Assembly: GCA_028280845.1 (NCBI GenBank)
Contig: JANQKZ010000062.1
Location: 1-46,008 of the forward strand
Reading direction: 5' to 3'
DNA from: Opitutales bacterium
GTDB lineage: Bacteria; Verrucomicrobiota; Verrucomicrobiia; Opitutales; JABSRG01
Length of the DNA stretch: 46,008 nt
Shown here piece by piece: positions 1 to 46,008 of this stretch (position 1 is its first letter; every line of letters begins with the position of its first letter). The position numbers were made by a program, and so were the translations under genes. The notes beneath the pieces are model-generated. The model saw only the letters and a list, made by a program, of their open reading frames with translations, was not told the DNA's origin and ran no database searches.

Positions 1-1
1 T

Positions 2-151
2 TTCGTATGTGTGCCCAAGGGCGTAGAGCATCGACCGGTAGCCGATCAGCCGTGCTGGATTCTCCTTTTTGAGAAGCAGGGAACGATAAACACGGGAAGC
101 GTGGATTCCGACCTGACAGCGCCGTCCAACATCTGGATGGACTTGAAATAG
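2..151 (+). CDS. Cupin-domain protein, 3' end only
   Basis: An open frame runs in from the window edge for 49 codons to TAG at 149-151. It reads VPKGVEHRPVAD, then WILLFEKQGTINTG, the usual last strands of a small single-domain cupin (a VPKGVEHRP-type metal-side motif followed by a L(L/I)FE..GT.NTG strand). The histidine of the motif is one of the typical cupin metal ligands. The substrate cannot be told from the C-terminus. The gene is cut at its 5' end, so the start and total length are unknown. It is followed by a GC-rich hairpin and then, 109 bases downstream, by the ABC exporter gene, so it is probably a separate unit. Identification rests on recall of the family motif. Confidence 0.72.
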   Translation, partial: FVCVPKGVEHRPVADQPCWILLFEKQGTINTGSVDSDLTAPSNIWMDLK

Positions 152-164
152 GCGGGGACAGTTG

Positions 165-186
165 AGGCGGCGTGGTTTTGCCGCCT
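165..186 (+). terminator. GC-rich stem-loop after the cupin gene
   Basis: The arms GGCGGC (166-171) and GCCGCC (180-185) pair around the loop GTGGTTTT, with an extra A-T pair at 165/186. It starts 14 bases after the cupin stop. There is no T-run after the stem, so it is only terminator-like. It may end the cupin transcript and insulate the next gene. Confidence 0.4.
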
Positions 187-237
187 GCTGAAAAGAAAAT
201 GCTGGAAACCCCAGGCGAGTTAATCAGCATGAAGTGT

Positions 238-257
238 AACCGGTTCTGAATCGAACC
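238..257. promoter_or_regulatory. Dyad immediately before the ABC exporter start codon
   Basis: Two overlapping symmetric elements lie just ahead of the ATG at 261: the palindrome AACCGGTT (238-245) and the inverted repeat GGTTC-TGAATC-GAACC (242-257). No Shine-Dalgarno sequence is present and the dyad occupies the place where one would be. It could be an operator or an RNA hairpin that hides the start. This reading is inference. Confidence 0.35.
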
Positions 258-260
258 TTT

Positions 261-3200
261 ATGAAATCTGAATTCACTCCCCGGGGAATCCTGAAAAGGT
301 CATTGGGTTTAATTATTTTCCTGTGGATACTGGGGATTACCTGGACCTTTCTCTCCCTTGTCAGGCCCCAACAAATCAAATCCCTAACCGAGGTGTTCTC
401 CTCAGGGACTGAGGTCTCCTGGAGCACGGTGAATTGGATTCTGCTCATCTTGCTCGCGGCCCAGTTCACCCTGTCCATTCTGACCTATTTTCAGGTTCGA
501 TTTACCAAGCGCCTGGTGGATGACGTGTATTACCGGTTTAATCTGAACCTTTTTGGACGGGCGATCCGGTTTAGCCCGGAGTTTTTCAGGCAACGGGATC
601 CGGAAGAAGTGAACAACCGGATCCTGGAAGAATCCCACATTGTCAGTAAATTTTACGTGACCACGCTCGTCTGGTTTCCCCTGACCTGCATCGATTTGAT
701 TGCATATGGGGCATATATGTTTTTCGTCAACTGGTCCCTCGCTCTTCTCGTCATCCCGCTGGCCTTTTTAAACGGGTATTTTCTCTTTTTTGATAAACGC
801 ATCCAGGCCATCAACCGGGAATCGCGCAGACACTGGGATGCGACCCGGGTTCGCTCGAAAGAGTGTATGCTGTCCGTGGAAGAATACCGGACCAACAATG
901 TGTTTGCTTACGGTCTTCACCTGCTGGGCGCCCCGCTCGAACGCTTCTGGCGGTCCCGGCACGAGATCAGTGCTCTGAAATCGCTTTTTCGAGCCGTATC
1001 GCCTGTAATCCAGATGATTCAGGATGGGGTGTTGCTCTGGGTAGGGGCGGCGCTATGCATCCTCACCCTTAAGGCACAGATGGGGGATGGTTTCGAAACG
1101 TCGTGGCCGGAGGTCATAGCTTTCATCGTGGTGGCGGGGATGTTTTTGAAACCGATTGAACGGTTTTCCCAGACCATCATCGATTGGCGTATGAACCGGG
1201 TTAACATCCGGCGGTTAGAGGAGTTTGAAAAGGAAGCGATCGCCTTTCCTGAGGAGGAACCAGAGGCTGCGGCTGAGCTGAAGACTTATGACATTACATT
1301 TGATGATGTTACGTTTACCACGCAATCCGGGTTCACGCTCCTCAATCGGCTGCAGTTTGAAGTTCCCTATGGAACCAAGGTGGCTCTGGTGGGCCCGGCA
1401 GGATGTGGCAAATCGACTATCATGCGGATGCTGGTGAAAGACTACCGTCCGAGCGAAGGAACGATCCGGTATGGGGAGGACTCGATTACGGGGATCACGC
1501 TGGCTGCGATTGCTTCAAAGATCGGGTATGTGGCGCAGCATCCTGTACTACAAAATGGAACCATCCGGGAAAACCTCCTCCTTGGCCTGCGAATGCCATC
1601 CACCTCCACCGTAGAGTTTGGAGGCTATCCCCTGGCGATCGATCATCTGACGGGGATTCAATCTCTTGACGATCTGGACCGGCGGATTTATGAGGTCATT
1701 GAATCGGTCGCGCTAACCAAAGATGTGTTCCGCAAAGGGTTGGATGGAGGCCATACCGGCGAATGGCCCCGGGCGGAAGCGGAACAGTTGAGAAGCCATG
1801 TAATGACTCAACTGGAGGATAAGAGTGGTCAGCTAATCGAACGGTTTTCCTTTGATTCTATCTTATGGGAAGGGCGGTTTGAAGATAACCTGCGGTTTGG
1901 GCTGCCCTGGGAACTCCACTTGCAGGATAAGTCCAGTTCGACACAGACTTTTGCCGCTTGGTTGCTTGGCCAGGATTCTCGCAAAGAGCTTGTCGAGCAA
2001 TTCCTCGGGCTGGCCATGACCTTCATCATTGAGGATGAAATTCTTCAAACCCGTCTGGGGCTCCAGCGAGAGGAAGACAACCCATCCGGGAGGACCCCCC
2101 GCGGGCAGCCCGAGGCCCATTCGCTTGTGGATCTGGAAACCATGAGTTCACAGGAGCGGGAAACAGTTTTGGCCTTTTTCCTTCAATTGGATTCCCGTAA
2201 AGTTTTTGAAAAACAGGATGACCCCGGCTTTGTCGATCGGGTTATCCAGATCAGGAAGTGGATCAGTGGAACCTTGAATCCGGATGGAACCCTGGCCGAC
2301 TTTACGAAGCCTCACCTTTGTGAAGCGTTATCCAATCGGGAACGCATTCTGTTGGGTCGGGTTAGATCGCGGAACTATCAGGCTACGGAAAAACTGGATC
2401 AGACGATCCTGACCGCGGCGGAAAGCCTTGGGCTCGTGTCCGTCATTATGGATTGGGGGCTGAATTATGAAATTGGGGAAAATGGGCGCTTCCTCTCCGG
2501 AGGCCAGCGACAGAAACTTGCCCTCGGGCGTGCCCTGATCAAAGAGCCAGAAATCCTCTTTCTTGATGAAGCGACATCGGCTCTGGATGAGATCTCTCAA
2601 CACCATGTTGTCCAATCGATCCAGCGCGCAATGGAAGGTAAAACCGTCATTGCGATCAGCCACCGGTTGTCCACTGTCGGGGCGGATGACCTGGTGCTCG
2701 TTCTGGATCGCGGCCGTCTCATCCAAAAGGGTGCATTTCGGGAGCTATCCACCCAGCCGGGTTTACTCCGCGAGCTGCTCGCACTCCATGAGCCGGAAAA
2801 AACCTTGCCCGACCTGTCGCCCACCGCAGCTTCCGCCGAGGACTTGGAGGAAGGGGTTATCAACTCTCTGTCCTCTATTGAGACGACCCTGTCCCGGTGC
2901 CCGTTGTTTGAGAACCTGGAATTTCCACATCTTCAGTTTCTAGCCGGGATCACCCGTGAGGTAGAAGTTTCTGCAGGGGAGATGCTTTTCCACAAAGGAG
3001 ATCCAGGTGAAGAATTTTTCGTTATTATCCAGGGGGAGGTAGCGTTTTTGGCGCCGACCGAAGATGTCAGCCTGGAGCCGTTGGAGATCGTTGATGTATA
3101 TGGACCGGGTGAAAGCTTTGGGGAAGTTGCCCTCTTCTCGGAAGGATTACGCACGCTGGGGGCCCGCGCCAACACGGACTTGTTGCTCGGGGTCATGCAT

Positions 3201-3302
3201 CGGGAGGATTTTCTGCAGGCTATCTCCAGAATTCCTGAGATAGGCGTGCAGCTTCTTGGAACCCTTGCCAGGCGTATTGCCTCTCTTCGTAATGTCGGAT
3301 AA
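261..3302 (+). CDS. ABC exporter (membrane domain + ATPase with large insertion) fused to a cyclic-nucleotide-binding domain
   Basis: A 1013-residue type IV-like ABC exporter half-transporter. About six hydrophobic helices lie in residues 12-305. The ATPase shows Walker A GPAGCGKST (K384), Q-loop Q426, signature LSGGQ (745-749), Walker B EILFLDE (D769, catalytic E770) and switch H801. Walker A and the signature are about 360 residues apart, against roughly 110-120 in an ordinary ABC ATPase, so about 250 residues are inserted after the Q-loop. The insert contains a second NLRFG element (543-547) echoing the first RENLLLG. The C-terminus (about 875-1005) is a Crp-type cNMP-binding domain whose phosphate cassette is intact: FGEVALF with E955, and R964. 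Known: such domains gate proteins by cAMP or cGMP. Inferred: transport is controlled by the product of the cyclase encoded next, whose start overlaps this stop by 11 bases. The substrate is unknown. Confidence 0.85.
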   Translation: MKSEFTPRGILKRSLGLIIFLWILGITWTFLSLVRPQQIKSLTEVFSSGTEVSWSTVNWILLILLAAQFTLSILTYFQVRFTKRLVDDVYYRFNLNLFGRAIRFSPEFFRQRDPEEVNNRILEESHIVSKFYVTTLVWFPLTCIDLIAYGAYMFFVNWSLALLVIPLAFLNGYFLFFDKRIQAINRESRRHWDATRVRSKECMLSVEEYRTNNVFAYGLHLLGAPLERFWRSRHEISALKSLFRAVSPVIQMIQDGVLLWVGAALCILTLKAQMGDGFETSWPEVIAFIVVAGMFLKPIERFSQTIIDWRMNRVNIRRLEEFEKEAIAFPEEEPEAAAELKTYDITFDDVTFTTQSGFTLLNRLQFEVPYGTKVALVGPAGCGKSTIMRMLVKDYRPSEGTIRYGEDSITGITLAAIASKIGYVAQHPVLQNGTIRENLLLGLRMPSTSTVEFGGYPLAIDHLTGIQSLDDLDRRIYEVIESVALTKDVFRKGLDGGHTGEWPRAEAEQLRSHVMTQLEDKSGQLIERFSFDSILWEGRFEDNLRFGLPWELHLQDKSSSTQTFAAWLLGQDSRKELVEQFLGLAMTFIIEDEILQTRLGLQREEDNPSGRTPRGQPEAHSLVDLETMSSQERETVLAFFLQLDSRKVFEKQDDPGFVDRVIQIRKWISGTLNPDGTLADFTKPHLCEALSNRERILLGRVRSRNYQATEKLDQTILTAAESLGLVSVIMDWGLNYEIGENGRFLSGGQRQKLALGRALIKEPEILFLDEATSALDEISQHHVVQSIQRAMEGKTVIAISHRLSTVGADDLVLVLDRGRLIQKGAFRELSTQPGLLRELLALHEPEKTLPDLSPTAASAEDLEEGVINSLSSIETTLSRCPLFENLEFPHLQFLAGITREVEVSAGEMLFHKGDPGEEFFVIIQGEVAFLAPTEDVSLEPLEIVDVYGPGESFGEVALFSEGLRTLGARANTDLLLGVMHREDFLQAISRIPEIGVQLLGTLARRIASLRNVG

Positions 3303-5541
3303 CCCGCAGCCTCCCGAATCCTCCGATTGGAAGCCACCCGCTGCTAAGCAAACCACCTTAGATGCCTTCCCGGATCTGCTGAAACCGTATGTGGAGGCCC
3401 TGGCAGAAGAGGTGCATAACCAATGGGCCCGGCGTCGGCATGAGGAGGGATGGCGGTATGGGCCGGAGCGCAATGATCGCCTCAAAGAGACCCCGACCAT
3501 GGTGGCTTACAGGGATTTATCCGAGGAGGAAAAGGCCTATGACCGTGCAACAGCGCTAGCTACGTTATCTTTCCTCATCGACCGGGGCCTTATCTTTGGG
3601 GATGAACCGAAAGCGGGAGACCCTCGGGGAAACTCGTTAGTCGAATGGCTCAACAGCCAGAACAAGCTCAACGCCCGGCGGGTGGAACAGATCTGGGAGA
3701 GCCGTGATCCAGAGACATGGAAACAGGAGCCCCAGGCTTATCGCTTCCTGGCGAGGTTGGCCTCCGGATTCGGGGCCCCCTTTCTCAGTTATGACATTGC
3801 GGCGGAAGGGTATGCGCTAAGGCGGGAGCATTTTTCCGATCGGACCGTCTTCAGTGATCTGGGGAATCAACAGGGCCTTTCCCTGCTGGAAACCGGAGCC
3901 CTGGATGGAGCCCGGCAATTGATTCAAAGTCTGAAAACAGATGGATTGGCTAATGCGGATACGGCTGGCCTGGAGGGTCGTATCTACAAGGCTTTGGGTC
4001 ACCACGAGGCCGATCCTGAAAAACGGCGACAGCATTTTAATCGCAGTATTGAGGCGTATGCTGGGCCCTTCGAGCGAGCATATCGTCGATACCGGGAACA
4101 GGGGGAAGTCTCAGCCGCAGGCGAGGCTTACTACCTGGGAATCAATGTGGCTACCCTGAGTTTGTTTGCCGGGGAAGGGGAGTCCTCCCGGGAGGTAGCG
4201 ATCCGGGTAAAAGCAGTTTGCTTGGAAACACTCAGGGCGGATGAAGCGGAAGGGCGAGAATCACCTCATTGGCTCTTGGCTACTCTGGGGGAGGCTGAGC
4301 TGTTGCTTAGGGAGTTGGAGTCTGCCCGAAGGTATTACCGCCGTGTGGTTGAGCTCGCAGGGAAGCAGGTGCGGGTCTTGAATTCCATGCGTAGGCAAGC
4401 GGTCCAGATTGCGCGGCATATGGGGATGAATCGGACGGAAATAGAGGCTTGGTTTAATCCACCACTCGTTTTGGTTATTCATGATCCGGGGAGTCCCAGG
4501 CTGCTGGAGGCATCTTTAAAGGCCCTGTTGGTCGAGGAACCGGCATCGGTTGTGGAAGTCTATGGAACCTTGTCCACGCAAAATGAATTGGCAGCGTGGT
4601 CTCTCCTTCATCGAGCAGGGTATTCGCTTTTTCCTACCTTACCGCTGGGACGCAAGCAGACCCTGGAACAGTTTTCCTCGGGACAGGAGCAGGCGGAGAT
4701 TAGGGAGATCCTCCACGCGGCTGACCGCCTGATCGGAGAAGTCACGGACATTGGTGAAGGGGAACGGCTGCCATTAGCGTATTTTCACCAATATCTGGAA
4801 GGTCAGGTAGCTCTGAGAAGCGAGAGCTTATCCGCCCGGGTCCGTCGGGTCATTCTGGGTGCGGAGTTAGCCTCTGCGCCAGCAAGTCCTTTAATCTCGA
4901 TATGGCACGCCGGGGATCTGGAAGTAGAAGCGGTTGCTGCGGCAGAGCACCCGGTTGTAGACCCGATTTCTGCGGGGCAGCCGGTGGTTGCCCGTTCTCC
5001 CTGGGTAATCCGAGCGATGCTCTTTTCTGATGCCAAGGGTTATGCGGAGTTGGATACGGCGGCCTTGCAGATCTTCAATGAGGCCTATCTCGGGGTGATT
5101 GGAGCGGTGACCGATGCCTACGACGATCAGCTCCTGTCTAAACGCACGGCGGGGGATGGTCTATTCCTTGTGTTTGATCGCCTGGAAAGCGCGGTCCGGC
5201 TTGCCCTCGATCTGAAAGACGGCCTTGCCAAAGTGAACTGGAATGCCCTGGGTATACCCGGAACGCTCGCCACGCGCACTTCCTTAGATGCGGGGCCCGT
5301 GTTGGTTTACCACGACCCCGTCATGCATAAGCCGGAGGTGGCTGGGCCCTTTGTCAATCGGGCGGCCCGAATAGAGCCCATAACCCCATTGGGAGAGATT
5401 TATGTCAGTGAAACCTTTGCCGCCCTGGTGCGCGCAAACCGAATAACCGGGGTGCAATTTGAATATGCCGGGGTGCATATCCTGCCGAAAGGTTATGGAA
5501 GTATCCCCCTTTACCGCATGGCCCGCACCTCGGGGCTATAG
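3292..5541 (+). CDS. RyR - TPR-S - SLOG-like - class III nucleotidyl cyclase
   Basis: The start is ATG 3292, overlapping the exporter stop, giving 749 residues; an upstream in-frame start at 3256 would overlap more. Residues 25-100 match the RyR domain (VHNQWARRR, GWRYG, VAYRDLSEEEKAYDRA). Residues about 145-385 match the TPR-S/DUF4071 repeats (YYLGINVATLSLFAG at 280, then WLLATLGEAELLL). Residues about 395-550 look like a diverged Rossmann/SLOG domain (weak). The C-terminus is a class III cyclase with both metal aspartates (D580 in FSDAKGY, D622 in AGDGLFLVF) and the transition-state pair N689/R693 in FVNRAAR. The base-selecting positions are unusual: Arg618 sits where adenylyl cyclases have Lys and Pro686 where they usually have Asp. 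It should therefore be active but make an uncertain nucleotide. No signal peptide or membrane segment is evident, so it is cytoplasmic. RyR and TPR-S are likely sensor modules. Confidence 0.82.
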   Translation: MSDNPQPPESSDWKPPAAKQTTLDAFPDLLKPYVEALAEEVHNQWARRRHEEGWRYGPERNDRLKETPTMVAYRDLSEEEKAYDRATALATLSFLIDRGLIFGDEPKAGDPRGNSLVEWLNSQNKLNARRVEQIWESRDPETWKQEPQAYRFLARLASGFGAPFLSYDIAAEGYALRREHFSDRTVFSDLGNQQGLSLLETGALDGARQLIQSLKTDGLANADTAGLEGRIYKALGHHEADPEKRRQHFNRSIEAYAGPFERAYRRYREQGEVSAAGEAYYLGINVATLSLFAGEGESSREVAIRVKAVCLETLRADEAEGRESPHWLLATLGEAELLLRELESARRYYRRVVELAGKQVRVLNSMRRQAVQIARHMGMNRTEIEAWFNPPLVLVIHDPGSPRLLEASLKALLVEEPASVVEVYGTLSTQNELAAWSLLHRAGYSLFPTLPLGRKQTLEQFSSGQEQAEIREILHAADRLIGEVTDIGEGERLPLAYFHQYLEGQVALRSESLSARVRRVILGAELASAPASPLISIWHAGDLEVEAVAAAEHPVVDPISAGQPVVARSPWVIRAMLFSDAKGYAELDTAALQIFNEAYLGVIGAVTDAYDDQLLSKRTAGDGLFLVFDRLESAVRLALDLKDGLAKVNWNALGIPGTLATRTSLDAGPVLVYHDPVMHKPEVAGPFVNRAARIEPITPLGEIYVSETFAALVRANRITGVQFEYAGVHILPKGYGSIPLYRMARTSGL

Positions 5542-5580
5542 ACTTGACCGAAGTATTCTCCAATTTAACTGTTTTCACCT

Positions 5581-6345
5581 ATGTCGGACTCTCCCTCTCT
5601 CGCTTCCCTTGAGCAAAAATTGGCCGACGTTTCCACATTACTCCTCGAGTTGAAGCACGACCTTGAACGGCTCAAAGGAACTCCTGCACCCGAGGCACCG
5701 ACCCTTCCACCCACCTTGGTGGCCTACCTCGGACTAGAGGAAAGCTGGGCCACGGATAAGGCTATGGAATGTGTGTTACAGGCGGCCATGCACACTGTCG
5801 GTGGACAGGGTGCCGGTCTGACGCTTTATCAAGCTGAAACCGAACGATTAGTGTTTCGAGCCGCTATCGGTGATGGATCCGAGGGCATTCTGGGATACGA
5901 AGTCCCTGTAGATCGATCCCAGCATGGACTGGCATTTGCCACCGGAGAAATCCAGGCATCTAAGCCGCTGCACAGCGAAATTGAGCAATCCGCCGGTGTG
6001 GCGTACACGAGCGTGCTGGTGGCTCCGTTGATTAGCGGCGAGGATCCCATCGGAACCATCAGTGTCGTCAACAAGCGAGACGGAACCGGGTTTTCCCCAG
6101 GCGATATCGAGGCTTTCCAGCCTTTTTCCGAATTGGCGGCTCAAATTGTCATGCAGAAAACCCGTGAGCAGGCGATACTCCAGGGCATCCGCGAGGGGAG
6201 GTTGGAGGATGATGCTGGTGGCCTTGCCGTGAACCCGGAAGAACAGGCCATCTTAGGACTCGTGGAAGTGCTGGCCCCGATGGTGGGGAAGTCCGATCCC
6301 CTCTTGCAGGCGATCCGAAATCTGATTCAGTCCATTCCTCGCTAA
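5581..6345 (+). CDS. Coiled-coil / GAF-domain protein
   Basis: 254 residues. The N-terminus (about 5-36) is a heptad-rich helix able to form a coiled coil. Residues about 55-200 read as one GAF domain, with the typical core GAGLTLYQAETERLVFRAA, a GLAFATGE helix, a VAPLISGEDPIGTISVVNK strand pair, and an FSPGDIEAFQPFSELAAQI end. The last 50 residues form amphipathic helices. There is no output domain, so it is probably a dimeric ligand-binding adaptor. GAF domains bind cyclic nucleotides, haem or other small molecules; which one cannot be seen. It lies 39 bases after the cyclase stop and its TAA is followed at once by the protease ATG, which ties it to the cassette. No Shine-Dalgarno site is clear before its ATG. 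Confidence 0.8.
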   Translation: MSDSPSLASLEQKLADVSTLLLELKHDLERLKGTPAPEAPTLPPTLVAYLGLEESWATDKAMECVLQAAMHTVGGQGAGLTLYQAETERLVFRAAIGDGSEGILGYEVPVDRSQHGLAFATGEIQASKPLHSEIEQSAGVAYTSVLVAPLISGEDPIGTISVVNKRDGTGFSPGDIEAFQPFSELAAQIVMQKTREQAILQGIREGRLEDDAGGLAVNPEEQAILGLVEVLAPMVGKSDPLLQAIRNLIQSIPR

Positions 6346-7113
6346 ATGCCTCCCATTATTCATCCGGACATCTCTATTGACTGGCTGAGATCCCATGCCA
6401 CGGGAAAAGGGGTTCGTGTCGCAGTCATCGACAGCGGCATTGATGCTACTCATCCGGATTTTGGTGATTCGGTTCACGGGGGTTGCCGGATTTTCAAAGG
6501 AGAGGACGGGCAGACTCAGGTTGAGGAAGTTGCGGCTGGCACTGTCAATGATACCTTCGGCCATGGTACGGCTGTAGCGGGCATTATTCATGATCTTGCC
6601 CCCGATGCGGAGATCGTGGATGTCAAAGTCCTGGATGCGTTTAATACCTGTACGGGTGACATTCTCATCGCAGGGGCAAAATGGGCTTTGGATCATGGAT
6701 TTCGGGTGATCAACATGAGCCTGGCTACCGCCAAACGTCAGTGGTTCCAACCGCTGTTTGAGGTTTGTGAGCAGGCATACATTCAAAACAGTATCCTGGT
6801 GGTATCCAAAAAGAATTTCGGACACATGGGGTGTCCGGCAATGTTTTCCAGTGTGATCTCGGTGGATCGCGAGGATTATATGGACAAGTTTCAGGTGCAC
6901 TATCGGCCCCATAACATTATTGAATATGATGCCCGAGGTACCCAGGTCCAGACGCTTGCCCCCGGCGGGGGCTATGTGGAGCAAACTGGAACCAGTTTTG
7001 CCACTCCGCATGTCAGTGGATTAGTGTCCTTGCTTCTCGAGCAATTTCCGGAAATGAATCCAGTGGAGGCCAAGGCAGTCTTAAAGAGCCTATCTCAAGG
7101 ACGGGCCCCATAG
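6346..7113 (+). CDS. Minimal cytoplasmic subtilisin-like (S8) serine protease
   Basis: 255 residues with a complete S8 triad: D29 (VAVIDSGID), H73 (FGHGTAVAGI) and S217 (GTSFATPH), plus oxyanion N157 in SKKNFGHMGCPAMF. It begins directly with the catalytic fold: no signal peptide, no inhibitor I9 prodomain and no C-terminal extension, whereas secreted subtilisins usually have both signal and prodomain. It is therefore expected to be intracellular and active without maturation, or held by a partner such as the GAF protein whose stop codon abuts this ATG. The target is unknown; other products of the cassette or a host factor are possible. Translation probably depends on coupling, as no ribosome site is visible. 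Confidence 0.88.
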   Translation: MPPIIHPDISIDWLRSHATGKGVRVAVIDSGIDATHPDFGDSVHGGCRIFKGEDGQTQVEEVAAGTVNDTFGHGTAVAGIIHDLAPDAEIVDVKVLDAFNTCTGDILIAGAKWALDHGFRVINMSLATAKRQWFQPLFEVCEQAYIQNSILVVSKKNFGHMGCPAMFSSVISVDREDYMDKFQVHYRPHNIIEYDARGTQVQTLAPGGGYVEQTGTSFATPHVSGLVSLLLEQFPEMNPVEAKAVLKSLSQGRAP

Positions 7114-7161
7114 GTTTTTTTTCCTCATGCCATATCCCCGGGATTGCTAAACGAGCCGGGG
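7089..7161 (+). terminator. Possible terminator(s) closing the cyclase/protease cassette
   Basis: Two elements follow each other. The first is CCTAT (7089-7093) pairing with ATAGG (7110-7114), followed directly by eight T (7115-7122); the stem is weak but the T-run is good. The second is CCCCGG (7136-7141) pairing with CCGGGG (7156-7161) around a 14-base loop, without a T-run. Together they suggest a transcript end between the protease and the HAD gene. Confidence 0.4.
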
Positions 7162-7179
7162 CAATTTACGAGAGAAGAT

Positions 7180-7875
7180 ATGCGACCCACTTGGCTGGCT
7201 TTTGATGCAGATGATACCCTCTGGGTAAATGAGCCCTTTTTCTTTCAAGCGCAGGACCGGTTGGAGGAGCTCCTCAAACCGTATGCCGATTTCAGCGAGG
7301 AGGCCATGGTTGATGCGCTCTATCGGGTAGAGCGGAAGAACCTTGGCCTGTTTGGTTATGGGGCGAAGGGCTTTACGCTCTCTATGATCGAAAGTGCGAT
7401 TGAGCTGTCCGGGGGTAAGGTGACGGCCCAGGACATTCAGCAGATTCTCGATTGGGGCAAGGGCGTCATGGGTTATCCTATCGAGTTGTTCGATGAGGTG
7501 GACGAGCTGTTGCCTCGGTTAAAGCAAGACTACCGGATGATGATCATCACTAAGGGCGAACTGTTTAATCAGGAGAGCAAAATTGCTCGCTCCGGCCTGG
7601 CCCAGCATTTTGAGATCATTGAGATTGTTTCAGAAAAAGACCCTGAGACGTATCGCAAAATCCTGGAGCGTCATGCCATTGAACCTGGCGAGGTTTTGAT
7701 GATCGGAAACTCTATTCGATCCGATATCCTCCCCTGTGTAGAAATTGGGATACAGGCCGTCCATATTCCGCGAGTCGTCTACTGGCAGCATGAGACCGTG
7801 GATAGTACGGGAAATGCAGAATTTGGAGTGATCGATTCCTTGCAGGATCTTCCGGCGTATTTGAATAATCTGTAA
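7180..7875 (+). CDS. HAD-superfamily hydrolase (phosphatase-like)
   Basis: 231 residues from ATG 7180, preceded by a purine-rich AGAGAAG ribosome site; a longer form from TTG 7144 would run into the hairpin and lose that site. Motif I is FDADDTLW (nucleophile D9, acid D11), motif II lies in MMIITKGE, and motif IV is MIGNSIRSDI. A helical cap follows motif I, as in the YjjG/phosphoglycolate phosphatase group. It probably dephosphorylates a small phosphorylated metabolite such as a nucleotide or sugar phosphate. It follows the cyclase cassette on the same strand but after candidate terminators, so membership in that system is open; a role in turning over a nucleotide messenger is only speculation. 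Confidence 0.85.
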   Translation: MRPTWLAFDADDTLWVNEPFFFQAQDRLEELLKPYADFSEEAMVDALYRVERKNLGLFGYGAKGFTLSMIESAIELSGGKVTAQDIQQILDWGKGVMGYPIELFDEVDELLPRLKQDYRMMIITKGELFNQESKIARSGLAQHFEIIEIVSEKDPETYRKILERHAIEPGEVLMIGNSIRSDILPCVEIGIQAVHIPRVVYWQHETVDSTGNAEFGVIDSLQDLPAYLNNL

Positions 7876-7947
7876 AAGTGGATCGTTTGGTCCTGAAAGC
7901 GATTGAAGCATGAACCTGACTCGTGTTGACTTTACCCACCCTTTGGC

Positions 7948-10467
7948 ATGGTCAGTACCGTTTTCATCACGCTATCTCTGCTGGTGGTACAGCACCCGGG
8001 AAATTCGACTTTAGCCTTCCCGGGGGAGATTCCCTCTCCGGGGTATCGGGTAGCCCCCGCGTTTAATCTGGATTTTGATGATCCGATTGTCATCGCCCAT
8101 CCACCTGGGGAAAGCAATCGGCTTTTTGTCGCCCGGCGAATTGGAGAAATTCGGGTGGTGCCCGACCTGAATGTCGAAAGTCAGGAGACCTTTTTAGATA
8201 TCACAGGAAGGGTAGGGTCCACCGAGTCGGAACGGGGTTTGCTCGGATTGGCTTTCCATCCGGATTATGAAGAGAATGGATATTTCTTTGTCTTCTATAC
8301 CCTGGATACCGACGGGGCGGAAGGGTTCGGCCTCTACAACCGGGTTTCCCGTTTCAATGTATTCGTCGAGGATGGAAATCGAGGCGATCCCGATTCGGAG
8401 GTGATCTTGATCGAGCAGCGCGATGAGGCCGGTAACCACAACGGGGGGGATATCCATTTTGGCCCGGATGGTTACCTCTACATTGCGCTGGGCGACGAGG
8501 GGGGATCCAATGACAACCTCGATAACAGCCAGCGAATCGATAAAGATTTTTTTGCCGGTATTCTCCGCATCGATGTGGATGAGTTACCCGAGAACCTGGA
8601 ACCCAATACCCATCCTGCAGTGATTGGGAATTACCGAGTGCCGGCAGACAATCCCTGGGTAGGGGCTACCTCCTTTAATGGTATCCCCGTTGACCCGACC
8701 GAGGTGCGGACTGAGTTCTTTGCCGTTGGACTGCGCAACCCGTGGCGGATGTCTTTTGATCCGGCTACGGGGACCCTTTGGTGCGCGGATGTGGGGCAGG
8801 GAGAGCGCGAGGAAGTAAATCAGATCCGGAGAGGGGGAAACTATGGGTGGAAATTCCGCGAAGGGTTTATCGAGACCCCAGGCATCGCAGAGGATCCTCC
8901 TGCGGGGTTTACCTATGATGACCCGGTTCATGACTACGGGAGATCCCTGGGAACTTCCGTGACCGGAGGGCTTGTCTATCGAGGCAGTCGTCTTGCGGAG
9001 CTGACCGGGAGCTATATTTTTGCCGATTTTCTCTCGGGAAATATCTGGAGTTTAGCCTTTGATGATCAGGAGGAAGCAAGGGTTGAGCTGCTAGCTAATC
9101 ACCAGGGAGTTGTCGCCTTTGGAGTTGATCCCAGGACTAATGATCTATTGATGGCAGATCTGTTTTCGGGCGACCTGCTTCGTCTGGTCCCGGAGACCGA
9201 CGATAGCTCTTTGCCCGAGCTCCTTTCAGAAACGGGTGCTTTTTCGGACTTGAGTAATCTGACCGTTGCTGAAGGTATACGGCCTTACATCATCAACCAT
9301 CCGTTCTGGTCGGATCATGCTGAAAAGGCACGATGGTTCTCCATCCCGAACCCCGAGGACCAAATACGGTTTCAGAGCGATTCCCCATGGGCCTTTCCAG
9401 ACGGAATGGTCTGGATCAAACACTTCGATATGGAAATGGTGCGGGGCGACCCCACGAGTAAGCGCCGTTTGGAAACCCGCTTTATCATAAAAAATGAGGG
9501 GGGGGCTTATGGGCTGACCTACAGATGGAACGAAAATCAAACCGATGCTACCCTTGTCGGGATCGAGGGGGAGGACGAGGTCTTGTCGATCCAGGTGGGG
9601 GAAGAGGTCATTGAGCAATCTTGGCGGTACCCAAGTCGCGCCGAATGCCTGGCCTGCCACACTCAAGCCGCGGGACACGCTCTGAGTTTCAACACACGGC
9701 AATTAAACACTATGGTGGATAGGATAAACCAGATTCTGGCCATCGCCGGGGAGGGCTATTTTGAAAATCCCCCAAGCTCGGTGAATCCCCAGCAGCAACT
9801 GGTTCCCCTGGACCATGACAAGGCCAGTCTGGAATTTCGTGCGCGGTCTTACATTCAAGTCAATTGTGCAGGGTGCCACCAACCTGGCACTCAGGTCGTC
9901 TCCGAGTGGGATGGTCGCATCAGCACTCCCCTGGATCGTGCAGGTATTCTGAATCAGCCGCCAGCGGGGGTGAATCCGGCTACCAGCCTCTTGCGACTCA
10001 TCGCGCCTGGAGATCCGGACAACTCGGATATGCTGCAACGAATATCCGCCTTGGGCCCGAATCATATGCCTCCTATTGCCACGAATGTGCTGAATTCCGT
10101 AGCAGTCGATACCTTAACAGCCTGGATCAACAGTATCCCCGAAGGTGAGCTTTGGTCCGGAGAATTGGGCCTTAAACGAATTGATTGGTTCGGTTGGATT
10201 TATGATGAAGGAGATCCATGGATCTGGCACCTCGACCATGGATGGCTGTATACCAATGGTCCGAATCAGGAGAGTATTTTCCTGTATGACCGGGCGCTGG
10301 GGAGTTGGCTGTGGACGAATAGAACCGTTTATCCATGGGTTTACTATTTTGAGCCCGGAGCCACGGCCCGGTGGATCTGGTTTAACGGACCGTCTTCAAG
10401 CCAGCAAACCCGCTGGTTCTGGGATCCCTCCCTGTCCACCTATTTTTCGGTCGGAACCTCATTGTGA
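7948..10467 (+). CDS. Secreted PQQ-type sugar dehydrogenase fused to a diheme cytochrome c, with Trp-rich tail
   Basis: 839 residues with an N-terminal signal peptide (about 1-24). Residues about 30-415 are a glucose/sorbosone dehydrogenase beta-propeller (LFVARRIGEIRVV, RGLLGLAFHPDY, GNHNGGDIHFGPDGYLY, GLRNPWRMSFDP, NYGWKFREG), the fold that holds PQQ. Residues about 425-725 match the SO2930-type cytochrome module, with two haem sites: CLACH (567-571) and CAGCH (640-644). Residues 746-839 form an aromatic, Trp-rich module that begins DWFGWIYDEGDPW. The likely action is periplasmic or surface oxidation of a sugar with direct electron transfer to the attached haems. It opens a run of four carbohydrate-related genes. 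The Trp-rich tail recalls a C-terminal module I associate with Opitutae exported proteins; its function is unknown to me. Confidence 0.85.
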   Translation: MVSTVFITLSLLVVQHPGNSTLAFPGEIPSPGYRVAPAFNLDFDDPIVIAHPPGESNRLFVARRIGEIRVVPDLNVESQETFLDITGRVGSTESERGLLGLAFHPDYEENGYFFVFYTLDTDGAEGFGLYNRVSRFNVFVEDGNRGDPDSEVILIEQRDEAGNHNGGDIHFGPDGYLYIALGDEGGSNDNLDNSQRIDKDFFAGILRIDVDELPENLEPNTHPAVIGNYRVPADNPWVGATSFNGIPVDPTEVRTEFFAVGLRNPWRMSFDPATGTLWCADVGQGEREEVNQIRRGGNYGWKFREGFIETPGIAEDPPAGFTYDDPVHDYGRSLGTSVTGGLVYRGSRLAELTGSYIFADFLSGNIWSLAFDDQEEARVELLANHQGVVAFGVDPRTNDLLMADLFSGDLLRLVPETDDSSLPELLSETGAFSDLSNLTVAEGIRPYIINHPFWSDHAEKARWFSIPNPEDQIRFQSDSPWAFPDGMVWIKHFDMEMVRGDPTSKRRLETRFIIKNEGGAYGLTYRWNENQTDATLVGIEGEDEVLSIQVGEEVIEQSWRYPSRAECLACHTQAAGHALSFNTRQLNTMVDRINQILAIAGEGYFENPPSSVNPQQQLVPLDHDKASLEFRARSYIQVNCAGCHQPGTQVVSEWDGRISTPLDRAGILNQPPAGVNPATSLLRLIAPGDPDNSDMLQRISALGPNHMPPIATNVLNSVAVDTLTAWINSIPEGELWSGELGLKRIDWFGWIYDEGDPWIWHLDHGWLYTNGPNQESIFLYDRALGSWLWTNRTVYPWVYYFEPGATARWIWFNGPSSSQQTRWFWDPSLSTYFSVGTSL

Positions 10468-10595
10468 GTTTTCATCGATGTTGAATAAAAAAGGAAGGCG
10501 ACCTGATGTTCTCTTTGCTTATTCCATAAACGCTCTAACGGTAATCCGAGGTGAGGTTTGAAGGTCCCGTCGCCAGCTCAAAGATAAGGGGATTT

Positions 10596-12518
10596 ATGAA
10601 ACGCTCTGTTCTGTTTGCCCTGTTCGCCGCCATTTTTGTAGCGCCCGCCAGCCTATTGCCCTGGGAAAAGGCTCAGGCCCCCTTGGAAACGCCCTGGGCC
10701 GCTGATGTGGACCCCGCGAATGTGCTACCTGAATATCCGAGGCCCATCATGGTGCGGGAGGCCTGGAAAAACCTGAATGGGGTATGGGACTTTGAACCGA
10801 TCCCGTCGATCAACCTGCCGCTTGATGCTATTTTATATTCCAGGGAAATCCTCGTGCCGTTTCCCTGGGAAAGTGCGCTGTCTGGAATTCGAGAACAGTA
10901 TAAAGACACCTGGAGCGCAGCCTATCGGAGATCGTTTTCCATACCTGAGGGTTGGATGAAGGACGACTCTCGGCTATTACTTCATTTTGGAGCGGTAGAT
11001 TGGCATTGCCGGGTGTTTGTCAACGGGAGTTTCGCCGGGGAACACAAGGGCGGGTTTGATGCCTTCTTTTTTGACATTGGAAACCTCGTTCTGTCTGACG
11101 CGTCGAACGAGCTGGTCGTCCTGGTGTATGATCCCGGCAATGAAGAAGGCATCGCGGTGGGCAAGCAGTCCAACCGGCGGTTTGAAGATTCCGGGCGCTA
11201 TACCTATTCCCCGGCATCCGGGATCTGGCAGACCGTATGGCTGGAACCGGTTCCAGAAACCTATCTGCACGACTTTCGCATCGTACCTGATATCGACCGG
11301 GAGCACATCACGGTGACGGTAAATACCAATACACAGGTTGAGGGTATTGAAACGGAGGTGATTGTTCGCATCGGAGAGCGGGTGGTCAGTCGTAGCGGCG
11401 GACGGCTCTTTCAGCCCTTTCAGGTGGAGATCCCCAATCCACGCCTATGGTGGCCGGAAGACCCGTTTTTGTATGATGTGGATATCCTCCTCAAAACGGC
11501 GGGCGGCACGATTGTGGATGCGGTAGAATCCTACTTCGGGATGCGCAAAATTTCCCTTGGCGAATTTTATCAAGACGACCGGGGGCGCCCGCGGGGACCG
11601 TTTCAGAAAATCCTGTTGAACAACGAATTCGTCTTTCAAATGGGGCCCCTGGATCAGGGATACTGGCCGGATGGACTGTTTACGGCGCCTACCGATGCTG
11701 CATTAAAATGGGATGTGGAACAGACCAAAGCCTGGGGGTATAACATGACCCGAAAGCACATTAAGGTAGAACCACAGCGCTGGTTTTACTGGTGTGATAA
11801 ATTGGGTCTGCTGGTGTGGCAGGATATGCCGAGTACGTTCAGGGTGCGAACAGAGGAAGAGAAAACCCAATTCGAGCTGGAGTTGGATCGCATGGTAAAG
11901 ACGCATTGGAACCATCCTTCGGTGGTCAACTGGATCGTGTTCAATGAGCACTGGGGCGCGTATGACGTGGTCCGCCTAACCCAGCACGTGATGGAGCTGG
12001 ACCCCTCTCGCCTGGTTACAGGAAACAGTGGCATCGACGCGGGGACACCCGACCTCGATTACGAGGTGGGCCATATCAAAGACAACCATCACTATCGTCC
12101 TCCCACGAATCCTTTTCCCTCTACCCATCGGGCCGTGGTGAATGGGGAGTATGGGGCGATCGGATACAAGATACCCGGGCATATCTGGAATCCCGATGAA
12201 GATGATGGGGACTGGGTCCACCACAATTACGCTGGGATCGATGCCGCTACCGAAGAATATGAGCGTTTCATCGAGATGTTGCATACCTTTAAAGAACGAG
12301 ATGCCTTATCCGGAGCGGTCTACACTCAGTGGACGGATCTGGAGAGTGAAATGAATGGGATTTATACCTATGACCGCAAACAGGAAAAGTTGCACCGTGA
12401 TCGGGTGACCCGAGCCAATCGTTCACTCTGGGAAGATGACCGGAACCCTGGGGGTTCCCCGGATGAAGACTCCACGGCGGTGGAGGACCTGGATGGCGGG
12501 CCGGATACGATTGACTAG
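10596..12518 (+). CDS. Secreted glycoside hydrolase family 2 protein
   Basis: 640 residues from ATG 10596, which has an AAGGGG ribosome site 5 bases upstream and starts a clear signal peptide (MKRSVLFALFAAIFVAPAS). Upstream in-frame starts would bury that signal. The order is a jelly-roll sugar-binding domain (about 45-215, with YRRSFSIP and HFGAVDW), an immunoglobulin-like domain (about 225-315) and a TIM barrel. The general acid/base is E451 in FNEHWGA and the nucleophile is E518 in NGEYGAIGY, both at family-typical spacing. The protein is compact and lacks the long C-terminal domains of LacZ. Beta-galactosidase, glucuronidase or mannosidase activity is possible; specificity cannot be read from the sequence. 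It probably acts in the periplasm beside the sugar dehydrogenase. Confidence 0.88.
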   Translation: MKRSVLFALFAAIFVAPASLLPWEKAQAPLETPWAADVDPANVLPEYPRPIMVREAWKNLNGVWDFEPIPSINLPLDAILYSREILVPFPWESALSGIREQYKDTWSAAYRRSFSIPEGWMKDDSRLLLHFGAVDWHCRVFVNGSFAGEHKGGFDAFFFDIGNLVLSDASNELVVLVYDPGNEEGIAVGKQSNRRFEDSGRYTYSPASGIWQTVWLEPVPETYLHDFRIVPDIDREHITVTVNTNTQVEGIETEVIVRIGERVVSRSGGRLFQPFQVEIPNPRLWWPEDPFLYDVDILLKTAGGTIVDAVESYFGMRKISLGEFYQDDRGRPRGPFQKILLNNEFVFQMGPLDQGYWPDGLFTAPTDAALKWDVEQTKAWGYNMTRKHIKVEPQRWFYWCDKLGLLVWQDMPSTFRVRTEEEKTQFELELDRMVKTHWNHPSVVNWIVFNEHWGAYDVVRLTQHVMELDPSRLVTGNSGIDAGTPDLDYEVGHIKDNHHYRPPTNPFPSTHRAVVNGEYGAIGYKIPGHIWNPDEDDGDWVHHNYAGIDAATEEYERFIEMLHTFKERDALSGAVYTQWTDLESEMNGIYTYDRKQEKLHRDRVTRANRSLWEDDRNPGGSPDEDSTAVEDLDGGPDTID

Positions 12519-12592
12519 GCCAAGAACCGACCAACGGCGGGCGTTGACCGAGTGGACTTGCGCCGGTGTCGGGTTTCCCTTATGAGCCTTTC

Positions 12593-13693
12593 ATGTCCTC
12601 AATCAATCGACGTACGTTCATCGACCGATCTCTTAAGGGAGCGGGGGTAACCCTGGTAGCATCATCAGTTGGGAGGTCGCTGACTGCTGCTCCCCAGGAA
12701 AGCCGGAAGATTGGATATGCTTTGGTGGGTTTGGGGAATTACTCGACTCACCAGCTTGCCCCGGCTTTAAAAGAGACGGTTCACAGTAAGCTGGCGGGCA
12801 TTGTCACGGGCAGCCCCAGGAAAATTCCTAATTGGAAGGTGCGCCACGGGCTGGCCGATGCGCATATCTACAACTACGAAAATTTTGATTCGATTGCAGA
12901 CGATTCAGCGATCGACGTCGTGTATGTCGTCTTACCCAATTCGATGCATAAGGAGTATACGATTCGGGCCGCGGAGGCGGGGAAGCATGTGCTCTGCGAA
13001 AAGCCAATGGCCCTGAATGCAGCGGAGTGCCGAGAGATGATTGCCGCCTGCAAGGCCAATGGTGTCTTTCTCGGGATGGGTTATCGGCTCCACTATGAAC
13101 CGCATCATCGGTTGGTGAAAGACTTTGCCAAGGGCGAAAAATTGGGAGTTCCCACCTACTTCCAGGGCGAATTTGCTTTTCGGATTGGAGGACCTGGTCA
13201 ATGGCGGCTTAAAAAGGAGCTCGCCGGGGGAGGTGCCATGATGGATGTGGGCGTCTACTGTGTCCAAGGAGCGCGTTACGCTTTCGGGGAGGAACCGGTG
13301 GCGGTTCGAGCCCAGGAGTTTAAAACTGACCCCGTGAAGTTTGCGGAGGTAGATGAAACCATCAGTTGGCAAATGGAATTCCCGAGCGGGGCAGTGGCTA
13401 ACTGCACCACGTCTTATAATGCCAGAACTAACCGGCTGTATGTGAGCTATGAGAATGGTGTCGTGGAAATTGAACCTGCCTATGGCTATGGGGGTATCCA
13501 GGGCCGGATCAACTTCGACAAGATGGAATTCCCGGCCGTCAACCAGCAGGCGATCCACATGGATGCATTTGCCTTGGAGATTATGGAAGGGAGACCTCCG
13601 GCAATCAGTGGAGAGGAGGGCCTGAGGGACATGGTTGTTATTGATGCCCTTTACGAATCCATTCAGAACCATGGCAAACGCATTACCCTATGA
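12593..13693 (+). CDS. TAT-exported Gfo/Idh/MocA-family oxidoreductase
   Basis: 366 residues from ATG 12593; a GTG nine codons upstream adds nothing recognisable. The N-terminus carries a twin-arginine signal (INRRTFIDRS followed by a hydrophobic stretch to AAPQ), so it is exported folded with its cofactor, as in periplasmic glucose-fructose oxidoreductase. The Rossmann start is YALVGLGNYS and the catalytic motif is EKPMAL (E136-K137-P138). A beta-sheet domain follows, with GGGAMMDVGVYCVQGARY. NAD(P)-dependent interconversion of a sugar or glycoside is likely. Its stop overlaps the next ATG by four bases (ATGA), so the SGNH esterase is co-translated. Confidence 0.88.
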   Translation: MSSINRRTFIDRSLKGAGVTLVASSVGRSLTAAPQESRKIGYALVGLGNYSTHQLAPALKETVHSKLAGIVTGSPRKIPNWKVRHGLADAHIYNYENFDSIADDSAIDVVYVVLPNSMHKEYTIRAAEAGKHVLCEKPMALNAAECREMIAACKANGVFLGMGYRLHYEPHHRLVKDFAKGEKLGVPTYFQGEFAFRIGGPGQWRLKKELAGGGAMMDVGVYCVQGARYAFGEEPVAVRAQEFKTDPVKFAEVDETISWQMEFPSGAVANCTTSYNARTNRLYVSYENGVVEIEPAYGYGGIQGRINFDKMEFPAVNQQAIHMDAFALEIMEGRPPAISGEEGLRDMVVIDALYESIQNHGKRITL

Positions 13694-14445
13694 ATCGTTT
13701 CATCCTCTTTTGTCTACTTCTTCTCCCGTTTTGGAATGGGGTGGCTTTAGCCGACCACCACTCCGATGCCATACCTCTGGCGCAAAATTCATCTCCACGC
13801 CTTAAGTCGCATACATGGATGTCCTTAGCGGATTGGTATAGCCTGCATGCAGAGGATGTTGCTCTGGCAGAGAAAGGAGATGCTCCCCTCCTGTTTATTG
13901 GTGACTCCATAACCCAGGGATGGAATGGAAATGGTCAGTCCGCTTGGGACAAGCACTTTGGTCTTCGCGGAGCGGTGAACTTTGGGATCGGGGGAGATCA
14001 AACCCAGAATCTCGTTTGGCGATTGCGCCATGGGGCCACGAGTAACTTGTCTCCTCGTGCGATTGTTCTCCTTATCGGTACCAACAATTTTGGGTTTAAT
14101 CCGGACGAAGCACCCATTCACGTTGCGGCGGGGGTAGCACAGGTCGTAGACCAACTCCATGCCTCCTTTCCTAAGGCCGATATTCTACTCATGGCTGTCT
14201 TCCCACGAAACAGGGAAGCCGATCATGCCAACCGAGGCAAAATTGCTAAGCTGAACACCGCTATAGCTCCACTCGGTCACCGGGATTACGTCACCTTTAT
14301 GGATATCAACACCAAGCTCTTGAAGCCGGATGGTACCCTTTCCAAGGATGTCATGTATGACTATCTTCACCTGACCGAACAGGGGTATCAAATCTGGGCT
14401 GAGGCGATTTTACCTTGGGTGGCCGCCCGGGTTGATCTTCCGTAA
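13690..14445 (+). CDS. Secreted SGNH/GDSL hydrolase (esterase)
   Basis: 251 residues with a signal peptide (MNRFILFCLLLLPFWNGVALA). The SGNH blocks are present: FIGDSITQGW with nucleophile S73, the glycine of FGIGGDQTQN, the asparagine of LIGTNN, and DYLHLTEQGY with D224 and H227. The layout resembles PAF-acetylhydrolase-like bacterial esterases that remove acetyl groups from polysaccharides. Coupling through ATGA to the Gfo/Idh/MocA gene, and the GH2 gene upstream, support de-esterification of a glycan as its role. Lipase or thioesterase activity cannot be excluded. Confidence 0.88.
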   Translation: MNRFILFCLLLLPFWNGVALADHHSDAIPLAQNSSPRLKSHTWMSLADWYSLHAEDVALAEKGDAPLLFIGDSITQGWNGNGQSAWDKHFGLRGAVNFGIGGDQTQNLVWRLRHGATSNLSPRAIVLLIGTNNFGFNPDEAPIHVAAGVAQVVDQLHASFPKADILLMAVFPRNREADHANRGKIAKLNTAIAPLGHRDYVTFMDINTKLLKPDGTLSKDVMYDYLHLTEQGYQIWAEAILPWVAARVDLP

Positions 14446-14549
14446 ATCTGCTCATGCTTCACTTCAGAGGTAGTGCTCTCTTCCGGGGATGGAACAACGA
14501 GCACCACGATTGTGGGAGCCTGACCAAGATTTGGGGGTTACGACTTCGC

Positions 14550-14573
14550 TTTCGGCTATTCCACAGCCCGAAA
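14550..14573. terminator. Hairpin between convergent genes
   Basis: TTTCGGCT (14550-14557) pairs with AGCC-C-GAAA (14565-14573), an eight-pair stem with one bulged C and a seven-base loop. It lies between the end of the SGNH gene and the end of feoB, which converge. A T-rich stretch (TTTTCTTT) comes nine bases later on the plus strand. It could serve both genes as a terminator. The rest of 14446-14629 shows no gene. Confidence 0.35.
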
Positions 14574-14629
14574 CCCTTGGAGTTTTCTTTGGTGTCGTAG
14601 CCTTCTTAATGACAGGTGCCGAAAGGCGG

Positions 14630-16867
14630 TTAGATAAAGAGCATGCCGAGTTGGTAGGTGAGGATTGCTCCCAGCCAGGCCACTCCGGTCATGAAGAAAA
14701 AGGACCCAAAGGCCCATCGGTTATTCAACTCGCGGCTCATGATGGCCACGGTGGCCCCGCATTGTTGGCAAAGGGCGAAGAAGACCATGATGGCCAGGGC
14801 TACGGGAATGTTGAACACACGCTGTCCGGCTTTAGCGGTGCCTTCAGGCCATACCTGGTTGGCCATTACCGCTCTTAAATCGCCGGATTCTGCGTCCACA
14901 TCTCCGCCCAGACTGTAAATGACCCCCATGGTGGAAATAATGACTTCGCGCGCAGGAAAACTGGAAAGCACGCCAACCGTGATTTTCCAATCAAAGCCAG
15001 CCAGAGCAAAGACGGGTTGAACCAGCTTTCCGAGACGTCCCATAACACTTTGTTCAATGTAGGCACTGTCAATTCTGTCCTGAAGGGACTGCTCCAACTC
15101 CGGGAAGCTCTCCGGGGCTTCCAAATATGCGGCCAGCTCCTGCGCTGTCATGGTGCCGGCCTGGTCTAGTTCGGTGATAAATGCTTGGGTTTGCTGTTCC
15201 GCCAAGGCGACGGGCCTTGGGAAGTAAAGCAGAGCCCAGATGACAATCGTGATTGAGAAAATGATGGTTCCCGCCTCGCGAACAAATCGTGCACCCTGAG
15301 CAATCAATCGAAGCCCGATATCAGGTAATCGGGGAAATCGATAGGAGGGGAGCTCCATCAGGAATGGTTGTCCCTTCGATTTCAGCATGACCTTATTCAT
15401 GAACCAGGCTACGGGGGCGGCGATGAGCAATCCGACGATGTGCATACCGAAGAGGGCCACGCCGGCCCAAAAGGCCCCGTAGACCGGTTCGATAAACGCT
15501 CCAATGAGTAAGACATAGACCGGTAAGCGCGCTGAACAACTCATGAAGGGGGCCACAAAGATGGTCGTGAGCCTGGATTTCGGGTCCTCGATCGTTCGCG
15601 CTGCCATGATTCCCGGGATCGCGCAGGCATAGCTGGAGATGAGGGGCACAAAGCTCTTCCCGTTGAGACCACACCAGCTGAACATTTTGTCCATGAGAAA
15701 GGCTGCCCGAGCCATATAGCCTGTGTCTTCAAGAACGGTGATAAAGAAAAACAAGATCAGGATCTGGGGAAGAAAGATCAGCACGGATCCCACACCCTCG
15801 ATGATCCCATCCACCACCATGCTCTGAACAATCGGGGTGGCGGCAAATAGCGGTTCAATAATGTCTTGAACCCATACCTTTGCTCCATCAATCAAGTCCA
15901 TGATAGGTCCGGCCCAGGAATAAACGGACTGAAATACGAGAAAGATGAGGGCGAGGAAGAGAATCGGTCCGCCAACGGGGTGAGTAAAAACCTTGTCTAA
16001 GCGTTTACTGGTTGGGTCGCTGAGCCCAAGCTCGTCTGGCAGGACTTCTTTTAAGAGCGTATCGATCCGCTTGTTGATGAAGACCGCCTCAGCTGCAAGA
16101 GGGTGAATCGCCTTCTGGTGCAGGCGGTTTCGGGTATCCTGAACCAACTTATAGTAGTAAGGCTCATCCCAGTCCAGACGCGCGGCCACGGCCGGATGGG
16201 CGTCGAAGAGAATACGTAAGGCATCGGCTCGGTTGAGGAGCACGTTTACTTTTTCGGCTCCTTGTTCAATTTCCTCCAAGGCCTCTTGGATTGGTGGAGA
16301 CCAGCGGATCCGGTTTATGGTGCTGGGTGACTCCAGAGCCGCCTCGATCGCGGTTTCCAATTGATCCAGACCTTTGCCGCTTGTTGCACTGACGGGGATA
16401 CAGGGTATACCCAGTTCACGCTCCAGAACCTCCAGATGGAAACTGGCTTTCCTTCGCTCCACCCGGTCCCAGAAGTTCAGGCAAAGAATCGAAGGAATGC
16501 CCAGTTCGGCAGCCTGCAGGATAAGAAAGAGCTGTCGCCTGAGTTGTAGTGGATCGACCACGCATAAGAGCAAATCCGGGGTATCATCAGAAAACCGCCC
16601 CTCCAGCGCGTCAATGACCACGCGTTCGTCCGGAGACTCCGCAGCCATGGAGTAGGTGCCCGGAAGATCTATAATGTCGTGCGTGATTCCGGACAAGGTC
16701 GACTTCCCCACATGGCGTTCCACGGTGACTCCGGGATAATTAGCGACCTTTTGCCGGAGCCCGGTCAGGCGATTGAACAGGGTGCTTTTTCCTGTGTTGG
16801 GACAACCCAAAATGGCAATAGTCTTATTTCCGATCTCCGGTGGAGAACTGATCGTGGCAGATTCCAT
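14630..16867 (-). CDS. feoB: Ferrous iron transporter FeoB
   Basis: 745 residues. The N-terminal G domain has G1 GCPNTGKST (21-29), G3 DLPG (67-70) and an NxxD-type G4 (CLNFWD). A spacer helix domain follows, and then the membrane core with the characteristic GVGSVLIFLPQILILFFFI, the cysteine-containing SYACAIPGIMAARTI, FSCSARLPVY-like (MSCSARLPVY) and SFPAREVIISTMG segments. It imports Fe(II) across the inner membrane; the G domain hydrolyses nucleotide. Length and order match complete FeoB proteins. It lies 12 bases after feoA, so the two form an operon read from the divergent promoter region at 17156-17220. Confidence 0.96.
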   Translation of the reverse strand: MESATISSPPEIGNKTIAILGCPNTGKSTLFNRLTGLRQKVANYPGVTVERHVGKSTLSGITHDIIDLPGTYSMAAESPDERVVIDALEGRFSDDTPDLLLCVVDPLQLRRQLFLILQAAELGIPSILCLNFWDRVERRKASFHLEVLERELGIPCIPVSATSGKGLDQLETAIEAALESPSTINRIRWSPPIQEALEEIEQGAEKVNVLLNRADALRILFDAHPAVAARLDWDEPYYYKLVQDTRNRLHQKAIHPLAAEAVFINKRIDTLLKEVLPDELGLSDPTSKRLDKVFTHPVGGPILFLALIFLVFQSVYSWAGPIMDLIDGAKVWVQDIIEPLFAATPIVQSMVVDGIIEGVGSVLIFLPQILILFFFITVLEDTGYMARAAFLMDKMFSWCGLNGKSFVPLISSYACAIPGIMAARTIEDPKSRLTTIFVAPFMSCSARLPVYVLLIGAFIEPVYGAFWAGVALFGMHIVGLLIAAPVAWFMNKVMLKSKGQPFLMELPSYRFPRLPDIGLRLIAQGARFVREAGTIIFSITIVIWALLYFPRPVALAEQQTQAFITELDQAGTMTAQELAAYLEAPESFPELEQSLQDRIDSAYIEQSVMGRLGKLVQPVFALAGFDWKITVGVLSSFPAREVIISTMGVIYSLGGDVDAESGDLRAVMANQVWPEGTAKAGQRVFNIPVALAIMVFFALCQQCGATVAIMSRELNNRWAFGSFFFMTGVAWLGAILTYQLGMLFI

Positions 16868-16879
16868 GGCAATTGGATT

Positions 16880-17155
16880 TTATTCAGCTCGGCCAACCAC
16901 AATGCGTTGAGCCTCCGATTTACGGATAGACACCACCCGGCTTCCGATTTCTACCAGGATAGGATCCTTGAAAGGAGACCTTTTCAGATACCGGACGGGC
17001 TGGCCGGGGAGAAAACCAAGTGCCATAAGCCTTTGATCTAAACCTGTTTCTAAATCAATACCCCGGATCTCTGCGCTTTCGTTCGCATTTAAGTCCGCCA
17101 AGGTAAGGGCGGGCGTGTCCTGGCATGCAAATAGGTGGTATGGGATATCAGCCAT
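16880..17155 (-). CDS. feoA: FeoA-type SH3-like protein
   Basis: 91 residues with the FeoA pattern: a short N-terminal lead, then TLADLNANESAEIRGIDLE, a RLMALGFLPGQPVRYLKRSPFKDPILVEIGSRVVSIRKSEAQRIVV core. Known role: small cytoplasmic partner needed for FeoB-dependent Fe(II) uptake. It is the first gene of the minus-strand feoAB unit, and its start faces a dyad and a divergent small gene. Two cysteine-poor ends and normal length suggest a complete protein. Confidence 0.92.
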   Translation of the reverse strand: MADIPYHLFACQDTPALTLADLNANESAEIRGIDLETGLDQRLMALGFLPGQPVRYLKRSPFKDPILVEIGSRVVSIRKSEAQRIVVGRAE

Positions 17156-17163
17156 GCGTAAAT

Positions 17164-17192
17164 CAGTTGAGATTGAATCACAATCTTGACTG
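17164..17192. promoter_or_regulatory. Dyad in the feo divergent promoter region
   Basis: CAGTTGAGATTG (17164-17175), spacer AATCA, CAATCTTGACTG (17181-17192): the 12-base arms match at 10 positions. It lies between feoA (start 17155) and the divergent Cys-rich peptide gene (start 17221). The position suggests an operator for an iron or manganese regulator. It is not a textbook Fur box. Confidence 0.5.
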
Positions 17193-17220
17193 TTGGCAAG
17201 CCTGTGCTCAGCCTTCGAAC

Positions 17221-17415
17221 ATGATTTTCCTGGAATATGCGATTGTGGCTATCACGGTGACCTGTGCGGCATGGTATGTGATCAATCGTTTCCGCGCGGT
17301 ATTCCGGAAACCAGCCTGCGAGGATGGAAAATGCGGGTGCAGTTCAACGGCTCAACCGGCAGTTGGGACAAAGCCAAAGATTCCGTTGCCGGCTCACATC
17401 CAGGGTAAAGTGTAG
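17221..17415 (+). CDS. FeoB-associated Cys-rich membrane peptide
   Basis: 64 residues from ATG 17221. One transmembrane helix (about 5-23) is followed by a basic stretch and CEDGKCGC (C33, C38, C40), then a Pro-rich tail. This is the layout of the FeoB-associated Cys-rich membrane protein family (PF12669-like), thought to assist Fe(II) uptake. In most genomes that gene follows feoB; here it is divergent from feoA. A longer open frame exists upstream, but it would run back over the promoter dyad and into feoA, so ATG 17221 is preferred. It ends four bases before the convergent aldo/keto reductase stop. Confidence 0.75.
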   Translation: MIFLEYAIVAITVTCAAWYVINRFRAVFRKPACEDGKCGCSSTAQPAVGTKPKIPLPAHIQGKV

Positions 17416-17419
17416 CTCC

Positions 17420-18439
17420 TCAGTCTTCGATCTTTCGAACAAAGGGTGGGGGCAGGTCCAGACCGGCGTTCTGGACCAGGTTATCGATCGCATTGAAATC
17501 CTCCCGTGAGATCTCCACTTGGGCAGGCTTAGCATTTTCTTCAGCCTGGTCCGGATTGCGCATACCGGTCAGGACGTGGGTGATTCCGGGGACCTGGGCG
17601 GTCCATGCCAGAACGAGTTGGGCCGTGTTGAGGCCATATTTTTCTTTCCAAGGATTCAGGGTAGTGAGGAAATTAGCGACTTTGTTCAAGTTCTCGGAAC
17701 TGAACCGGGGATTGGTTTTGCGCATGTCGCCCTCGGGGAAGACCCGGTTCGGATTTATTTTTCCAGAGAGGAGACCAAAGGCTAGCGGGGAGTAGGCGAG
17801 AAATCCGATATCGTGATCCTTGGTGTAGGAGAGGAAGTGACCCCGCTTCTGCTGATCGAGCATGGAAAAATTTTCCTGGGTGGTATCCAACTGGCCAGCG
17901 TAGGTGTAATCCTTCAAGTGCTGGATGTCTGTATTGGAGCTCCCGATGGCACGTAGTTTCCCCTCTGCTTTTAAATCCATGAGGACTGCCATTGTATCTT
18001 CCACGGGGGTCAGGGTTTCCTGCCAATGCGTCTGATAAAGGTCGATATAATCGGTTTTTAACCGGCGAAGGCTGTGTTCCAGCTCCGTTCTGATGCTATC
18101 CGGATGGTTCCAACGATAAATTCGGGTCCCGGCGTCATCCGTAAAAAAGTACTGTCCTTCACCCTCGGCCAGACCCTCCCAGCGCAATCCACACTTCGTC
18201 GCTACGACGACCTGATCCCTCCGATCCTGGATGGCTTCTCCCACAATTTCTTCGGAGAGGCCCTGGCCATAGATGGGCGCTGTATCCAGAAAACTGAGCC
18301 CCTGGTCCATGGCGGCATGGATGGCTTTGATGGAGGTCTGGCGGTCAGTTCCTCCCCATTTCCATCCGCCGATAGCCCAGGTTCCAATTGCAATAACGGA
18401 AGCTTCGATTCCAGATTTTCCAAGTGGGCGTGTGATCAT
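17420..18439 (-). CDS. Aldo/keto reductase
   Basis: 339 residues from ATG at 18439; a longer frame upstream lacks family sequence. The AKR tetrad can be seen: D52 and Y57 in FLDTAPIYGQG, the lysine of VVATKCG and the histidine of DLYQTHWQE. The C-terminal cofactor region follows the usual order (IGSSN, GFLAYSPLAFGLLSGK, QLVLAWTAQVPGITHVLTGMRN). The resemblance is to the YajO/IolS/general stress protein 69 branch. It reduces aldehydes or ketones with NADPH; the substrate is not evident. It is divergent from the NYN-domain gene, and 18440-18565 holds only that shared upstream region with no element I can name. Confidence 0.92.
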   Translation of the reverse strand: MITRPLGKSGIEASVIAIGTWAIGGWKWGGTDRQTSIKAIHAAMDQGLSFLDTAPIYGQGLSEEIVGEAIQDRRDQVVVATKCGLRWEGLAEGEGQYFFTDDAGTRIYRWNHPDSIRTELEHSLRRLKTDYIDLYQTHWQETLTPVEDTMAVLMDLKAEGKLRAIGSSNTDIQHLKDYTYAGQLDTTQENFSMLDQQKRGHFLSYTKDHDIGFLAYSPLAFGLLSGKINPNRVFPEGDMRKTNPRFSSENLNKVANFLTTLNPWKEKYGLNTAQLVLAWTAQVPGITHVLTGMRNPDQAEENAKPAQVEISREDFNAIDNLVQNAGLDLPPPFVRKIED

Positions 18440-18565
18440 GACGGTAAGTGTAAGTTGAAAGTTCCAGGTTAAGCAGTATCTTTTCTCATATATCTGACCG
18501 CGGAGTCCTCTGCACAACAGTTGGTAATTGGTATCCGGCCGAACCCTTGCTTTAATTCATTTCCA

Positions 18566-19042
18566 ATGCCCCATTACCTGATCGATGGATATAATGTCAT
18601 CCATGCGATTCCGGAACTCAAATCCGTATGGGTTCAGCATCCGGAAGGGCATGCGGCACGCGGCCATCTGCTGGAAATGGCGGTCGCTATCCTGAGTTCC
18701 CCAAATAACCAAGTCAGCCTGATTTTTGATGGAAAAGGGGACGATCTCGCTATGGAACACTCGAAAGATGATCCTTCGCTTGCGGTCATTTATACATCAA
18801 AATCACAGAGTGCCGATGGGTGTATCGAACAGATGCTGGACCGATCTCAACATCCGGAGGAATTGATCGTGGTGACGGGGGACAACTTAATCCGCGAAGC
18901 GGCCCGGGCCCGGAAAGCGATGACCGTATCGCCCGGGGAATTTTACGATGAAGTCACAAGCCGCCGGCGACTCCTGGACCAGATCCTGATGAAAAAGCGG
19001 AAGTATTCTGATGAAGATTTTGGGAATCGGATTCCTTTGTAA
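18566..19042 (+). CDS. YacP-like NYN-domain putative ribonuclease
   Basis: 158 residues from ATG 18566, which begins the conserved MPHYLIDGYNVIHAIP; the upstream frame adds unrelated residues. Further NYN/PIN-like acids are in LIFDGKGD and in VVTGDNLIREAARARKA. The family (DUF901, B. subtilis YacP/Rae1) contains metal-dependent RNases, Rae1 being a ribosome-associated mRNA endonuclease. Length is close to the family norm. It is followed after 34 bases by the DUF2851 gene, so the two may be co-transcribed. The exact RNA target here is unknown. Confidence 0.85.
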   Translation: MPHYLIDGYNVIHAIPELKSVWVQHPEGHAARGHLLEMAVAILSSPNNQVSLIFDGKGDDLAMEHSKDDPSLAVIYTSKSQSADGCIEQMLDRSQHPEELIVVTGDNLIREAARARKAMTVSPGEFYDEVTSRRRLLDQILMKKRKYSDEDFGNRIPL

Positions 19043-19076
19043 TTGCAGTGGTCGAGGGGGCTTATAGTCTGAAGAC

Positions 19077-20366
19077 ATGCTGGGGATTGTGGAGGAGTTT
19101 CAAGGCTTGTACGGGCCGGTTCAAGTCACCGAGCGTTTTCTGCAGATACTGTGGAAGCGTCAGGCCTTTCATGGAGATCGCTTTACCTGCTCTGACGGTC
19201 GTTCGTTTCGAACCATCCACCCCGGGCAATGGAACAAGCTGGAAGGGCCCGATTTTCGAGACGCGGTTCTGGAAGTAGACGGGGTAACTGTGACCGGGGA
19301 TGTGGAAATCCATTTCTACTCGAAAGACTGGAATGCCCACGGCCACCAGGTGGACCCCAATTATAACGGGGTCATGCTCCATGTCGTGTTGTTTGATGGT
19401 CCTGAACTCCCGGTCCCTGCGCTTACAGAATCCGGGAGGGAACTACCCGGCTGGGCTATGCTACCTCACCTTATTCAGGACCTGGAGTCCCTGGCTGAGG
19501 AAGAGGCCATGCGGGAGGGCGAGGCTCACGCCTTTTTGGAGGAATGGCAGTCCTTTCACGATCTGGCCTTTGATGCCCAGCGGCGTTGTTTGGAAGACAA
19601 CGCTAAACAGCGTTGGCACCAGAAGGTGTGTCGGGCACGCTATCTCATCGAAGAGCTGGGATGGGAGGAAGCGCTTCATCTCCAGACTCTGGAGGTATTA
19701 GGATACGCGCGAAACCGCTCGCAAATGACGACATTGGGGAAAGGGATTCCCTTTCGGCAATTGAAAGAGGGGGGCTTTGATGGAAATCAGCTCTTTGATT
19801 ATCAGCGGGGCCTCTGGCAGTTGAGTGGGATTCGACCGGCCAATCACCCTCGGACCCGTCTACAACAATATAGCAAACTGGTGCAATACCATCCGGACTG
19901 GCCTCGAGATACGGAAACCTGGATACGGTCGTGGTTGAATATTCTCAAGGACTGGAAGATCCAAAGGGTAACGACTTCACAGCTTCGTTCCCGTTTCCAG
20001 TTCAAACCACAACTCCTCCTCCTCCAGAATGAGGTTCTTGGGGGGCTCATGGGGGGAAACCGAATCCATAACTGGGTTGCGGATGCTTTGCTGCCCCTGG
20101 GAGCGGCCCACTTGCAAATCGATTTATGGATGCTTTGGTTTAACTGGTATTCAGGGGATACTCCGAGGGAAGCCTTACAGATTGAAACGGCTTTCCGCAG
20201 TCAGGGGGATGGTACTCTCGTGCGTTGCAATGGATGGATTCAGGGGATCCTCAGTTACTTGATACGAATCCGTTCGGGCTGGGTTCAGCTGGATTTCAAC
20301 GCCTTGCCCGAGAACTGGGGTCAGGGTGGAGGCGGACAGCTCGGTAAACCCGGTCGTGTTGTTTGA
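19077..20366 (+). CDS. DUF2851 family protein
   Basis: 429 residues. The N-terminal part carries the family signature: RFLQILWKRQAF, GQWNKLEGPDFRDAVLEVDG, TGDVEIHFYSKDWNAHGH, YNGVMLHVVLFD. The D/E/H content of this core resembles a nuclease-like active site, but that is only an impression. The C-terminal half is helical, with many Trp and Arg residues. No signal peptide or membrane segment is visible. DUF2851 is common in Bacteroidota and Verrucomicrobiota and has no assigned function known to me. It lies 34 bases after the YacP-like RNase gene, so a nucleic-acid role is a reasonable but unproved guess. Confidence 0.85.
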   Translation: MLGIVEEFQGLYGPVQVTERFLQILWKRQAFHGDRFTCSDGRSFRTIHPGQWNKLEGPDFRDAVLEVDGVTVTGDVEIHFYSKDWNAHGHQVDPNYNGVMLHVVLFDGPELPVPALTESGRELPGWAMLPHLIQDLESLAEEEAMREGEAHAFLEEWQSFHDLAFDAQRRCLEDNAKQRWHQKVCRARYLIEELGWEEALHLQTLEVLGYARNRSQMTTLGKGIPFRQLKEGGFDGNQLFDYQRGLWQLSGIRPANHPRTRLQQYSKLVQYHPDWPRDTETWIRSWLNILKDWKIQRVTTSQLRSRFQFKPQLLLLQNEVLGGLMGGNRIHNWVADALLPLGAAHLQIDLWMLWFNWYSGDTPREALQIETAFRSQGDGTLVRCNGWIQGILSYLIRIRSGWVQLDFNALPENWGQGGGGQLGKPGRVV

Positions 20367-20388
20367 CAAAGTTCCTTTATGCTATGCT
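20363..20388 (+). promoter_or_regulatory. Possible promoter of the SDR gene
   Basis: A perfect TTGACA (20363-20368) overlaps the DUF2851 stop codon. TATGCT (20383-20388) lies only 14 bases further, short of the usual 16-18. The match may be fortuitous. Confidence 0.28.
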
Positions 20389-20423
20389 CTTAGTCTCATC
20401 CTAACCCCCCAAAGCTAATCATC

Positions 20424-21134
20424 ATGAACATTCTGGTCACTGGAGCGAATAGAGGTATTGGTTTAGAGATCGTGCGCCAATACCTGGAGGAGAGCGATGC
20501 ACACCGGGTGTTTGCCGGATGCAGGAATCCGGAAAAGGCCAGTACCCTGCAGGCCTGTAAAGCCGAATATGGGGATCGACTCGAGTTGGTCACGTTGGAT
20601 GTCGGATACAGCGATTCTATCGACCTGGCCGCGGCTGAGGTAGCGGAGCAGGTAGTTCAGCTGGACATCCTGATCAATAATGCAGCCGTTATGACTCAGG
20701 ATGACCTGAGCTCCATAGATCCGGAGATTTATCTGGAAACCTATAAGGTCAACACGGTTGGACCCTTGTTGGTTTCCATGGCATTTTTGCCTCTGCTTGA
20801 GAAAGCTGAAACCGGGACGGCGAGAATAATCATGATATCGTCGCGAGCAGGAAGCATTCAATTCTCCAAGGAGGTTGGATTGATCTATCCTTCTTATGGG
20901 GCGAGCAAGGCCGGTTTAAATATGGCTAGTATTCATTTGATGAATACAATCAAGGATAAGGGGATCGGAGTTTATATTATGACACCCGGCTGGGTCCGGA
21001 CTGATATGGGCGGTTCCAACGCAGATCTTTCAGTTGAAGAATCGGTGGGTGGAATGATGCAGATTTGGAAAGACCTCGATCTATCGAAAAATGGAGCATT
21101 CTTTGATCATCAGGGCAACCTGGTCGATTGGTGA
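20424..21134 (+). CDS. Short-chain dehydrogenase/reductase
   Basis: 236 residues. The N-terminus is TGANRGIGLEIV (cofactor loop TGxxxGIG), followed by the LDVGYSDSI acid-containing strand, NNAAV, and the catalytic YGASKAGLN with Y158 and K162; the serine lies in MISSRAGS. It resembles the C-factor/sniffer carbonyl reductase branch. A cytoplasmic NAD(P)H-dependent reduction of a small carbonyl compound is likely. Nothing in the neighbourhood defines the substrate. No Shine-Dalgarno site is seen in the leader. Confidence 0.92.
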   Translation: MNILVTGANRGIGLEIVRQYLEESDAHRVFAGCRNPEKASTLQACKAEYGDRLELVTLDVGYSDSIDLAAAEVAEQVVQLDILINNAAVMTQDDLSSIDPEIYLETYKVNTVGPLLVSMAFLPLLEKAETGTARIIMISSRAGSIQFSKEVGLIYPSYGASKAGLNMASIHLMNTIKDKGIGVYIMTPGWVRTDMGGSNADLSVEESVGGMMQIWKDLDLSKNGAFFDHQGNLVDW

Positions 21135-21256
21135 TACAAGCTCTGGCTTTCGGGGAGCCGACGCATATTTCTTTTCAAGAAGCTTGTGGGGCTCCTTTGG
21201 CAATGCGTTAGCCCCGGTTATCAAATGCAGCGCAGGGGCCGCGTAGGACTTTGGGG
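21135..21256. other. Convergent intergenic region with hairpin potential
   Basis: GGAGCC (21154-21159) can pair with GGCTCC (21190-21195), enclosing a smaller TTCTT/AAGAA stem. GCCCC and GGGGC also face each other near 21210-21235. The region separates the SDR gene from the end of the efflux operon and probably holds terminators for both; no T-run makes this certain. Confidence 0.3.
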
Positions 21257-22690
21257 TTACACTTCCCAGCCGCCCCCGAGGGCTTTGTAGAGGCGAATTA
21301 GACTGGTCCATTCCCGGGTTTTACTCTGGGTGTACTGATCTTCCACTAAAGTCAACCTGCCTTCGGCGTCGAGGACTGACAAAAAGTCAGTCAGACCCTC
21401 TTCGTAGAGGACTCGGGATAGTTCCACACTGCGGCTCGTTTCATTGAGGGCGGATTCCAGGCGCAAGGAAGTTTCCCGCTCCCGATTATGCTCAACGATG
21501 ACGGTTTCGACTTCCTGAAAAACGGAGAGTACGACCTTTTCATATTGGGCCAGGGCGGCCTCGGCCTGGGCCTCTTGAGCGTCTACATTGGCTCGAATGC
21601 GTCCTCCCTGGAACAAAGCCCAGGAAATCCCGGGGCCAAACGACCAGGTCTGGCTGGCAGATTCAAACAGGCTGGAGCTTTCTCCGCTTTCCAGGGCAAG
21701 CCCTCCGGTGAGGGAGAACTTTGGAAAAAAATCTGCAATAGCGGCACCGATATCGGCCGTTTCGGCTGCCAGGGTTCGCTCGGCCCCCTGGACATCGGGT
21801 CTTCGTCGTAAAACCTCAGAAGGGATATCCCGAGTGATCGCTGTGGGAATATCCGGTAAGGGCTGGTAGGCGGATAGGGTATCCAGCCAAGCCCCTGGGC
21901 TATCCCCCACGAGGGTGGAAATTTGATAAATTCGAGCCCGAATGCCTGCCTCAAGGCCAGGGAGCGCAGCTTGGGTGGTCCGCAGCTGTGCAAGGGCCTG
22001 AGCAAGCTCCAGTTCAGTTCCCAACCCCGACTGAAAACGATTTTCAACAAATGCGCGTGTGTCCTCCTGGATATTGATGTTTTTCAGGGTTGTGCGCTGG
22101 CGTTCCTGGATCCCCCGGAGTTCGACATAATTCAAAGCGATCTCTGCTAGAATGGTGCGAACGACTTCGTTTAAGCGGGCACTGGCGGCTTCCGAGCGCG
22201 CATCGGCCCCTTCGATTGACCGGCGAGTTCCCCCAAACACATCGATTTCCCAGGCGGCGTCAAAGCCAGTGCGAAACAAGTCAGATTCAGCTTCAAAGGG
22301 GGTTCCGGGAGGGAGTGGAGGAATATTTGGGCTATTCTGGCTCTGGCGTTGGCGACCGGCAAACCCGGACGCGCCCACCGTGGGATAGTTTGTGCTGGCC
22401 GCTGCCTGTCGTCCTGCTCGGGCCTCCCGCAGACGGGCCTGTGCAATTTTCAGATCATGGTTGTTGGTCAACGCACGCTGCATGAGTTCCTCCATCAGAG
22501 GGTCCTCCAGGAGAGCCCACCAGGTGGGGGGCAGTGGGGTTGGTGGCCCGGTTTCGAATCCCAGGGCGGCCGGGGTCTGAATGTCTGGAGCTTCATAGTC
22601 GGGACCCACGGAGCAGGCGGTCCACATCAGGCAGAGGATCCCGAGGGCGAGACTATAGCGAAGGCCTCTATGGAAAGATTCGTGATTCAT
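21257..22690 (-). CDS. RND efflux outer-membrane factor (NodT/OprM family)
   Basis: 477 residues. The N-terminus has a lipoprotein-like signal ending WTAC (C26) and then SVGPDYEAPD, the usual start of mature NodT-family proteins, although the lipobox is not canonical at -3. Two long alpha-hairpin/beta repeats follow (ALTNNHDLKIAQARLREARA and later LAQALAQLRTTQAALPGLEA; GPGISWALFQGGRIRANVDAQEAQ; LSRVLYEEGLTDFLSVLDAEG). It forms the trimeric outer-membrane exit duct of a tripartite pump. It starts 14 bases after the RND pump gene, as the last gene of the unit, and partners the membrane fusion protein encoded two genes earlier. Confidence 0.93.
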   Translation of the reverse strand: MNHESFHRGLRYSLALGILCLMWTACSVGPDYEAPDIQTPAALGFETGPPTPLPPTWWALLEDPLMEELMQRALTNNHDLKIAQARLREARAGRQAAASTNYPTVGASGFAGRQRQSQNSPNIPPLPPGTPFEAESDLFRTGFDAAWEIDVFGGTRRSIEGADARSEAASARLNEVVRTILAEIALNYVELRGIQERQRTTLKNINIQEDTRAFVENRFQSGLGTELELAQALAQLRTTQAALPGLEAGIRARIYQISTLVGDSPGAWLDTLSAYQPLPDIPTAITRDIPSEVLRRRPDVQGAERTLAAETADIGAAIADFFPKFSLTGGLALESGESSSLFESASQTWSFGPGISWALFQGGRIRANVDAQEAQAEAALAQYEKVVLSVFQEVETVIVEHNRERETSLRLESALNETSRSVELSRVLYEEGLTDFLSVLDAEGRLTLVEDQYTQSKTREWTSLIRLYKALGGGWEV

Positions 22691-22704
22691 AGGTTGATAA
22701 AGAT

Positions 22705-25700
22705 TCAGGCGGTTGCAGGTGAAGATTCGACCCGGGGTTGAACCCGTTTGATCAGTCGATAGGCAGAGGGTGTGAACACCATGGCCAGCAGGGTAGAGCC
22801 ACCGACTCCCCCCGCCAGGACGATGGCCAGGGGGGGCCAGAAGTCGCCACCGACGAAAATCAAGAGGGGGACAAAACTACCAATAGTGGTGAGGGTGGTG
22901 GAGATGAGGTGACGGGAAGACCGCATGACTTGTTTGGCCAGGGATTCCGGGTCATGTTGGGCGGTCTTATCCAATGCTTCTACGGCAGCCAGCACCACGA
23001 TGCTGCTGTTGAAGGCCAGTCCGACGAGTCCCAAAGATCCAAGAATGGTGTTAAAGCTCAAGGGGAGTCCGGCAGTCCAGGTGGCCAGCAGCCCGACCCC
23101 CACGGAGAGGAAGGCCACCAGCCCGAGTAGTCCGGCCAAAAACACGCTCCTGAAGGACAGAATCAAAATTGAAATGGTCAAGACAATGAGGATGGGGAGA
23201 TAGATAGTGAGGTTGCCCACGGCCTCGGATTGATTCTCCTGGTCTCCTCCAAGTTCCAGCCGGTAACCGCCCGGCAGGGAAAAGTCGGACGCCTCCAGCT
23301 TGTCCATGACATTCTGGGTGACCTCAATCGGGAGGGCTTCGTTGCGGGAATACCCGCGGATGATATTTACACGTTCGCCGTTGCGCCGGGTGATGCCGCC
23401 GGACGCCGGTCGAAGCTCCAGCTCACCAAGGGCAGTCATGGGGACCCAGGTTTGCGGCTTAGTCGGGGAGAGGAAGTTGGTCGTGCGCAGATCGGCAAAG
23501 TCTTCCCGATTCACATCGGCAAAGCGCACACGAACAGGTAGCGATTCCACGTCTTCTAAAACCGTTCCGCCGACAAATCCCTGCAAGTTGCCCTGCAGTT
23601 GTTGAGCCAGTTGGGCAAGACTGAAGCCCGCGAGATTCGTCTCATTTTCATTGGCTTTGAACCATACCTTGGGTTCGCCCCGTGGCATGGTGACCTGGGT
23701 GTGTAGAATATCCGGATGCTCGGCCAATAACAGGCGGACCTCTTCTCCCAGGTTCTGCAAGAGTCGAACATTGGGGCCGGTAATACGAAATTCCACATCA
23801 GCCTCACTGGGGGGGCCTTGGGCAAATTGGGTTACCACTACCTGGGCTTCGGGGATATAGGTGTCGAGGTCTTCTTGAATCAACGGAATAAGCCGTTTCA
23901 CCGCCTTGAAGTCGGATGCCTCGATGATCGCTTGCGCATAATTGGAGGAGTTATCCTTATTCATGACCAAATTGTAATAGACCGAAGGGAAGCTCCCACC
24001 GTGTACCCAATGGATGCGATGGATTTCCTCATGCTGGCGGATTCGATCTTCCACAGCTCGGGTGACCGTTTCTGTATGGCGAATATTCGTCGAAGTGGGC
24101 AACCAGAGCCGAAGCTCAAACATGTTACGGTCGGTTCGCGGGAAGAACTGAACCCCCAGGGTCGAGGCGAGGAGAAATCCAATTAAAGGGATAACAGCAG
24201 TGCCTCCCATGGCTATGAGGGGGCGTCTATAGGCTTCGACCAGGAAGCGTTGAAACCGGTAGCCAATGGGACCGGTCTGGACCCCTTCGTTGAGCCAACG
24301 TGGCAACCGTTTCTCTGCGTTACCCACTTTCCCGAAACGGCCAGCCAGGGTAGCAATGATGGTGATTCCGACCAGGAATGAACACGATAATGCGATAATC
24401 ACGCTCCCTCCGATGGAACCGACAAAATCACCGGCATTCCCCGGCAGCAGCAGGATGGGAGCGAAGGCCAAAATGGTCGTGAGGGTGGAAGATAACAAGG
24501 GGATAAACAGGTGCTTCAGGGCCTTGTTGACGGCATCCAGCGGAATCGCTCCCTCAGCCATGTTTTTTCTCACCTCATCGGTCATCACAATGGCGTTGTC
24601 GATCAGAAGTCCCAAGGCGATGATCATCCCAAAGATGGACATCTGGTGGAGTTTGCCCCCGGTCATGGCGACGAGGAACAGTGTCATAGAAGCGGTCAGG
24701 GGGAGGGCGCTTCCCACAATGAAGCTGGCGCGCCAGCCCATGGAGAAAAAGATCACGGCAAATACTACGACACCCCCAAGAAACAGATTAAAGGCCAGTT
24801 CTCCCAAGCGTGCAGAGGTGTATTGATCCTGGTCAAATACCATATTGAGGGTGACGTTTTCCCCGAGGGTCGCCTGAAAGGCTTCCACTTCCTCCTTGGC
24901 TCGGGCGGACCAGAGGTCCACGCGCCGGTTTTCCTGAACTTTGGCCGCCACGAAGAGCGTCTCCTGGCGATCGGTCATGGCGATCTCTTGAGGTGGCTCT
25001 ACCTTAGACCGGGTGACATGGGCCACATCACCCAGGCGGAGAACGGATCCATTCGGATTCGTAATGAGGGGGACCGCATTCACCCGGGTGACCGAATCGA
25101 GCTCTCCCTCGACCTCAACCAGGAAATTCAGCTTCCCCCCGACGAGGGCCCCTGCAGGCACTTTAACATCTGCCCGTCGCAAAACCGTGGCGATGTCGCC
25201 GATCGTCATGCCAAGGGGGACGATTTTGGAATGATCCACTTCGACTAAGATCTGCTCTTCGGGTTGACCATAGAGCCGAACAATATTGGTGCCAGGGATA
25301 TTCCTGAGGCGATCAGCCAGGTTTTCTGCCTGGCGATTCAGGATGGAGTAATTCGTTTCGGTGCTTCCATCCCAGGTAAACCCGACAATCAAGGTGAAGG
25401 CTACGGCCCCGCGTTTGTCATCAAAAATGGGTTCGAGGGCCTCGGGGGGAAACTCCTGCTGGGCGTCATTCAGCTTATCCCGGATCTGTGAAAAAATTTC
25501 CTTGTTGGTTTCAATGGTGATCTCATCCGCAAGTTCGATCGCGACCACCGAGATATTGGCGCGTGAGGTGGTGTCGACGTCCTTAATCTCCGGGATTTCC
25601 TTCAGGGCGTTTTCAATTTTCTCGGTGACTTGGGCTTCTACCCGCTCGGCGGAGGCGCCCGGAACCAGTGTCAGGATCAGCGGATTTCGATTGGTGATGA

Positions 25701-25833
25701 CCGGGTCTTCCAATCTGGGCATCGACTGCAGGGCGGAATAACCACCAACCATGATAATGATGATGGCGAGCACCAGAAGGTGCGGATTGCGCATTAAGTA
25801 GGTTGCAAGGGACCGTTCCGAATCTGAATTCAT
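22705..25833 (-). CDS. RND-family efflux pump (AcrB-like permease)
   Basis: 1042 residues, the normal size for an RND pump. It shows the duplicated layout of one helix, a large periplasmic loop and six helices, twice. Landmarks are RNPHLLVLAIIIIMVGGYSAL, PRLEDPVITNRNPLILTLVPGA, ALGLLIDNAIVMTDEVRKNM (TM4) and GLVGLAFNSSIVVLAAVEAL (TM10). TM4 has the single Asp of LLIDNA where AcrB has a DD pair, as in the less-studied MdtB/YegN-like and Pseudomonas-type pumps. It exports a hydrophobic or amphipathic toxic substance using the proton gradient. The substrate is unknown. It follows the membrane fusion protein gene by 35 bases, in which a degenerate copy of the regulator dyad lies. Confidence 0.94.
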   Translation of the reverse strand: MNSDSERSLATYLMRNPHLLVLAIIIIMVGGYSALQSMPRLEDPVITNRNPLILTLVPGASAERVEAQVTEKIENALKEIPEIKDVDTTSRANISVVAIELADEITIETNKEIFSQIRDKLNDAQQEFPPEALEPIFDDKRGAVAFTLIVGFTWDGSTETNYSILNRQAENLADRLRNIPGTNIVRLYGQPEEQILVEVDHSKIVPLGMTIGDIATVLRRADVKVPAGALVGGKLNFLVEVEGELDSVTRVNAVPLITNPNGSVLRLGDVAHVTRSKVEPPQEIAMTDRQETLFVAAKVQENRRVDLWSARAKEEVEAFQATLGENVTLNMVFDQDQYTSARLGELAFNLFLGGVVVFAVIFFSMGWRASFIVGSALPLTASMTLFLVAMTGGKLHQMSIFGMIIALGLLIDNAIVMTDEVRKNMAEGAIPLDAVNKALKHLFIPLLSSTLTTILAFAPILLLPGNAGDFVGSIGGSVIIALSCSFLVGITIIATLAGRFGKVGNAEKRLPRWLNEGVQTGPIGYRFQRFLVEAYRRPLIAMGGTAVIPLIGFLLASTLGVQFFPRTDRNMFELRLWLPTSTNIRHTETVTRAVEDRIRQHEEIHRIHWVHGGSFPSVYYNLVMNKDNSSNYAQAIIEASDFKAVKRLIPLIQEDLDTYIPEAQVVVTQFAQGPPSEADVEFRITGPNVRLLQNLGEEVRLLLAEHPDILHTQVTMPRGEPKVWFKANENETNLAGFSLAQLAQQLQGNLQGFVGGTVLEDVESLPVRVRFADVNREDFADLRTTNFLSPTKPQTWVPMTALGELELRPASGGITRRNGERVNIIRGYSRNEALPIEVTQNVMDKLEASDFSLPGGYRLELGGDQENQSEAVGNLTIYLPILIVLTISILILSFRSVFLAGLLGLVAFLSVGVGLLATWTAGLPLSFNTILGSLGLVGLAFNSSIVVLAAVEALDKTAQHDPESLAKQVMRSSRHLISTTLTTIGSFVPLLIFVGGDFWPPLAIVLAGGVGGSTLLAMVFTPSAYRLIKRVQPRVESSPATA

Positions 25834-25868
25834 CGGTTAAATTAATAAGCGTTTACGGTGAAGCGTGC

Positions 25869-27101
25869 CTAGTTAGCCATACTGACCAGGGTGGGGGAGT
25901 CGGTAAGGCCCAAATCCCTGCGGGAGATCCGAACCCGTTGGTCCGGGACTACACGATGCAGCCCTTCCACCACGACTTGGTCCCCATCATGAAGCCCCCC
26001 GGTCACATAGACCCGGTTCGCTTCCATGGCGATCAATTCGAGGTCACGCCGGGTTAAACGATGAGTAGCTCCCGATGCTTCCCCGGCTTCTTTCAGGGGT
26101 TCAGCGACATAACAGGACCAGAGTCCGCGCGAATTTTCCATGAGCGCCGCGACCGGAAGCCAGAACCCTTCTTGGACAACTTGCTCATCCAATCGCACCG
26201 TGACCAAGTCCCCTTCACGGAGATAGCCCTTGTCGTCGGTTAAAGCGGCAATAACTTCAACCGCTCTGGTGGCGTTGTTCCGTCCAGGAAGAACCCGTTT
26301 TACCTGGATGGGGAACGACTTGCCGTTGAATTCTGCCTCAAAGGTTGTTCCCGGTGTCAGGCTATCAGAAAGAGAACGATCGATACCCAGACGAATTTCA
26401 GTACTTCCGGTCTCCATTATTTCCAGGATGGGTTGACCGGCGTTGACCACGGTTCCCTGGTCGATGAAACGACGTGAAATGATGCCATCGAACGGAGCTC
26501 TCAAGGTCGATTTGGTGAGATCGACATCGATCCGCTCTAATTGGGCGGCCACCCGGGAGACCATCGCGCGTTGCATGTCCAGGTTTCGCCGGGCTTCGTC
26601 CATCTGCTGGTTAGAGACGGCGTTGAGATCGCGCGCCCTTTCAGTTCGAGCAAGGGTTGTCTGGGCCAGAGCTAAACTGGCCTCGGCCTCAGAAAGACCG
26701 GCCCGGGCTTCTCGCCGGGCGGCTGACAAACGCAGGGTATCCAGCTCTGCGATTACTTGTCCGCGGGTGACCTGCTCGCCTTCCCGCACGTAAACCTCCT
26801 GCACGCCGCCGGATAGCTCGAACCCAACCTGGCTGGTTTGGAAGGGTTCAACCATCCCGAGATAGGTGCGGTTACGCGTAAAAGACTGGGTTTTATCCGC
26901 GGTTTCCGTCTGGGTGACCAATACCCGTATACTTTCCCGGGATCGGGAATCAGCTTTTGCCTGTTCGCTTTGGGTAAATCCAATGCCAGCCGCAATAGCG
27001 ATGGAAACGATGAATACGCCTATTAATAAAGGACCGACCCGTCCTTTGGGCCCGGAGTCGTTCCTGAGTCGTTGAGTGAGTGATGTGAGCCAGTGGTTCA
27101 T
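25869..27101 (-). CDS. RND efflux membrane fusion protein
   Basis: 410 residues. An N-terminal membrane anchor (about 25-43) is followed by a lipoyl-like half (SGGVQEVYVREGEQVTRGQVIAELD), an alpha-hairpin coiled coil (AGLSEAEASLALAQTTLARTERAR), the second lipoyl half (STLRAPFDGIISRRFIDQGTVV), a beta-barrel and a membrane-proximal domain. This is the HlyD/AcrA order. It links the inner-membrane pump to the outer-membrane duct. It is the first structural gene after the TetR regulator, and a palindromic site lies 31-46 bases upstream of its ATG. Confidence 0.93.
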   Translation of the reverse strand: MNHWLTSLTQRLRNDSGPKGRVGPLLIGVFIVSIAIAAGIGFTQSEQAKADSRSRESIRVLVTQTETADKTQSFTRNRTYLGMVEPFQTSQVGFELSGGVQEVYVREGEQVTRGQVIAELDTLRLSAARREARAGLSEAEASLALAQTTLARTERARDLNAVSNQQMDEARRNLDMQRAMVSRVAAQLERIDVDLTKSTLRAPFDGIISRRFIDQGTVVNAGQPILEIMETGSTEIRLGIDRSLSDSLTPGTTFEAEFNGKSFPIQVKRVLPGRNNATRAVEVIAALTDDKGYLREGDLVTVRLDEQVVQEGFWLPVAALMENSRGLWSCYVAEPLKEAGEASGATHRLTRRDLELIAMEANRVYVTGGLHDGDQVVVEGLHRVVPDQRVRISRRDLGLTDSPTLVSMAN

Positions 27102-27131
27102 GAGTTTTAGTGGGGAGGGTGAGATAGAATT

Positions 27132-27147
27132 AAATAAACGTTTACTT
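27132..27147. promoter_or_regulatory. Candidate TetR operator before the efflux genes
   Basis: AAATAAACGTTTACTT is a palindrome apart from one mismatched pair and continues into AC, giving ACTTAC, the complement of the GTAAGT word in the two dyads upstream of the regulator. It lies between the TetR stop and the membrane fusion protein start. Confidence 0.5.
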
Positions 27148-27200
27148 ACATTTTTTGGCAGGAAATGCCTGATGTGATTCGATTCGTGAGGTCGCTTACG

Positions 27201-27956
27201 TCAGGGATCTACGCTGGAGTGGGTGCGCATACCTGCGCGAAAGAGCACGTCGTGGAGGATGGGTTCAATCCGTTCCGGGTGAAAATACTGCTCAATGGCA
27301 TGGTCGGTCAGCCCAATGCCGCGCAGGGAGAACCAGGTGGCATGATGGATACGATCCTTTCGCTTGGTCTGGTAGTCAAAGACAGGTTTGGGAGGCAATT
27401 CGCTCAGTCGAATGGCGACGGCGAGGTGGTGGGGAAACCATTGGCTTTCGTAAGCGCTGAGGGGGCCGTCAATCATGTCTCCGGCCTCTTTTGCCGCCTG
27501 AACGGCTTCTTCCATAAAGGGCAGCATCTTGTTGTAGCGCGGTTCGTGGAAGGAGCGGGTGAATTCGCCATCCTCCAGCAGGCTGCGAATCATGATCCTG
27601 GGGATAGAATTCCCCATGGGATGATTGTCGAGCGAGCCTAGGACGATTTCCATGAGCAGGGAAATCATCATGACAAGGGAACGGGTGCCCGGTTCGAGGG
27701 AGCAGATAAAATCGTGAATTGCGCTGTTGGTTTCGCAAATGCTGTCCTGAATATAGGTGTGCAGGTCTTCCTTGCTGGGAAAGTGGCGGTAAAGGAGGGC
27801 TTCCGACACTCCGGCCGCTTTGGCGAGATCTTTAGTGGTTGTTCCAGAAAATCCTTTTTCCGCAAAAACCGGTAGAGCGGCCAGGGCGATGGCAGTCTTG
27901 CGCTCATCGGCAGACAGGCGGATACGTTCGGATTTAGGTGAATTCGGGGATACCAT
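27201..27956 (-). CDS. TetR/AcrR-family repressor of the efflux operon
   Basis: 251 residues from ATG at 27956; a TTG start 12 codons upstream would overlap the palindrome at 27966-27985. The N-terminal helix-turn-helix is typical (ALAALPVFAEKGFSGTTTKDLAKAAGVSEALLYRHFPSKEDLH). The rest is the helical ligand-binding and dimer domain. Genes downstream encode a complete tripartite RND pump, and dyads lie on both sides of the gene, so it most likely represses itself and the pump until it binds the pump's substrate. The long C-terminal tail after about residue 205 (WFSLRGIGLTDHAIEQYF) is common in this subfamily. Confidence 0.92.
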   Translation of the reverse strand: MVSPNSPKSERIRLSADERKTAIALAALPVFAEKGFSGTTTKDLAKAAGVSEALLYRHFPSKEDLHTYIQDSICETNSAIHDFICSLEPGTRSLVMMISLLMEIVLGSLDNHPMGNSIPRIMIRSLLEDGEFTRSFHEPRYNKMLPFMEEAVQAAKEAGDMIDGPLSAYESQWFPHHLAVAIRLSELPPKPVFDYQTKRKDRIHHATWFSLRGIGLTDHAIEQYFHPERIEPILHDVLFRAGMRTHSSVDP

Positions 27957-27965
27957 ACACCAGAC

Positions 27966-27985
27966 AAGTAAGTGATCACTAACTT
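27966..27985. promoter_or_regulatory. Candidate TetR operator A
   Basis: AAGTAAGTGATCACTAACTT: a 20-base palindrome centred on GATC with one mismatched pair. It starts 10 bases upstream of the TetR ATG, so a bound repressor would block its own promoter or ribosome loading. Confidence 0.55.
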
Positions 27986-27997
27986 TTGTCAAATCAC

Positions 27998-28019
27998 AAA
28001 GTAAGTAATTATTTACTTT
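27998..28019. promoter_or_regulatory. Candidate TetR operator B
   Basis: The 22 bases here form a palindrome with arms AAAGTAAGTAA and TTATTTACTTT and one mismatched pair. It shares the half-site AAGTAAGT with operator A, whose centre is 33 bases away. It also lies just after the stop of the upstream hydrolase gene. Confidence 0.55.
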
Positions 28020-28040
28020 TTAAGATCCCCGGAATTCATC

Positions 28041-29006
28041 TTAGGGTAATGCCCGGATACCATTGTTTTCCAACCACTTATAAATCGTTTCCAAGACCTT
28101 GGGAGTATCCGGATCATGGAAAAGGAGGTGGTAGGCTTCGGGGAAAAGCCTCGAAGTAGTGAGGGGAAGGGGTAAGGAATCGACAAAGGCGGCCACACTT
28201 TCCGGGGATACGAACACATCATTTTCGGCATAGAGGACCAGGGTGGGCCGTTGAATCTGCTGGGCGGCTTCGAAGGAGCCCTGGCTCATATCAAAAATCA
28301 ACTTCAGGAAGCGAAGCGAGTAGGTGGATAATTTGTGAGGGGCGATATCTTGTTCCGCTGCGTATTCGGAATCGCGGGTAACCTTGGAGGGAGCATCCGG
28401 GTCCTTCTCCCCGAAATCTTCAAAGTCCAGTTTCTTTCCCGGAGCGACCAGGAGAATGAAACGGGCCAGCCAATCCTGCCACCAGGGCAAGTCCCCTTGC
28501 AACTCGACCACAGGGCTACTCAGGATGACTCCCCGGATATCTTGAATCTGTTGCCTGCCCTCCCAGGCAAACCAGTGTATGGTGATCAATGAGCCCATAC
28601 TTTCCCCCAAAATATAGACTGGGGTATCGGGGTATTGAGATCGCACGGACCGGAGCATGGAATTCATATCCATAAACCAGGGGGTGAGGGTTTTGACATG
28701 ACCCCGGCGTTTCTGATTGGGATCACTCCCCAAGCCGCGCAAGTTGTATCCAACAACCGGATACCCCAAAGCCGGCAGGAACTCACCCACAGGACGAAAG
28801 TCAGAGGCGGCACCACTGATTCCATGGATGACGAGAAGGACGGCTTTGGGCTCTATCCCAGGATGCGTCCATGACAAGCCCTCAAATTGATACCCGTCGA
28901 AGGTGGTGTAGCGGACGGGTGCTTCCTGAGATTGTCCAAAGGCTGAACTTAGTCCCGGCATAACTATGAGCGTGACCCAAAAAAGGGATTGAAGGTTCCT
29001 TGTCAT
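28041..29006 (-). CDS. Alpha/beta hydrolase (monoacylglycerol lipase / lysophospholipase-like), exported
   Basis: 321 residues from ATG at 29006; an upstream TTG start adds 13 residues. The N-terminus is a signal peptide or anchor (LQSLFWVTLIVMPGLSSAFG). The fold markers are VLLVIHGISGAASDF (oxyanion loop HG), GYNLRGLGSDPN and the nucleophile elbow GESMGS (S136), with an acid after VLYAENDVFVSP and the histidine of EAYHLLFHD. This is the Hydrolase_4 (serine aminopeptidase S33) type. It probably cleaves lipid esters at the cell envelope. It lies upstream of tetR on the same strand with the operators between, so it is probably a separate transcript. Confidence 0.88.
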   Translation of the reverse strand: MTRNLQSLFWVTLIVMPGLSSAFGQSQEAPVRYTTFDGYQFEGLSWTHPGIEPKAVLLVIHGISGAASDFRPVGEFLPALGYPVVGYNLRGLGSDPNQKRRGHVKTLTPWFMDMNSMLRSVRSQYPDTPVYILGESMGSLITIHWFAWEGRQQIQDIRGVILSSPVVELQGDLPWWQDWLARFILLVAPGKKLDFEDFGEKDPDAPSKVTRDSEYAAEQDIAPHKLSTYSLRFLKLIFDMSQGSFEAAQQIQRPTLVLYAENDVFVSPESVAAFVDSLPLPLTTSRLFPEAYHLLFHDPDTPKVLETIYKWLENNGIRALP

Positions 29007-29181
29007 TCGAAGGGAGAGTCTACGGAGAGGTTCGCGGAGTTTCAACTAGCGCATTTTAGATTTTTTGTCGCATTGGTGAGCTCCAAGATCACCGCAACCC
29101 ATGCGCTAGAAAAATTGAATACACTGATCTCTGCAGGATTCAGGCCCGTCAGGATGGACTCCAATATCCACAGGCAGGGTC

Positions 29182-29210
29182 TTGACATTGTGATTTCGAA
29201 TTTCTACTTT
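29182..29210 (+). promoter_or_regulatory. Sigma70-like promoter of the nusA-infB cluster
   Basis: A perfect -35 TTGACA (29182-29187), a 17-base spacer and TACTTT (29205-29210) as a partial -10. It lies 72 bases upstream of the nusA start, in the 275-base gap after the divergent hydrolase gene. I see no gene in the rest of that gap. Confidence 0.5.
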
Positions 29211-29238
29211 CGACGGTTCTAACCCAATTTTCCTTATC

Positions 29239-29270
29239 AAGGCGGGCTTAAAACCCGCTTAATTTATTTA
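29239..29270 (+). terminator. Attenuator-like hairpin in the nusA leader
   Basis: GCGGG (29242-29246) pairs with CCCGC (29254-29258), with G-T and A-T pairs extending the stem to 29240/29260. The loop is CTTAAAA, and the T-rich AATTTATTTAT follows. It lies between the proposed promoter and the nusA ATG at 29282. Position and shape suit a conditional terminator. Confidence 0.45.
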
Positions 29271-29281
29271 TACACCCAGAC

Positions 29282-30541
29282 ATGAGCAGCGAAATCCTCT
29301 CCGTTCTTGAATACATGGAGAAAGAAAAAGGCATTGAGCGCGACGATATGATCGAAGTCATCGCGACCGCGATTCGTAATGCCGCCCAGAAAGGCGTCAA
29401 CGCTGGACAGGAGTTGAAAATTGAAATCAACCCCAAGACCGGTGCGTTGAAGGCCTGGGCCCTCATGCATGTAGTTGACTCGGTGAGCGACCCCAAGACG
29501 GAAATCCACATTGAGAAAGCCAGAGTGTTTGAGCCAAACGCGCAACTGGGCGAAGATGTAGAAAAGGAGGTCGATCCCGCCTACCTGGGGCGCATTGCGG
29601 CGCAGACGGCCCGACAGGCCATCATGCAACGTATCCGACAGTTCGAAAAGGAGCGTATTTACGACGATTATAAGGATTCTATCGGCGACATTGTCACCGG
29701 CACTGTGCGTCGAAAGGAGCGTGGTGACCTCATGGTTGACCTCGGAAAGGCGGAAGCCATTCTTCCACCCCGTGAACGGGTATCCGGAGAGGAGTATGCG
29801 CCGGGTGAACGCATCCGCTGCCTCCTGCTGAAAATTGAAAGTACAAATCGGGGCCCGGATATCATCCTCAGTCGGTCCAACATCAATTTTGTGCGCAGAC
29901 TCTTTGAGCTCGAAGTCACTGAAATTGCAGATGGTACAGTAAGTATTGATGGAATGGCCCGCGAACCGGGTTACCGGACGAAAATTTCGGTTTCGAGCAA
30001 GGACCCCAAAGTGGACCCTGTCGGAGCATGTGTGGGATCTCGGGGTGCCCGGGTAAAAAGTATCGTTCGCGAATTAAATGGCGAGAAGATCGACATCATA
30101 AAATATGATCCCGACCCAATTGCACTCCTCCATGAGGCCTTGAAGCCGGCGGTGCCGAAAAACATCAAAGTGGATGAGAAGCAGCGCCGCATGTATTTCG
30201 AGGTGGCTGAAGATGATCTCTCGGTGGCCATTGGCCGTCGTGGGCAAAATGCCCGATTGACCAGCCGCCTGCTCGGCTGGAAGCTGGACATTGCAAAAGA
30301 GCAAAAGCAGGAAGTCGGCTTTGAACAGCGCAAGGAACGGGCCGTGGAAGGCCTCAACCAGATTCCAGGCCTGGATCCCGATCTTGCAGCCCGCCTGGTC
30401 AATTATGGCTTTGTGAGTGCTGATGTATTTGAAGGTGTCACAGAGAATGATCTCGTCAGTCTAGGGTTCACCCGCGAAGAAGCGGAGGGTATTCTGAAGT
30501 TGGTCGGAGAATTTCTCTCGCCGCAAAACCCCGTCTCATAA
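29282..30541 (+). CDS. nusA: Transcription elongation/termination factor NusA
   Basis: 419 residues. The N-terminal RNA-polymerase-binding domain (about 1-130) is followed by S1 ([28 protein letters not shown], about 135-200) and KH1/KH2 ([46 protein letters not shown]). The C-terminus has a single helix-hairpin-helix unit ([17 protein letters not shown], then [14 protein letters not shown]), shorter than the two acidic repeats of E. coli NusA. It controls pausing, termination and antitermination. It begins the cluster and is followed after 51 bases by infB, with a small stem (AGGATT/AATCCT at 30566-30585) between. No rimP gene precedes it. Confidence 0.96.
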
Positions 30542-30592
30542 CCCCTCAGTAGATTTTTCACGGACAGGATTCCAGTAATAATCCTAACATTT

Positions 30593-33064
30593 ATGAGTGT
30601 TCGCATACACCAGTTATCTAAAAAGATCGGAATGGAAAACGCCGAGCTCGTAGAGCTCTTGAAGGCGCGCGGCTACGATGTCAAAACCGCTTCCAGTACG
30701 ATTGACAATATTTCTGCGGACGCCCTCATCGAGGAATTTGCCAAGCAGGTCGAACCACCTGCGGATGAGGGGTCAACCCAGGAAGAAGCCCCCGTTGAAG
30801 AACCGGTTAAACCCACTTTACCGGCAGGTGCCATTGTAAAGACCGCAGCTGATCTGGAGCGTGAACGGCTGGAGCGGGAAGCCGCGGAAAAAGCCGAAAA
30901 GGAGGCTGCTCGGCCCAAACCAGCAGCAGCTCCGGCAACCCCGTCACCCGCTCCGATGAAAACAGGAAATGCGCCGCCGCCTCCACCCCCCTTGCCGAGA
31001 GGGAAATCTCCGGGGACGCCGCCTCCGATCCCGAAACCTTCGGAGGCCGCCTCAACCGCGGCACCCAACAATCCTCCTCCCCTGGCTCCTCCTCCGGTCT
31101 CAAAGCCGGCCCCTGTGGTTACCGTGCCGGAAGTAAAATCTCCCGAACCTGTGAGTGTCCCACGTCCCTCCCAGCCCAAGCCTCCACCCTTACCGGGTGT
31201 TGGCGGGGTAAAGGCGCCTGCACCTCCAGCTCAGGAGAGCGCCGGGGCCGACGCGGCGGATGGTGAATCAGCAGAGAGTCCACCGAAGGTAGTTACCCTG
31301 AAACCACCGATTGTGGTGCGTGACTTTGCCCTGGCCATAGGATTGAAACCCTTCCGTCTGATTTCAGAACTGATGGAGCAGGGAATTTTTGCTTCTATGA
31401 ACCAGGCGCTGGAAGAAGAGGTTGCGATTCGTGTCGCCAAGACCCATGGGGTAACCCTTGAGATTCAGCACCGGGGAGAAGGTCAGCAGCCGAAAGCTGA
31501 AAAGAAGAAGCCGGTTGTTGATGAGTCAAAGTTTCTCGAGCCACGGCCCCCCGTTATTTGTATCCTGGGTCACGTTGACCACGGAAAGACCACCCTTCTG
31601 GATACCATTCGAAACGCAAACGTGGTATCGGGTGAAGCGGGAGGCATCACCCAGCATATTGGCGCCTATCAGATCGAACACAATGGCCAGAAGCTGACCT
31701 TTCTCGATACTCCGGGCCACGCGGCGTTTTCCAAGATGCGCGAACGGGGAGCGAATGTTACCGATGTGGCGATTTTAGTGTTGGCTGCGGATGATGGCTT
31801 TATGCCGCAATCCGAGGAAGCGTTACGTTTTGCCAAGCGAGCGCAGGTGGCCACGATCGTGGCAATCAATAAGACCGATCTGCCCGGGGCGAACCTGGAT
31901 CGGGTGAAAACCCAGATGCAGGAACATGGGATTCCTGCGGAAGACTGGGGCGGCGACACCATCACTGTACCGATCTCCGCTTTGAAAAAGGAGGGGATTG
32001 ATGACCTCCTGGAAATGATTCACCTGCAATCCGAAATCATGGAGCTCAAGGCGAATCCCAAGGCCAGGGTCGAAGGCGTCGTCGTCGAATCCCAAATTGA
32101 GCAGGGCCGCGGACCGGTAGCGACCGGTATCGTGCAAAAGGGCAGCCTGAAAGTGGGAGATGCCCTGATTTGTGGGACTGCCTATTGTCGGGTCCGTGCT
32201 ATGTTGGACGATAAAGGTAAGCAGATAAAATCGGCTCCTCCCAGTACGCCAGTCCGTATTATCGGCTGGAATACCCCGCCTGAAGTTGGCTCCACCTTCG
32301 AAGGCAGAAAGAACGAACGCACCGCGAAAAAAGAAGCCGAAGAGCTGGAACACGAATTAAAATTGCGGGCTGCCGAACGTCCGGCGGACACTGGAGCCGG
32401 CAAACCGAGTATTGAAGATCTATTTGCCGCGATTGAGCGCCAGGAAAAGAAGAAATTCCGTGTTTTGCTCCGTGCCGATGTGGCGGGTTCGCTTGAAGCG
32501 ATTTCCGGCAGTCTGGCTCTGATCAAGAGCGACAAGATCGACCTGGAAATCGTCCAGGAAGATGTTGGGGTGATCACGAAAAATGATGTGGGCATGGCGA
32601 ATGCCGCTGATGGGGCCACGATTGTCGGCTTCAACACGCGCTTGGAAAATGGAGTGCAGGGATTGGCCAAGCACCACGGGATCAATATCTATATTCACAA
32701 TATCATTTACGAATTGATCGATATGGTGAAGGACGCCATGGCCGATCTGCTCGAGCCCGAATTGGTCGAAAAGAAACTCGGCAGTGCCGAGGTTCGCCAG
32801 GTCTTTCCCTTGGGCAAAGGTCAATATGTCGCGGGTTGCATGGTTACGGAAGGCCTCATGAAGCGGGAGGGGCTCGCCCGACTTAACCGAAAGGGAGAGA
32901 TCCTTCATGATACGCGCATGGGTACCTTGCGCCGCTTCAAGGACGATGTCGGGGAAGTCCGCGCGGGATACGAATGCGGTATCCGCATCGAAGGATTTGA
33001 TGATTACGAGGAAGGGGATATTATTGAATGTTACGAGATCGAAAAGATTCGCGCATCTCTCTAA
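30593..33064 (+). CDS. infB: Translation initiation factor IF-2
   Basis: 823 residues. The N-terminal IF2 domain ([21 protein letters not shown]) is followed by a long linker (about 60-235) rich in Pro, Ala and Glu with PPPPPPLP-type runs. Next come a second IF2-N-type region ([19 protein letters not shown]) and the G domain: [17 protein letters not shown] and NKTD. The beta-barrel and C-terminal domains follow ([30 protein letters not shown]). It brings initiator tRNA to the 30S subunit and promotes subunit joining. Size and order are standard for a complete IF-2. Confidence 0.97.
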
Positions 33065-33107
33065 CCTTCTCCTTTCCACCTGAATTTCTACGGCAACGCC
33101 TGCGGTC

Positions 33108-33461
33108 ATGTCTCAGAGATCCCTCAGAGTCAATGAGCTCATCTTGAGAGAAATCAGTGAGCTGCTGCACACCTTTTATAAAGGGGATGCCGTATATATC
33201 ACGATCTCTGAAGTCAGTGTGGCTCCGGACCTGAGGAATGCGCATGTGTATTACTCGGTGTTTGGAGACGAATACCAACAGCGGGAGGCGGAGCTCTTTT
33301 TCAAAAAGAATGGAGAGTCTATCCGGCGGAAGGTGGGGAAAAAAATCGTGCTGAAGTATCTTCCCCATTTGAAATTTATTTATGATCCCTCCATGGAGCG
33401 CGGGGCGAAAACACTTTCTCTCCTGGATGAGTTGGACAAGGAAGACCATGAGCAGACCTGA
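33108..33461 (+). CDS. rbfA: Ribosome-binding factor A
   Basis: 117 residues, the usual size. Landmarks are RVNELILREISELLH, the strands ITISEVSVAPDLRNAHVYYSV, and the C-terminal RRKVGKKIVLKYLPHLKFIYDPSMERG with the family's L.P.L.F..D.s...G pattern. It binds the 30S subunit and helps 16S rRNA maturation, in particular in the cold. It lies 43 bases after infB, and its end overlaps the start of the DHH gene by 14 bases, implying coupled translation. Confidence 0.95.
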   Translation: MSQRSLRVNELILREISELLHTFYKGDAVYITISEVSVAPDLRNAHVYYSVFGDEYQQREAELFFKKNGESIRRKVGKKIVLKYLPHLKFIYDPSMERGAKTLSLLDELDKEDHEQT

Positions 33462-34464
33462 ATTTTATCCTGACCTGAAAACTGAATTCCTCGCCACACT
33501 GGAAGCACTTCGTGGGAAGAAGGTGGCCGTTATCGGGCATATGCGCCCTGATGGCGATTGCATCGGTTCTATTGTTGGCCTGGTCCGCGTGCTGAACACC
33601 ATGGACTACGGAATCGAGGCGATTGGGGTGAACCGGGATCTGACGCCCAAAGTCCTGCAAAACTTTGTTGGCGACACGCCCTTCCACCTCTACGGAGAGG
33701 TGGACTTGAACGGGTATGAAGCGATCGCGGTTGACTGTGCCGACGAGAGGCGAATGAGCGGAAAGTTACGGGATAGCTTTGATACAATCCTTATGAATGT
33801 GGACCACCACATTTCTAATCCGGCATATGCTACCCACAATTTCGTGGTTCCCCATGCCTCGGCCACCGCTGAAATTCTAGCCGGCCTCTTTCTGGATCTT
33901 GACCTCGAGATAGATGCGGTTGCAGCCCAGGCACTGTACGTGGGGATTGTCACTGATACGGGGCAGTTCCGCTTTGCCTCGACCACTCCGACCACTTTTG
34001 AAATCGCGTGTCAGCTTTGTGGAAAAGGAGCTGAGCCGGCCAAGGCTGCCTTTGATCTCTACGAGAATGAAAGTTTTAACAAGTTGGGGCTCCTTCAGCA
34101 TTTCCTGGCTTCCCTGGAGTTGCACTTTGGAGACCGGGTTTGTTTGGGCACCTTGTTGAAAAGCGACTTTGAGGCGACCGGGGCACACTCGGATGAAACC
34201 GAAGGCCTGGTCGATTACGCCCGGGCCATTGAAGGGGTTGAAATCGGTGTCCTGATTGAAGAGCGTCATGATGGATTTAAAGCCAGCTTGCGGGCAAAAG
34301 AACCGGTCTATGCCGTGCACGAGATCGCCCAGCAATTCAATGGCGGGGGCCATGCGTGTGCAGCCGGGCTAAACGTGAATATGGCGTACGACGATTTTAG
34401 GACAGCCCTGCTGTCTGCCATTGATACCCATTTGGCGAACCTTAATCTGACTCCAGTTTCATGA
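33448..34464 (+). CDS. DHH/DHHA1 phosphoesterase (NrnA-like oligoribonuclease / pAp phosphatase)
   Basis: 338 residues from ATG 33448, inside the end of rbfA; an upstream in-frame ATG at 33382 only extends into that gene. Metal motifs: [12 protein letters not shown] (H31, D35, D37), VDCAD and the DHH signature NVDHHISN. Then comes the DHHA1 substrate site, with [12 protein letters not shown]. In this position between rbfA and truB the protein is usually NrnA-like, degrading short RNA oligonucleotides (nanoRNA) and often pAp, and in some lineages cyclic dinucleotide products such as pApA. The exact mix of activities cannot be told. Its stop overlaps the truB start (ATGA). Confidence 0.93.
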
Positions 34465-35186
34465 CTCCGACCGATCCGGAAGGCATTCTACTCATCGATA
34501 AACCGCAAGGAATTACATCCCATGATGTGGTGAATCGAGTCCGGCGGATCTATAAAATGAAAAAAATCGGCCATGCCGGCACCCTGGATCCGATGGCGAC
34601 CGGCCTGCTAATCATGTTGGTGGGGAAAGCAACCAAGGTCAGTCAGTATTTAATGAGCTTACCTAAGGTCTATACCGGCCGGATACGCTTTGGGCAGGTT
34701 ACAGACACTCAGGATGCCGAGGGCGATATCATTGAAGAAAAGCCGATCCCGGAGGGCCTGACCGAGGACAAGCTGAAAGCGGAAATGAATGCATTTCTGG
34801 GCGATCAATATCAGACTCCCCCCATGTTTTCGGCTAAGAAAGTTAAAGGCGTTCCGCTTTATAAGATGGCGCGCAAGGGGCAGGAGGTAGAGCGGGAGCC
34901 GCGGATCATTCATGTCTCTTCCTTCAAGTTGAATGGGTTTCACTTACCCGAAGCAGACTTTGAGCTCGCTTGCAGCAAGGGAACCTATGTGCGGACTGTG
35001 GCCCACGACCTAGGTCAAACACTGGGTTGTGGAGCCCACCTGACGGCTCTGCGTCGGACAAAAATCGACCGCTTTACGGAAGACGATGCATACCCCCTGG
35101 AATCCCTTGCGGAAAAACCTGCTTCGGAGTTAGCCAGGGTATTGATTCCGGTCTACAAGGCGGTTCCCAGTCATGTCCTTGGGTAG
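34461..35186 (+). CDS. truB: tRNA pseudouridine(55) synthase TruB
   Basis: 241 residues. It begins with the family stretch [22 protein letters not shown], followed by the catalytic loop [14 protein letters not shown] with nucleophile D43. [40 protein letters not shown] and [15 protein letters not shown] complete the known motifs. It makes pseudouridine 55 in the T-loop of tRNAs. It is shorter than E. coli TruB (about 314) because the C-terminal PUA-like part is reduced, as in many bacteria. It starts inside the stop of the DHH gene (ATGA). Confidence 0.95.
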
Positions 35187-35268
35187 TTGCACTGGGATCA
35201 TTTACCGATTTAACTCTGTGGTCTGTCGACGAATTCCGGTCATCTGAATCCGCATTACCACACCCTTT

Positions 35269-36258
35269 ATGTCATCCCTTATCCTAGATTCCCTGGAAGC
35301 CATTCCGCGAGGGGAAGGTCCTGTCCATATGGCATTGGGTATGTTTGATGGCGTGCACCGGGGCCACCAGACTGTGATCGGAGCCGCTATCCAATCGGCC
35401 AGACAGAGCCGAGGCCGGTCGGCCGTTTTAACGTTCTGGCCCCACCCAAGTCGTATCTTCAAGCCAGACCATCCGACGGAAATGATTTCGACGCCTGAAA
35501 TCAAGTTGTGTCTGCTGCAACAGGCCGGCGTTGACCTCATTGTGCAAAAGCCATTCGACCATGGTTTTGCCTCCATTACAGCCGATGAGTTTCCCGGGTA
35601 TTTGAAAAAGGCCGTTCCCGATCTGGCTGGCGTTTATATTGGGGAAAATTTTCGCTTTGGGAGCGGGCGGCAAGGACGGGTGGACGACCTGATTGAGAAA
35701 GAACCAGCCCTGGGGGTCCAGGTCGTCAGCGCACAGCGGATCCGTTTCAATGGTCAACCGATCAGCAGCACCCGTATTCGAGGCAATTTGAAAATTGGCC
35801 AGATTGCTGAAGCAAACCCAATGCTGGGGTATCACTATTTCTCCGTAGGGGAAGTGGAGGAGGGCAACCACACCGGCCGCGAATTGGGGTTCCCTACGTT
35901 GAACCTGCCCTGGAACCCGGAATGTAAGCCAGCATATGGGGTCTACGCCGTGAAGGCCTATCGGTTCAACCCGAATGAGGATGCACGGATTGCTCCCGGA
36001 AAAAGGATTCCCGGTGTGCCGGCCGTGGCAAACTTTGGATTGAGGCCGACGATTGGAGATTTAACTGAGCCCCTGCTTGAACTTCATCTTCTCGCCAATG
36101 AGGTGGAGTATGGGCCAGGGGACCAGATTCGAGTGGAGTGGCATAAGTTCATCCGGTCAGAGCGCACCTTTGAGTCACTGGACCAGTTGAGGGGCCAGAT
36201 CGAACGCGATGTCGAAGCCGCACACCGGTATTTCCACCTGTCCCGTTCTGCCCGTTAG
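35269..36258 (+). CDS. ribF: Bifunctional riboflavin kinase / FAD synthetase
   Basis: 329 residues. The N-terminal FMN adenylyltransferase domain has MGMFDGVHRGHQ-like (LGMFDGVHRGHQTVIG), VLTFWPHPSRIF and ISSTRIRGNLKIGQI. The C-terminal riboflavin kinase domain has HTGRELGFPTLNLP, GVYAVKAYRF and PAVANFGLRPTIGD, ending EVEYGPGDQIRVEWHKFIRSERTFESLDQLRGQI. It turns riboflavin into FMN and FAD. Order and length are typical. It is the last gene of the nusA cluster, 82 bases after truB; that gap shows no further signal. Confidence 0.96.
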   Translation: MSSLILDSLEAIPRGEGPVHMALGMFDGVHRGHQTVIGAAIQSARQSRGRSAVLTFWPHPSRIFKPDHPTEMISTPEIKLCLLQQAGVDLIVQKPFDHGFASITADEFPGYLKKAVPDLAGVYIGENFRFGSGRQGRVDDLIEKEPALGVQVVSAQRIRFNGQPISSTRIRGNLKIGQIAEANPMLGYHYFSVGEVEEGNHTGRELGFPTLNLPWNPECKPAYGVYAVKAYRFNPNEDARIAPGKRIPGVPAVANFGLRPTIGDLTEPLLELHLLANEVEYGPGDQIRVEWHKFIRSERTFESLDQLRGQIERDVEAAHRYFHLSRSAR

Positions 36259-36268
36259 ATGAACCGGG

Positions 36269-37006
36269 TTAATCCGTATCCAGAATGGTGGTGCTCACGA
36301 TTTTGGTGTAGGTGCCATCTTTGCGCATCTTGAGGATTTCGTTATTGAACAGACTGAGAATCGATTCTGCCTCCGGCAGGTCTTTGCTCAGACCCAGGTG
36401 AAGATTCCGCGTGACCATAGGATGTCTGCCCATTTCGAGAAAGCGATGAGGATCAATTCCGTACAGATTCAGGAGGTGCTCAATGAGGAGTTCTTCTACC
36501 AAGATGTAATCGACTTCACCGGTGATTAACTTTTCGAGATTTTCTCCATCGTTTTCTCCATAGACCAGGCTGGCCTCCGTGAGTTGCTGCCTGAGTTCGC
36601 CGTAGGAGTATGTGTCGACGACGGCCAAGCTCACGTTTTTCAGTTCGCTCAGGTTGGTAGCGGACACATCGGCTCCCTTTCTTCCTACGAGAACGAGAAT
36701 GTTCCTCAGGTAGGGTTTAGAATAGTAGAGGTAAATCTCCCGCTCTTTATCCTTCCACAGTGCAGGACTCCCGGCGTAGGTGCCTTCCTGTAATCCGACC
36801 AGGACTTGTTGAAAGTCGGGCAATATGATGGTGTTGGATTCGATATCTATCCGCTTGAGAGCCGTCTCGACCAGCTCAATAGCAACCCGGGGCTGTCCGT
36901 GAACATCGGTAAATGGAGGGTAGTCGTCCGAAGCAAACTTCAGCTCTGCCTGAATAAGGGTGCAGGGAAGTAGGAGATGCAGGGTAAAACAGAGGGAGCG
37001 TATCAT
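36269..37006 (-). CDS. Periplasmic solute-binding protein family 3-like
   Basis: 245 residues from ATG at 37006; an upstream start adds eight residues ahead of the signal peptide (MIRSLCFTLHLLLPCTLIQA). The mature part opens ELKFASDDYPPFTDVHGQPRVAIELVE in the manner of SBP_bac_3 amino-acid-binding proteins, continues with GSPALWKDKEREIYLYYSKPYL, and ends LFNNEILKMRKDGTYTKIV. No ABC permease or ATPase gene is nearby, so it may be an orphan binding protein or a sensor-like periplasmic protein. It starts 17 bases after the PagL-like gene and is the last of four minus-strand genes. Confidence 0.85.
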   Translation of the reverse strand: MIRSLCFTLHLLLPCTLIQAELKFASDDYPPFTDVHGQPRVAIELVETALKRIDIESNTIILPDFQQVLVGLQEGTYAGSPALWKDKEREIYLYYSKPYLRNILVLVGRKGADVSATNLSELKNVSLAVVDTYSYGELRQQLTEASLVYGENDGENLEKLITGEVDYILVEELLIEHLLNLYGIDPHRFLEMGRHPMVTRNLHLGLSKDLPEAESILSLFNNEILKMRKDGTYTKIVSTTILDTD

Positions 37007-37023
37007 CTTAGTCCTGGGTAAAA

Positions 37024-37614
37024 TTACCATTTTCGGCTGAGTCCGAACCCGACCAATACTCCGTCGTGCCCTTCATTTCCGGAGCCCAGGTTGGCATTCG
37101 AAATGTGCAAATAGCCGGTTCGCGCAAACCAGCCCCAGCCGGATTCTTCCTGTCCAAAAGTGCCGCTCCAGTCAATTGCCATCGGGAAATGCATATTAAA
37201 GTGAGTTCCGCCCGGGAATTCGATGGAGTGTACGATAAAGCCGACCCCGATGAGGGCGCGGATTCGGAAGGCTGGATCCCGCCGGAGATCATATCCTATG
37301 ATGCCATCGATGCCGGCCATGGCCCCATCTTTGTCCTGCTTGCCGTTATGGACCATTCCAGCGATCACTTCCCAGCCTGTGACCCAGCGTGAGGTTGCAC
37401 CGACGGGGGCAAATCGATTCCAGCTAGCGGCATAGACGGCGTCTTCATCACTGTCGGCGAAAGTACCCATGACGAAGTAGTGGCTATCGGAAGGGTCGGA
37501 CCATGCTTGACCGAAGCTTTTTCCCAAGTCGACCAAGACATTGGCACAGACCGTTGGACCCAGGAGACCCCCCAGGAGGATAAGGAGAATAAAAGGACGA
37601 GGCGGCATAGGCAT
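37024..37614 (-). CDS. PagL-like outer-membrane lipid A 3-O-deacylase (acyloxyacyl hydrolase family)
   Basis: 196 residues with a signal peptide (about 1-24), alternating beta-strand patterns and a terminal Trp, as in small outer-membrane barrels. The motif GYLHISNANLGSGNEG matches the PagL site H-x-S-N, giving H170, S172 and N173. In PagL the catalytic Glu lies 14 residues after the His; here that position is D184 (E181 is close). It probably removes the 3-O-acyl chain of lipid A at the outer membrane. The Glu-to-Asp change leaves activity uncertain. It lies between the pyroglutamyl peptidase and the binding-protein genes with gaps of 14 and 17 bases. Confidence 0.7.
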   Translation of the reverse strand: MPMPPRPFILLILLGGLLGPTVCANVLVDLGKSFGQAWSDPSDSHYFVMGTFADSDEDAVYAASWNRFAPVGATSRWVTGWEVIAGMVHNGKQDKDGAMAGIDGIIGYDLRRDPAFRIRALIGVGFIVHSIEFPGGTHFNMHFPMAIDWSGTFGQEESGWGWFARTGYLHISNANLGSGNEGHDGVLVGFGLSRKW

Positions 37615-37628
37615 AGCTAAGTGAGCTC

Positions 37629-38201
37629 TTAAATTTCTTCAACTATTCGGACGTTTTGTGAAAGCAATCGGTAAATCACCGGAATCCAATCAGAACAGTA
37701 ATCTGCGTCGTTTTGTTCCCCCTGAACCGGCAGGTGAAGAAAACCCAGGGGCACTCGGGCGCTGCCCAGAGCCGAAAACAAGAAATGATTACACAGGTAT
37801 TGACCGGCATGTTGACTGGGCTTGATTTTCCCGGGCATGTAGGAGAACCACTCAGGGGCCCAGTGGATGGTGGCCGCCCGTTCCGCGGGGCCGTCGTCTT
37901 CCAGAGGTTCGTTTATCCGGGATACCCCCTCATTATCGGTACCATTGGCAATGTTTCGGCCGGTCTGCTCCAGGCAGGAAAAGGTCTCCTTCCCCTCACC
38001 GAGACCAAGGACGATATCCGGCTTATGGACCCCGATCAGGTCGTGCAGCAATACCCCGAAGCCCTCCCAGGCGACAGGGAGAAATTCCGATTCCACCTGG
38101 TAGCCGATGATGATTTTCCCGTGGAGGGCCCGGGCTAGGGTCTGGCTGCCATTTTTGGTGCGACCTGCAAAGGGTTCGAATCCGGTTATGAGGATTTTCA
38201 T
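37629..38201 (-). CDS. pcp: Pyroglutamyl-peptidase I-like cysteine peptidase (C15)
   Basis: 190 residues, somewhat shorter than the usual 200-215. The N-terminus MKILITGFEPFAG is the family hallmark. The catalytic triad fits E78 (SCLEQTGRN), C137 (YLCNHFLFSAL) and H156 (GFLHLPVQ). The usual GQAGGR loop reads GLGEGKE here, so this member is diverged. The reaction would be removal of N-terminal pyroglutamate from peptides in the cytoplasm. It is preceded by the SGLT-type symporter gene (59-base gap) and followed by the PagL-like gene. Confidence 0.82.
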   Translation of the reverse strand: MKILITGFEPFAGRTKNGSQTLARALHGKIIIGYQVESEFLPVAWEGFGVLLHDLIGVHKPDIVLGLGEGKETFSCLEQTGRNIANGTDNEGVSRINEPLEDDGPAERAATIHWAPEWFSYMPGKIKPSQHAGQYLCNHFLFSALGSARVPLGFLHLPVQGEQNDADYCSDWIPVIYRLLSQNVRIVEEI

Positions 38202-38260
38202 GGAAGTCGAGCGTAGTCAGGGCGCCCAGAATGACCACGAAGAAAGGTGAAGAAAATATT

Positions 38261-39931
38261 CTAAATCCAGAAACTGAAGTAGAGGTAGATACCGGCAACG
38301 AGCCCGAGCACGACCGTGGTCCCGACCACATCAGGCCAGCCGATGCTTTCGCGGTTCTCCTTTTTGTGTTCCTCTGTAATGGATCCGTAAGTCAGGCCTT
38401 CAATCGTGGAGGGATCCTGCTGAGGGGTGGCCATGGATACACCCACCACTACAGCGACACTGATGAGGAGCAGAACACCGGAAGCATAGAGGAAGTTAAA
38501 CTCACCGATGGCGTAGAGGATTCCGGGTCCGGCAATGATTCCGCCACCGGTCAGACCCTGGATAGTCAGCTTAATCATGCCGAGGATAAACCCTGTCACG
38601 AGCCCATAAAATGCGCCTTGCGGAGTGATGCGCTTAAAGGCGAGACCAAGAATGAAAACCGCAGTGATCGGAGGAGCCAGGTAGCCCTGCACACTCTGCA
38701 GGTATTGGTATAACCCCCCTTTGGAGATCGCCGGCATAATGGGTATCCAGATAATGCCTGCAATCACTACAAACCCCGTCGCGATCCGCCCGACTTTAAC
38801 CAGATGCTTCTCCGGCATACCCGGTTTCAGTTTCTCATAAATATCGACGGTGAAGAGAGTGGCACAGGAATTGAAGAGCGAGGAGAGCGAACTCATTAAA
38901 GCCGACAACAGACTGGCGACGACCAGTCCACGCAGCCCCACCGGGAGCAACTCCGCCACCATCGTGGGGAAGACCATATCGCCCACGATCCGGCCATCCT
39001 CCCCGGCAGTAGGAATTTGGATATACCCTTTTTCGTGTAAGGCCCAACCAATCATTCCGGGAACGAGGAAGATGAAGACCGGCCACACCTTGAGAAAGCC
39101 TCCCCAAATGGCGCCCCGTCGGGCATCCGCCAGGCTCTTGGCGGCGAGGGTGCGTTGGACTATGTATTGGTCGGTACACCAGTACCAGATCCCGACCACG
39201 GGCGAGGCGATGAGGATGCCCAACCAGGGAAAATCTGGATCGGAAAGCGGCCGCCACAGCGCAAAGCTGTCGGCATTTGTTCGCGCCATTGCTTGAAGCT
39301 CTCCCCAACCCCCCAACTTGGTCAGACCGAAGTAGGTGATAAAGGCGGACCCCAAGAGCAGCAGGACTGTTTGCGCAACCTCAGTATAGACTACCGCACG
39401 CAAACCGCCAAACACCGTGTAGATTCCGGTGAGGATGACGGTGGTGAAGGCACCGACCCAGAAGGCATTTTCCGGGCTGCCGAAGGTATCGGGAAGGAGG
39501 GTTTGAAAGACGAGGGCTCCGGCATAAACCGTGACCGAAACCTTGGTGAAGACATAGGCGACGAGACTGACGATGGACAGGACCCACCGGGTTTTGGAAT
39601 TAAAGCGCTTTTCGAGGAATTCTGGCATGGTGAACACATTTGCCCGCCGGTAAAACGGCACAAAAAACCAGGCGAGCAGAATCATGACCCAGGCATGGAG
39701 CTCCCAGTGAGCCATGGCCATGCCCGAACTGGCTCCATTGCCAGCCAAACCCACGATATGTTCTGAGCCGATATTGGAGGCAAAGAGGGAAGCGCCGACT
39801 GCCCACCAGGCCACGTTGCGACCAGCCAGAAAATAATCTTCAGAGGTGTCTTGCTTTTGAGAAGACCACCAGACGATGGCGATAAGAAAAACAAAGTAGA
39901 GGGCGATAATAATCCAATCGATACCGGTCAT
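38261..39931 (-). CDS. Sodium/solute symporter, SGLT type
   Basis: 556 residues from ATG at 39931; 21 further codons upstream show no family sequence. The SSS fold is clear: about 14 helices, with the SGLT-like NVAWWAVGASLFASNIGSEH, RRANVFTMPEFLEKRFN, YTVFGGLRAVVYTEVAQ and SLLSALMSSLSSLFNSCATLF. The segments near residues 60-130 resemble the sugar-binding part of Vibrio vSGLT, so a hexose or similar sugar is the best guess for the Na+-coupled substrate. It is first of four minus-strand genes. The 160-base upstream gap (39932-40091) holds AT-rich TATACT- and TTATAC-like sequences on the minus strand, but I cannot fix a promoter. Confidence 0.9.
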   Translation of the reverse strand: MTGIDWIIIALYFVFLIAIVWWSSQKQDTSEDYFLAGRNVAWWAVGASLFASNIGSEHIVGLAGNGASSGMAMAHWELHAWVMILLAWFFVPFYRRANVFTMPEFLEKRFNSKTRWVLSIVSLVAYVFTKVSVTVYAGALVFQTLLPDTFGSPENAFWVGAFTTVILTGIYTVFGGLRAVVYTEVAQTVLLLLGSAFITYFGLTKLGGWGELQAMARTNADSFALWRPLSDPDFPWLGILIASPVVGIWYWCTDQYIVQRTLAAKSLADARRGAIWGGFLKVWPVFIFLVPGMIGWALHEKGYIQIPTAGEDGRIVGDMVFPTMVAELLPVGLRGLVVASLLSALMSSLSSLFNSCATLFTVDIYEKLKPGMPEKHLVKVGRIATGFVVIAGIIWIPIMPAISKGGLYQYLQSVQGYLAPPITAVFILGLAFKRITPQGAFYGLVTGFILGMIKLTIQGLTGGGIIAGPGILYAIGEFNFLYASGVLLLISVAVVVGVSMATPQQDPSTIEGLTYGSITEEHKKENRESIGWPDVVGTTVVLGLVAGIYLYFSFWI

Positions 39932-40091
39932 TGGAGATGGGGTGGTTAAGTATACTGTAGGGTAATGAAACGAAGTAGTTTGTGTATAATCCAAGAGCTA
40001 AGGAAGGAAAAAGAAATCTGGTAAATCCTTAGGTAGGGTTACCAAGATAGCTAACTCATAGAAATGTGCTGGTTCAGGAATCTATTGCTTC

Positions 40092-41339
40092 ATGAGACCA
40101 AAGATACAATCTGCTCTCCATTTGGGGAGGACCGCCTGGCTTTCCCTCATTGCGTTTTGGGGACGATTTGCTCCACACCCCCTTGGACGGGCGGTGTTTG
40201 TGCTCCTCATGAGTGGTCCTTTTGCCTACTTCATGGCCTCCCATTATGAGGAGGAATCTTTCTTCTTACGCACGCTCTATATGGGGCAAAACCCTTATAA
40301 ACGGGCAATTCCAGAGGTCTTTGAAGCTAAAGTCCCGATATTGCGAGTGGGGACCTATGATGGGCACTTTTATGCCCAAATGGCGGTAGACCCAACGTTA
40401 CGGCGAGAAGATGTCCAATACGCCCTGGACTACCCCGCGTATCGAGGGAGGCGGGTCTTTCTGTCCTGGGTCAGCTGGGCCGCGGGCGGCGGCGACCCGC
40501 TTCGCATCCTGCATGTTTATTCGCTAATAAACGTCCTTTTCTTTTTTGGGTTTCTGCTTTGGTTCACCGTTCGCCAACCTATGCAATCTTTGAAAACCTG
40601 GGCCCTGGGCGCATCTCTGTTCTGGTCGGCTGGCACCTTGTTTTCCGTCTGGCGAGCTTTGACCGATTTTCCCGCTGTTATGCTTGGAGTTGCTGCCATC
40701 TGGCTGGCCGGAAACAGGGCAGCACCCCTGGTGCTGGCCGCGTGCTCGGTCCTGACCAAAGAAACCATGTTGTTGTCTCTGCCGGGTATGTTTAAAGTTG
40801 AACGCCGGGATGTCCGCCATTTGAAGGAAATTCTATTGAAGATCGGGGTGGCTGTGCTTCCCTTTGCCCTCTGGATGGCCTGGCTGAAGTGGGGCTTGTC
40901 TCTCAACCAGTCTGCGGGCTACCGCAACTTTTCGGTCATTCCGTTTCAGGCCATGGCCCAGGAATGGGCCGTCCACCTCGTAGCTTATCTGGATAGGCCT
41001 GAAATTGTGAGCCGATTCAGAGTCCTGCCCCCACTGGCGCTCCTTTTTCAGATTTTGTATATGGGCTTGAGGCCCGACATACGCTCTATGGCCTGGCGTT
41101 TCGGGTTCCCCTTTGCTATTCTCGCTGTTTTCCTTGGACCTAGCGTCTGGGTGGATTCGGCGGCCTATACCCGGGTCCTACTGCCGTTAACTTTTGGATT
41201 TAATTTATACTTATTTGAGCGAGCTCATGGCTGGAAGTTCTGGATTCCGTTTCTGGCGGGCAACCTCGGCCTATGGTTTTGGGCGTTTTATGCCTGGAAG
41301 CTGTTCAGTGTTGGCAGGATGTGGCTGTGGAATGGGTAA
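40092..41339 (+). CDS. Polytopic membrane protein, GT-C glycosyltransferase-like
   Basis: 415 residues with about nine hydrophobic helices. A loop after the first helix carries RVGTYDGHFYAQMAVDP (D90, D100) and then LDYPAYRGRRVFLSWVSW. This YDGqfYaq....DP...l..P.yRa.Ri pattern is one I associate with uncharacterised membrane proteins related to GT-C glycosyltransferases, where a loop Asp is catalytic. The rest is helices separated by short loops, with KETMLLSLPG after helix 5. A role in polyprenyl-linked sugar transfer is possible but unproved. It is a single plus-strand gene between two minus-strand groups. Confidence 0.75.
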   Translation: MRPKIQSALHLGRTAWLSLIAFWGRFAPHPLGRAVFVLLMSGPFAYFMASHYEEESFFLRTLYMGQNPYKRAIPEVFEAKVPILRVGTYDGHFYAQMAVDPTLRREDVQYALDYPAYRGRRVFLSWVSWAAGGGDPLRILHVYSLINVLFFFGFLLWFTVRQPMQSLKTWALGASLFWSAGTLFSVWRALTDFPAVMLGVAAIWLAGNRAAPLVLAACSVLTKETMLLSLPGMFKVERRDVRHLKEILLKIGVAVLPFALWMAWLKWGLSLNQSAGYRNFSVIPFQAMAQEWAVHLVAYLDRPEIVSRFRVLPPLALLFQILYMGLRPDIRSMAWRFGFPFAILAVFLGPSVWVDSAAYTRVLLPLTFGFNLYLFERAHGWKFWIPFLAGNLGLWFWAFYAWKLFSVGRMWLWNG

Positions 41340-41377
41340 ACGTACAACAGCGGATGACTTAAGCCGAAAACAGAGAT

Positions 41378-42586
41378 CTATTCTGTTTCCTGGTTCCACT
41401 CTGCAAGGAAGGTCGCCAGGGCCTGTGTGCGGCGGAGCAAGCTGTCCACGCTACACCATTCATTCGGGCTGTGGAAAAATTTCCCAAAAGGGCCTAAGCC
41501 ATCGATGACGGGCACTCCCGCTGCCGCGAGCAGGTTGGCGTCGGACCCACCTCCCTGGGTGGGAGCTTCACCGATGCCCAATCCCACCTTGGCCGCATGG
41601 GCTTCGTAGCGGGCGCGTAGCTTGTCTGTCCCGGAGGTAGCCTCCATGGGCAGCCGCATAAAGCGACCTCTGAGTTCCACCTGGGCTAGCTGAAGTCTTT
41701 CGGGGATGTTCGGACCGGAAAACGGGTTGTCACCAATGCCTTTGAGCGAGGTTTCAAAGTGACGCGCGCCCCCGGTGGTTGAGACGCGGACGTCTATGAT
41801 ACAAGAGGCCCTCCCGGGCACAGTGTTCTTTGCGGTGCCTCCCTCTATGACGCCCACGTTGACGGTGGTTCCCTCCTCATAGTCGGTGAGGGCCTCAATT
41901 TTGGGAATGAGCAGGGCAAGGCCGTGGATCGCGTTGACACCATGTGCATGGTCATTTCCGGCATGGGCATCTTTGCCGATCACGGTTAAGGTGAAAGCGC
42001 CAGATCCTTTGCGGGAAGTGATAATTTTATCCTCATTACGCCCCCCTTCCATGACCAGGGCGGCCTCGGTTACTTTGGCCAGCTCCTCATAGAGGGGAAG
42101 GCTGCTGCTGGACCCGACCTCCTCGTCGGTCACTACGACCGTACGGCATTTAAAGCGACGAAAGCCCTCCGGATCGATCGTCTTGAGCGCCTTTAAGGCA
42201 AAGAAGAGAACGGCCAGGCCTCCCTTCATATCTAGAGTTCCCGGACCGTGCAGCTTGTCGCCATTCCGTTGCATACTGAGGAAGCCCTGTTCCCGGCTGT
42301 GGACGGTATCACAATGTCCGGAAAGCAGGAGCGCCTTATCACCAGCCTGAGTTCCCGGAGTGGTGAAAACCCGGTGCTGTGCAAATTGGCCGTCCGGCAC
42401 CGGGTGGCGTTCAATGGACAGACCGAGCTCCTCTGCCATCTGGTCGAGGAGAGAGGCCATGGCTTCAACATCCTCGGGAGCCCGGGTGTGACTGGGCTGA
42501 TTGACCCACCGTTCGAGCGTGGGTAGCTGAACGGATTCAAAGGTGTTCAGGACTTCCTGATACAGGCGTTGGTAGAGTGCGTCCAT
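41378..42586 (-). CDS. M20 metallopeptidase / deacetylase
   Basis: 402 residues from ATG at 42586 (a GTG six codons upstream is less likely). Zinc-site motifs: SGHCDTVH, GPGTLDMKGGLAVL, VVVTDEEVGSS, the EGG acid, and HSPNEWC near the end. A lid/dimer domain lies in the middle (GKDAHAGNDHAHGVNAI). By overall look it belongs to the carboxypeptidase G2-like M20A branch. It follows argB by 58 bases in an arginine-biosynthesis unit, so it may act as N-acetylornithine deacetylase; an unrelated acyl-amino-acid or glutamate carboxypeptidase role is the alternative. Confidence 0.88.
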   Translation of the reverse strand: MDALYQRLYQEVLNTFESVQLPTLERWVNQPSHTRAPEDVEAMASLLDQMAEELGLSIERHPVPDGQFAQHRVFTTPGTQAGDKALLLSGHCDTVHSREQGFLSMQRNGDKLHGPGTLDMKGGLAVLFFALKALKTIDPEGFRRFKCRTVVVTDEEVGSSSSLPLYEELAKVTEAALVMEGGRNEDKIITSRKGSGAFTLTVIGKDAHAGNDHAHGVNAIHGLALLIPKIEALTDYEEGTTVNVGVIEGGTAKNTVPGRASCIIDVRVSTTGGARHFETSLKGIGDNPFSGPNIPERLQLAQVELRGRFMRLPMEATSGTDKLRARYEAHAAKVGLGIGEAPTQGGGSDANLLAAAGVPVIDGLGPFGKFFHSPNEWCSVDSLLRRTQALATFLAEWNQETE

Positions 42587-42644
42587 GAATGGGGGAGCAG
42601 CCACAGGATTTGAGATGCGGCGGACTCTTTGGCTTTGGAGTGCT

Positions 42645-43505
42645 TTACTTCAGGGTTAAGACGGTTCCTTTGCTTCCCGGGTGATGAGCTTCCCCGTTTA
42701 GCGCGGCGGGATCAGCCCCAAGAATATGAATGGCTTTGATGCCGCGGGACAGGTTTTTCAATGCCTCTTCGATTTTCGGGATCATGCCTCCGACGATGAC
42801 TTCGGATTCAATCGCTGCTCTGGCAGAAGCTTCCGTGAGGTGGGGAATTCGTGTAGTGGGGTCATCCTTATCTTTCAGAACGCCCGGAACGCCGGTCATG
42901 AGGAAAAGGTGATCTGCCCGGAGCATGGCGGCCAGGGCAGAGGAAACAGTATCCGCATTGATATTAAAAACCTGGCAGATCTCATTGCCAGCACTCGGTG
43001 TCTTTTCAATGGCGAGGGTATTGAGGACCGGGGTGTAGCCGCCCGCCAGGAGATGTTCCAACGCTCCTGTACGGATCTCCGTAATTTCCCCTACAAAACC
43101 GAAATCGACCGGATCCGGGCCACACCCGGAAAACACCTTTGGCGGGCGACGGATTGCCGTCACAATTCCAGCACTGGCCCCGGATAGGCCAATGGCATCC
43201 AGGCCGGCCGCAGCGCAGGCGGAAACCACTTCGATATTGCACTCGCCCGCGAGGACAAACTTCATCACCTGCAGGGTATCGGCGTCGGTGACGCGCCGGC
43301 CGCCGATCTGTTTCTTTTCCAGGTTGAGGCGGGCTGTCAGGCTGTTGGCCTGCGGATTGCCTCCATGGCACAGGATGAAACGCCAGCCCTGTCGGGTGAG
43401 GTGGGTTACCTCACGGATCACGGCGGCCAGACGAGGCGTGTCTGCCACCACATCCCCACCAAATTTGAGAATACCGAGCGGGCCGGTTCCTGGGGAAGGA
43501 TTCAT
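42645..43505 (-). CDS. argB: Acetylglutamate kinase
   Basis: 286 residues from ATG at 43505, which overlaps the argC stop by four bases (ATGA); a longer frame reads through argC. Amino-acid-kinase motifs: GILKFGGDVVAD (K14), FILCHGGNPQANSLTARL, the GGRRVTDADTLQVMKFVLAGECNIEVV stretch, NINADTVSSALAAMLRADHLFLMTGVPGVL and the C-terminal GGMIPKIEEALKNLSRGIKAIHIL. It phosphorylates N-acetylglutamate, the second step of arginine synthesis. The near-N-terminal GGD replaces the more frequent GG(S/A/N). Coupling with argC is common. Confidence 0.93.
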   Translation of the reverse strand: MNPSPGTGPLGILKFGGDVVADTPRLAAVIREVTHLTRQGWRFILCHGGNPQANSLTARLNLEKKQIGGRRVTDADTLQVMKFVLAGECNIEVVSACAAAGLDAIGLSGASAGIVTAIRRPPKVFSGCGPDPVDFGFVGEITEIRTGALEHLLAGGYTPVLNTLAIEKTPSAGNEICQVFNINADTVSSALAAMLRADHLFLMTGVPGVLKDKDDPTTRIPHLTEASARAAIESEVIVGGMIPKIEEALKNLSRGIKAIHILGADPAALNGEAHHPGSKGTVLTLK

Positions 43506-44593
43506 GGCCAGAGCGCAGGGGCGTCGATGCCTTCGGTCTCCGGGAGACCCAGGGTCAGGTTCATGGACTGCACAGCCTGACCAGCTCCACCTTTGACGAG
43601 GTTGTCGAGGGCGGTGGAAATCAAGACCTGGCGAATGCCGTCCGCGGGTTCCGTAACGGTCCACGACAGATCGACCCACATGCTTCCCTTGATAGCAACG
43701 ACTTCGGCAAAGCGTTTATTGCCGAGGGTGCGAACGAAGGCGTGATCTTTATAACAATCGTAGAACAAGGCATCGACTTCCTCCGGGGTGACGGATTCGG
43801 GGATGTTGACAAAACTGTTGGCCAGGATGCCTCTGGGCATCGGTGCAGATACTGGAACAAAATAAAGGTTGAAGGACTGGCCATGGCCGTATTTCTCCTG
43901 AGCCTCATTGAGGAGCTGTTCAATTTCCGGAGTATGTTGGTGCCCGAAAGGCTTGTAGATCTTCATATTGTTCGCGCGGACCGGATGGTGGGTTCCGGCC
44001 TTGGCGTAGGCTCCACTGCCAGAGGAACCGGTGGTTGCCACGGTCTTGATGGCGCCCTTCAGGATACCTGCTTTGGAGAGCGGAAGGAGGCTGAGCATGC
44101 AAGTTGTGGCGAAACAGCCGGGGGAGGCGACCCGATCCGCCTGTCGGATTTCATCCCGGTATACTTCTGGTAGGCCGAAGACCCATTTGTTGCCTTCAAG
44201 TTCTTCAGGATAGGGGTGCTCGACACCGTAGTATTCCCGGTAAGCTGCTTTATCTTTCAACCGAAAGTCTCCGGAGAGATCGATGACCTTGCAGGATAGC
44301 TCACGGAGCTCCGGGGCCAGCGTAGACGAAACTTTGTGCGGCAATCCTAAGAAAATCACGTCCACCCCTTTACCCACTTCTTTGAGCGGGATTTCTTCAA
44401 AGGTCAGCCCGGTTTCGTTGAGGCTCAGGTGAACGGACTCCAGCGGCTGGTCGACAAAATCAATGCTGCTGACCCGAGTCAGGGCAACTGAGGGGTGGGC
44501 CAGGAGCAAGCGGATGAGCTCAGCCCCTCCATACCCGGTTCCTCCCACAACAGCGGCTTTAAATTTGGCAGATTGGGCGTCTTTCGGTTTCAT
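43502..44593 (-). CDS. argC: N-acetyl-gamma-glutamyl-phosphate reductase
   Basis: 363 residues. The NADP-binding start is AAVVGGTGYGGAELIRLL, the catalytic cysteine is C160 in ASPGCFATTCML, and FGLPEVYRDEI, TTGSSGSGAYAKAGTHHPVRANN and GHQHTPEIEQ are the conserved later blocks of the longer ArgC type. It reduces acetylglutamyl phosphate to the semialdehyde, the third step of arginine synthesis. Its ATG is three bases downstream of the aminotransferase stop, and its own stop overlaps the argB ATG, so these three genes are tightly coupled. Confidence 0.95.
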   Translation of the reverse strand: MKPKDAQSAKFKAAVVGGTGYGGAELIRLLLAHPSVALTRVSSIDFVDQPLESVHLSLNETGLTFEEIPLKEVGKGVDVIFLGLPHKVSSTLAPELRELSCKVIDLSGDFRLKDKAAYREYYGVEHPYPEELEGNKWVFGLPEVYRDEIRQADRVASPGCFATTCMLSLLPLSKAGILKGAIKTVATTGSSGSGAYAKAGTHHPVRANNMKIYKPFGHQHTPEIEQLLNEAQEKYGHGQSFNLYFVPVSAPMPRGILANSFVNIPESVTPEEVDALFYDCYKDHAFVRTLGNKRFAEVVAIKGSMWVDLSWTVTEPADGIRQVLISTALDNLVKGGAGQAVQSMNLTLGLPETEGIDAPALWP

Positions 44594-44596
44594 TTC

Positions 44597-46008
44597 TTAT
44601 TTCTTGGGTTGATCGTTTAGGGGAAAGCTCAGGAGGGTTTCTTCAAAAATATCCATGGCTGTCTGGATATCCGTATCGGTCACGGCGGCTACCGGGATGA
44701 GGAAGCGCGCACGGGTAGGCTTACTGCCCGCGACAAAGCCCATCACGCCGTTTTCGTAAAGCGCTCGAATAAAGGCTGTGACTTTTTGCGGATCACCGCC
44801 GAACGGGGTGCAGGCCACCATGCCCCCGATTCCAAAAGGACCGGCAAGTCGGTCGGGGTGCTTTTCGGCCAGGGCTTCCAGCCGTTGCTCGAAGGCTGTA
44901 TGAATTTGGGCGATGCGCCCCTCTGCTCCGAAATAATCACCGGTCAGCAGATGGTCGAGAACGGCTAGACCGGAGGTCAAGGCGGTGGAGCTTGCCGTAA
45001 ACGTCTGGCTCAGCAGACCCGGCTTTGGTGATAAGGAGGGTCGAAACAGGGTGGAGCAGACCTGGCTGGCTTTACCGATCCAAACGACATCGATGTATTC
45101 ATCCAGGCCGAGGTATTGGTAGGCGAACAGCTCAGGTGTTCGGGCAAAGGACTGAACTTCATCGGCCAGGATGGCCACGTCGTGTTCCTTCAGGACGTCC
45201 ATGAGGGCCCGGTGGAAGGACGGGGGGGCGGTGTAAAATCCACCCTCGCCCTGAACTAATTCAAATATCATGGCAGCATATTGTCCGGGGTATCGAGACA
45301 GGTGGCGCCTCAGGGCTGCCACGGACTCCCGTGTGCTGCTCTCGGGCCGGTTGGCATCATAGAAGGGGATATAATCCACCTTTAGCAGGCCCGGAATCCC
45401 CACTCGGAAATTCGGCTTATCCGTTATCTGAGAGAAGGTGATGGTGCGTCCGGCAAAGCAATGACAGAAGGCGAGGACGCGATCGGCCGGATGTTTAGCC
45501 TGGAAGGCAATTTTCAAAGCGTTTTCTCCGGCCATGACGCCTGTGCTGGTGAGGAAACAGTGATGGAGGTCTGCGCCACGGGCGGTAGCTGCTTCGACCA
45601 GGCGTTTCACATAATGGTAGCTGACGGTGTTTTGTTGCAGGTTTCCCTGCATGACCGTATCACTGATCGCCCCGTCGAGGCAGGCATCAATCAGTTCAGG
45701 ATGGGAGTGACCCAGGTGGTGCACGCCGATCCCACTGATGAAATCGTATTTGACGCTGCCGTCTTCCAACTCGACCAAGGCCCCTTTTCCAAGTCCGGAA
45801 CCGAGGTATTTGAAGAACAGGTTACCTCCACGCAGTGAAGCAAAGGCCTGGATGGTGGCATCGAAATCTGCCTGGAGTCCTTCGGCCGGAGGCTTCACGC
45901 CGGTAATACCCTGCTGGTATTCTTCCAGGGTTTTCAGAATCTGGTCTTTAGCTTCCCGGACTCGCGGGTCATTGCTAAAGGCAGTTCCCAGAGGGAGGCT
46001 TTGAGACG
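44597..46008 (-). CDS. Class III aminotransferase, ArgD-like (5' end outside the window)
   Basis: The frame is open to the window edge, giving at least 470 residues. Before the GTG at 45898, which is an internal valine, it reads LPLGTAFSNDPRVREAK and then ILKTLEEYQQGITG, so the true start lies beyond 46008. Fold-type I class III features: FISGIGVHHLGHSHPELIDA, LTSTGVMAGENALKIAF, FELVQGEGGF, LADEVQSFART and the PLP lysine in WIGKASQVCSTLF (codon 45071-45073). Its length and the KASQVCSTLF site differ from typical ArgD (about 400 residues). Directly upstream of argC and argB, it most likely converts acetylglutamate semialdehyde to acetylornithine. A related omega-aminotransferase role remains possible. 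Confidence 0.85.
   Translation of the reverse strand, partial: SQSLPLGTAFSNDPRVREAKDQILKTLEEYQQGITGVKPPAEGLQADFDATIQAFASLRGGNLFFKYLGSGLGKGALVELEDGSVKYDFISGIGVHHLGHSHPELIDACLDGAISDTVMQGNLQQNTVSYHYVKRLVEAATARGADLHHCFLTSTGVMAGENALKIAFQAKHPADRVLAFCHCFAGRTITFSQITDKPNFRVGIPGLLKVDYIPFYDANRPESSTRESVAALRRHLSRYPGQYAAMIFELVQGEGGFYTAPPSFHRALMDVLKEHDVAILADEVQSFARTPELFAYQYLGLDEYIDVVWIGKASQVCSTLFRPSLSPKPGLLSQTFTASSTALTSGLAVLDHLLTGDYFGAEGRIAQIHTAFEQRLEALAEKHPDRLAGPFGIGGMVACTPFGGDPQKVTAFIRALYENGVMGFVAGSKPTRARFLIPVAAVTDTDIQTAMDIFEETLLSFPLNDQPKK

Follow-up and report, generated by a model that had tools for sequence, protein, structure and literature searches.

A recurrent four-gene unit of an ABC exporter, an RyR/TPR-S cyclase, a GAF protein and a cytoplasmic subtilisin with a possible role in messenger-controlled peptide export

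The window analyzed here, a 46,008-nucleotide stretch of DNA from an Opitutales bacterium that is one entire contig, begins 260 bases upstream of the gene for an ABC exporter whose C-terminus carries a cNMP-binding domain. Downstream of it, in this order, lie genes encoding a class III cyclase with RyR and TPR-S domains, a GAF-domain protein and a cytoplasmic S8 protease. Coordinates and Pfam domains confirmed the first-pass annotation of four plus-strand genes spaced by -11, +39 and 0 bases (an 11-base overlap, a 39-base gap and a 0-base gap). The features at this end of the window are:

1..149, + strand: C-terminal end of a cupin-like protein (frame 2; read by eye, without a domain search)
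261..3302, + strand: ABC exporter, 1013 aa, with a transmembrane region, a nucleotide-binding domain carrying a large insertion, and a C-terminal cNMP-binding domain (Pfam, motifs)
1593..2478, + strand: insertion in the exporter nucleotide-binding domain (about residues 445–739)
2961..3227, + strand: cNMP-binding domain of the exporter (Pfam; E955 and R964 of the phosphate-binding cassette kept)
3292..5541, + strand: RyR – TPR-S – alpha/beta – class III nucleotidyl cyclase, 749 aa, ATG at 3292 (Pfam, profile, model)
5581..6345, + strand: GAF-domain protein, 254 aa (Pfam PF13185/PF01590)
6346..7113, + strand: cytoplasmic S8 (subtilisin-like) protease, 255 aa (Pfam PF00082, invariant residues, tree)
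7144..7875, + strand: HAD-family hydrolase, 30 bases downstream of the S8 gene, outside the cassette as counted

The sequence upstream of the cupin-like end is missing, as the contig begins there. The HAD-family hydrolase was not counted because it is absent from the cassette found in L109, a contig of Candidatus Methylomirabilota. At the sequence level, the catalytic and ligand motifs of the exporter, the cyclase, the cNMP domain and the protease are all intact. The literature searched contained no description of such a cassette, in agreement with the earlier suggestion that it is undescribed.

In the exporter, Pfam identified ABC_membrane (PF00664), ABC_tran (PF00005, split in two stretches) and cNMP_binding (PF00027, E = 2e-16), and the same scan found no N-terminal C39 peptidase domain. 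The ATPase motifs are complete (Walker A GPAGCGKST, 378–386; LSGGQ, 745–749; Walker B ILFLDE, 765–770; H-loop H801). The nucleotide-binding domain is interrupted by an unusual insertion of ~250–300 residues, common to the window and L109 exporters and also present in those of three class-mates (G456, G466 and G471) and in rhizobial relatives. An "xENLxxG"-like element, normally found once (433–442), recurs within this insertion (536–547 and 690–700). Structure prediction of the ATPase domain from a two-sequence alignment gave a mean pLDDT of 33. No relative of the insertion was found in 388 genomes of the phylum with a single-sequence search, and a profile search gave three matches in the class and no further ones in the phylum sample. 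Exporters combining the insertion with intact ATPase motifs occur in five loci (window, L109, G456, G466 and G471); in all five, a cNMP domain is either fused or encoded directly 3′ (4-base overlap), and a GAF-S8 pair lies in the same locus.

The rhizobial relatives adjoin three glycosyltransferases, a stand-alone gene for a cNMP domain and sometimes also a polysaccharide deacetylase; this setting would fit the export of a polysaccharide or lipid under cyclic-nucleotide control, the protease being unrelated to the cargo. However, residues of the Walker A, signature and Walker B motifs, intact in the exporters of L109 and the window, are lost from these proteins, and the window cassette contains no glycosyltransferase cluster; we regard this explanation as very improbable.

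The second protein matched the Pfam families RyR (PF02026, E = 2e-18) and TPR-S (PF20308, E = 5e-10), with a weak match to Guanylate_cyc (0.023). This last assignment is secured by the agreement of two other lines on a class III cyclase: the best PDB match of the family profile was soluble guanylyl cyclase (E = 7e-10), and the AlphaFold2 model (mean pLDDT 84) matched class III cyclases with a Z of about 22. The middle domain (residues ~390–550), a mere candidate for the SLOG-type label, is alpha/beta in the model; the fold-search list was filled by the cyclase domain and contained no solved SLOG-like match. The metal-binding Asp580 and Asp622 and the pair Asn689 and Arg693 are kept; the cyclase and the exporter cNMP domain both retain the residues needed to make or bind a cyclic nucleotide. 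The two specificity positions appear to be R and E instead of the canonical K and D, which would make the base specificity unpredictable.

An alignment-based search of genome contigs recovered 401 relatives of the TPR-S-cyclase part, whereas the whole protein as a single query had no match there. In many genomes, this family is encoded beside TIR, TIR-FGE, DUF4062-NACHT and STAND genes, and a Priestia plasmid carries a cyclase and an RyR gene near a gene of a Pycsar effector family. RyR/TPR-S cyclases are also already listed in surveys of bacterial conflict systems, and their domain order (RyR, TPR-S, alpha/beta, class III cyclase) is that of the window protein. These data could indicate a conflict or anti-phage system, in which infection would activate the cyclase, its product would open or jam the exporter as a membrane effector, and the GAF-S8 pair would act as a second effector cleaving host or phage proteins. 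However, the usual partners of the conflict-system cyclases (TIR, STAND and DUF4062-NACHT) are replaced in the window by an ABC exporter and GAF-S8, and no TIR, NACHT or STAND gene is found in either the window or the L109 cassette. Moreover, no relative of the cyclase was found in viral contigs, no PADLOC model matched it at E ≤ 0.01, the GAF protein had no PADLOC match, and the exporter and protease had only partial generic ones. As the GAF-S8 clade is further tied to exporters and precursor peptides (see below), we consider a conflict or anti-phage function unlikely.

As in Pycsar and CBASS, an enzyme predicted to produce a cyclic nucleotide is encoded next to a protein that carries a nucleotide-binding domain. 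However, in contrast to CBASS, neither Pfam nor PADLOC matched any of the four proteins to a CD-NTase. Nor is the cyclase of the PycC type according to PADLOC, and in place of a TIR or small membrane effector the putative receptor is an ABC exporter, whose cNMP domain gave only a weak PycTIR match (E = 0.002).

The GAF protein (Pfam GAF, E = 1.5e-6) is encoded immediately 5′ of the S8 protease in 18/18 loci fetched, and the two form an obligate pair in these loci. The protease (Peptidase_S8, E = 1e-29) keeps the catalytic residues D29, H73, N157 and S217; it has no prodomain, as had been noted, and no transmembrane segment either. The proposal that the GAF protein is a second nucleotide receptor fared less well: an NKxnFxxxD-like motif at residues 164–175 is absent from its relatives, and binding of a cyclic nucleotide through an NKFDE motif was set aside on that ground.

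In the S8 tree, the window protein falls in a clade, here termed clade A (100/98), with those of L109, G456, G466, G471, G459, L081 and L073. An ABC exporter is found in 7/8 of these loci and a cyclase in 8/8 (tentative in three). Many pairs stand in the order ECF sigma – GAF – S8 in Verrucomicrobiota loci, L081 contains a candidate anti-sigma factor, and a Miltoncostaea plasmid carries sigma – S8 – GAF with MFS and MBL genes, the plasmid search having returned distant S8 relatives only. The pair could thus be a regulated-proteolysis switch, for instance cleaving an anti-sigma factor, the exporter merely sharing its operon and messenger; the outcome would be control of gene expression or of the envelope, without peptide export. 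However, the sigma-linked S8 proteins form a separate clade (100/99) from that of the window, and neither the window cassette nor L109 contained a sigma factor; we consider this explanation unlikely as well.

L109, from another phylum, encodes the entire set in one row:

4516–6843: RyR-TPR-S-cyclase
6994–9528: exporter
9525–9980: cNMP domain, as a separate gene
10249–10914: GAF protein
10915–11688: S8 protease

The four genes are hence a real, recurrent unit across two phyla, in line with the single unit that the first-pass annotation had proposed. Homologues that never co-occur would have refuted that proposal, but they do co-occur in L109 and, in part, in G466. The exporter type is rare, being found at high score in 1/388 genomes of the phylum and 4/286 of the class. 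Such rarity might by itself suggest unrelated genes that became neighbours by chance, but because all the parts of so rare a type recur in one row in another phylum, a chance grouping is scarcely credible and was set aside as largely refuted by L109. The link between cyclase and exporter varies among the class-mates. In G471, the cyclase lies away from the exporter locus and adjoins a TIR gene; since a TIR gene also follows the cyclase in G466, that locus was counted as weak evidence for the link. G456 has no TPR-S cyclase, and the replacement "cyclase" of G456, G471 and G459 is weakly supported (PDB profile E of about 0.6).

Other genes of these loci point to peptides. G456, G466 and G471 contain radical-SAM enzymes along with small peptides whose leader is conserved and whose end is variable, and in G459 (L231) and G533 (L241) radical-SAM enzymes and candidate precursors adjoin GAF-S8. 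All five thus combine a precursor-like peptide with a modifying enzyme, as in a RiPP cluster, and four clade A loci contain radical-SAM enzymes with RiPP-like precursors. The scanned part of the window, whose upstream end is cut by the contig start, showed neither a precursor peptide nor a radical-SAM gene; the L109 stretch likewise had none, and a search of this one genome found no homologue of the G456-type precursor.

Two described systems appear to be the nearest precedents. HetC of Nostoc PCC 7120 is a peptidase-containing ABC exporter, proposed to export a peptide under nucleotide control, whose cNMP-type domain is needed for function; this N-terminal domain bound ppGpp but not cAMP or cCMP, and a C39 peptidase is fused to the protein (PMC10986499). 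The fusion of an ABC exporter to a cNMP-type domain is shared with the window, where, in contrast, the domain is C-terminal, a separate S8 protease is present and no C39 domain is found, the ATPase domain carries the large insertion and the operon includes a cyclase. The layout had been described as matching none of CBASS, Pycsar and Thoeris; it does differ from Pycsar and CBASS, but the cNMP-domain ABC exporter itself has a precedent in HetC (PMC10986499). In the Qhp operon, the cytosolic subtilisin QhpE cuts a leader before export by the ABC exporter QhpF (PMC7876137), a similar teaming of protease and exporter. The window protease matched the QhpE model (E = 6e-31) with a score of 107.6, below the NCBIfam equivalog cut-off of 165, and the cassette has a GAF partner and a cyclase instead of QhpC, QhpD and the amine dehydrogenase genes.

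A messenger-controlled cassette for peptide maturation and export is, in our view, the best explanation, although we hold it tentatively, as somewhat short of probable. It is favoured over the earlier reading of the exporter and protease as conflict-system effectors because the loci of the S8 clade have cyclases, mostly have ABC exporters and in four cases have radical-SAM enzymes and RiPP-like precursors. The RyR, TPR-S and alpha/beta domains would respond to some cue in the cell by activating the class III cyclase; the cyclic nucleotide would then bind the exporter cNMP domain and license or block transport, probably through the enlarged nucleotide-binding domain. GAF-S8 would be a dedicated cytosolic protease that cuts a ribosomal peptide to size ahead of its export, with the GAF protein as partner or regulator.

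The L109 row, the exporter-cNMP pairing, the strict GAF-S8 pairing, clade A, the precursor context and the HetC and QhpE precedents count for peptide maturation and export. The absence of precursor and radical-SAM genes from the scanned part of the window and from the L109 stretch counts against it, as do the many GAF-S8 pairs that stand with an ECF sigma factor but lack an exporter, the variable cyclases of G456, G459 and G471 and the unpredictable base specificity. It is possible, and we state it with more reserve, that a dedicated RyR/TPR-S cyclase gates an ABC exporter directly, by way of the exporter cNMP domain, and that a cytosolic subtilisin under GAF control is coupled to this step, in a conserved and undescribed cassette for peptide secretion (possibly for defence) found in at least two phyla.

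If true, no earlier cassette is known to co-encode a cyclic-nucleotide maker and an exporter bearing its likely receptor domain, and direct switching of an ABC exporter by a second messenger would become testable within one operon. It would also connect the obligate pair of GAF protein and S8 protease with the maturation of peptides, and searches for this pair could reveal radical-SAM peptide clusters that have so far gone unnoticed. Among peptides of the "C-W/Y-x-H" type sought beside all the S8 genes, the convincing matches were the G466, G471 and G533 precursors only.

The first-pass annotation had described four closely spaced plus-strand genes, and the gene coordinates, re-read over 261-7113 of the window (the entire contig of a 4.8-Mb assembly), bore this out, with intergenic spacings of -11, +39, and 0 bases.

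261-3302, plus strand: ABC exporter with a C-terminal cNMP-binding domain (domain search)
3292-5541, plus strand: RyR/TPR-S/alpha-beta/class III cyclase protein
5581-6345, plus strand: GAF protein
6346-7113, plus strand: S8 protease

The exporter combines the cNMP-binding domain with an ABC membrane region and a nucleotide-binding domain that a large insertion interrupts. Its ATPase motifs (Walker A, signature, Walker B, and H-loop) are all preserved, and the phosphate-binding cassette of the cNMP domain keeps both E and R. The protease retains D29, H73, N157, and S217. The scanned part of the window downstream of the cassette (7948-25833) holds ordinary metabolism and transport genes (glucose/sorbosone dehydrogenase, GH2, Gfo/Idh, GDSL lipase, FeoB, aldo/keto reductase, and OEP with AcrB efflux).

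When 101 cyclase loci, both fetched and from whole genomes, were scanned with home-made profiles, the whole set was found in one row on one strand in a single locus, L109, from a Candidatus Methylomirabilota MAG. The co-occurrence across genomes was recovered, contiguous and complete, in another phylum. The order there is RyR-TPR-S-cyclase, exporter, cNMP domain, GAF, and S8, and the exporter carries an insertion of this kind and keeps every ATPase motif. Unlike in the window, the row opens with the cyclase gene, and the cNMP domain is a gene of its own that overlaps the exporter by 4 bases, so the gene set is conserved and L109 is no recent copy.

Searching 286 genomes of the class with an insertion profile returned three full matches besides the window (E < 1e-66), in genomes G456, G466, and G471, all from one family. 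In all three, the cNMP domain begins 4 bases before the exporter end, with a GAF-S8 pair some 5 to 9 kb off in the same locus. More distant exporter relatives on rhizobial plasmids (22-24% identical) share the insertion, have degenerate ATPase motifs, and neighbor a separate cNMP-domain gene and glycosyltransferases. Exporter and cNMP domain are therefore an old pair that also occurs without the cyclase. In the rhizobial loci L036 (7722-11006), L039, L041, and L042, the Walker A, signature, and Walker B residues are lost, the insertion is kept, and the cNMP-domain gene adjoins three glycosyltransferases; this relative may be a non-hydrolysing ABC protein.

The protease profile found S8 in 26 of the 286 genomes, and GAF lies immediately 5′ of it in all 18 further loci fetched; on a Miltoncostaea plasmid (Actinomycetota), the order is reversed and a sigma factor precedes the pair. 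Two groups stand out in the S8 tree with good support, one of them (100/99) mostly linked to an ECF sigma factor. The other (100/98) unites the window, L109, G456, G466, G471, G459, and two further loci (L081, L073); an ABC exporter is present in 7 of these 8 loci and a cyclase in all 8, with weak profile support in G456, G471, and G459, where a TPR protein of 354-390 residues bears the cyclase-like motifs. The ECF sigma loci put the protease pair to another use, distinct from the first. This sister clade is the basis for reading the cassette as one of regulated proteolysis, which we judge improbable. At seven loci (L227, L228, L233-L236, and L245; Verrucomicrobiota and the Miltoncostaea plasmid), the sigma factor adjoins GAF-S8 with or without a TPR-S cyclase.

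Radical-SAM enzymes occur in the G456, G466, and G471 loci (L179, L180, and L181), with an FkbM methyltransferase in G456 and G471. Each locus also encodes two or more small peptides that share a conserved leader (MSKKTIKKTxSVKVVADGSNCVTLVFPEGTVLKGKKKLSIKDVAKVLSAV...) but differ in how they end, for example in GQCYLHSLKERIQVRTPSAIGGVRG or GQCWLHRSGSVRTPTAIGGVRG.

L179 2379-2672 and 5695-5988: candidate RiPP-like precursors, G456
L180 14263-14499 and 9161-9388: candidate RiPP-like precursors, G466
L181 12638-12883 and 15734-15991: candidate RiPP-like precursors, G471
L241 3274-3609, minus strand: G533 peptide with three WFHRD-type repeats, a candidate precursor, flanked by GAF-S8 and two radical-SAM genes

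The variable ends in the first three loci are of the form 'GQC[YW]..', and the peptides lie beside the radical-SAM enzymes and a predicted nucleotide-gated exporter. G459 has radical-SAM enzymes, an exporter, and a 74-residue candidate precursor, and G533, from the sigma-linked clade, reads GAF-S8, a peptide ending CWFHRDVWFHRDIVWFHRDFGW, and two radical-SAM genes. These layouts are RiPP-like. We tentatively favor a cassette for peptide maturation and export, in which the cyclase would exert control and the exporter would be cNMP-gated. The main weakness of this reading is that neither the scanned part of the window, which is cut 260 bases upstream of the cassette, nor L109 shows a precursor or modifying-enzyme gene; an unmodified peptide would escape the search.

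Every part of the cassette is of a known kind. QhpE sets a precedent for a cytosolic subtilisin that works ahead of an ABC exporter (PMC7876137), and HetC is a nucleotide-regulated exporter needing its cNMP domain for function (PMC10986499). A dedicated cyclase with an enlarged-ATPase exporter, cNMP receptor, and obligate GAF-S8 pair was not found described in the open-licence papers searched, and an earlier description may exist elsewhere.

In the second cassette protein, an alpha/beta part lies between the RyR and TPR-S domains and a class III cyclase. The cyclase domain is weak in Pfam (E 0.023), and a ten-sequence family profile matched solved cyclases at 7e-10. Its AlphaFold2 model (mean pLDDT 84) reaches Z of about 22 against solved cyclases, and its TPR region resembles the central regulatory region of ASK1 (Z 19.5, 250 residues), a score that may partly reflect the common arrangement of helical repeats. 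As read from the alignment, the Lys/Asp pair that usually specifies adenine is replaced by Arg/Glu here and for the most part by Asn/other in relatives, so these positions probably do not predict the nucleotide.

A search of GTDB representatives with the cyclase-family profile gave 401 relatives in many phyla, the best 80 of which were fetched. Many of the 101 loci have TIR or other conflict-type partners and others no clear partner; S8 occurs in 10 and GAF in 9. This usual company speaks for a conflict system, with exporter and protease as effectors, as first proposed; we consider it unlikely, if less so than regulated proteolysis. In L021, L024, and L026, from order-mates of the host, a TIR gene comes immediately after a TPR-S cyclase without RyR, the TIR being fused in L021 and L024 to a formylglycine-generating-enzyme-like domain; a TIR gene also directly follows the cyclase in L022 and L027. 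On a Priestia plasmid (L033 7118-11744), a TPR-S-type cyclase gene and, separate from it, a RyR gene lie downstream of a gene annotated as a Pycsar system effector.

Follow-up and report, generated by a model that had tools for sequence, protein, structure and literature searches.

A gene for a GAF-domain protein and a gene for a subtilisin-like protease of the S8 family form one conserved two-gene unit. This is shown by their recurrent pairing, their spread over phyla, their overlapping or abutting reading frames, the retained catalytic residues and the lack of both a prodomain and a calcium-site-A loop in the protease. The unit lies in the window, by which the whole stretch of DNA analysed is meant (46,008 nucleotides from an Opitutales bacterium, contig JANQKZ010000062.1). 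The GAF protein is probably the dedicated, ligand-responsive regulator of the protease, working by inhibition or by activation. Control by the GAF protein is favoured because the protease has a single constant companion, a sensor-type domain connected to varied signalling inputs. The features of the pair are as follows.

5581..6345, + strand: GAF protein, 254 aa, proposed dedicated regulator (Pfam, AlphaFold2 model, Foldseek)
6070..6105, + strand: N164, K165, F171 and D175, four of the five NKFDE residues, the E position being I176 (sequence)
6343..6348, + strand: stop-start junction TAA/ATG, gap 0, same frame (sequence)
6346..7113, + strand: S8 subtilase, 255 aa, ATG start, no evident signal peptide, no prodomain
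6430..6432, + strand: catalytic Asp29 (sequence and homologue alignment)
6562..6564, + strand: catalytic His73 (sequence and homologue alignment)
6562..6603, + strand: H73 to A85-P86, lacking the nine-residue calcium-site-A loop that secreted subtilisins have here (counted spacing; meaning according to excerpts of PMC4865297)
6814..6816, + strand: oxyanion-hole Asn157 (sequence and homologue alignment)
6994..6996, + strand: catalytic Ser217 (sequence and homologue alignment)

The protease and its junction with the GAF gene

The protease matches Pfam Peptidase_S8 (PF00082) over residues 20-247, which places it in the S8 family; the score of 104.1 bits (cut-off 21.8) is far beyond chance. All 21 aligned homologues keep D29, H73, N157 and S217. 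Approximately 19 residues lie N-terminal to the catalytic domain, which fills the rest of the protein. Among 73 paired proteases, the most hydrophobic 12-residue segments within the first 35 residues do not exceed a mean Kyte-Doolittle value of 1.43. The genome of the window holds one protease of the GAF-paired kind; its three other S8 matches are open frames of 1,137 to 1,955 residues with E about 1e-5. A PHROGs scan assigned the S8 protein to a phage protease family and the GAF protein to nothing.

The junction reads ...cctcgctaaATGcctccc, with the GAF stop TAA at 6343-6345 and the protease ATG at 6346-6348. An earlier note on this DNA had described a protease with all four catalytic residues within 255 residues, lacking a signal peptide and a prodomain, whose start codon touches the stop of a GAF gene directly before it. 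This description is borne out in each respect: the four residues are confirmed, the short N-terminus carries no evident signal peptide, the two codons abut with a gap of 0, and the upstream product is a true GAF protein with both Pfam models above cut-off.

Conservation of the gene pair

Within the same class, 35 of 384 genomes carry a relative of the window protease at E 1e-22 or better. A single-sequence search of genome contigs with the window protease returned no relatives, and a profile built on 21 relatives gave 80 loci from these contigs. Two profiles, A1 for the protease and A2 for the upstream neighbours, were searched against 121 sources, namely the window and 120 loci (numbered with an L below). 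After the removal of three duplicates, 80 proteases score at least 170 and are treated as the family, with 38 low scorers beneath; this threshold was set after the scores were seen, and L135, at 165, falls in the low group. The strict pattern for the Asp, His and Ser motifs is present in 72 of the 80 family members, and four more have variants on inspection. Gene starts were taken from our own gene calling, and individual intergenic gaps may be off.

A GAF-type gene lies directly upstream on the same strand in 75 of the 80 family proteases, 73 of them recognised by profile, with L045 and L115 in addition. In L045 the upstream protein shares 95.6% identity with the receiver-GAF protein of L044, and in L115 it is a GAF protein of divergent type (96% probability, E 2.7e-9, with a profile of L115 plus L135). 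The remaining five comprise one protease at a contig end (L079), two fused to DUF1611 (L098, L106) and two with no adjacent GAF gene (L059, L084). The two fused relatives (L098:2954-4879 and L106:367-2412) have no GAF gene, and the fusion is possibly another mode of control. The A2 profile alone finds the partner in 35 of 40 loci whose neighbours did not go into A2. None of the 38 low scorers has a GAF gene upstream by profile, a count that holds for the profile only because L135, the top low scorer, proves on inspection to be paired, with an upstream protein 50% identical to that of L115. Independently of our own profile, Pfam GAF_2 recognises 26 of the 28 sequences in A6 and 19 of the 27 in A2; Pfam finds no GAF in the partner proteins of L071 and L115.

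Could two unrelated genes be adjacent by chance? Nothing speaks for this beyond the two relatives without a GAF gene, L059 and L084, and the frequency in the family stands against 0 of 1,313 other genes of the same loci with a GAF-profile gene directly upstream. Chance adjacency is thus extremely improbable and is ruled out by the conserved pairing.

The pairs are spread over at least six phyla. By record title they occur in Verrucomicrobia, Chloroflexi, Actinomycetes, Acidobacteria (L085, L095), Phycisphaerales (L109) and Polyangia-type records (L115, L135), with further pairs in a delta proteobacterium (L078) and a record named CPR1 (L080). The two genes overlap in 44 of 73 pairs, by exactly 4 bp in 25, and at many loci they stand as a bare two-gene unit with no further operon genes. 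The GAF and S8 distance matrices are correlated, with a rho of 0.647 over the 73 pairs and 0.619 over 29 divergent ones (no permutation out of 2,000 reached the observed value in either set), a correlation that indicates common descent of GAF and S8 as a unit, not contact.

The calcium-site-A loop

In each of the 76 family members measured, GHGT and AP are 9 residues apart; read by eye, three of the four unmeasured members agree. In the 25 low scorers measured the spacing is 15-21, one of them (L135) being mis-measured. Secreted subtilisins have nine more residues at this site, matching the calcium-site-A loop 75-83. In subtilisin BPN', deletion of loop 75-83 greatly speeds folding (PMC4865297, in excerpt). 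The absence of these nine residues from almost all family members fits a prodomain-free cytoplasmic enzyme, as engineered loss of the loop speeds folding, and the protease therefore probably folds without a prodomain. From this we infer that the GAF-paired family folds without either prodomain or calcium. A Foldseek search with the protease model gave ten best chains of 263-269 residues, including 1suc, the title of which names a calcium-independent subtilisin by design, and 3bgo, a deletion 75-83 variant according to its authors (PMC7935941, in excerpt).

The GAF protein

In the AlphaFold2 model (mean pLDDT 82.6), the window GAF protein consists of an N-terminal helix, a GAF domain at 62-190 and a C-terminal helical tail at 208-251. 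Over residues 62-190, Pfam GAF_2 (PF13185) scores 30.8 bits against 28.6 and GAF (PF01590) 29.2 against 22.4. The top Foldseek match is the Lcd1 GAF-cAMP complex (5w10); the GAF domains of PDE2A, CyaB2 and PDE10A are within the first nine matches, and the DevS GAF is close behind.

N164, K165, F171 and D175 were placed by the residue spacing of the NKFDE motif. NKFDE is described as the motif of cNMP-binding GAF domains (PMC4411481, in excerpt). At the aligned columns, the N/D-K/R-F-D pattern is found in 20 of 73 GAF partners, and cNMP binding cannot therefore be general among them.

An AlphaFold2 model of the GAF-S8 read-through fusion reached a pTM of 0.56. The single domains are confident, their mutual orientation is not, and there is no confident interface, a result that speaks neither for nor against contact; the GAF tail (residues 210-260) has block means of 41-53 pLDDT.

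Genomic surroundings of the pair

Two further genes precede the pair in the window.

261..3302, + strand: ABC exporter, first gene of the visible operon, with the contig edge just upstream (Pfam, NCBIfam)
3292..5541, + strand: RyR, TPR-S and class III cyclase-like protein, 749 aa (Pfam)

As the window begins at contig base 1, the operon may be cut upstream. The exporter matches ABC_membrane, ABC_tran in two stretches and, at its C-terminus (residues 901-989), cNMP_binding with 60.1 bits against 27.5. Its nucleotide-binding domain is split by an insert of approximately 230 aa, with ABC_tran at 361-487 and the C-terminal half from about 715; relatives of the exporter beside the pairs of L076 and L080 have this domain uninterrupted. 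In NCBIfam its nearest models describe peptide/lipid exporters, and none reaches its cut-off; the best is NHLM_micro_ABC1.

The gene for the cyclase-like protein overlaps that of the exporter by 11 bp. Its product scores 66.8 bits for RyR, 40.2 for TPR-S and 14.7 for Guanylate_cyc, the last below the cut-off of 21.9. In an alignment with relatives that also adjoin GAF-S8 pairs, the window protein keeps the cyclase positions FSD, AGDG and VNRAAR, presumably including the catalytic ones. Relatives of the cyclase lie at most two genes from the protease in 7 of 80 loci (window, L056, L060, L071, L073, L097 and L110), and that of L073 has lost cyclase residues. Exporters with cNMP domains are found within four genes in 8 of 80 (window, L076, L083, L088, L093, L094, L096 and L112), and none were found in loci without the protease family. 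Four loci of Chloroflexi records have MFS_3 transporters with a C-terminal cNMP-binding domain near the pair (L083:7784-9490, L093:3183-4844, L094:6833-8512, L096:7878-9671).

Other loci have other neighbours. In L044 a receiver domain is part of the GAF partner, and a histidine kinase gene lies immediately upstream of it; this, together with the near-identical partner of L045, marks the GAF partner as a signalling protein. In many Verrucomicrobia loci a protein of 73-91 aa precedes the GAF gene, and in several a sigma-70-like gene is also present. A recurring Verrucomicrobia module of sigma-70-like protein, 73-91 aa protein, GAF and S8 is seen at L052:7293-9805, L060:7729-10283 and L074:7917-10261, the sigma-70-like proteins having been checked by Pfam in L052 and L060. 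The 73-91 aa protein of this module has no Pfam match and could be an anti-sigma factor or a substrate. In the Polyangia-type loci L115:6195-9494 and L135:6240-9410, a divergent GAF, the S8 protease and a repeat-rich-looking protein of approximately 560-580 aa are tightly ordered.

A lanthipeptide-like locus of a Ktedonobacterales record (L089:2307-11751) runs from two short ORFs and a RamC/LanC synthetase through GAF and S8 to a leucine-rich repeat protein, an MFS protein and a tryptophan halogenase. The operons L040:9326-18179 and L041:1330-10172 also encode an unknown 446-aa protein between ABC exporter and GAF, and one radical SAM protein of L040 is nearest to PapB, with the QHNDH maturase third. 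The L040/L041 operon looks like an undescribed peptide pathway. The neighbours thus vary widely (sigma factor, RiPP enzymes, ABC, MFS), and no single substrate or pathway follows from them.

Proposed regulation of the protease

In the proposed mechanism, the GAF protein would act in trans on a cytoplasmic subtilisin that lacks the calcium-site-A loop, binding the protease and switching it on or off when the GAF domain binds a small ligand. In the window, the likeliest ligand would be a cyclic nucleotide from the adjoining TPR-S/cyclase protein, which the cNMP domain of the exporter may also read. The likeliest task would be a limited cleavage of a peptide or protein ahead of its export or activation, the ABC exporter being the putative handler of this substrate. 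Some observations count against regulation by the GAF protein: L059 and L084 keep the protease without an adjacent GAF gene, and the Verrucomicrobia type with sigma factors lacks the C-terminal GAF tail, an obvious inhibitor candidate. The match of the window cyclase domain below the Pfam cut-off counts against the cyclic-nucleotide part. A fuller version of that part, in which the cyclase product binds both the GAF domain, releasing or activating the subtilisin, and the exporter domain, so that cutting and export of a peptide are switched together and, more widely, GAF-S8 serves in at least six phyla as a reusable signal-to-proteolysis module connected to sigma factors, phosphorelays and peptide pathways, is considered improbable.

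The earlier note had proposed a GAF-regulated protease or a protease-inhibitor pair. The functional coupling in this proposal stands, and is well supported because the family proteases so regularly follow a GAF gene; the refuting condition set by the note itself, homologues always without the GAF gene, clearly fails. The proposal as a whole is partly supported, physical interaction and inhibition being its predicted, more specific parts. In its strict form, as in a toxin-antitoxin system or PopC-PopD, the GAF protein would be a stoichiometric inhibitor, and the free, putatively harmful protease would be released on a signal. The regulator-first order and overlapping genes suit co-translation and stoichiometric binding, bare two-gene units are common, and PopD binds and restrains PopC (PMC6434023, in excerpt). 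Set against these points, the PADLOC matches are weak (subtilase and IetS only), which also gives no known defence protease, and sequence does not separate inhibition from activation; the strict form is rather unlikely. Instead of inhibiting the protease, the GAF protein may activate, chaperone or target it. One such role, as a folding chaperone or activator in trans standing in for the missing prodomain, would suit a family without a prodomain, and the zero or negative gap would put the GAF protein on site during translation. This role is nevertheless unlikely, with two members having no adjacent GAF gene and two being fused to DUF1611, and a folding helper may not be needed, because loss of the site-A loop alone speeds subtilisin folding (PMC4865297, in excerpt).

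It is also conceivable, if doubtful, that GAF-S8 is a maturation peptidase for ribosomal peptides or proteins that works like QhpE and trims off a leader inside the cytoplasm, ahead of export, with the GAF protein recognising or timing the substrate and not sensing a second messenger. In L089 the stretch directly upstream of the pair contains two short ORFs, one of which weakly matches the NHLP clan, and a gene for a lanthipeptide synthetase with RamC_N, kinase and LanC-like parts. L040 and L041 have a 74-aa ORF, a B12-radical SAM and two radical SAM genes, an ABC exporter, GAF and S8 (domains scanned in L040), and L112 has a C39-cNMP-ABC exporter two genes further on. The nearest model of the window exporter, NHLM_micro_ABC1, points the same way, although a match below cut-off indicates an exporter and nothing more. 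Modification enzymes occur in only 3 of 80 loci among the genes examined, and the window shows no RiPP modification enzyme among the five proteins scanned (261 to 7875), its upstream side ending with the contig. The window protease scores 107.6 bits with the QhpE model (NF049966), below its cut-off of 165, and the model is unspecific at this level, as longer S8 proteins of relatives reach 95-111 bits beside 107 for the window.

Regulation by the GAF protein remains the preferred reading. There are few worked examples of how bacteria keep an active cytoplasmic subtilisin harmless. A compact family with a dedicated sensor gene, kept across phyla, brings this question within reach of tests on two small proteins and a panel of ligands. 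The family also offers possible new leader peptidases for peptide biosynthesis, and natural counterparts of engineered calcium-free subtilisins.

Comparison with known systems

No paper on a GAF-S8 gene pair was found in searches of an open-access library, subscription journals lying mostly outside the search. Among papers on conflict systems, the excerpts of PMC7159879 hold GAF domains, cNMP domains and one S8-NucA association, and no GAF-S8 pair, and those of PMC8195603 hold none of the GAF-S8-related terms. GAF does not occur in a review of leader peptidases (PMC10885120). By the tests made, the window proteins belong to the S8 family and the GAF superfamily, and the protease is not QhpE, mycosin (TIGR03921, 113.2 bits against 278.75) or intracellular subtilisin.

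QhpE, the leader peptidase of quinohemoprotein amine dehydrogenase, is likewise a cytoplasmic subtilisin-like protein encoded beside an ABC exporter. The excerpts of PMC7876137 name no GAF gene for the qhp operon, and the window operon, for its part, shows no radical SAM gene. The intracellular subtilisins of Bacillus and Planococcus are also cytoplasmic and lack a signal peptide or classical prodomain, but their N-terminus bears an inhibitory LIPY/F pro-peptide and they retain the metal site of high affinity (PMC6220982, in excerpt). The window protein shows neither, and the absence of the LIPY/F pro-peptide from its N-terminus sets it apart from that group.

Cyclic AMP- and GMP-binding GAF domains (Lcd1, PDE2A, CyaB2, PDE10A) are the best fold matches of the window GAF domain, in which N, K, F and D of NKFDE occur; sequence identity in the alignments is 13-20%. 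The window GAF is a separate protein beside a protease and is not fused to a cyclase or phosphodiesterase.

In outline, and by description alone, GAF-S8 resembles PopC-PopD of Myxococcus xanthus, in which PopC, a subtilisin-type protease without a signal peptide, is restrained by its partner. PopD binds to PopC, whose secretion it holds back until starvation (PMC6434023, in excerpt). PopC is a secreted protein of 50.8 kDa with an extra N-terminal part, while the window protease is a bare domain of 255 aa. The engineered calcium-independent subtilisin BPN' (deletion 75-83), among the best fold matches, has the same shortening by nine residues between the catalytic His and AP. In contrast to this designed enzyme, the window family is natural and cytoplasmic, is about 30% identical to it, and has a GAF partner of its own.
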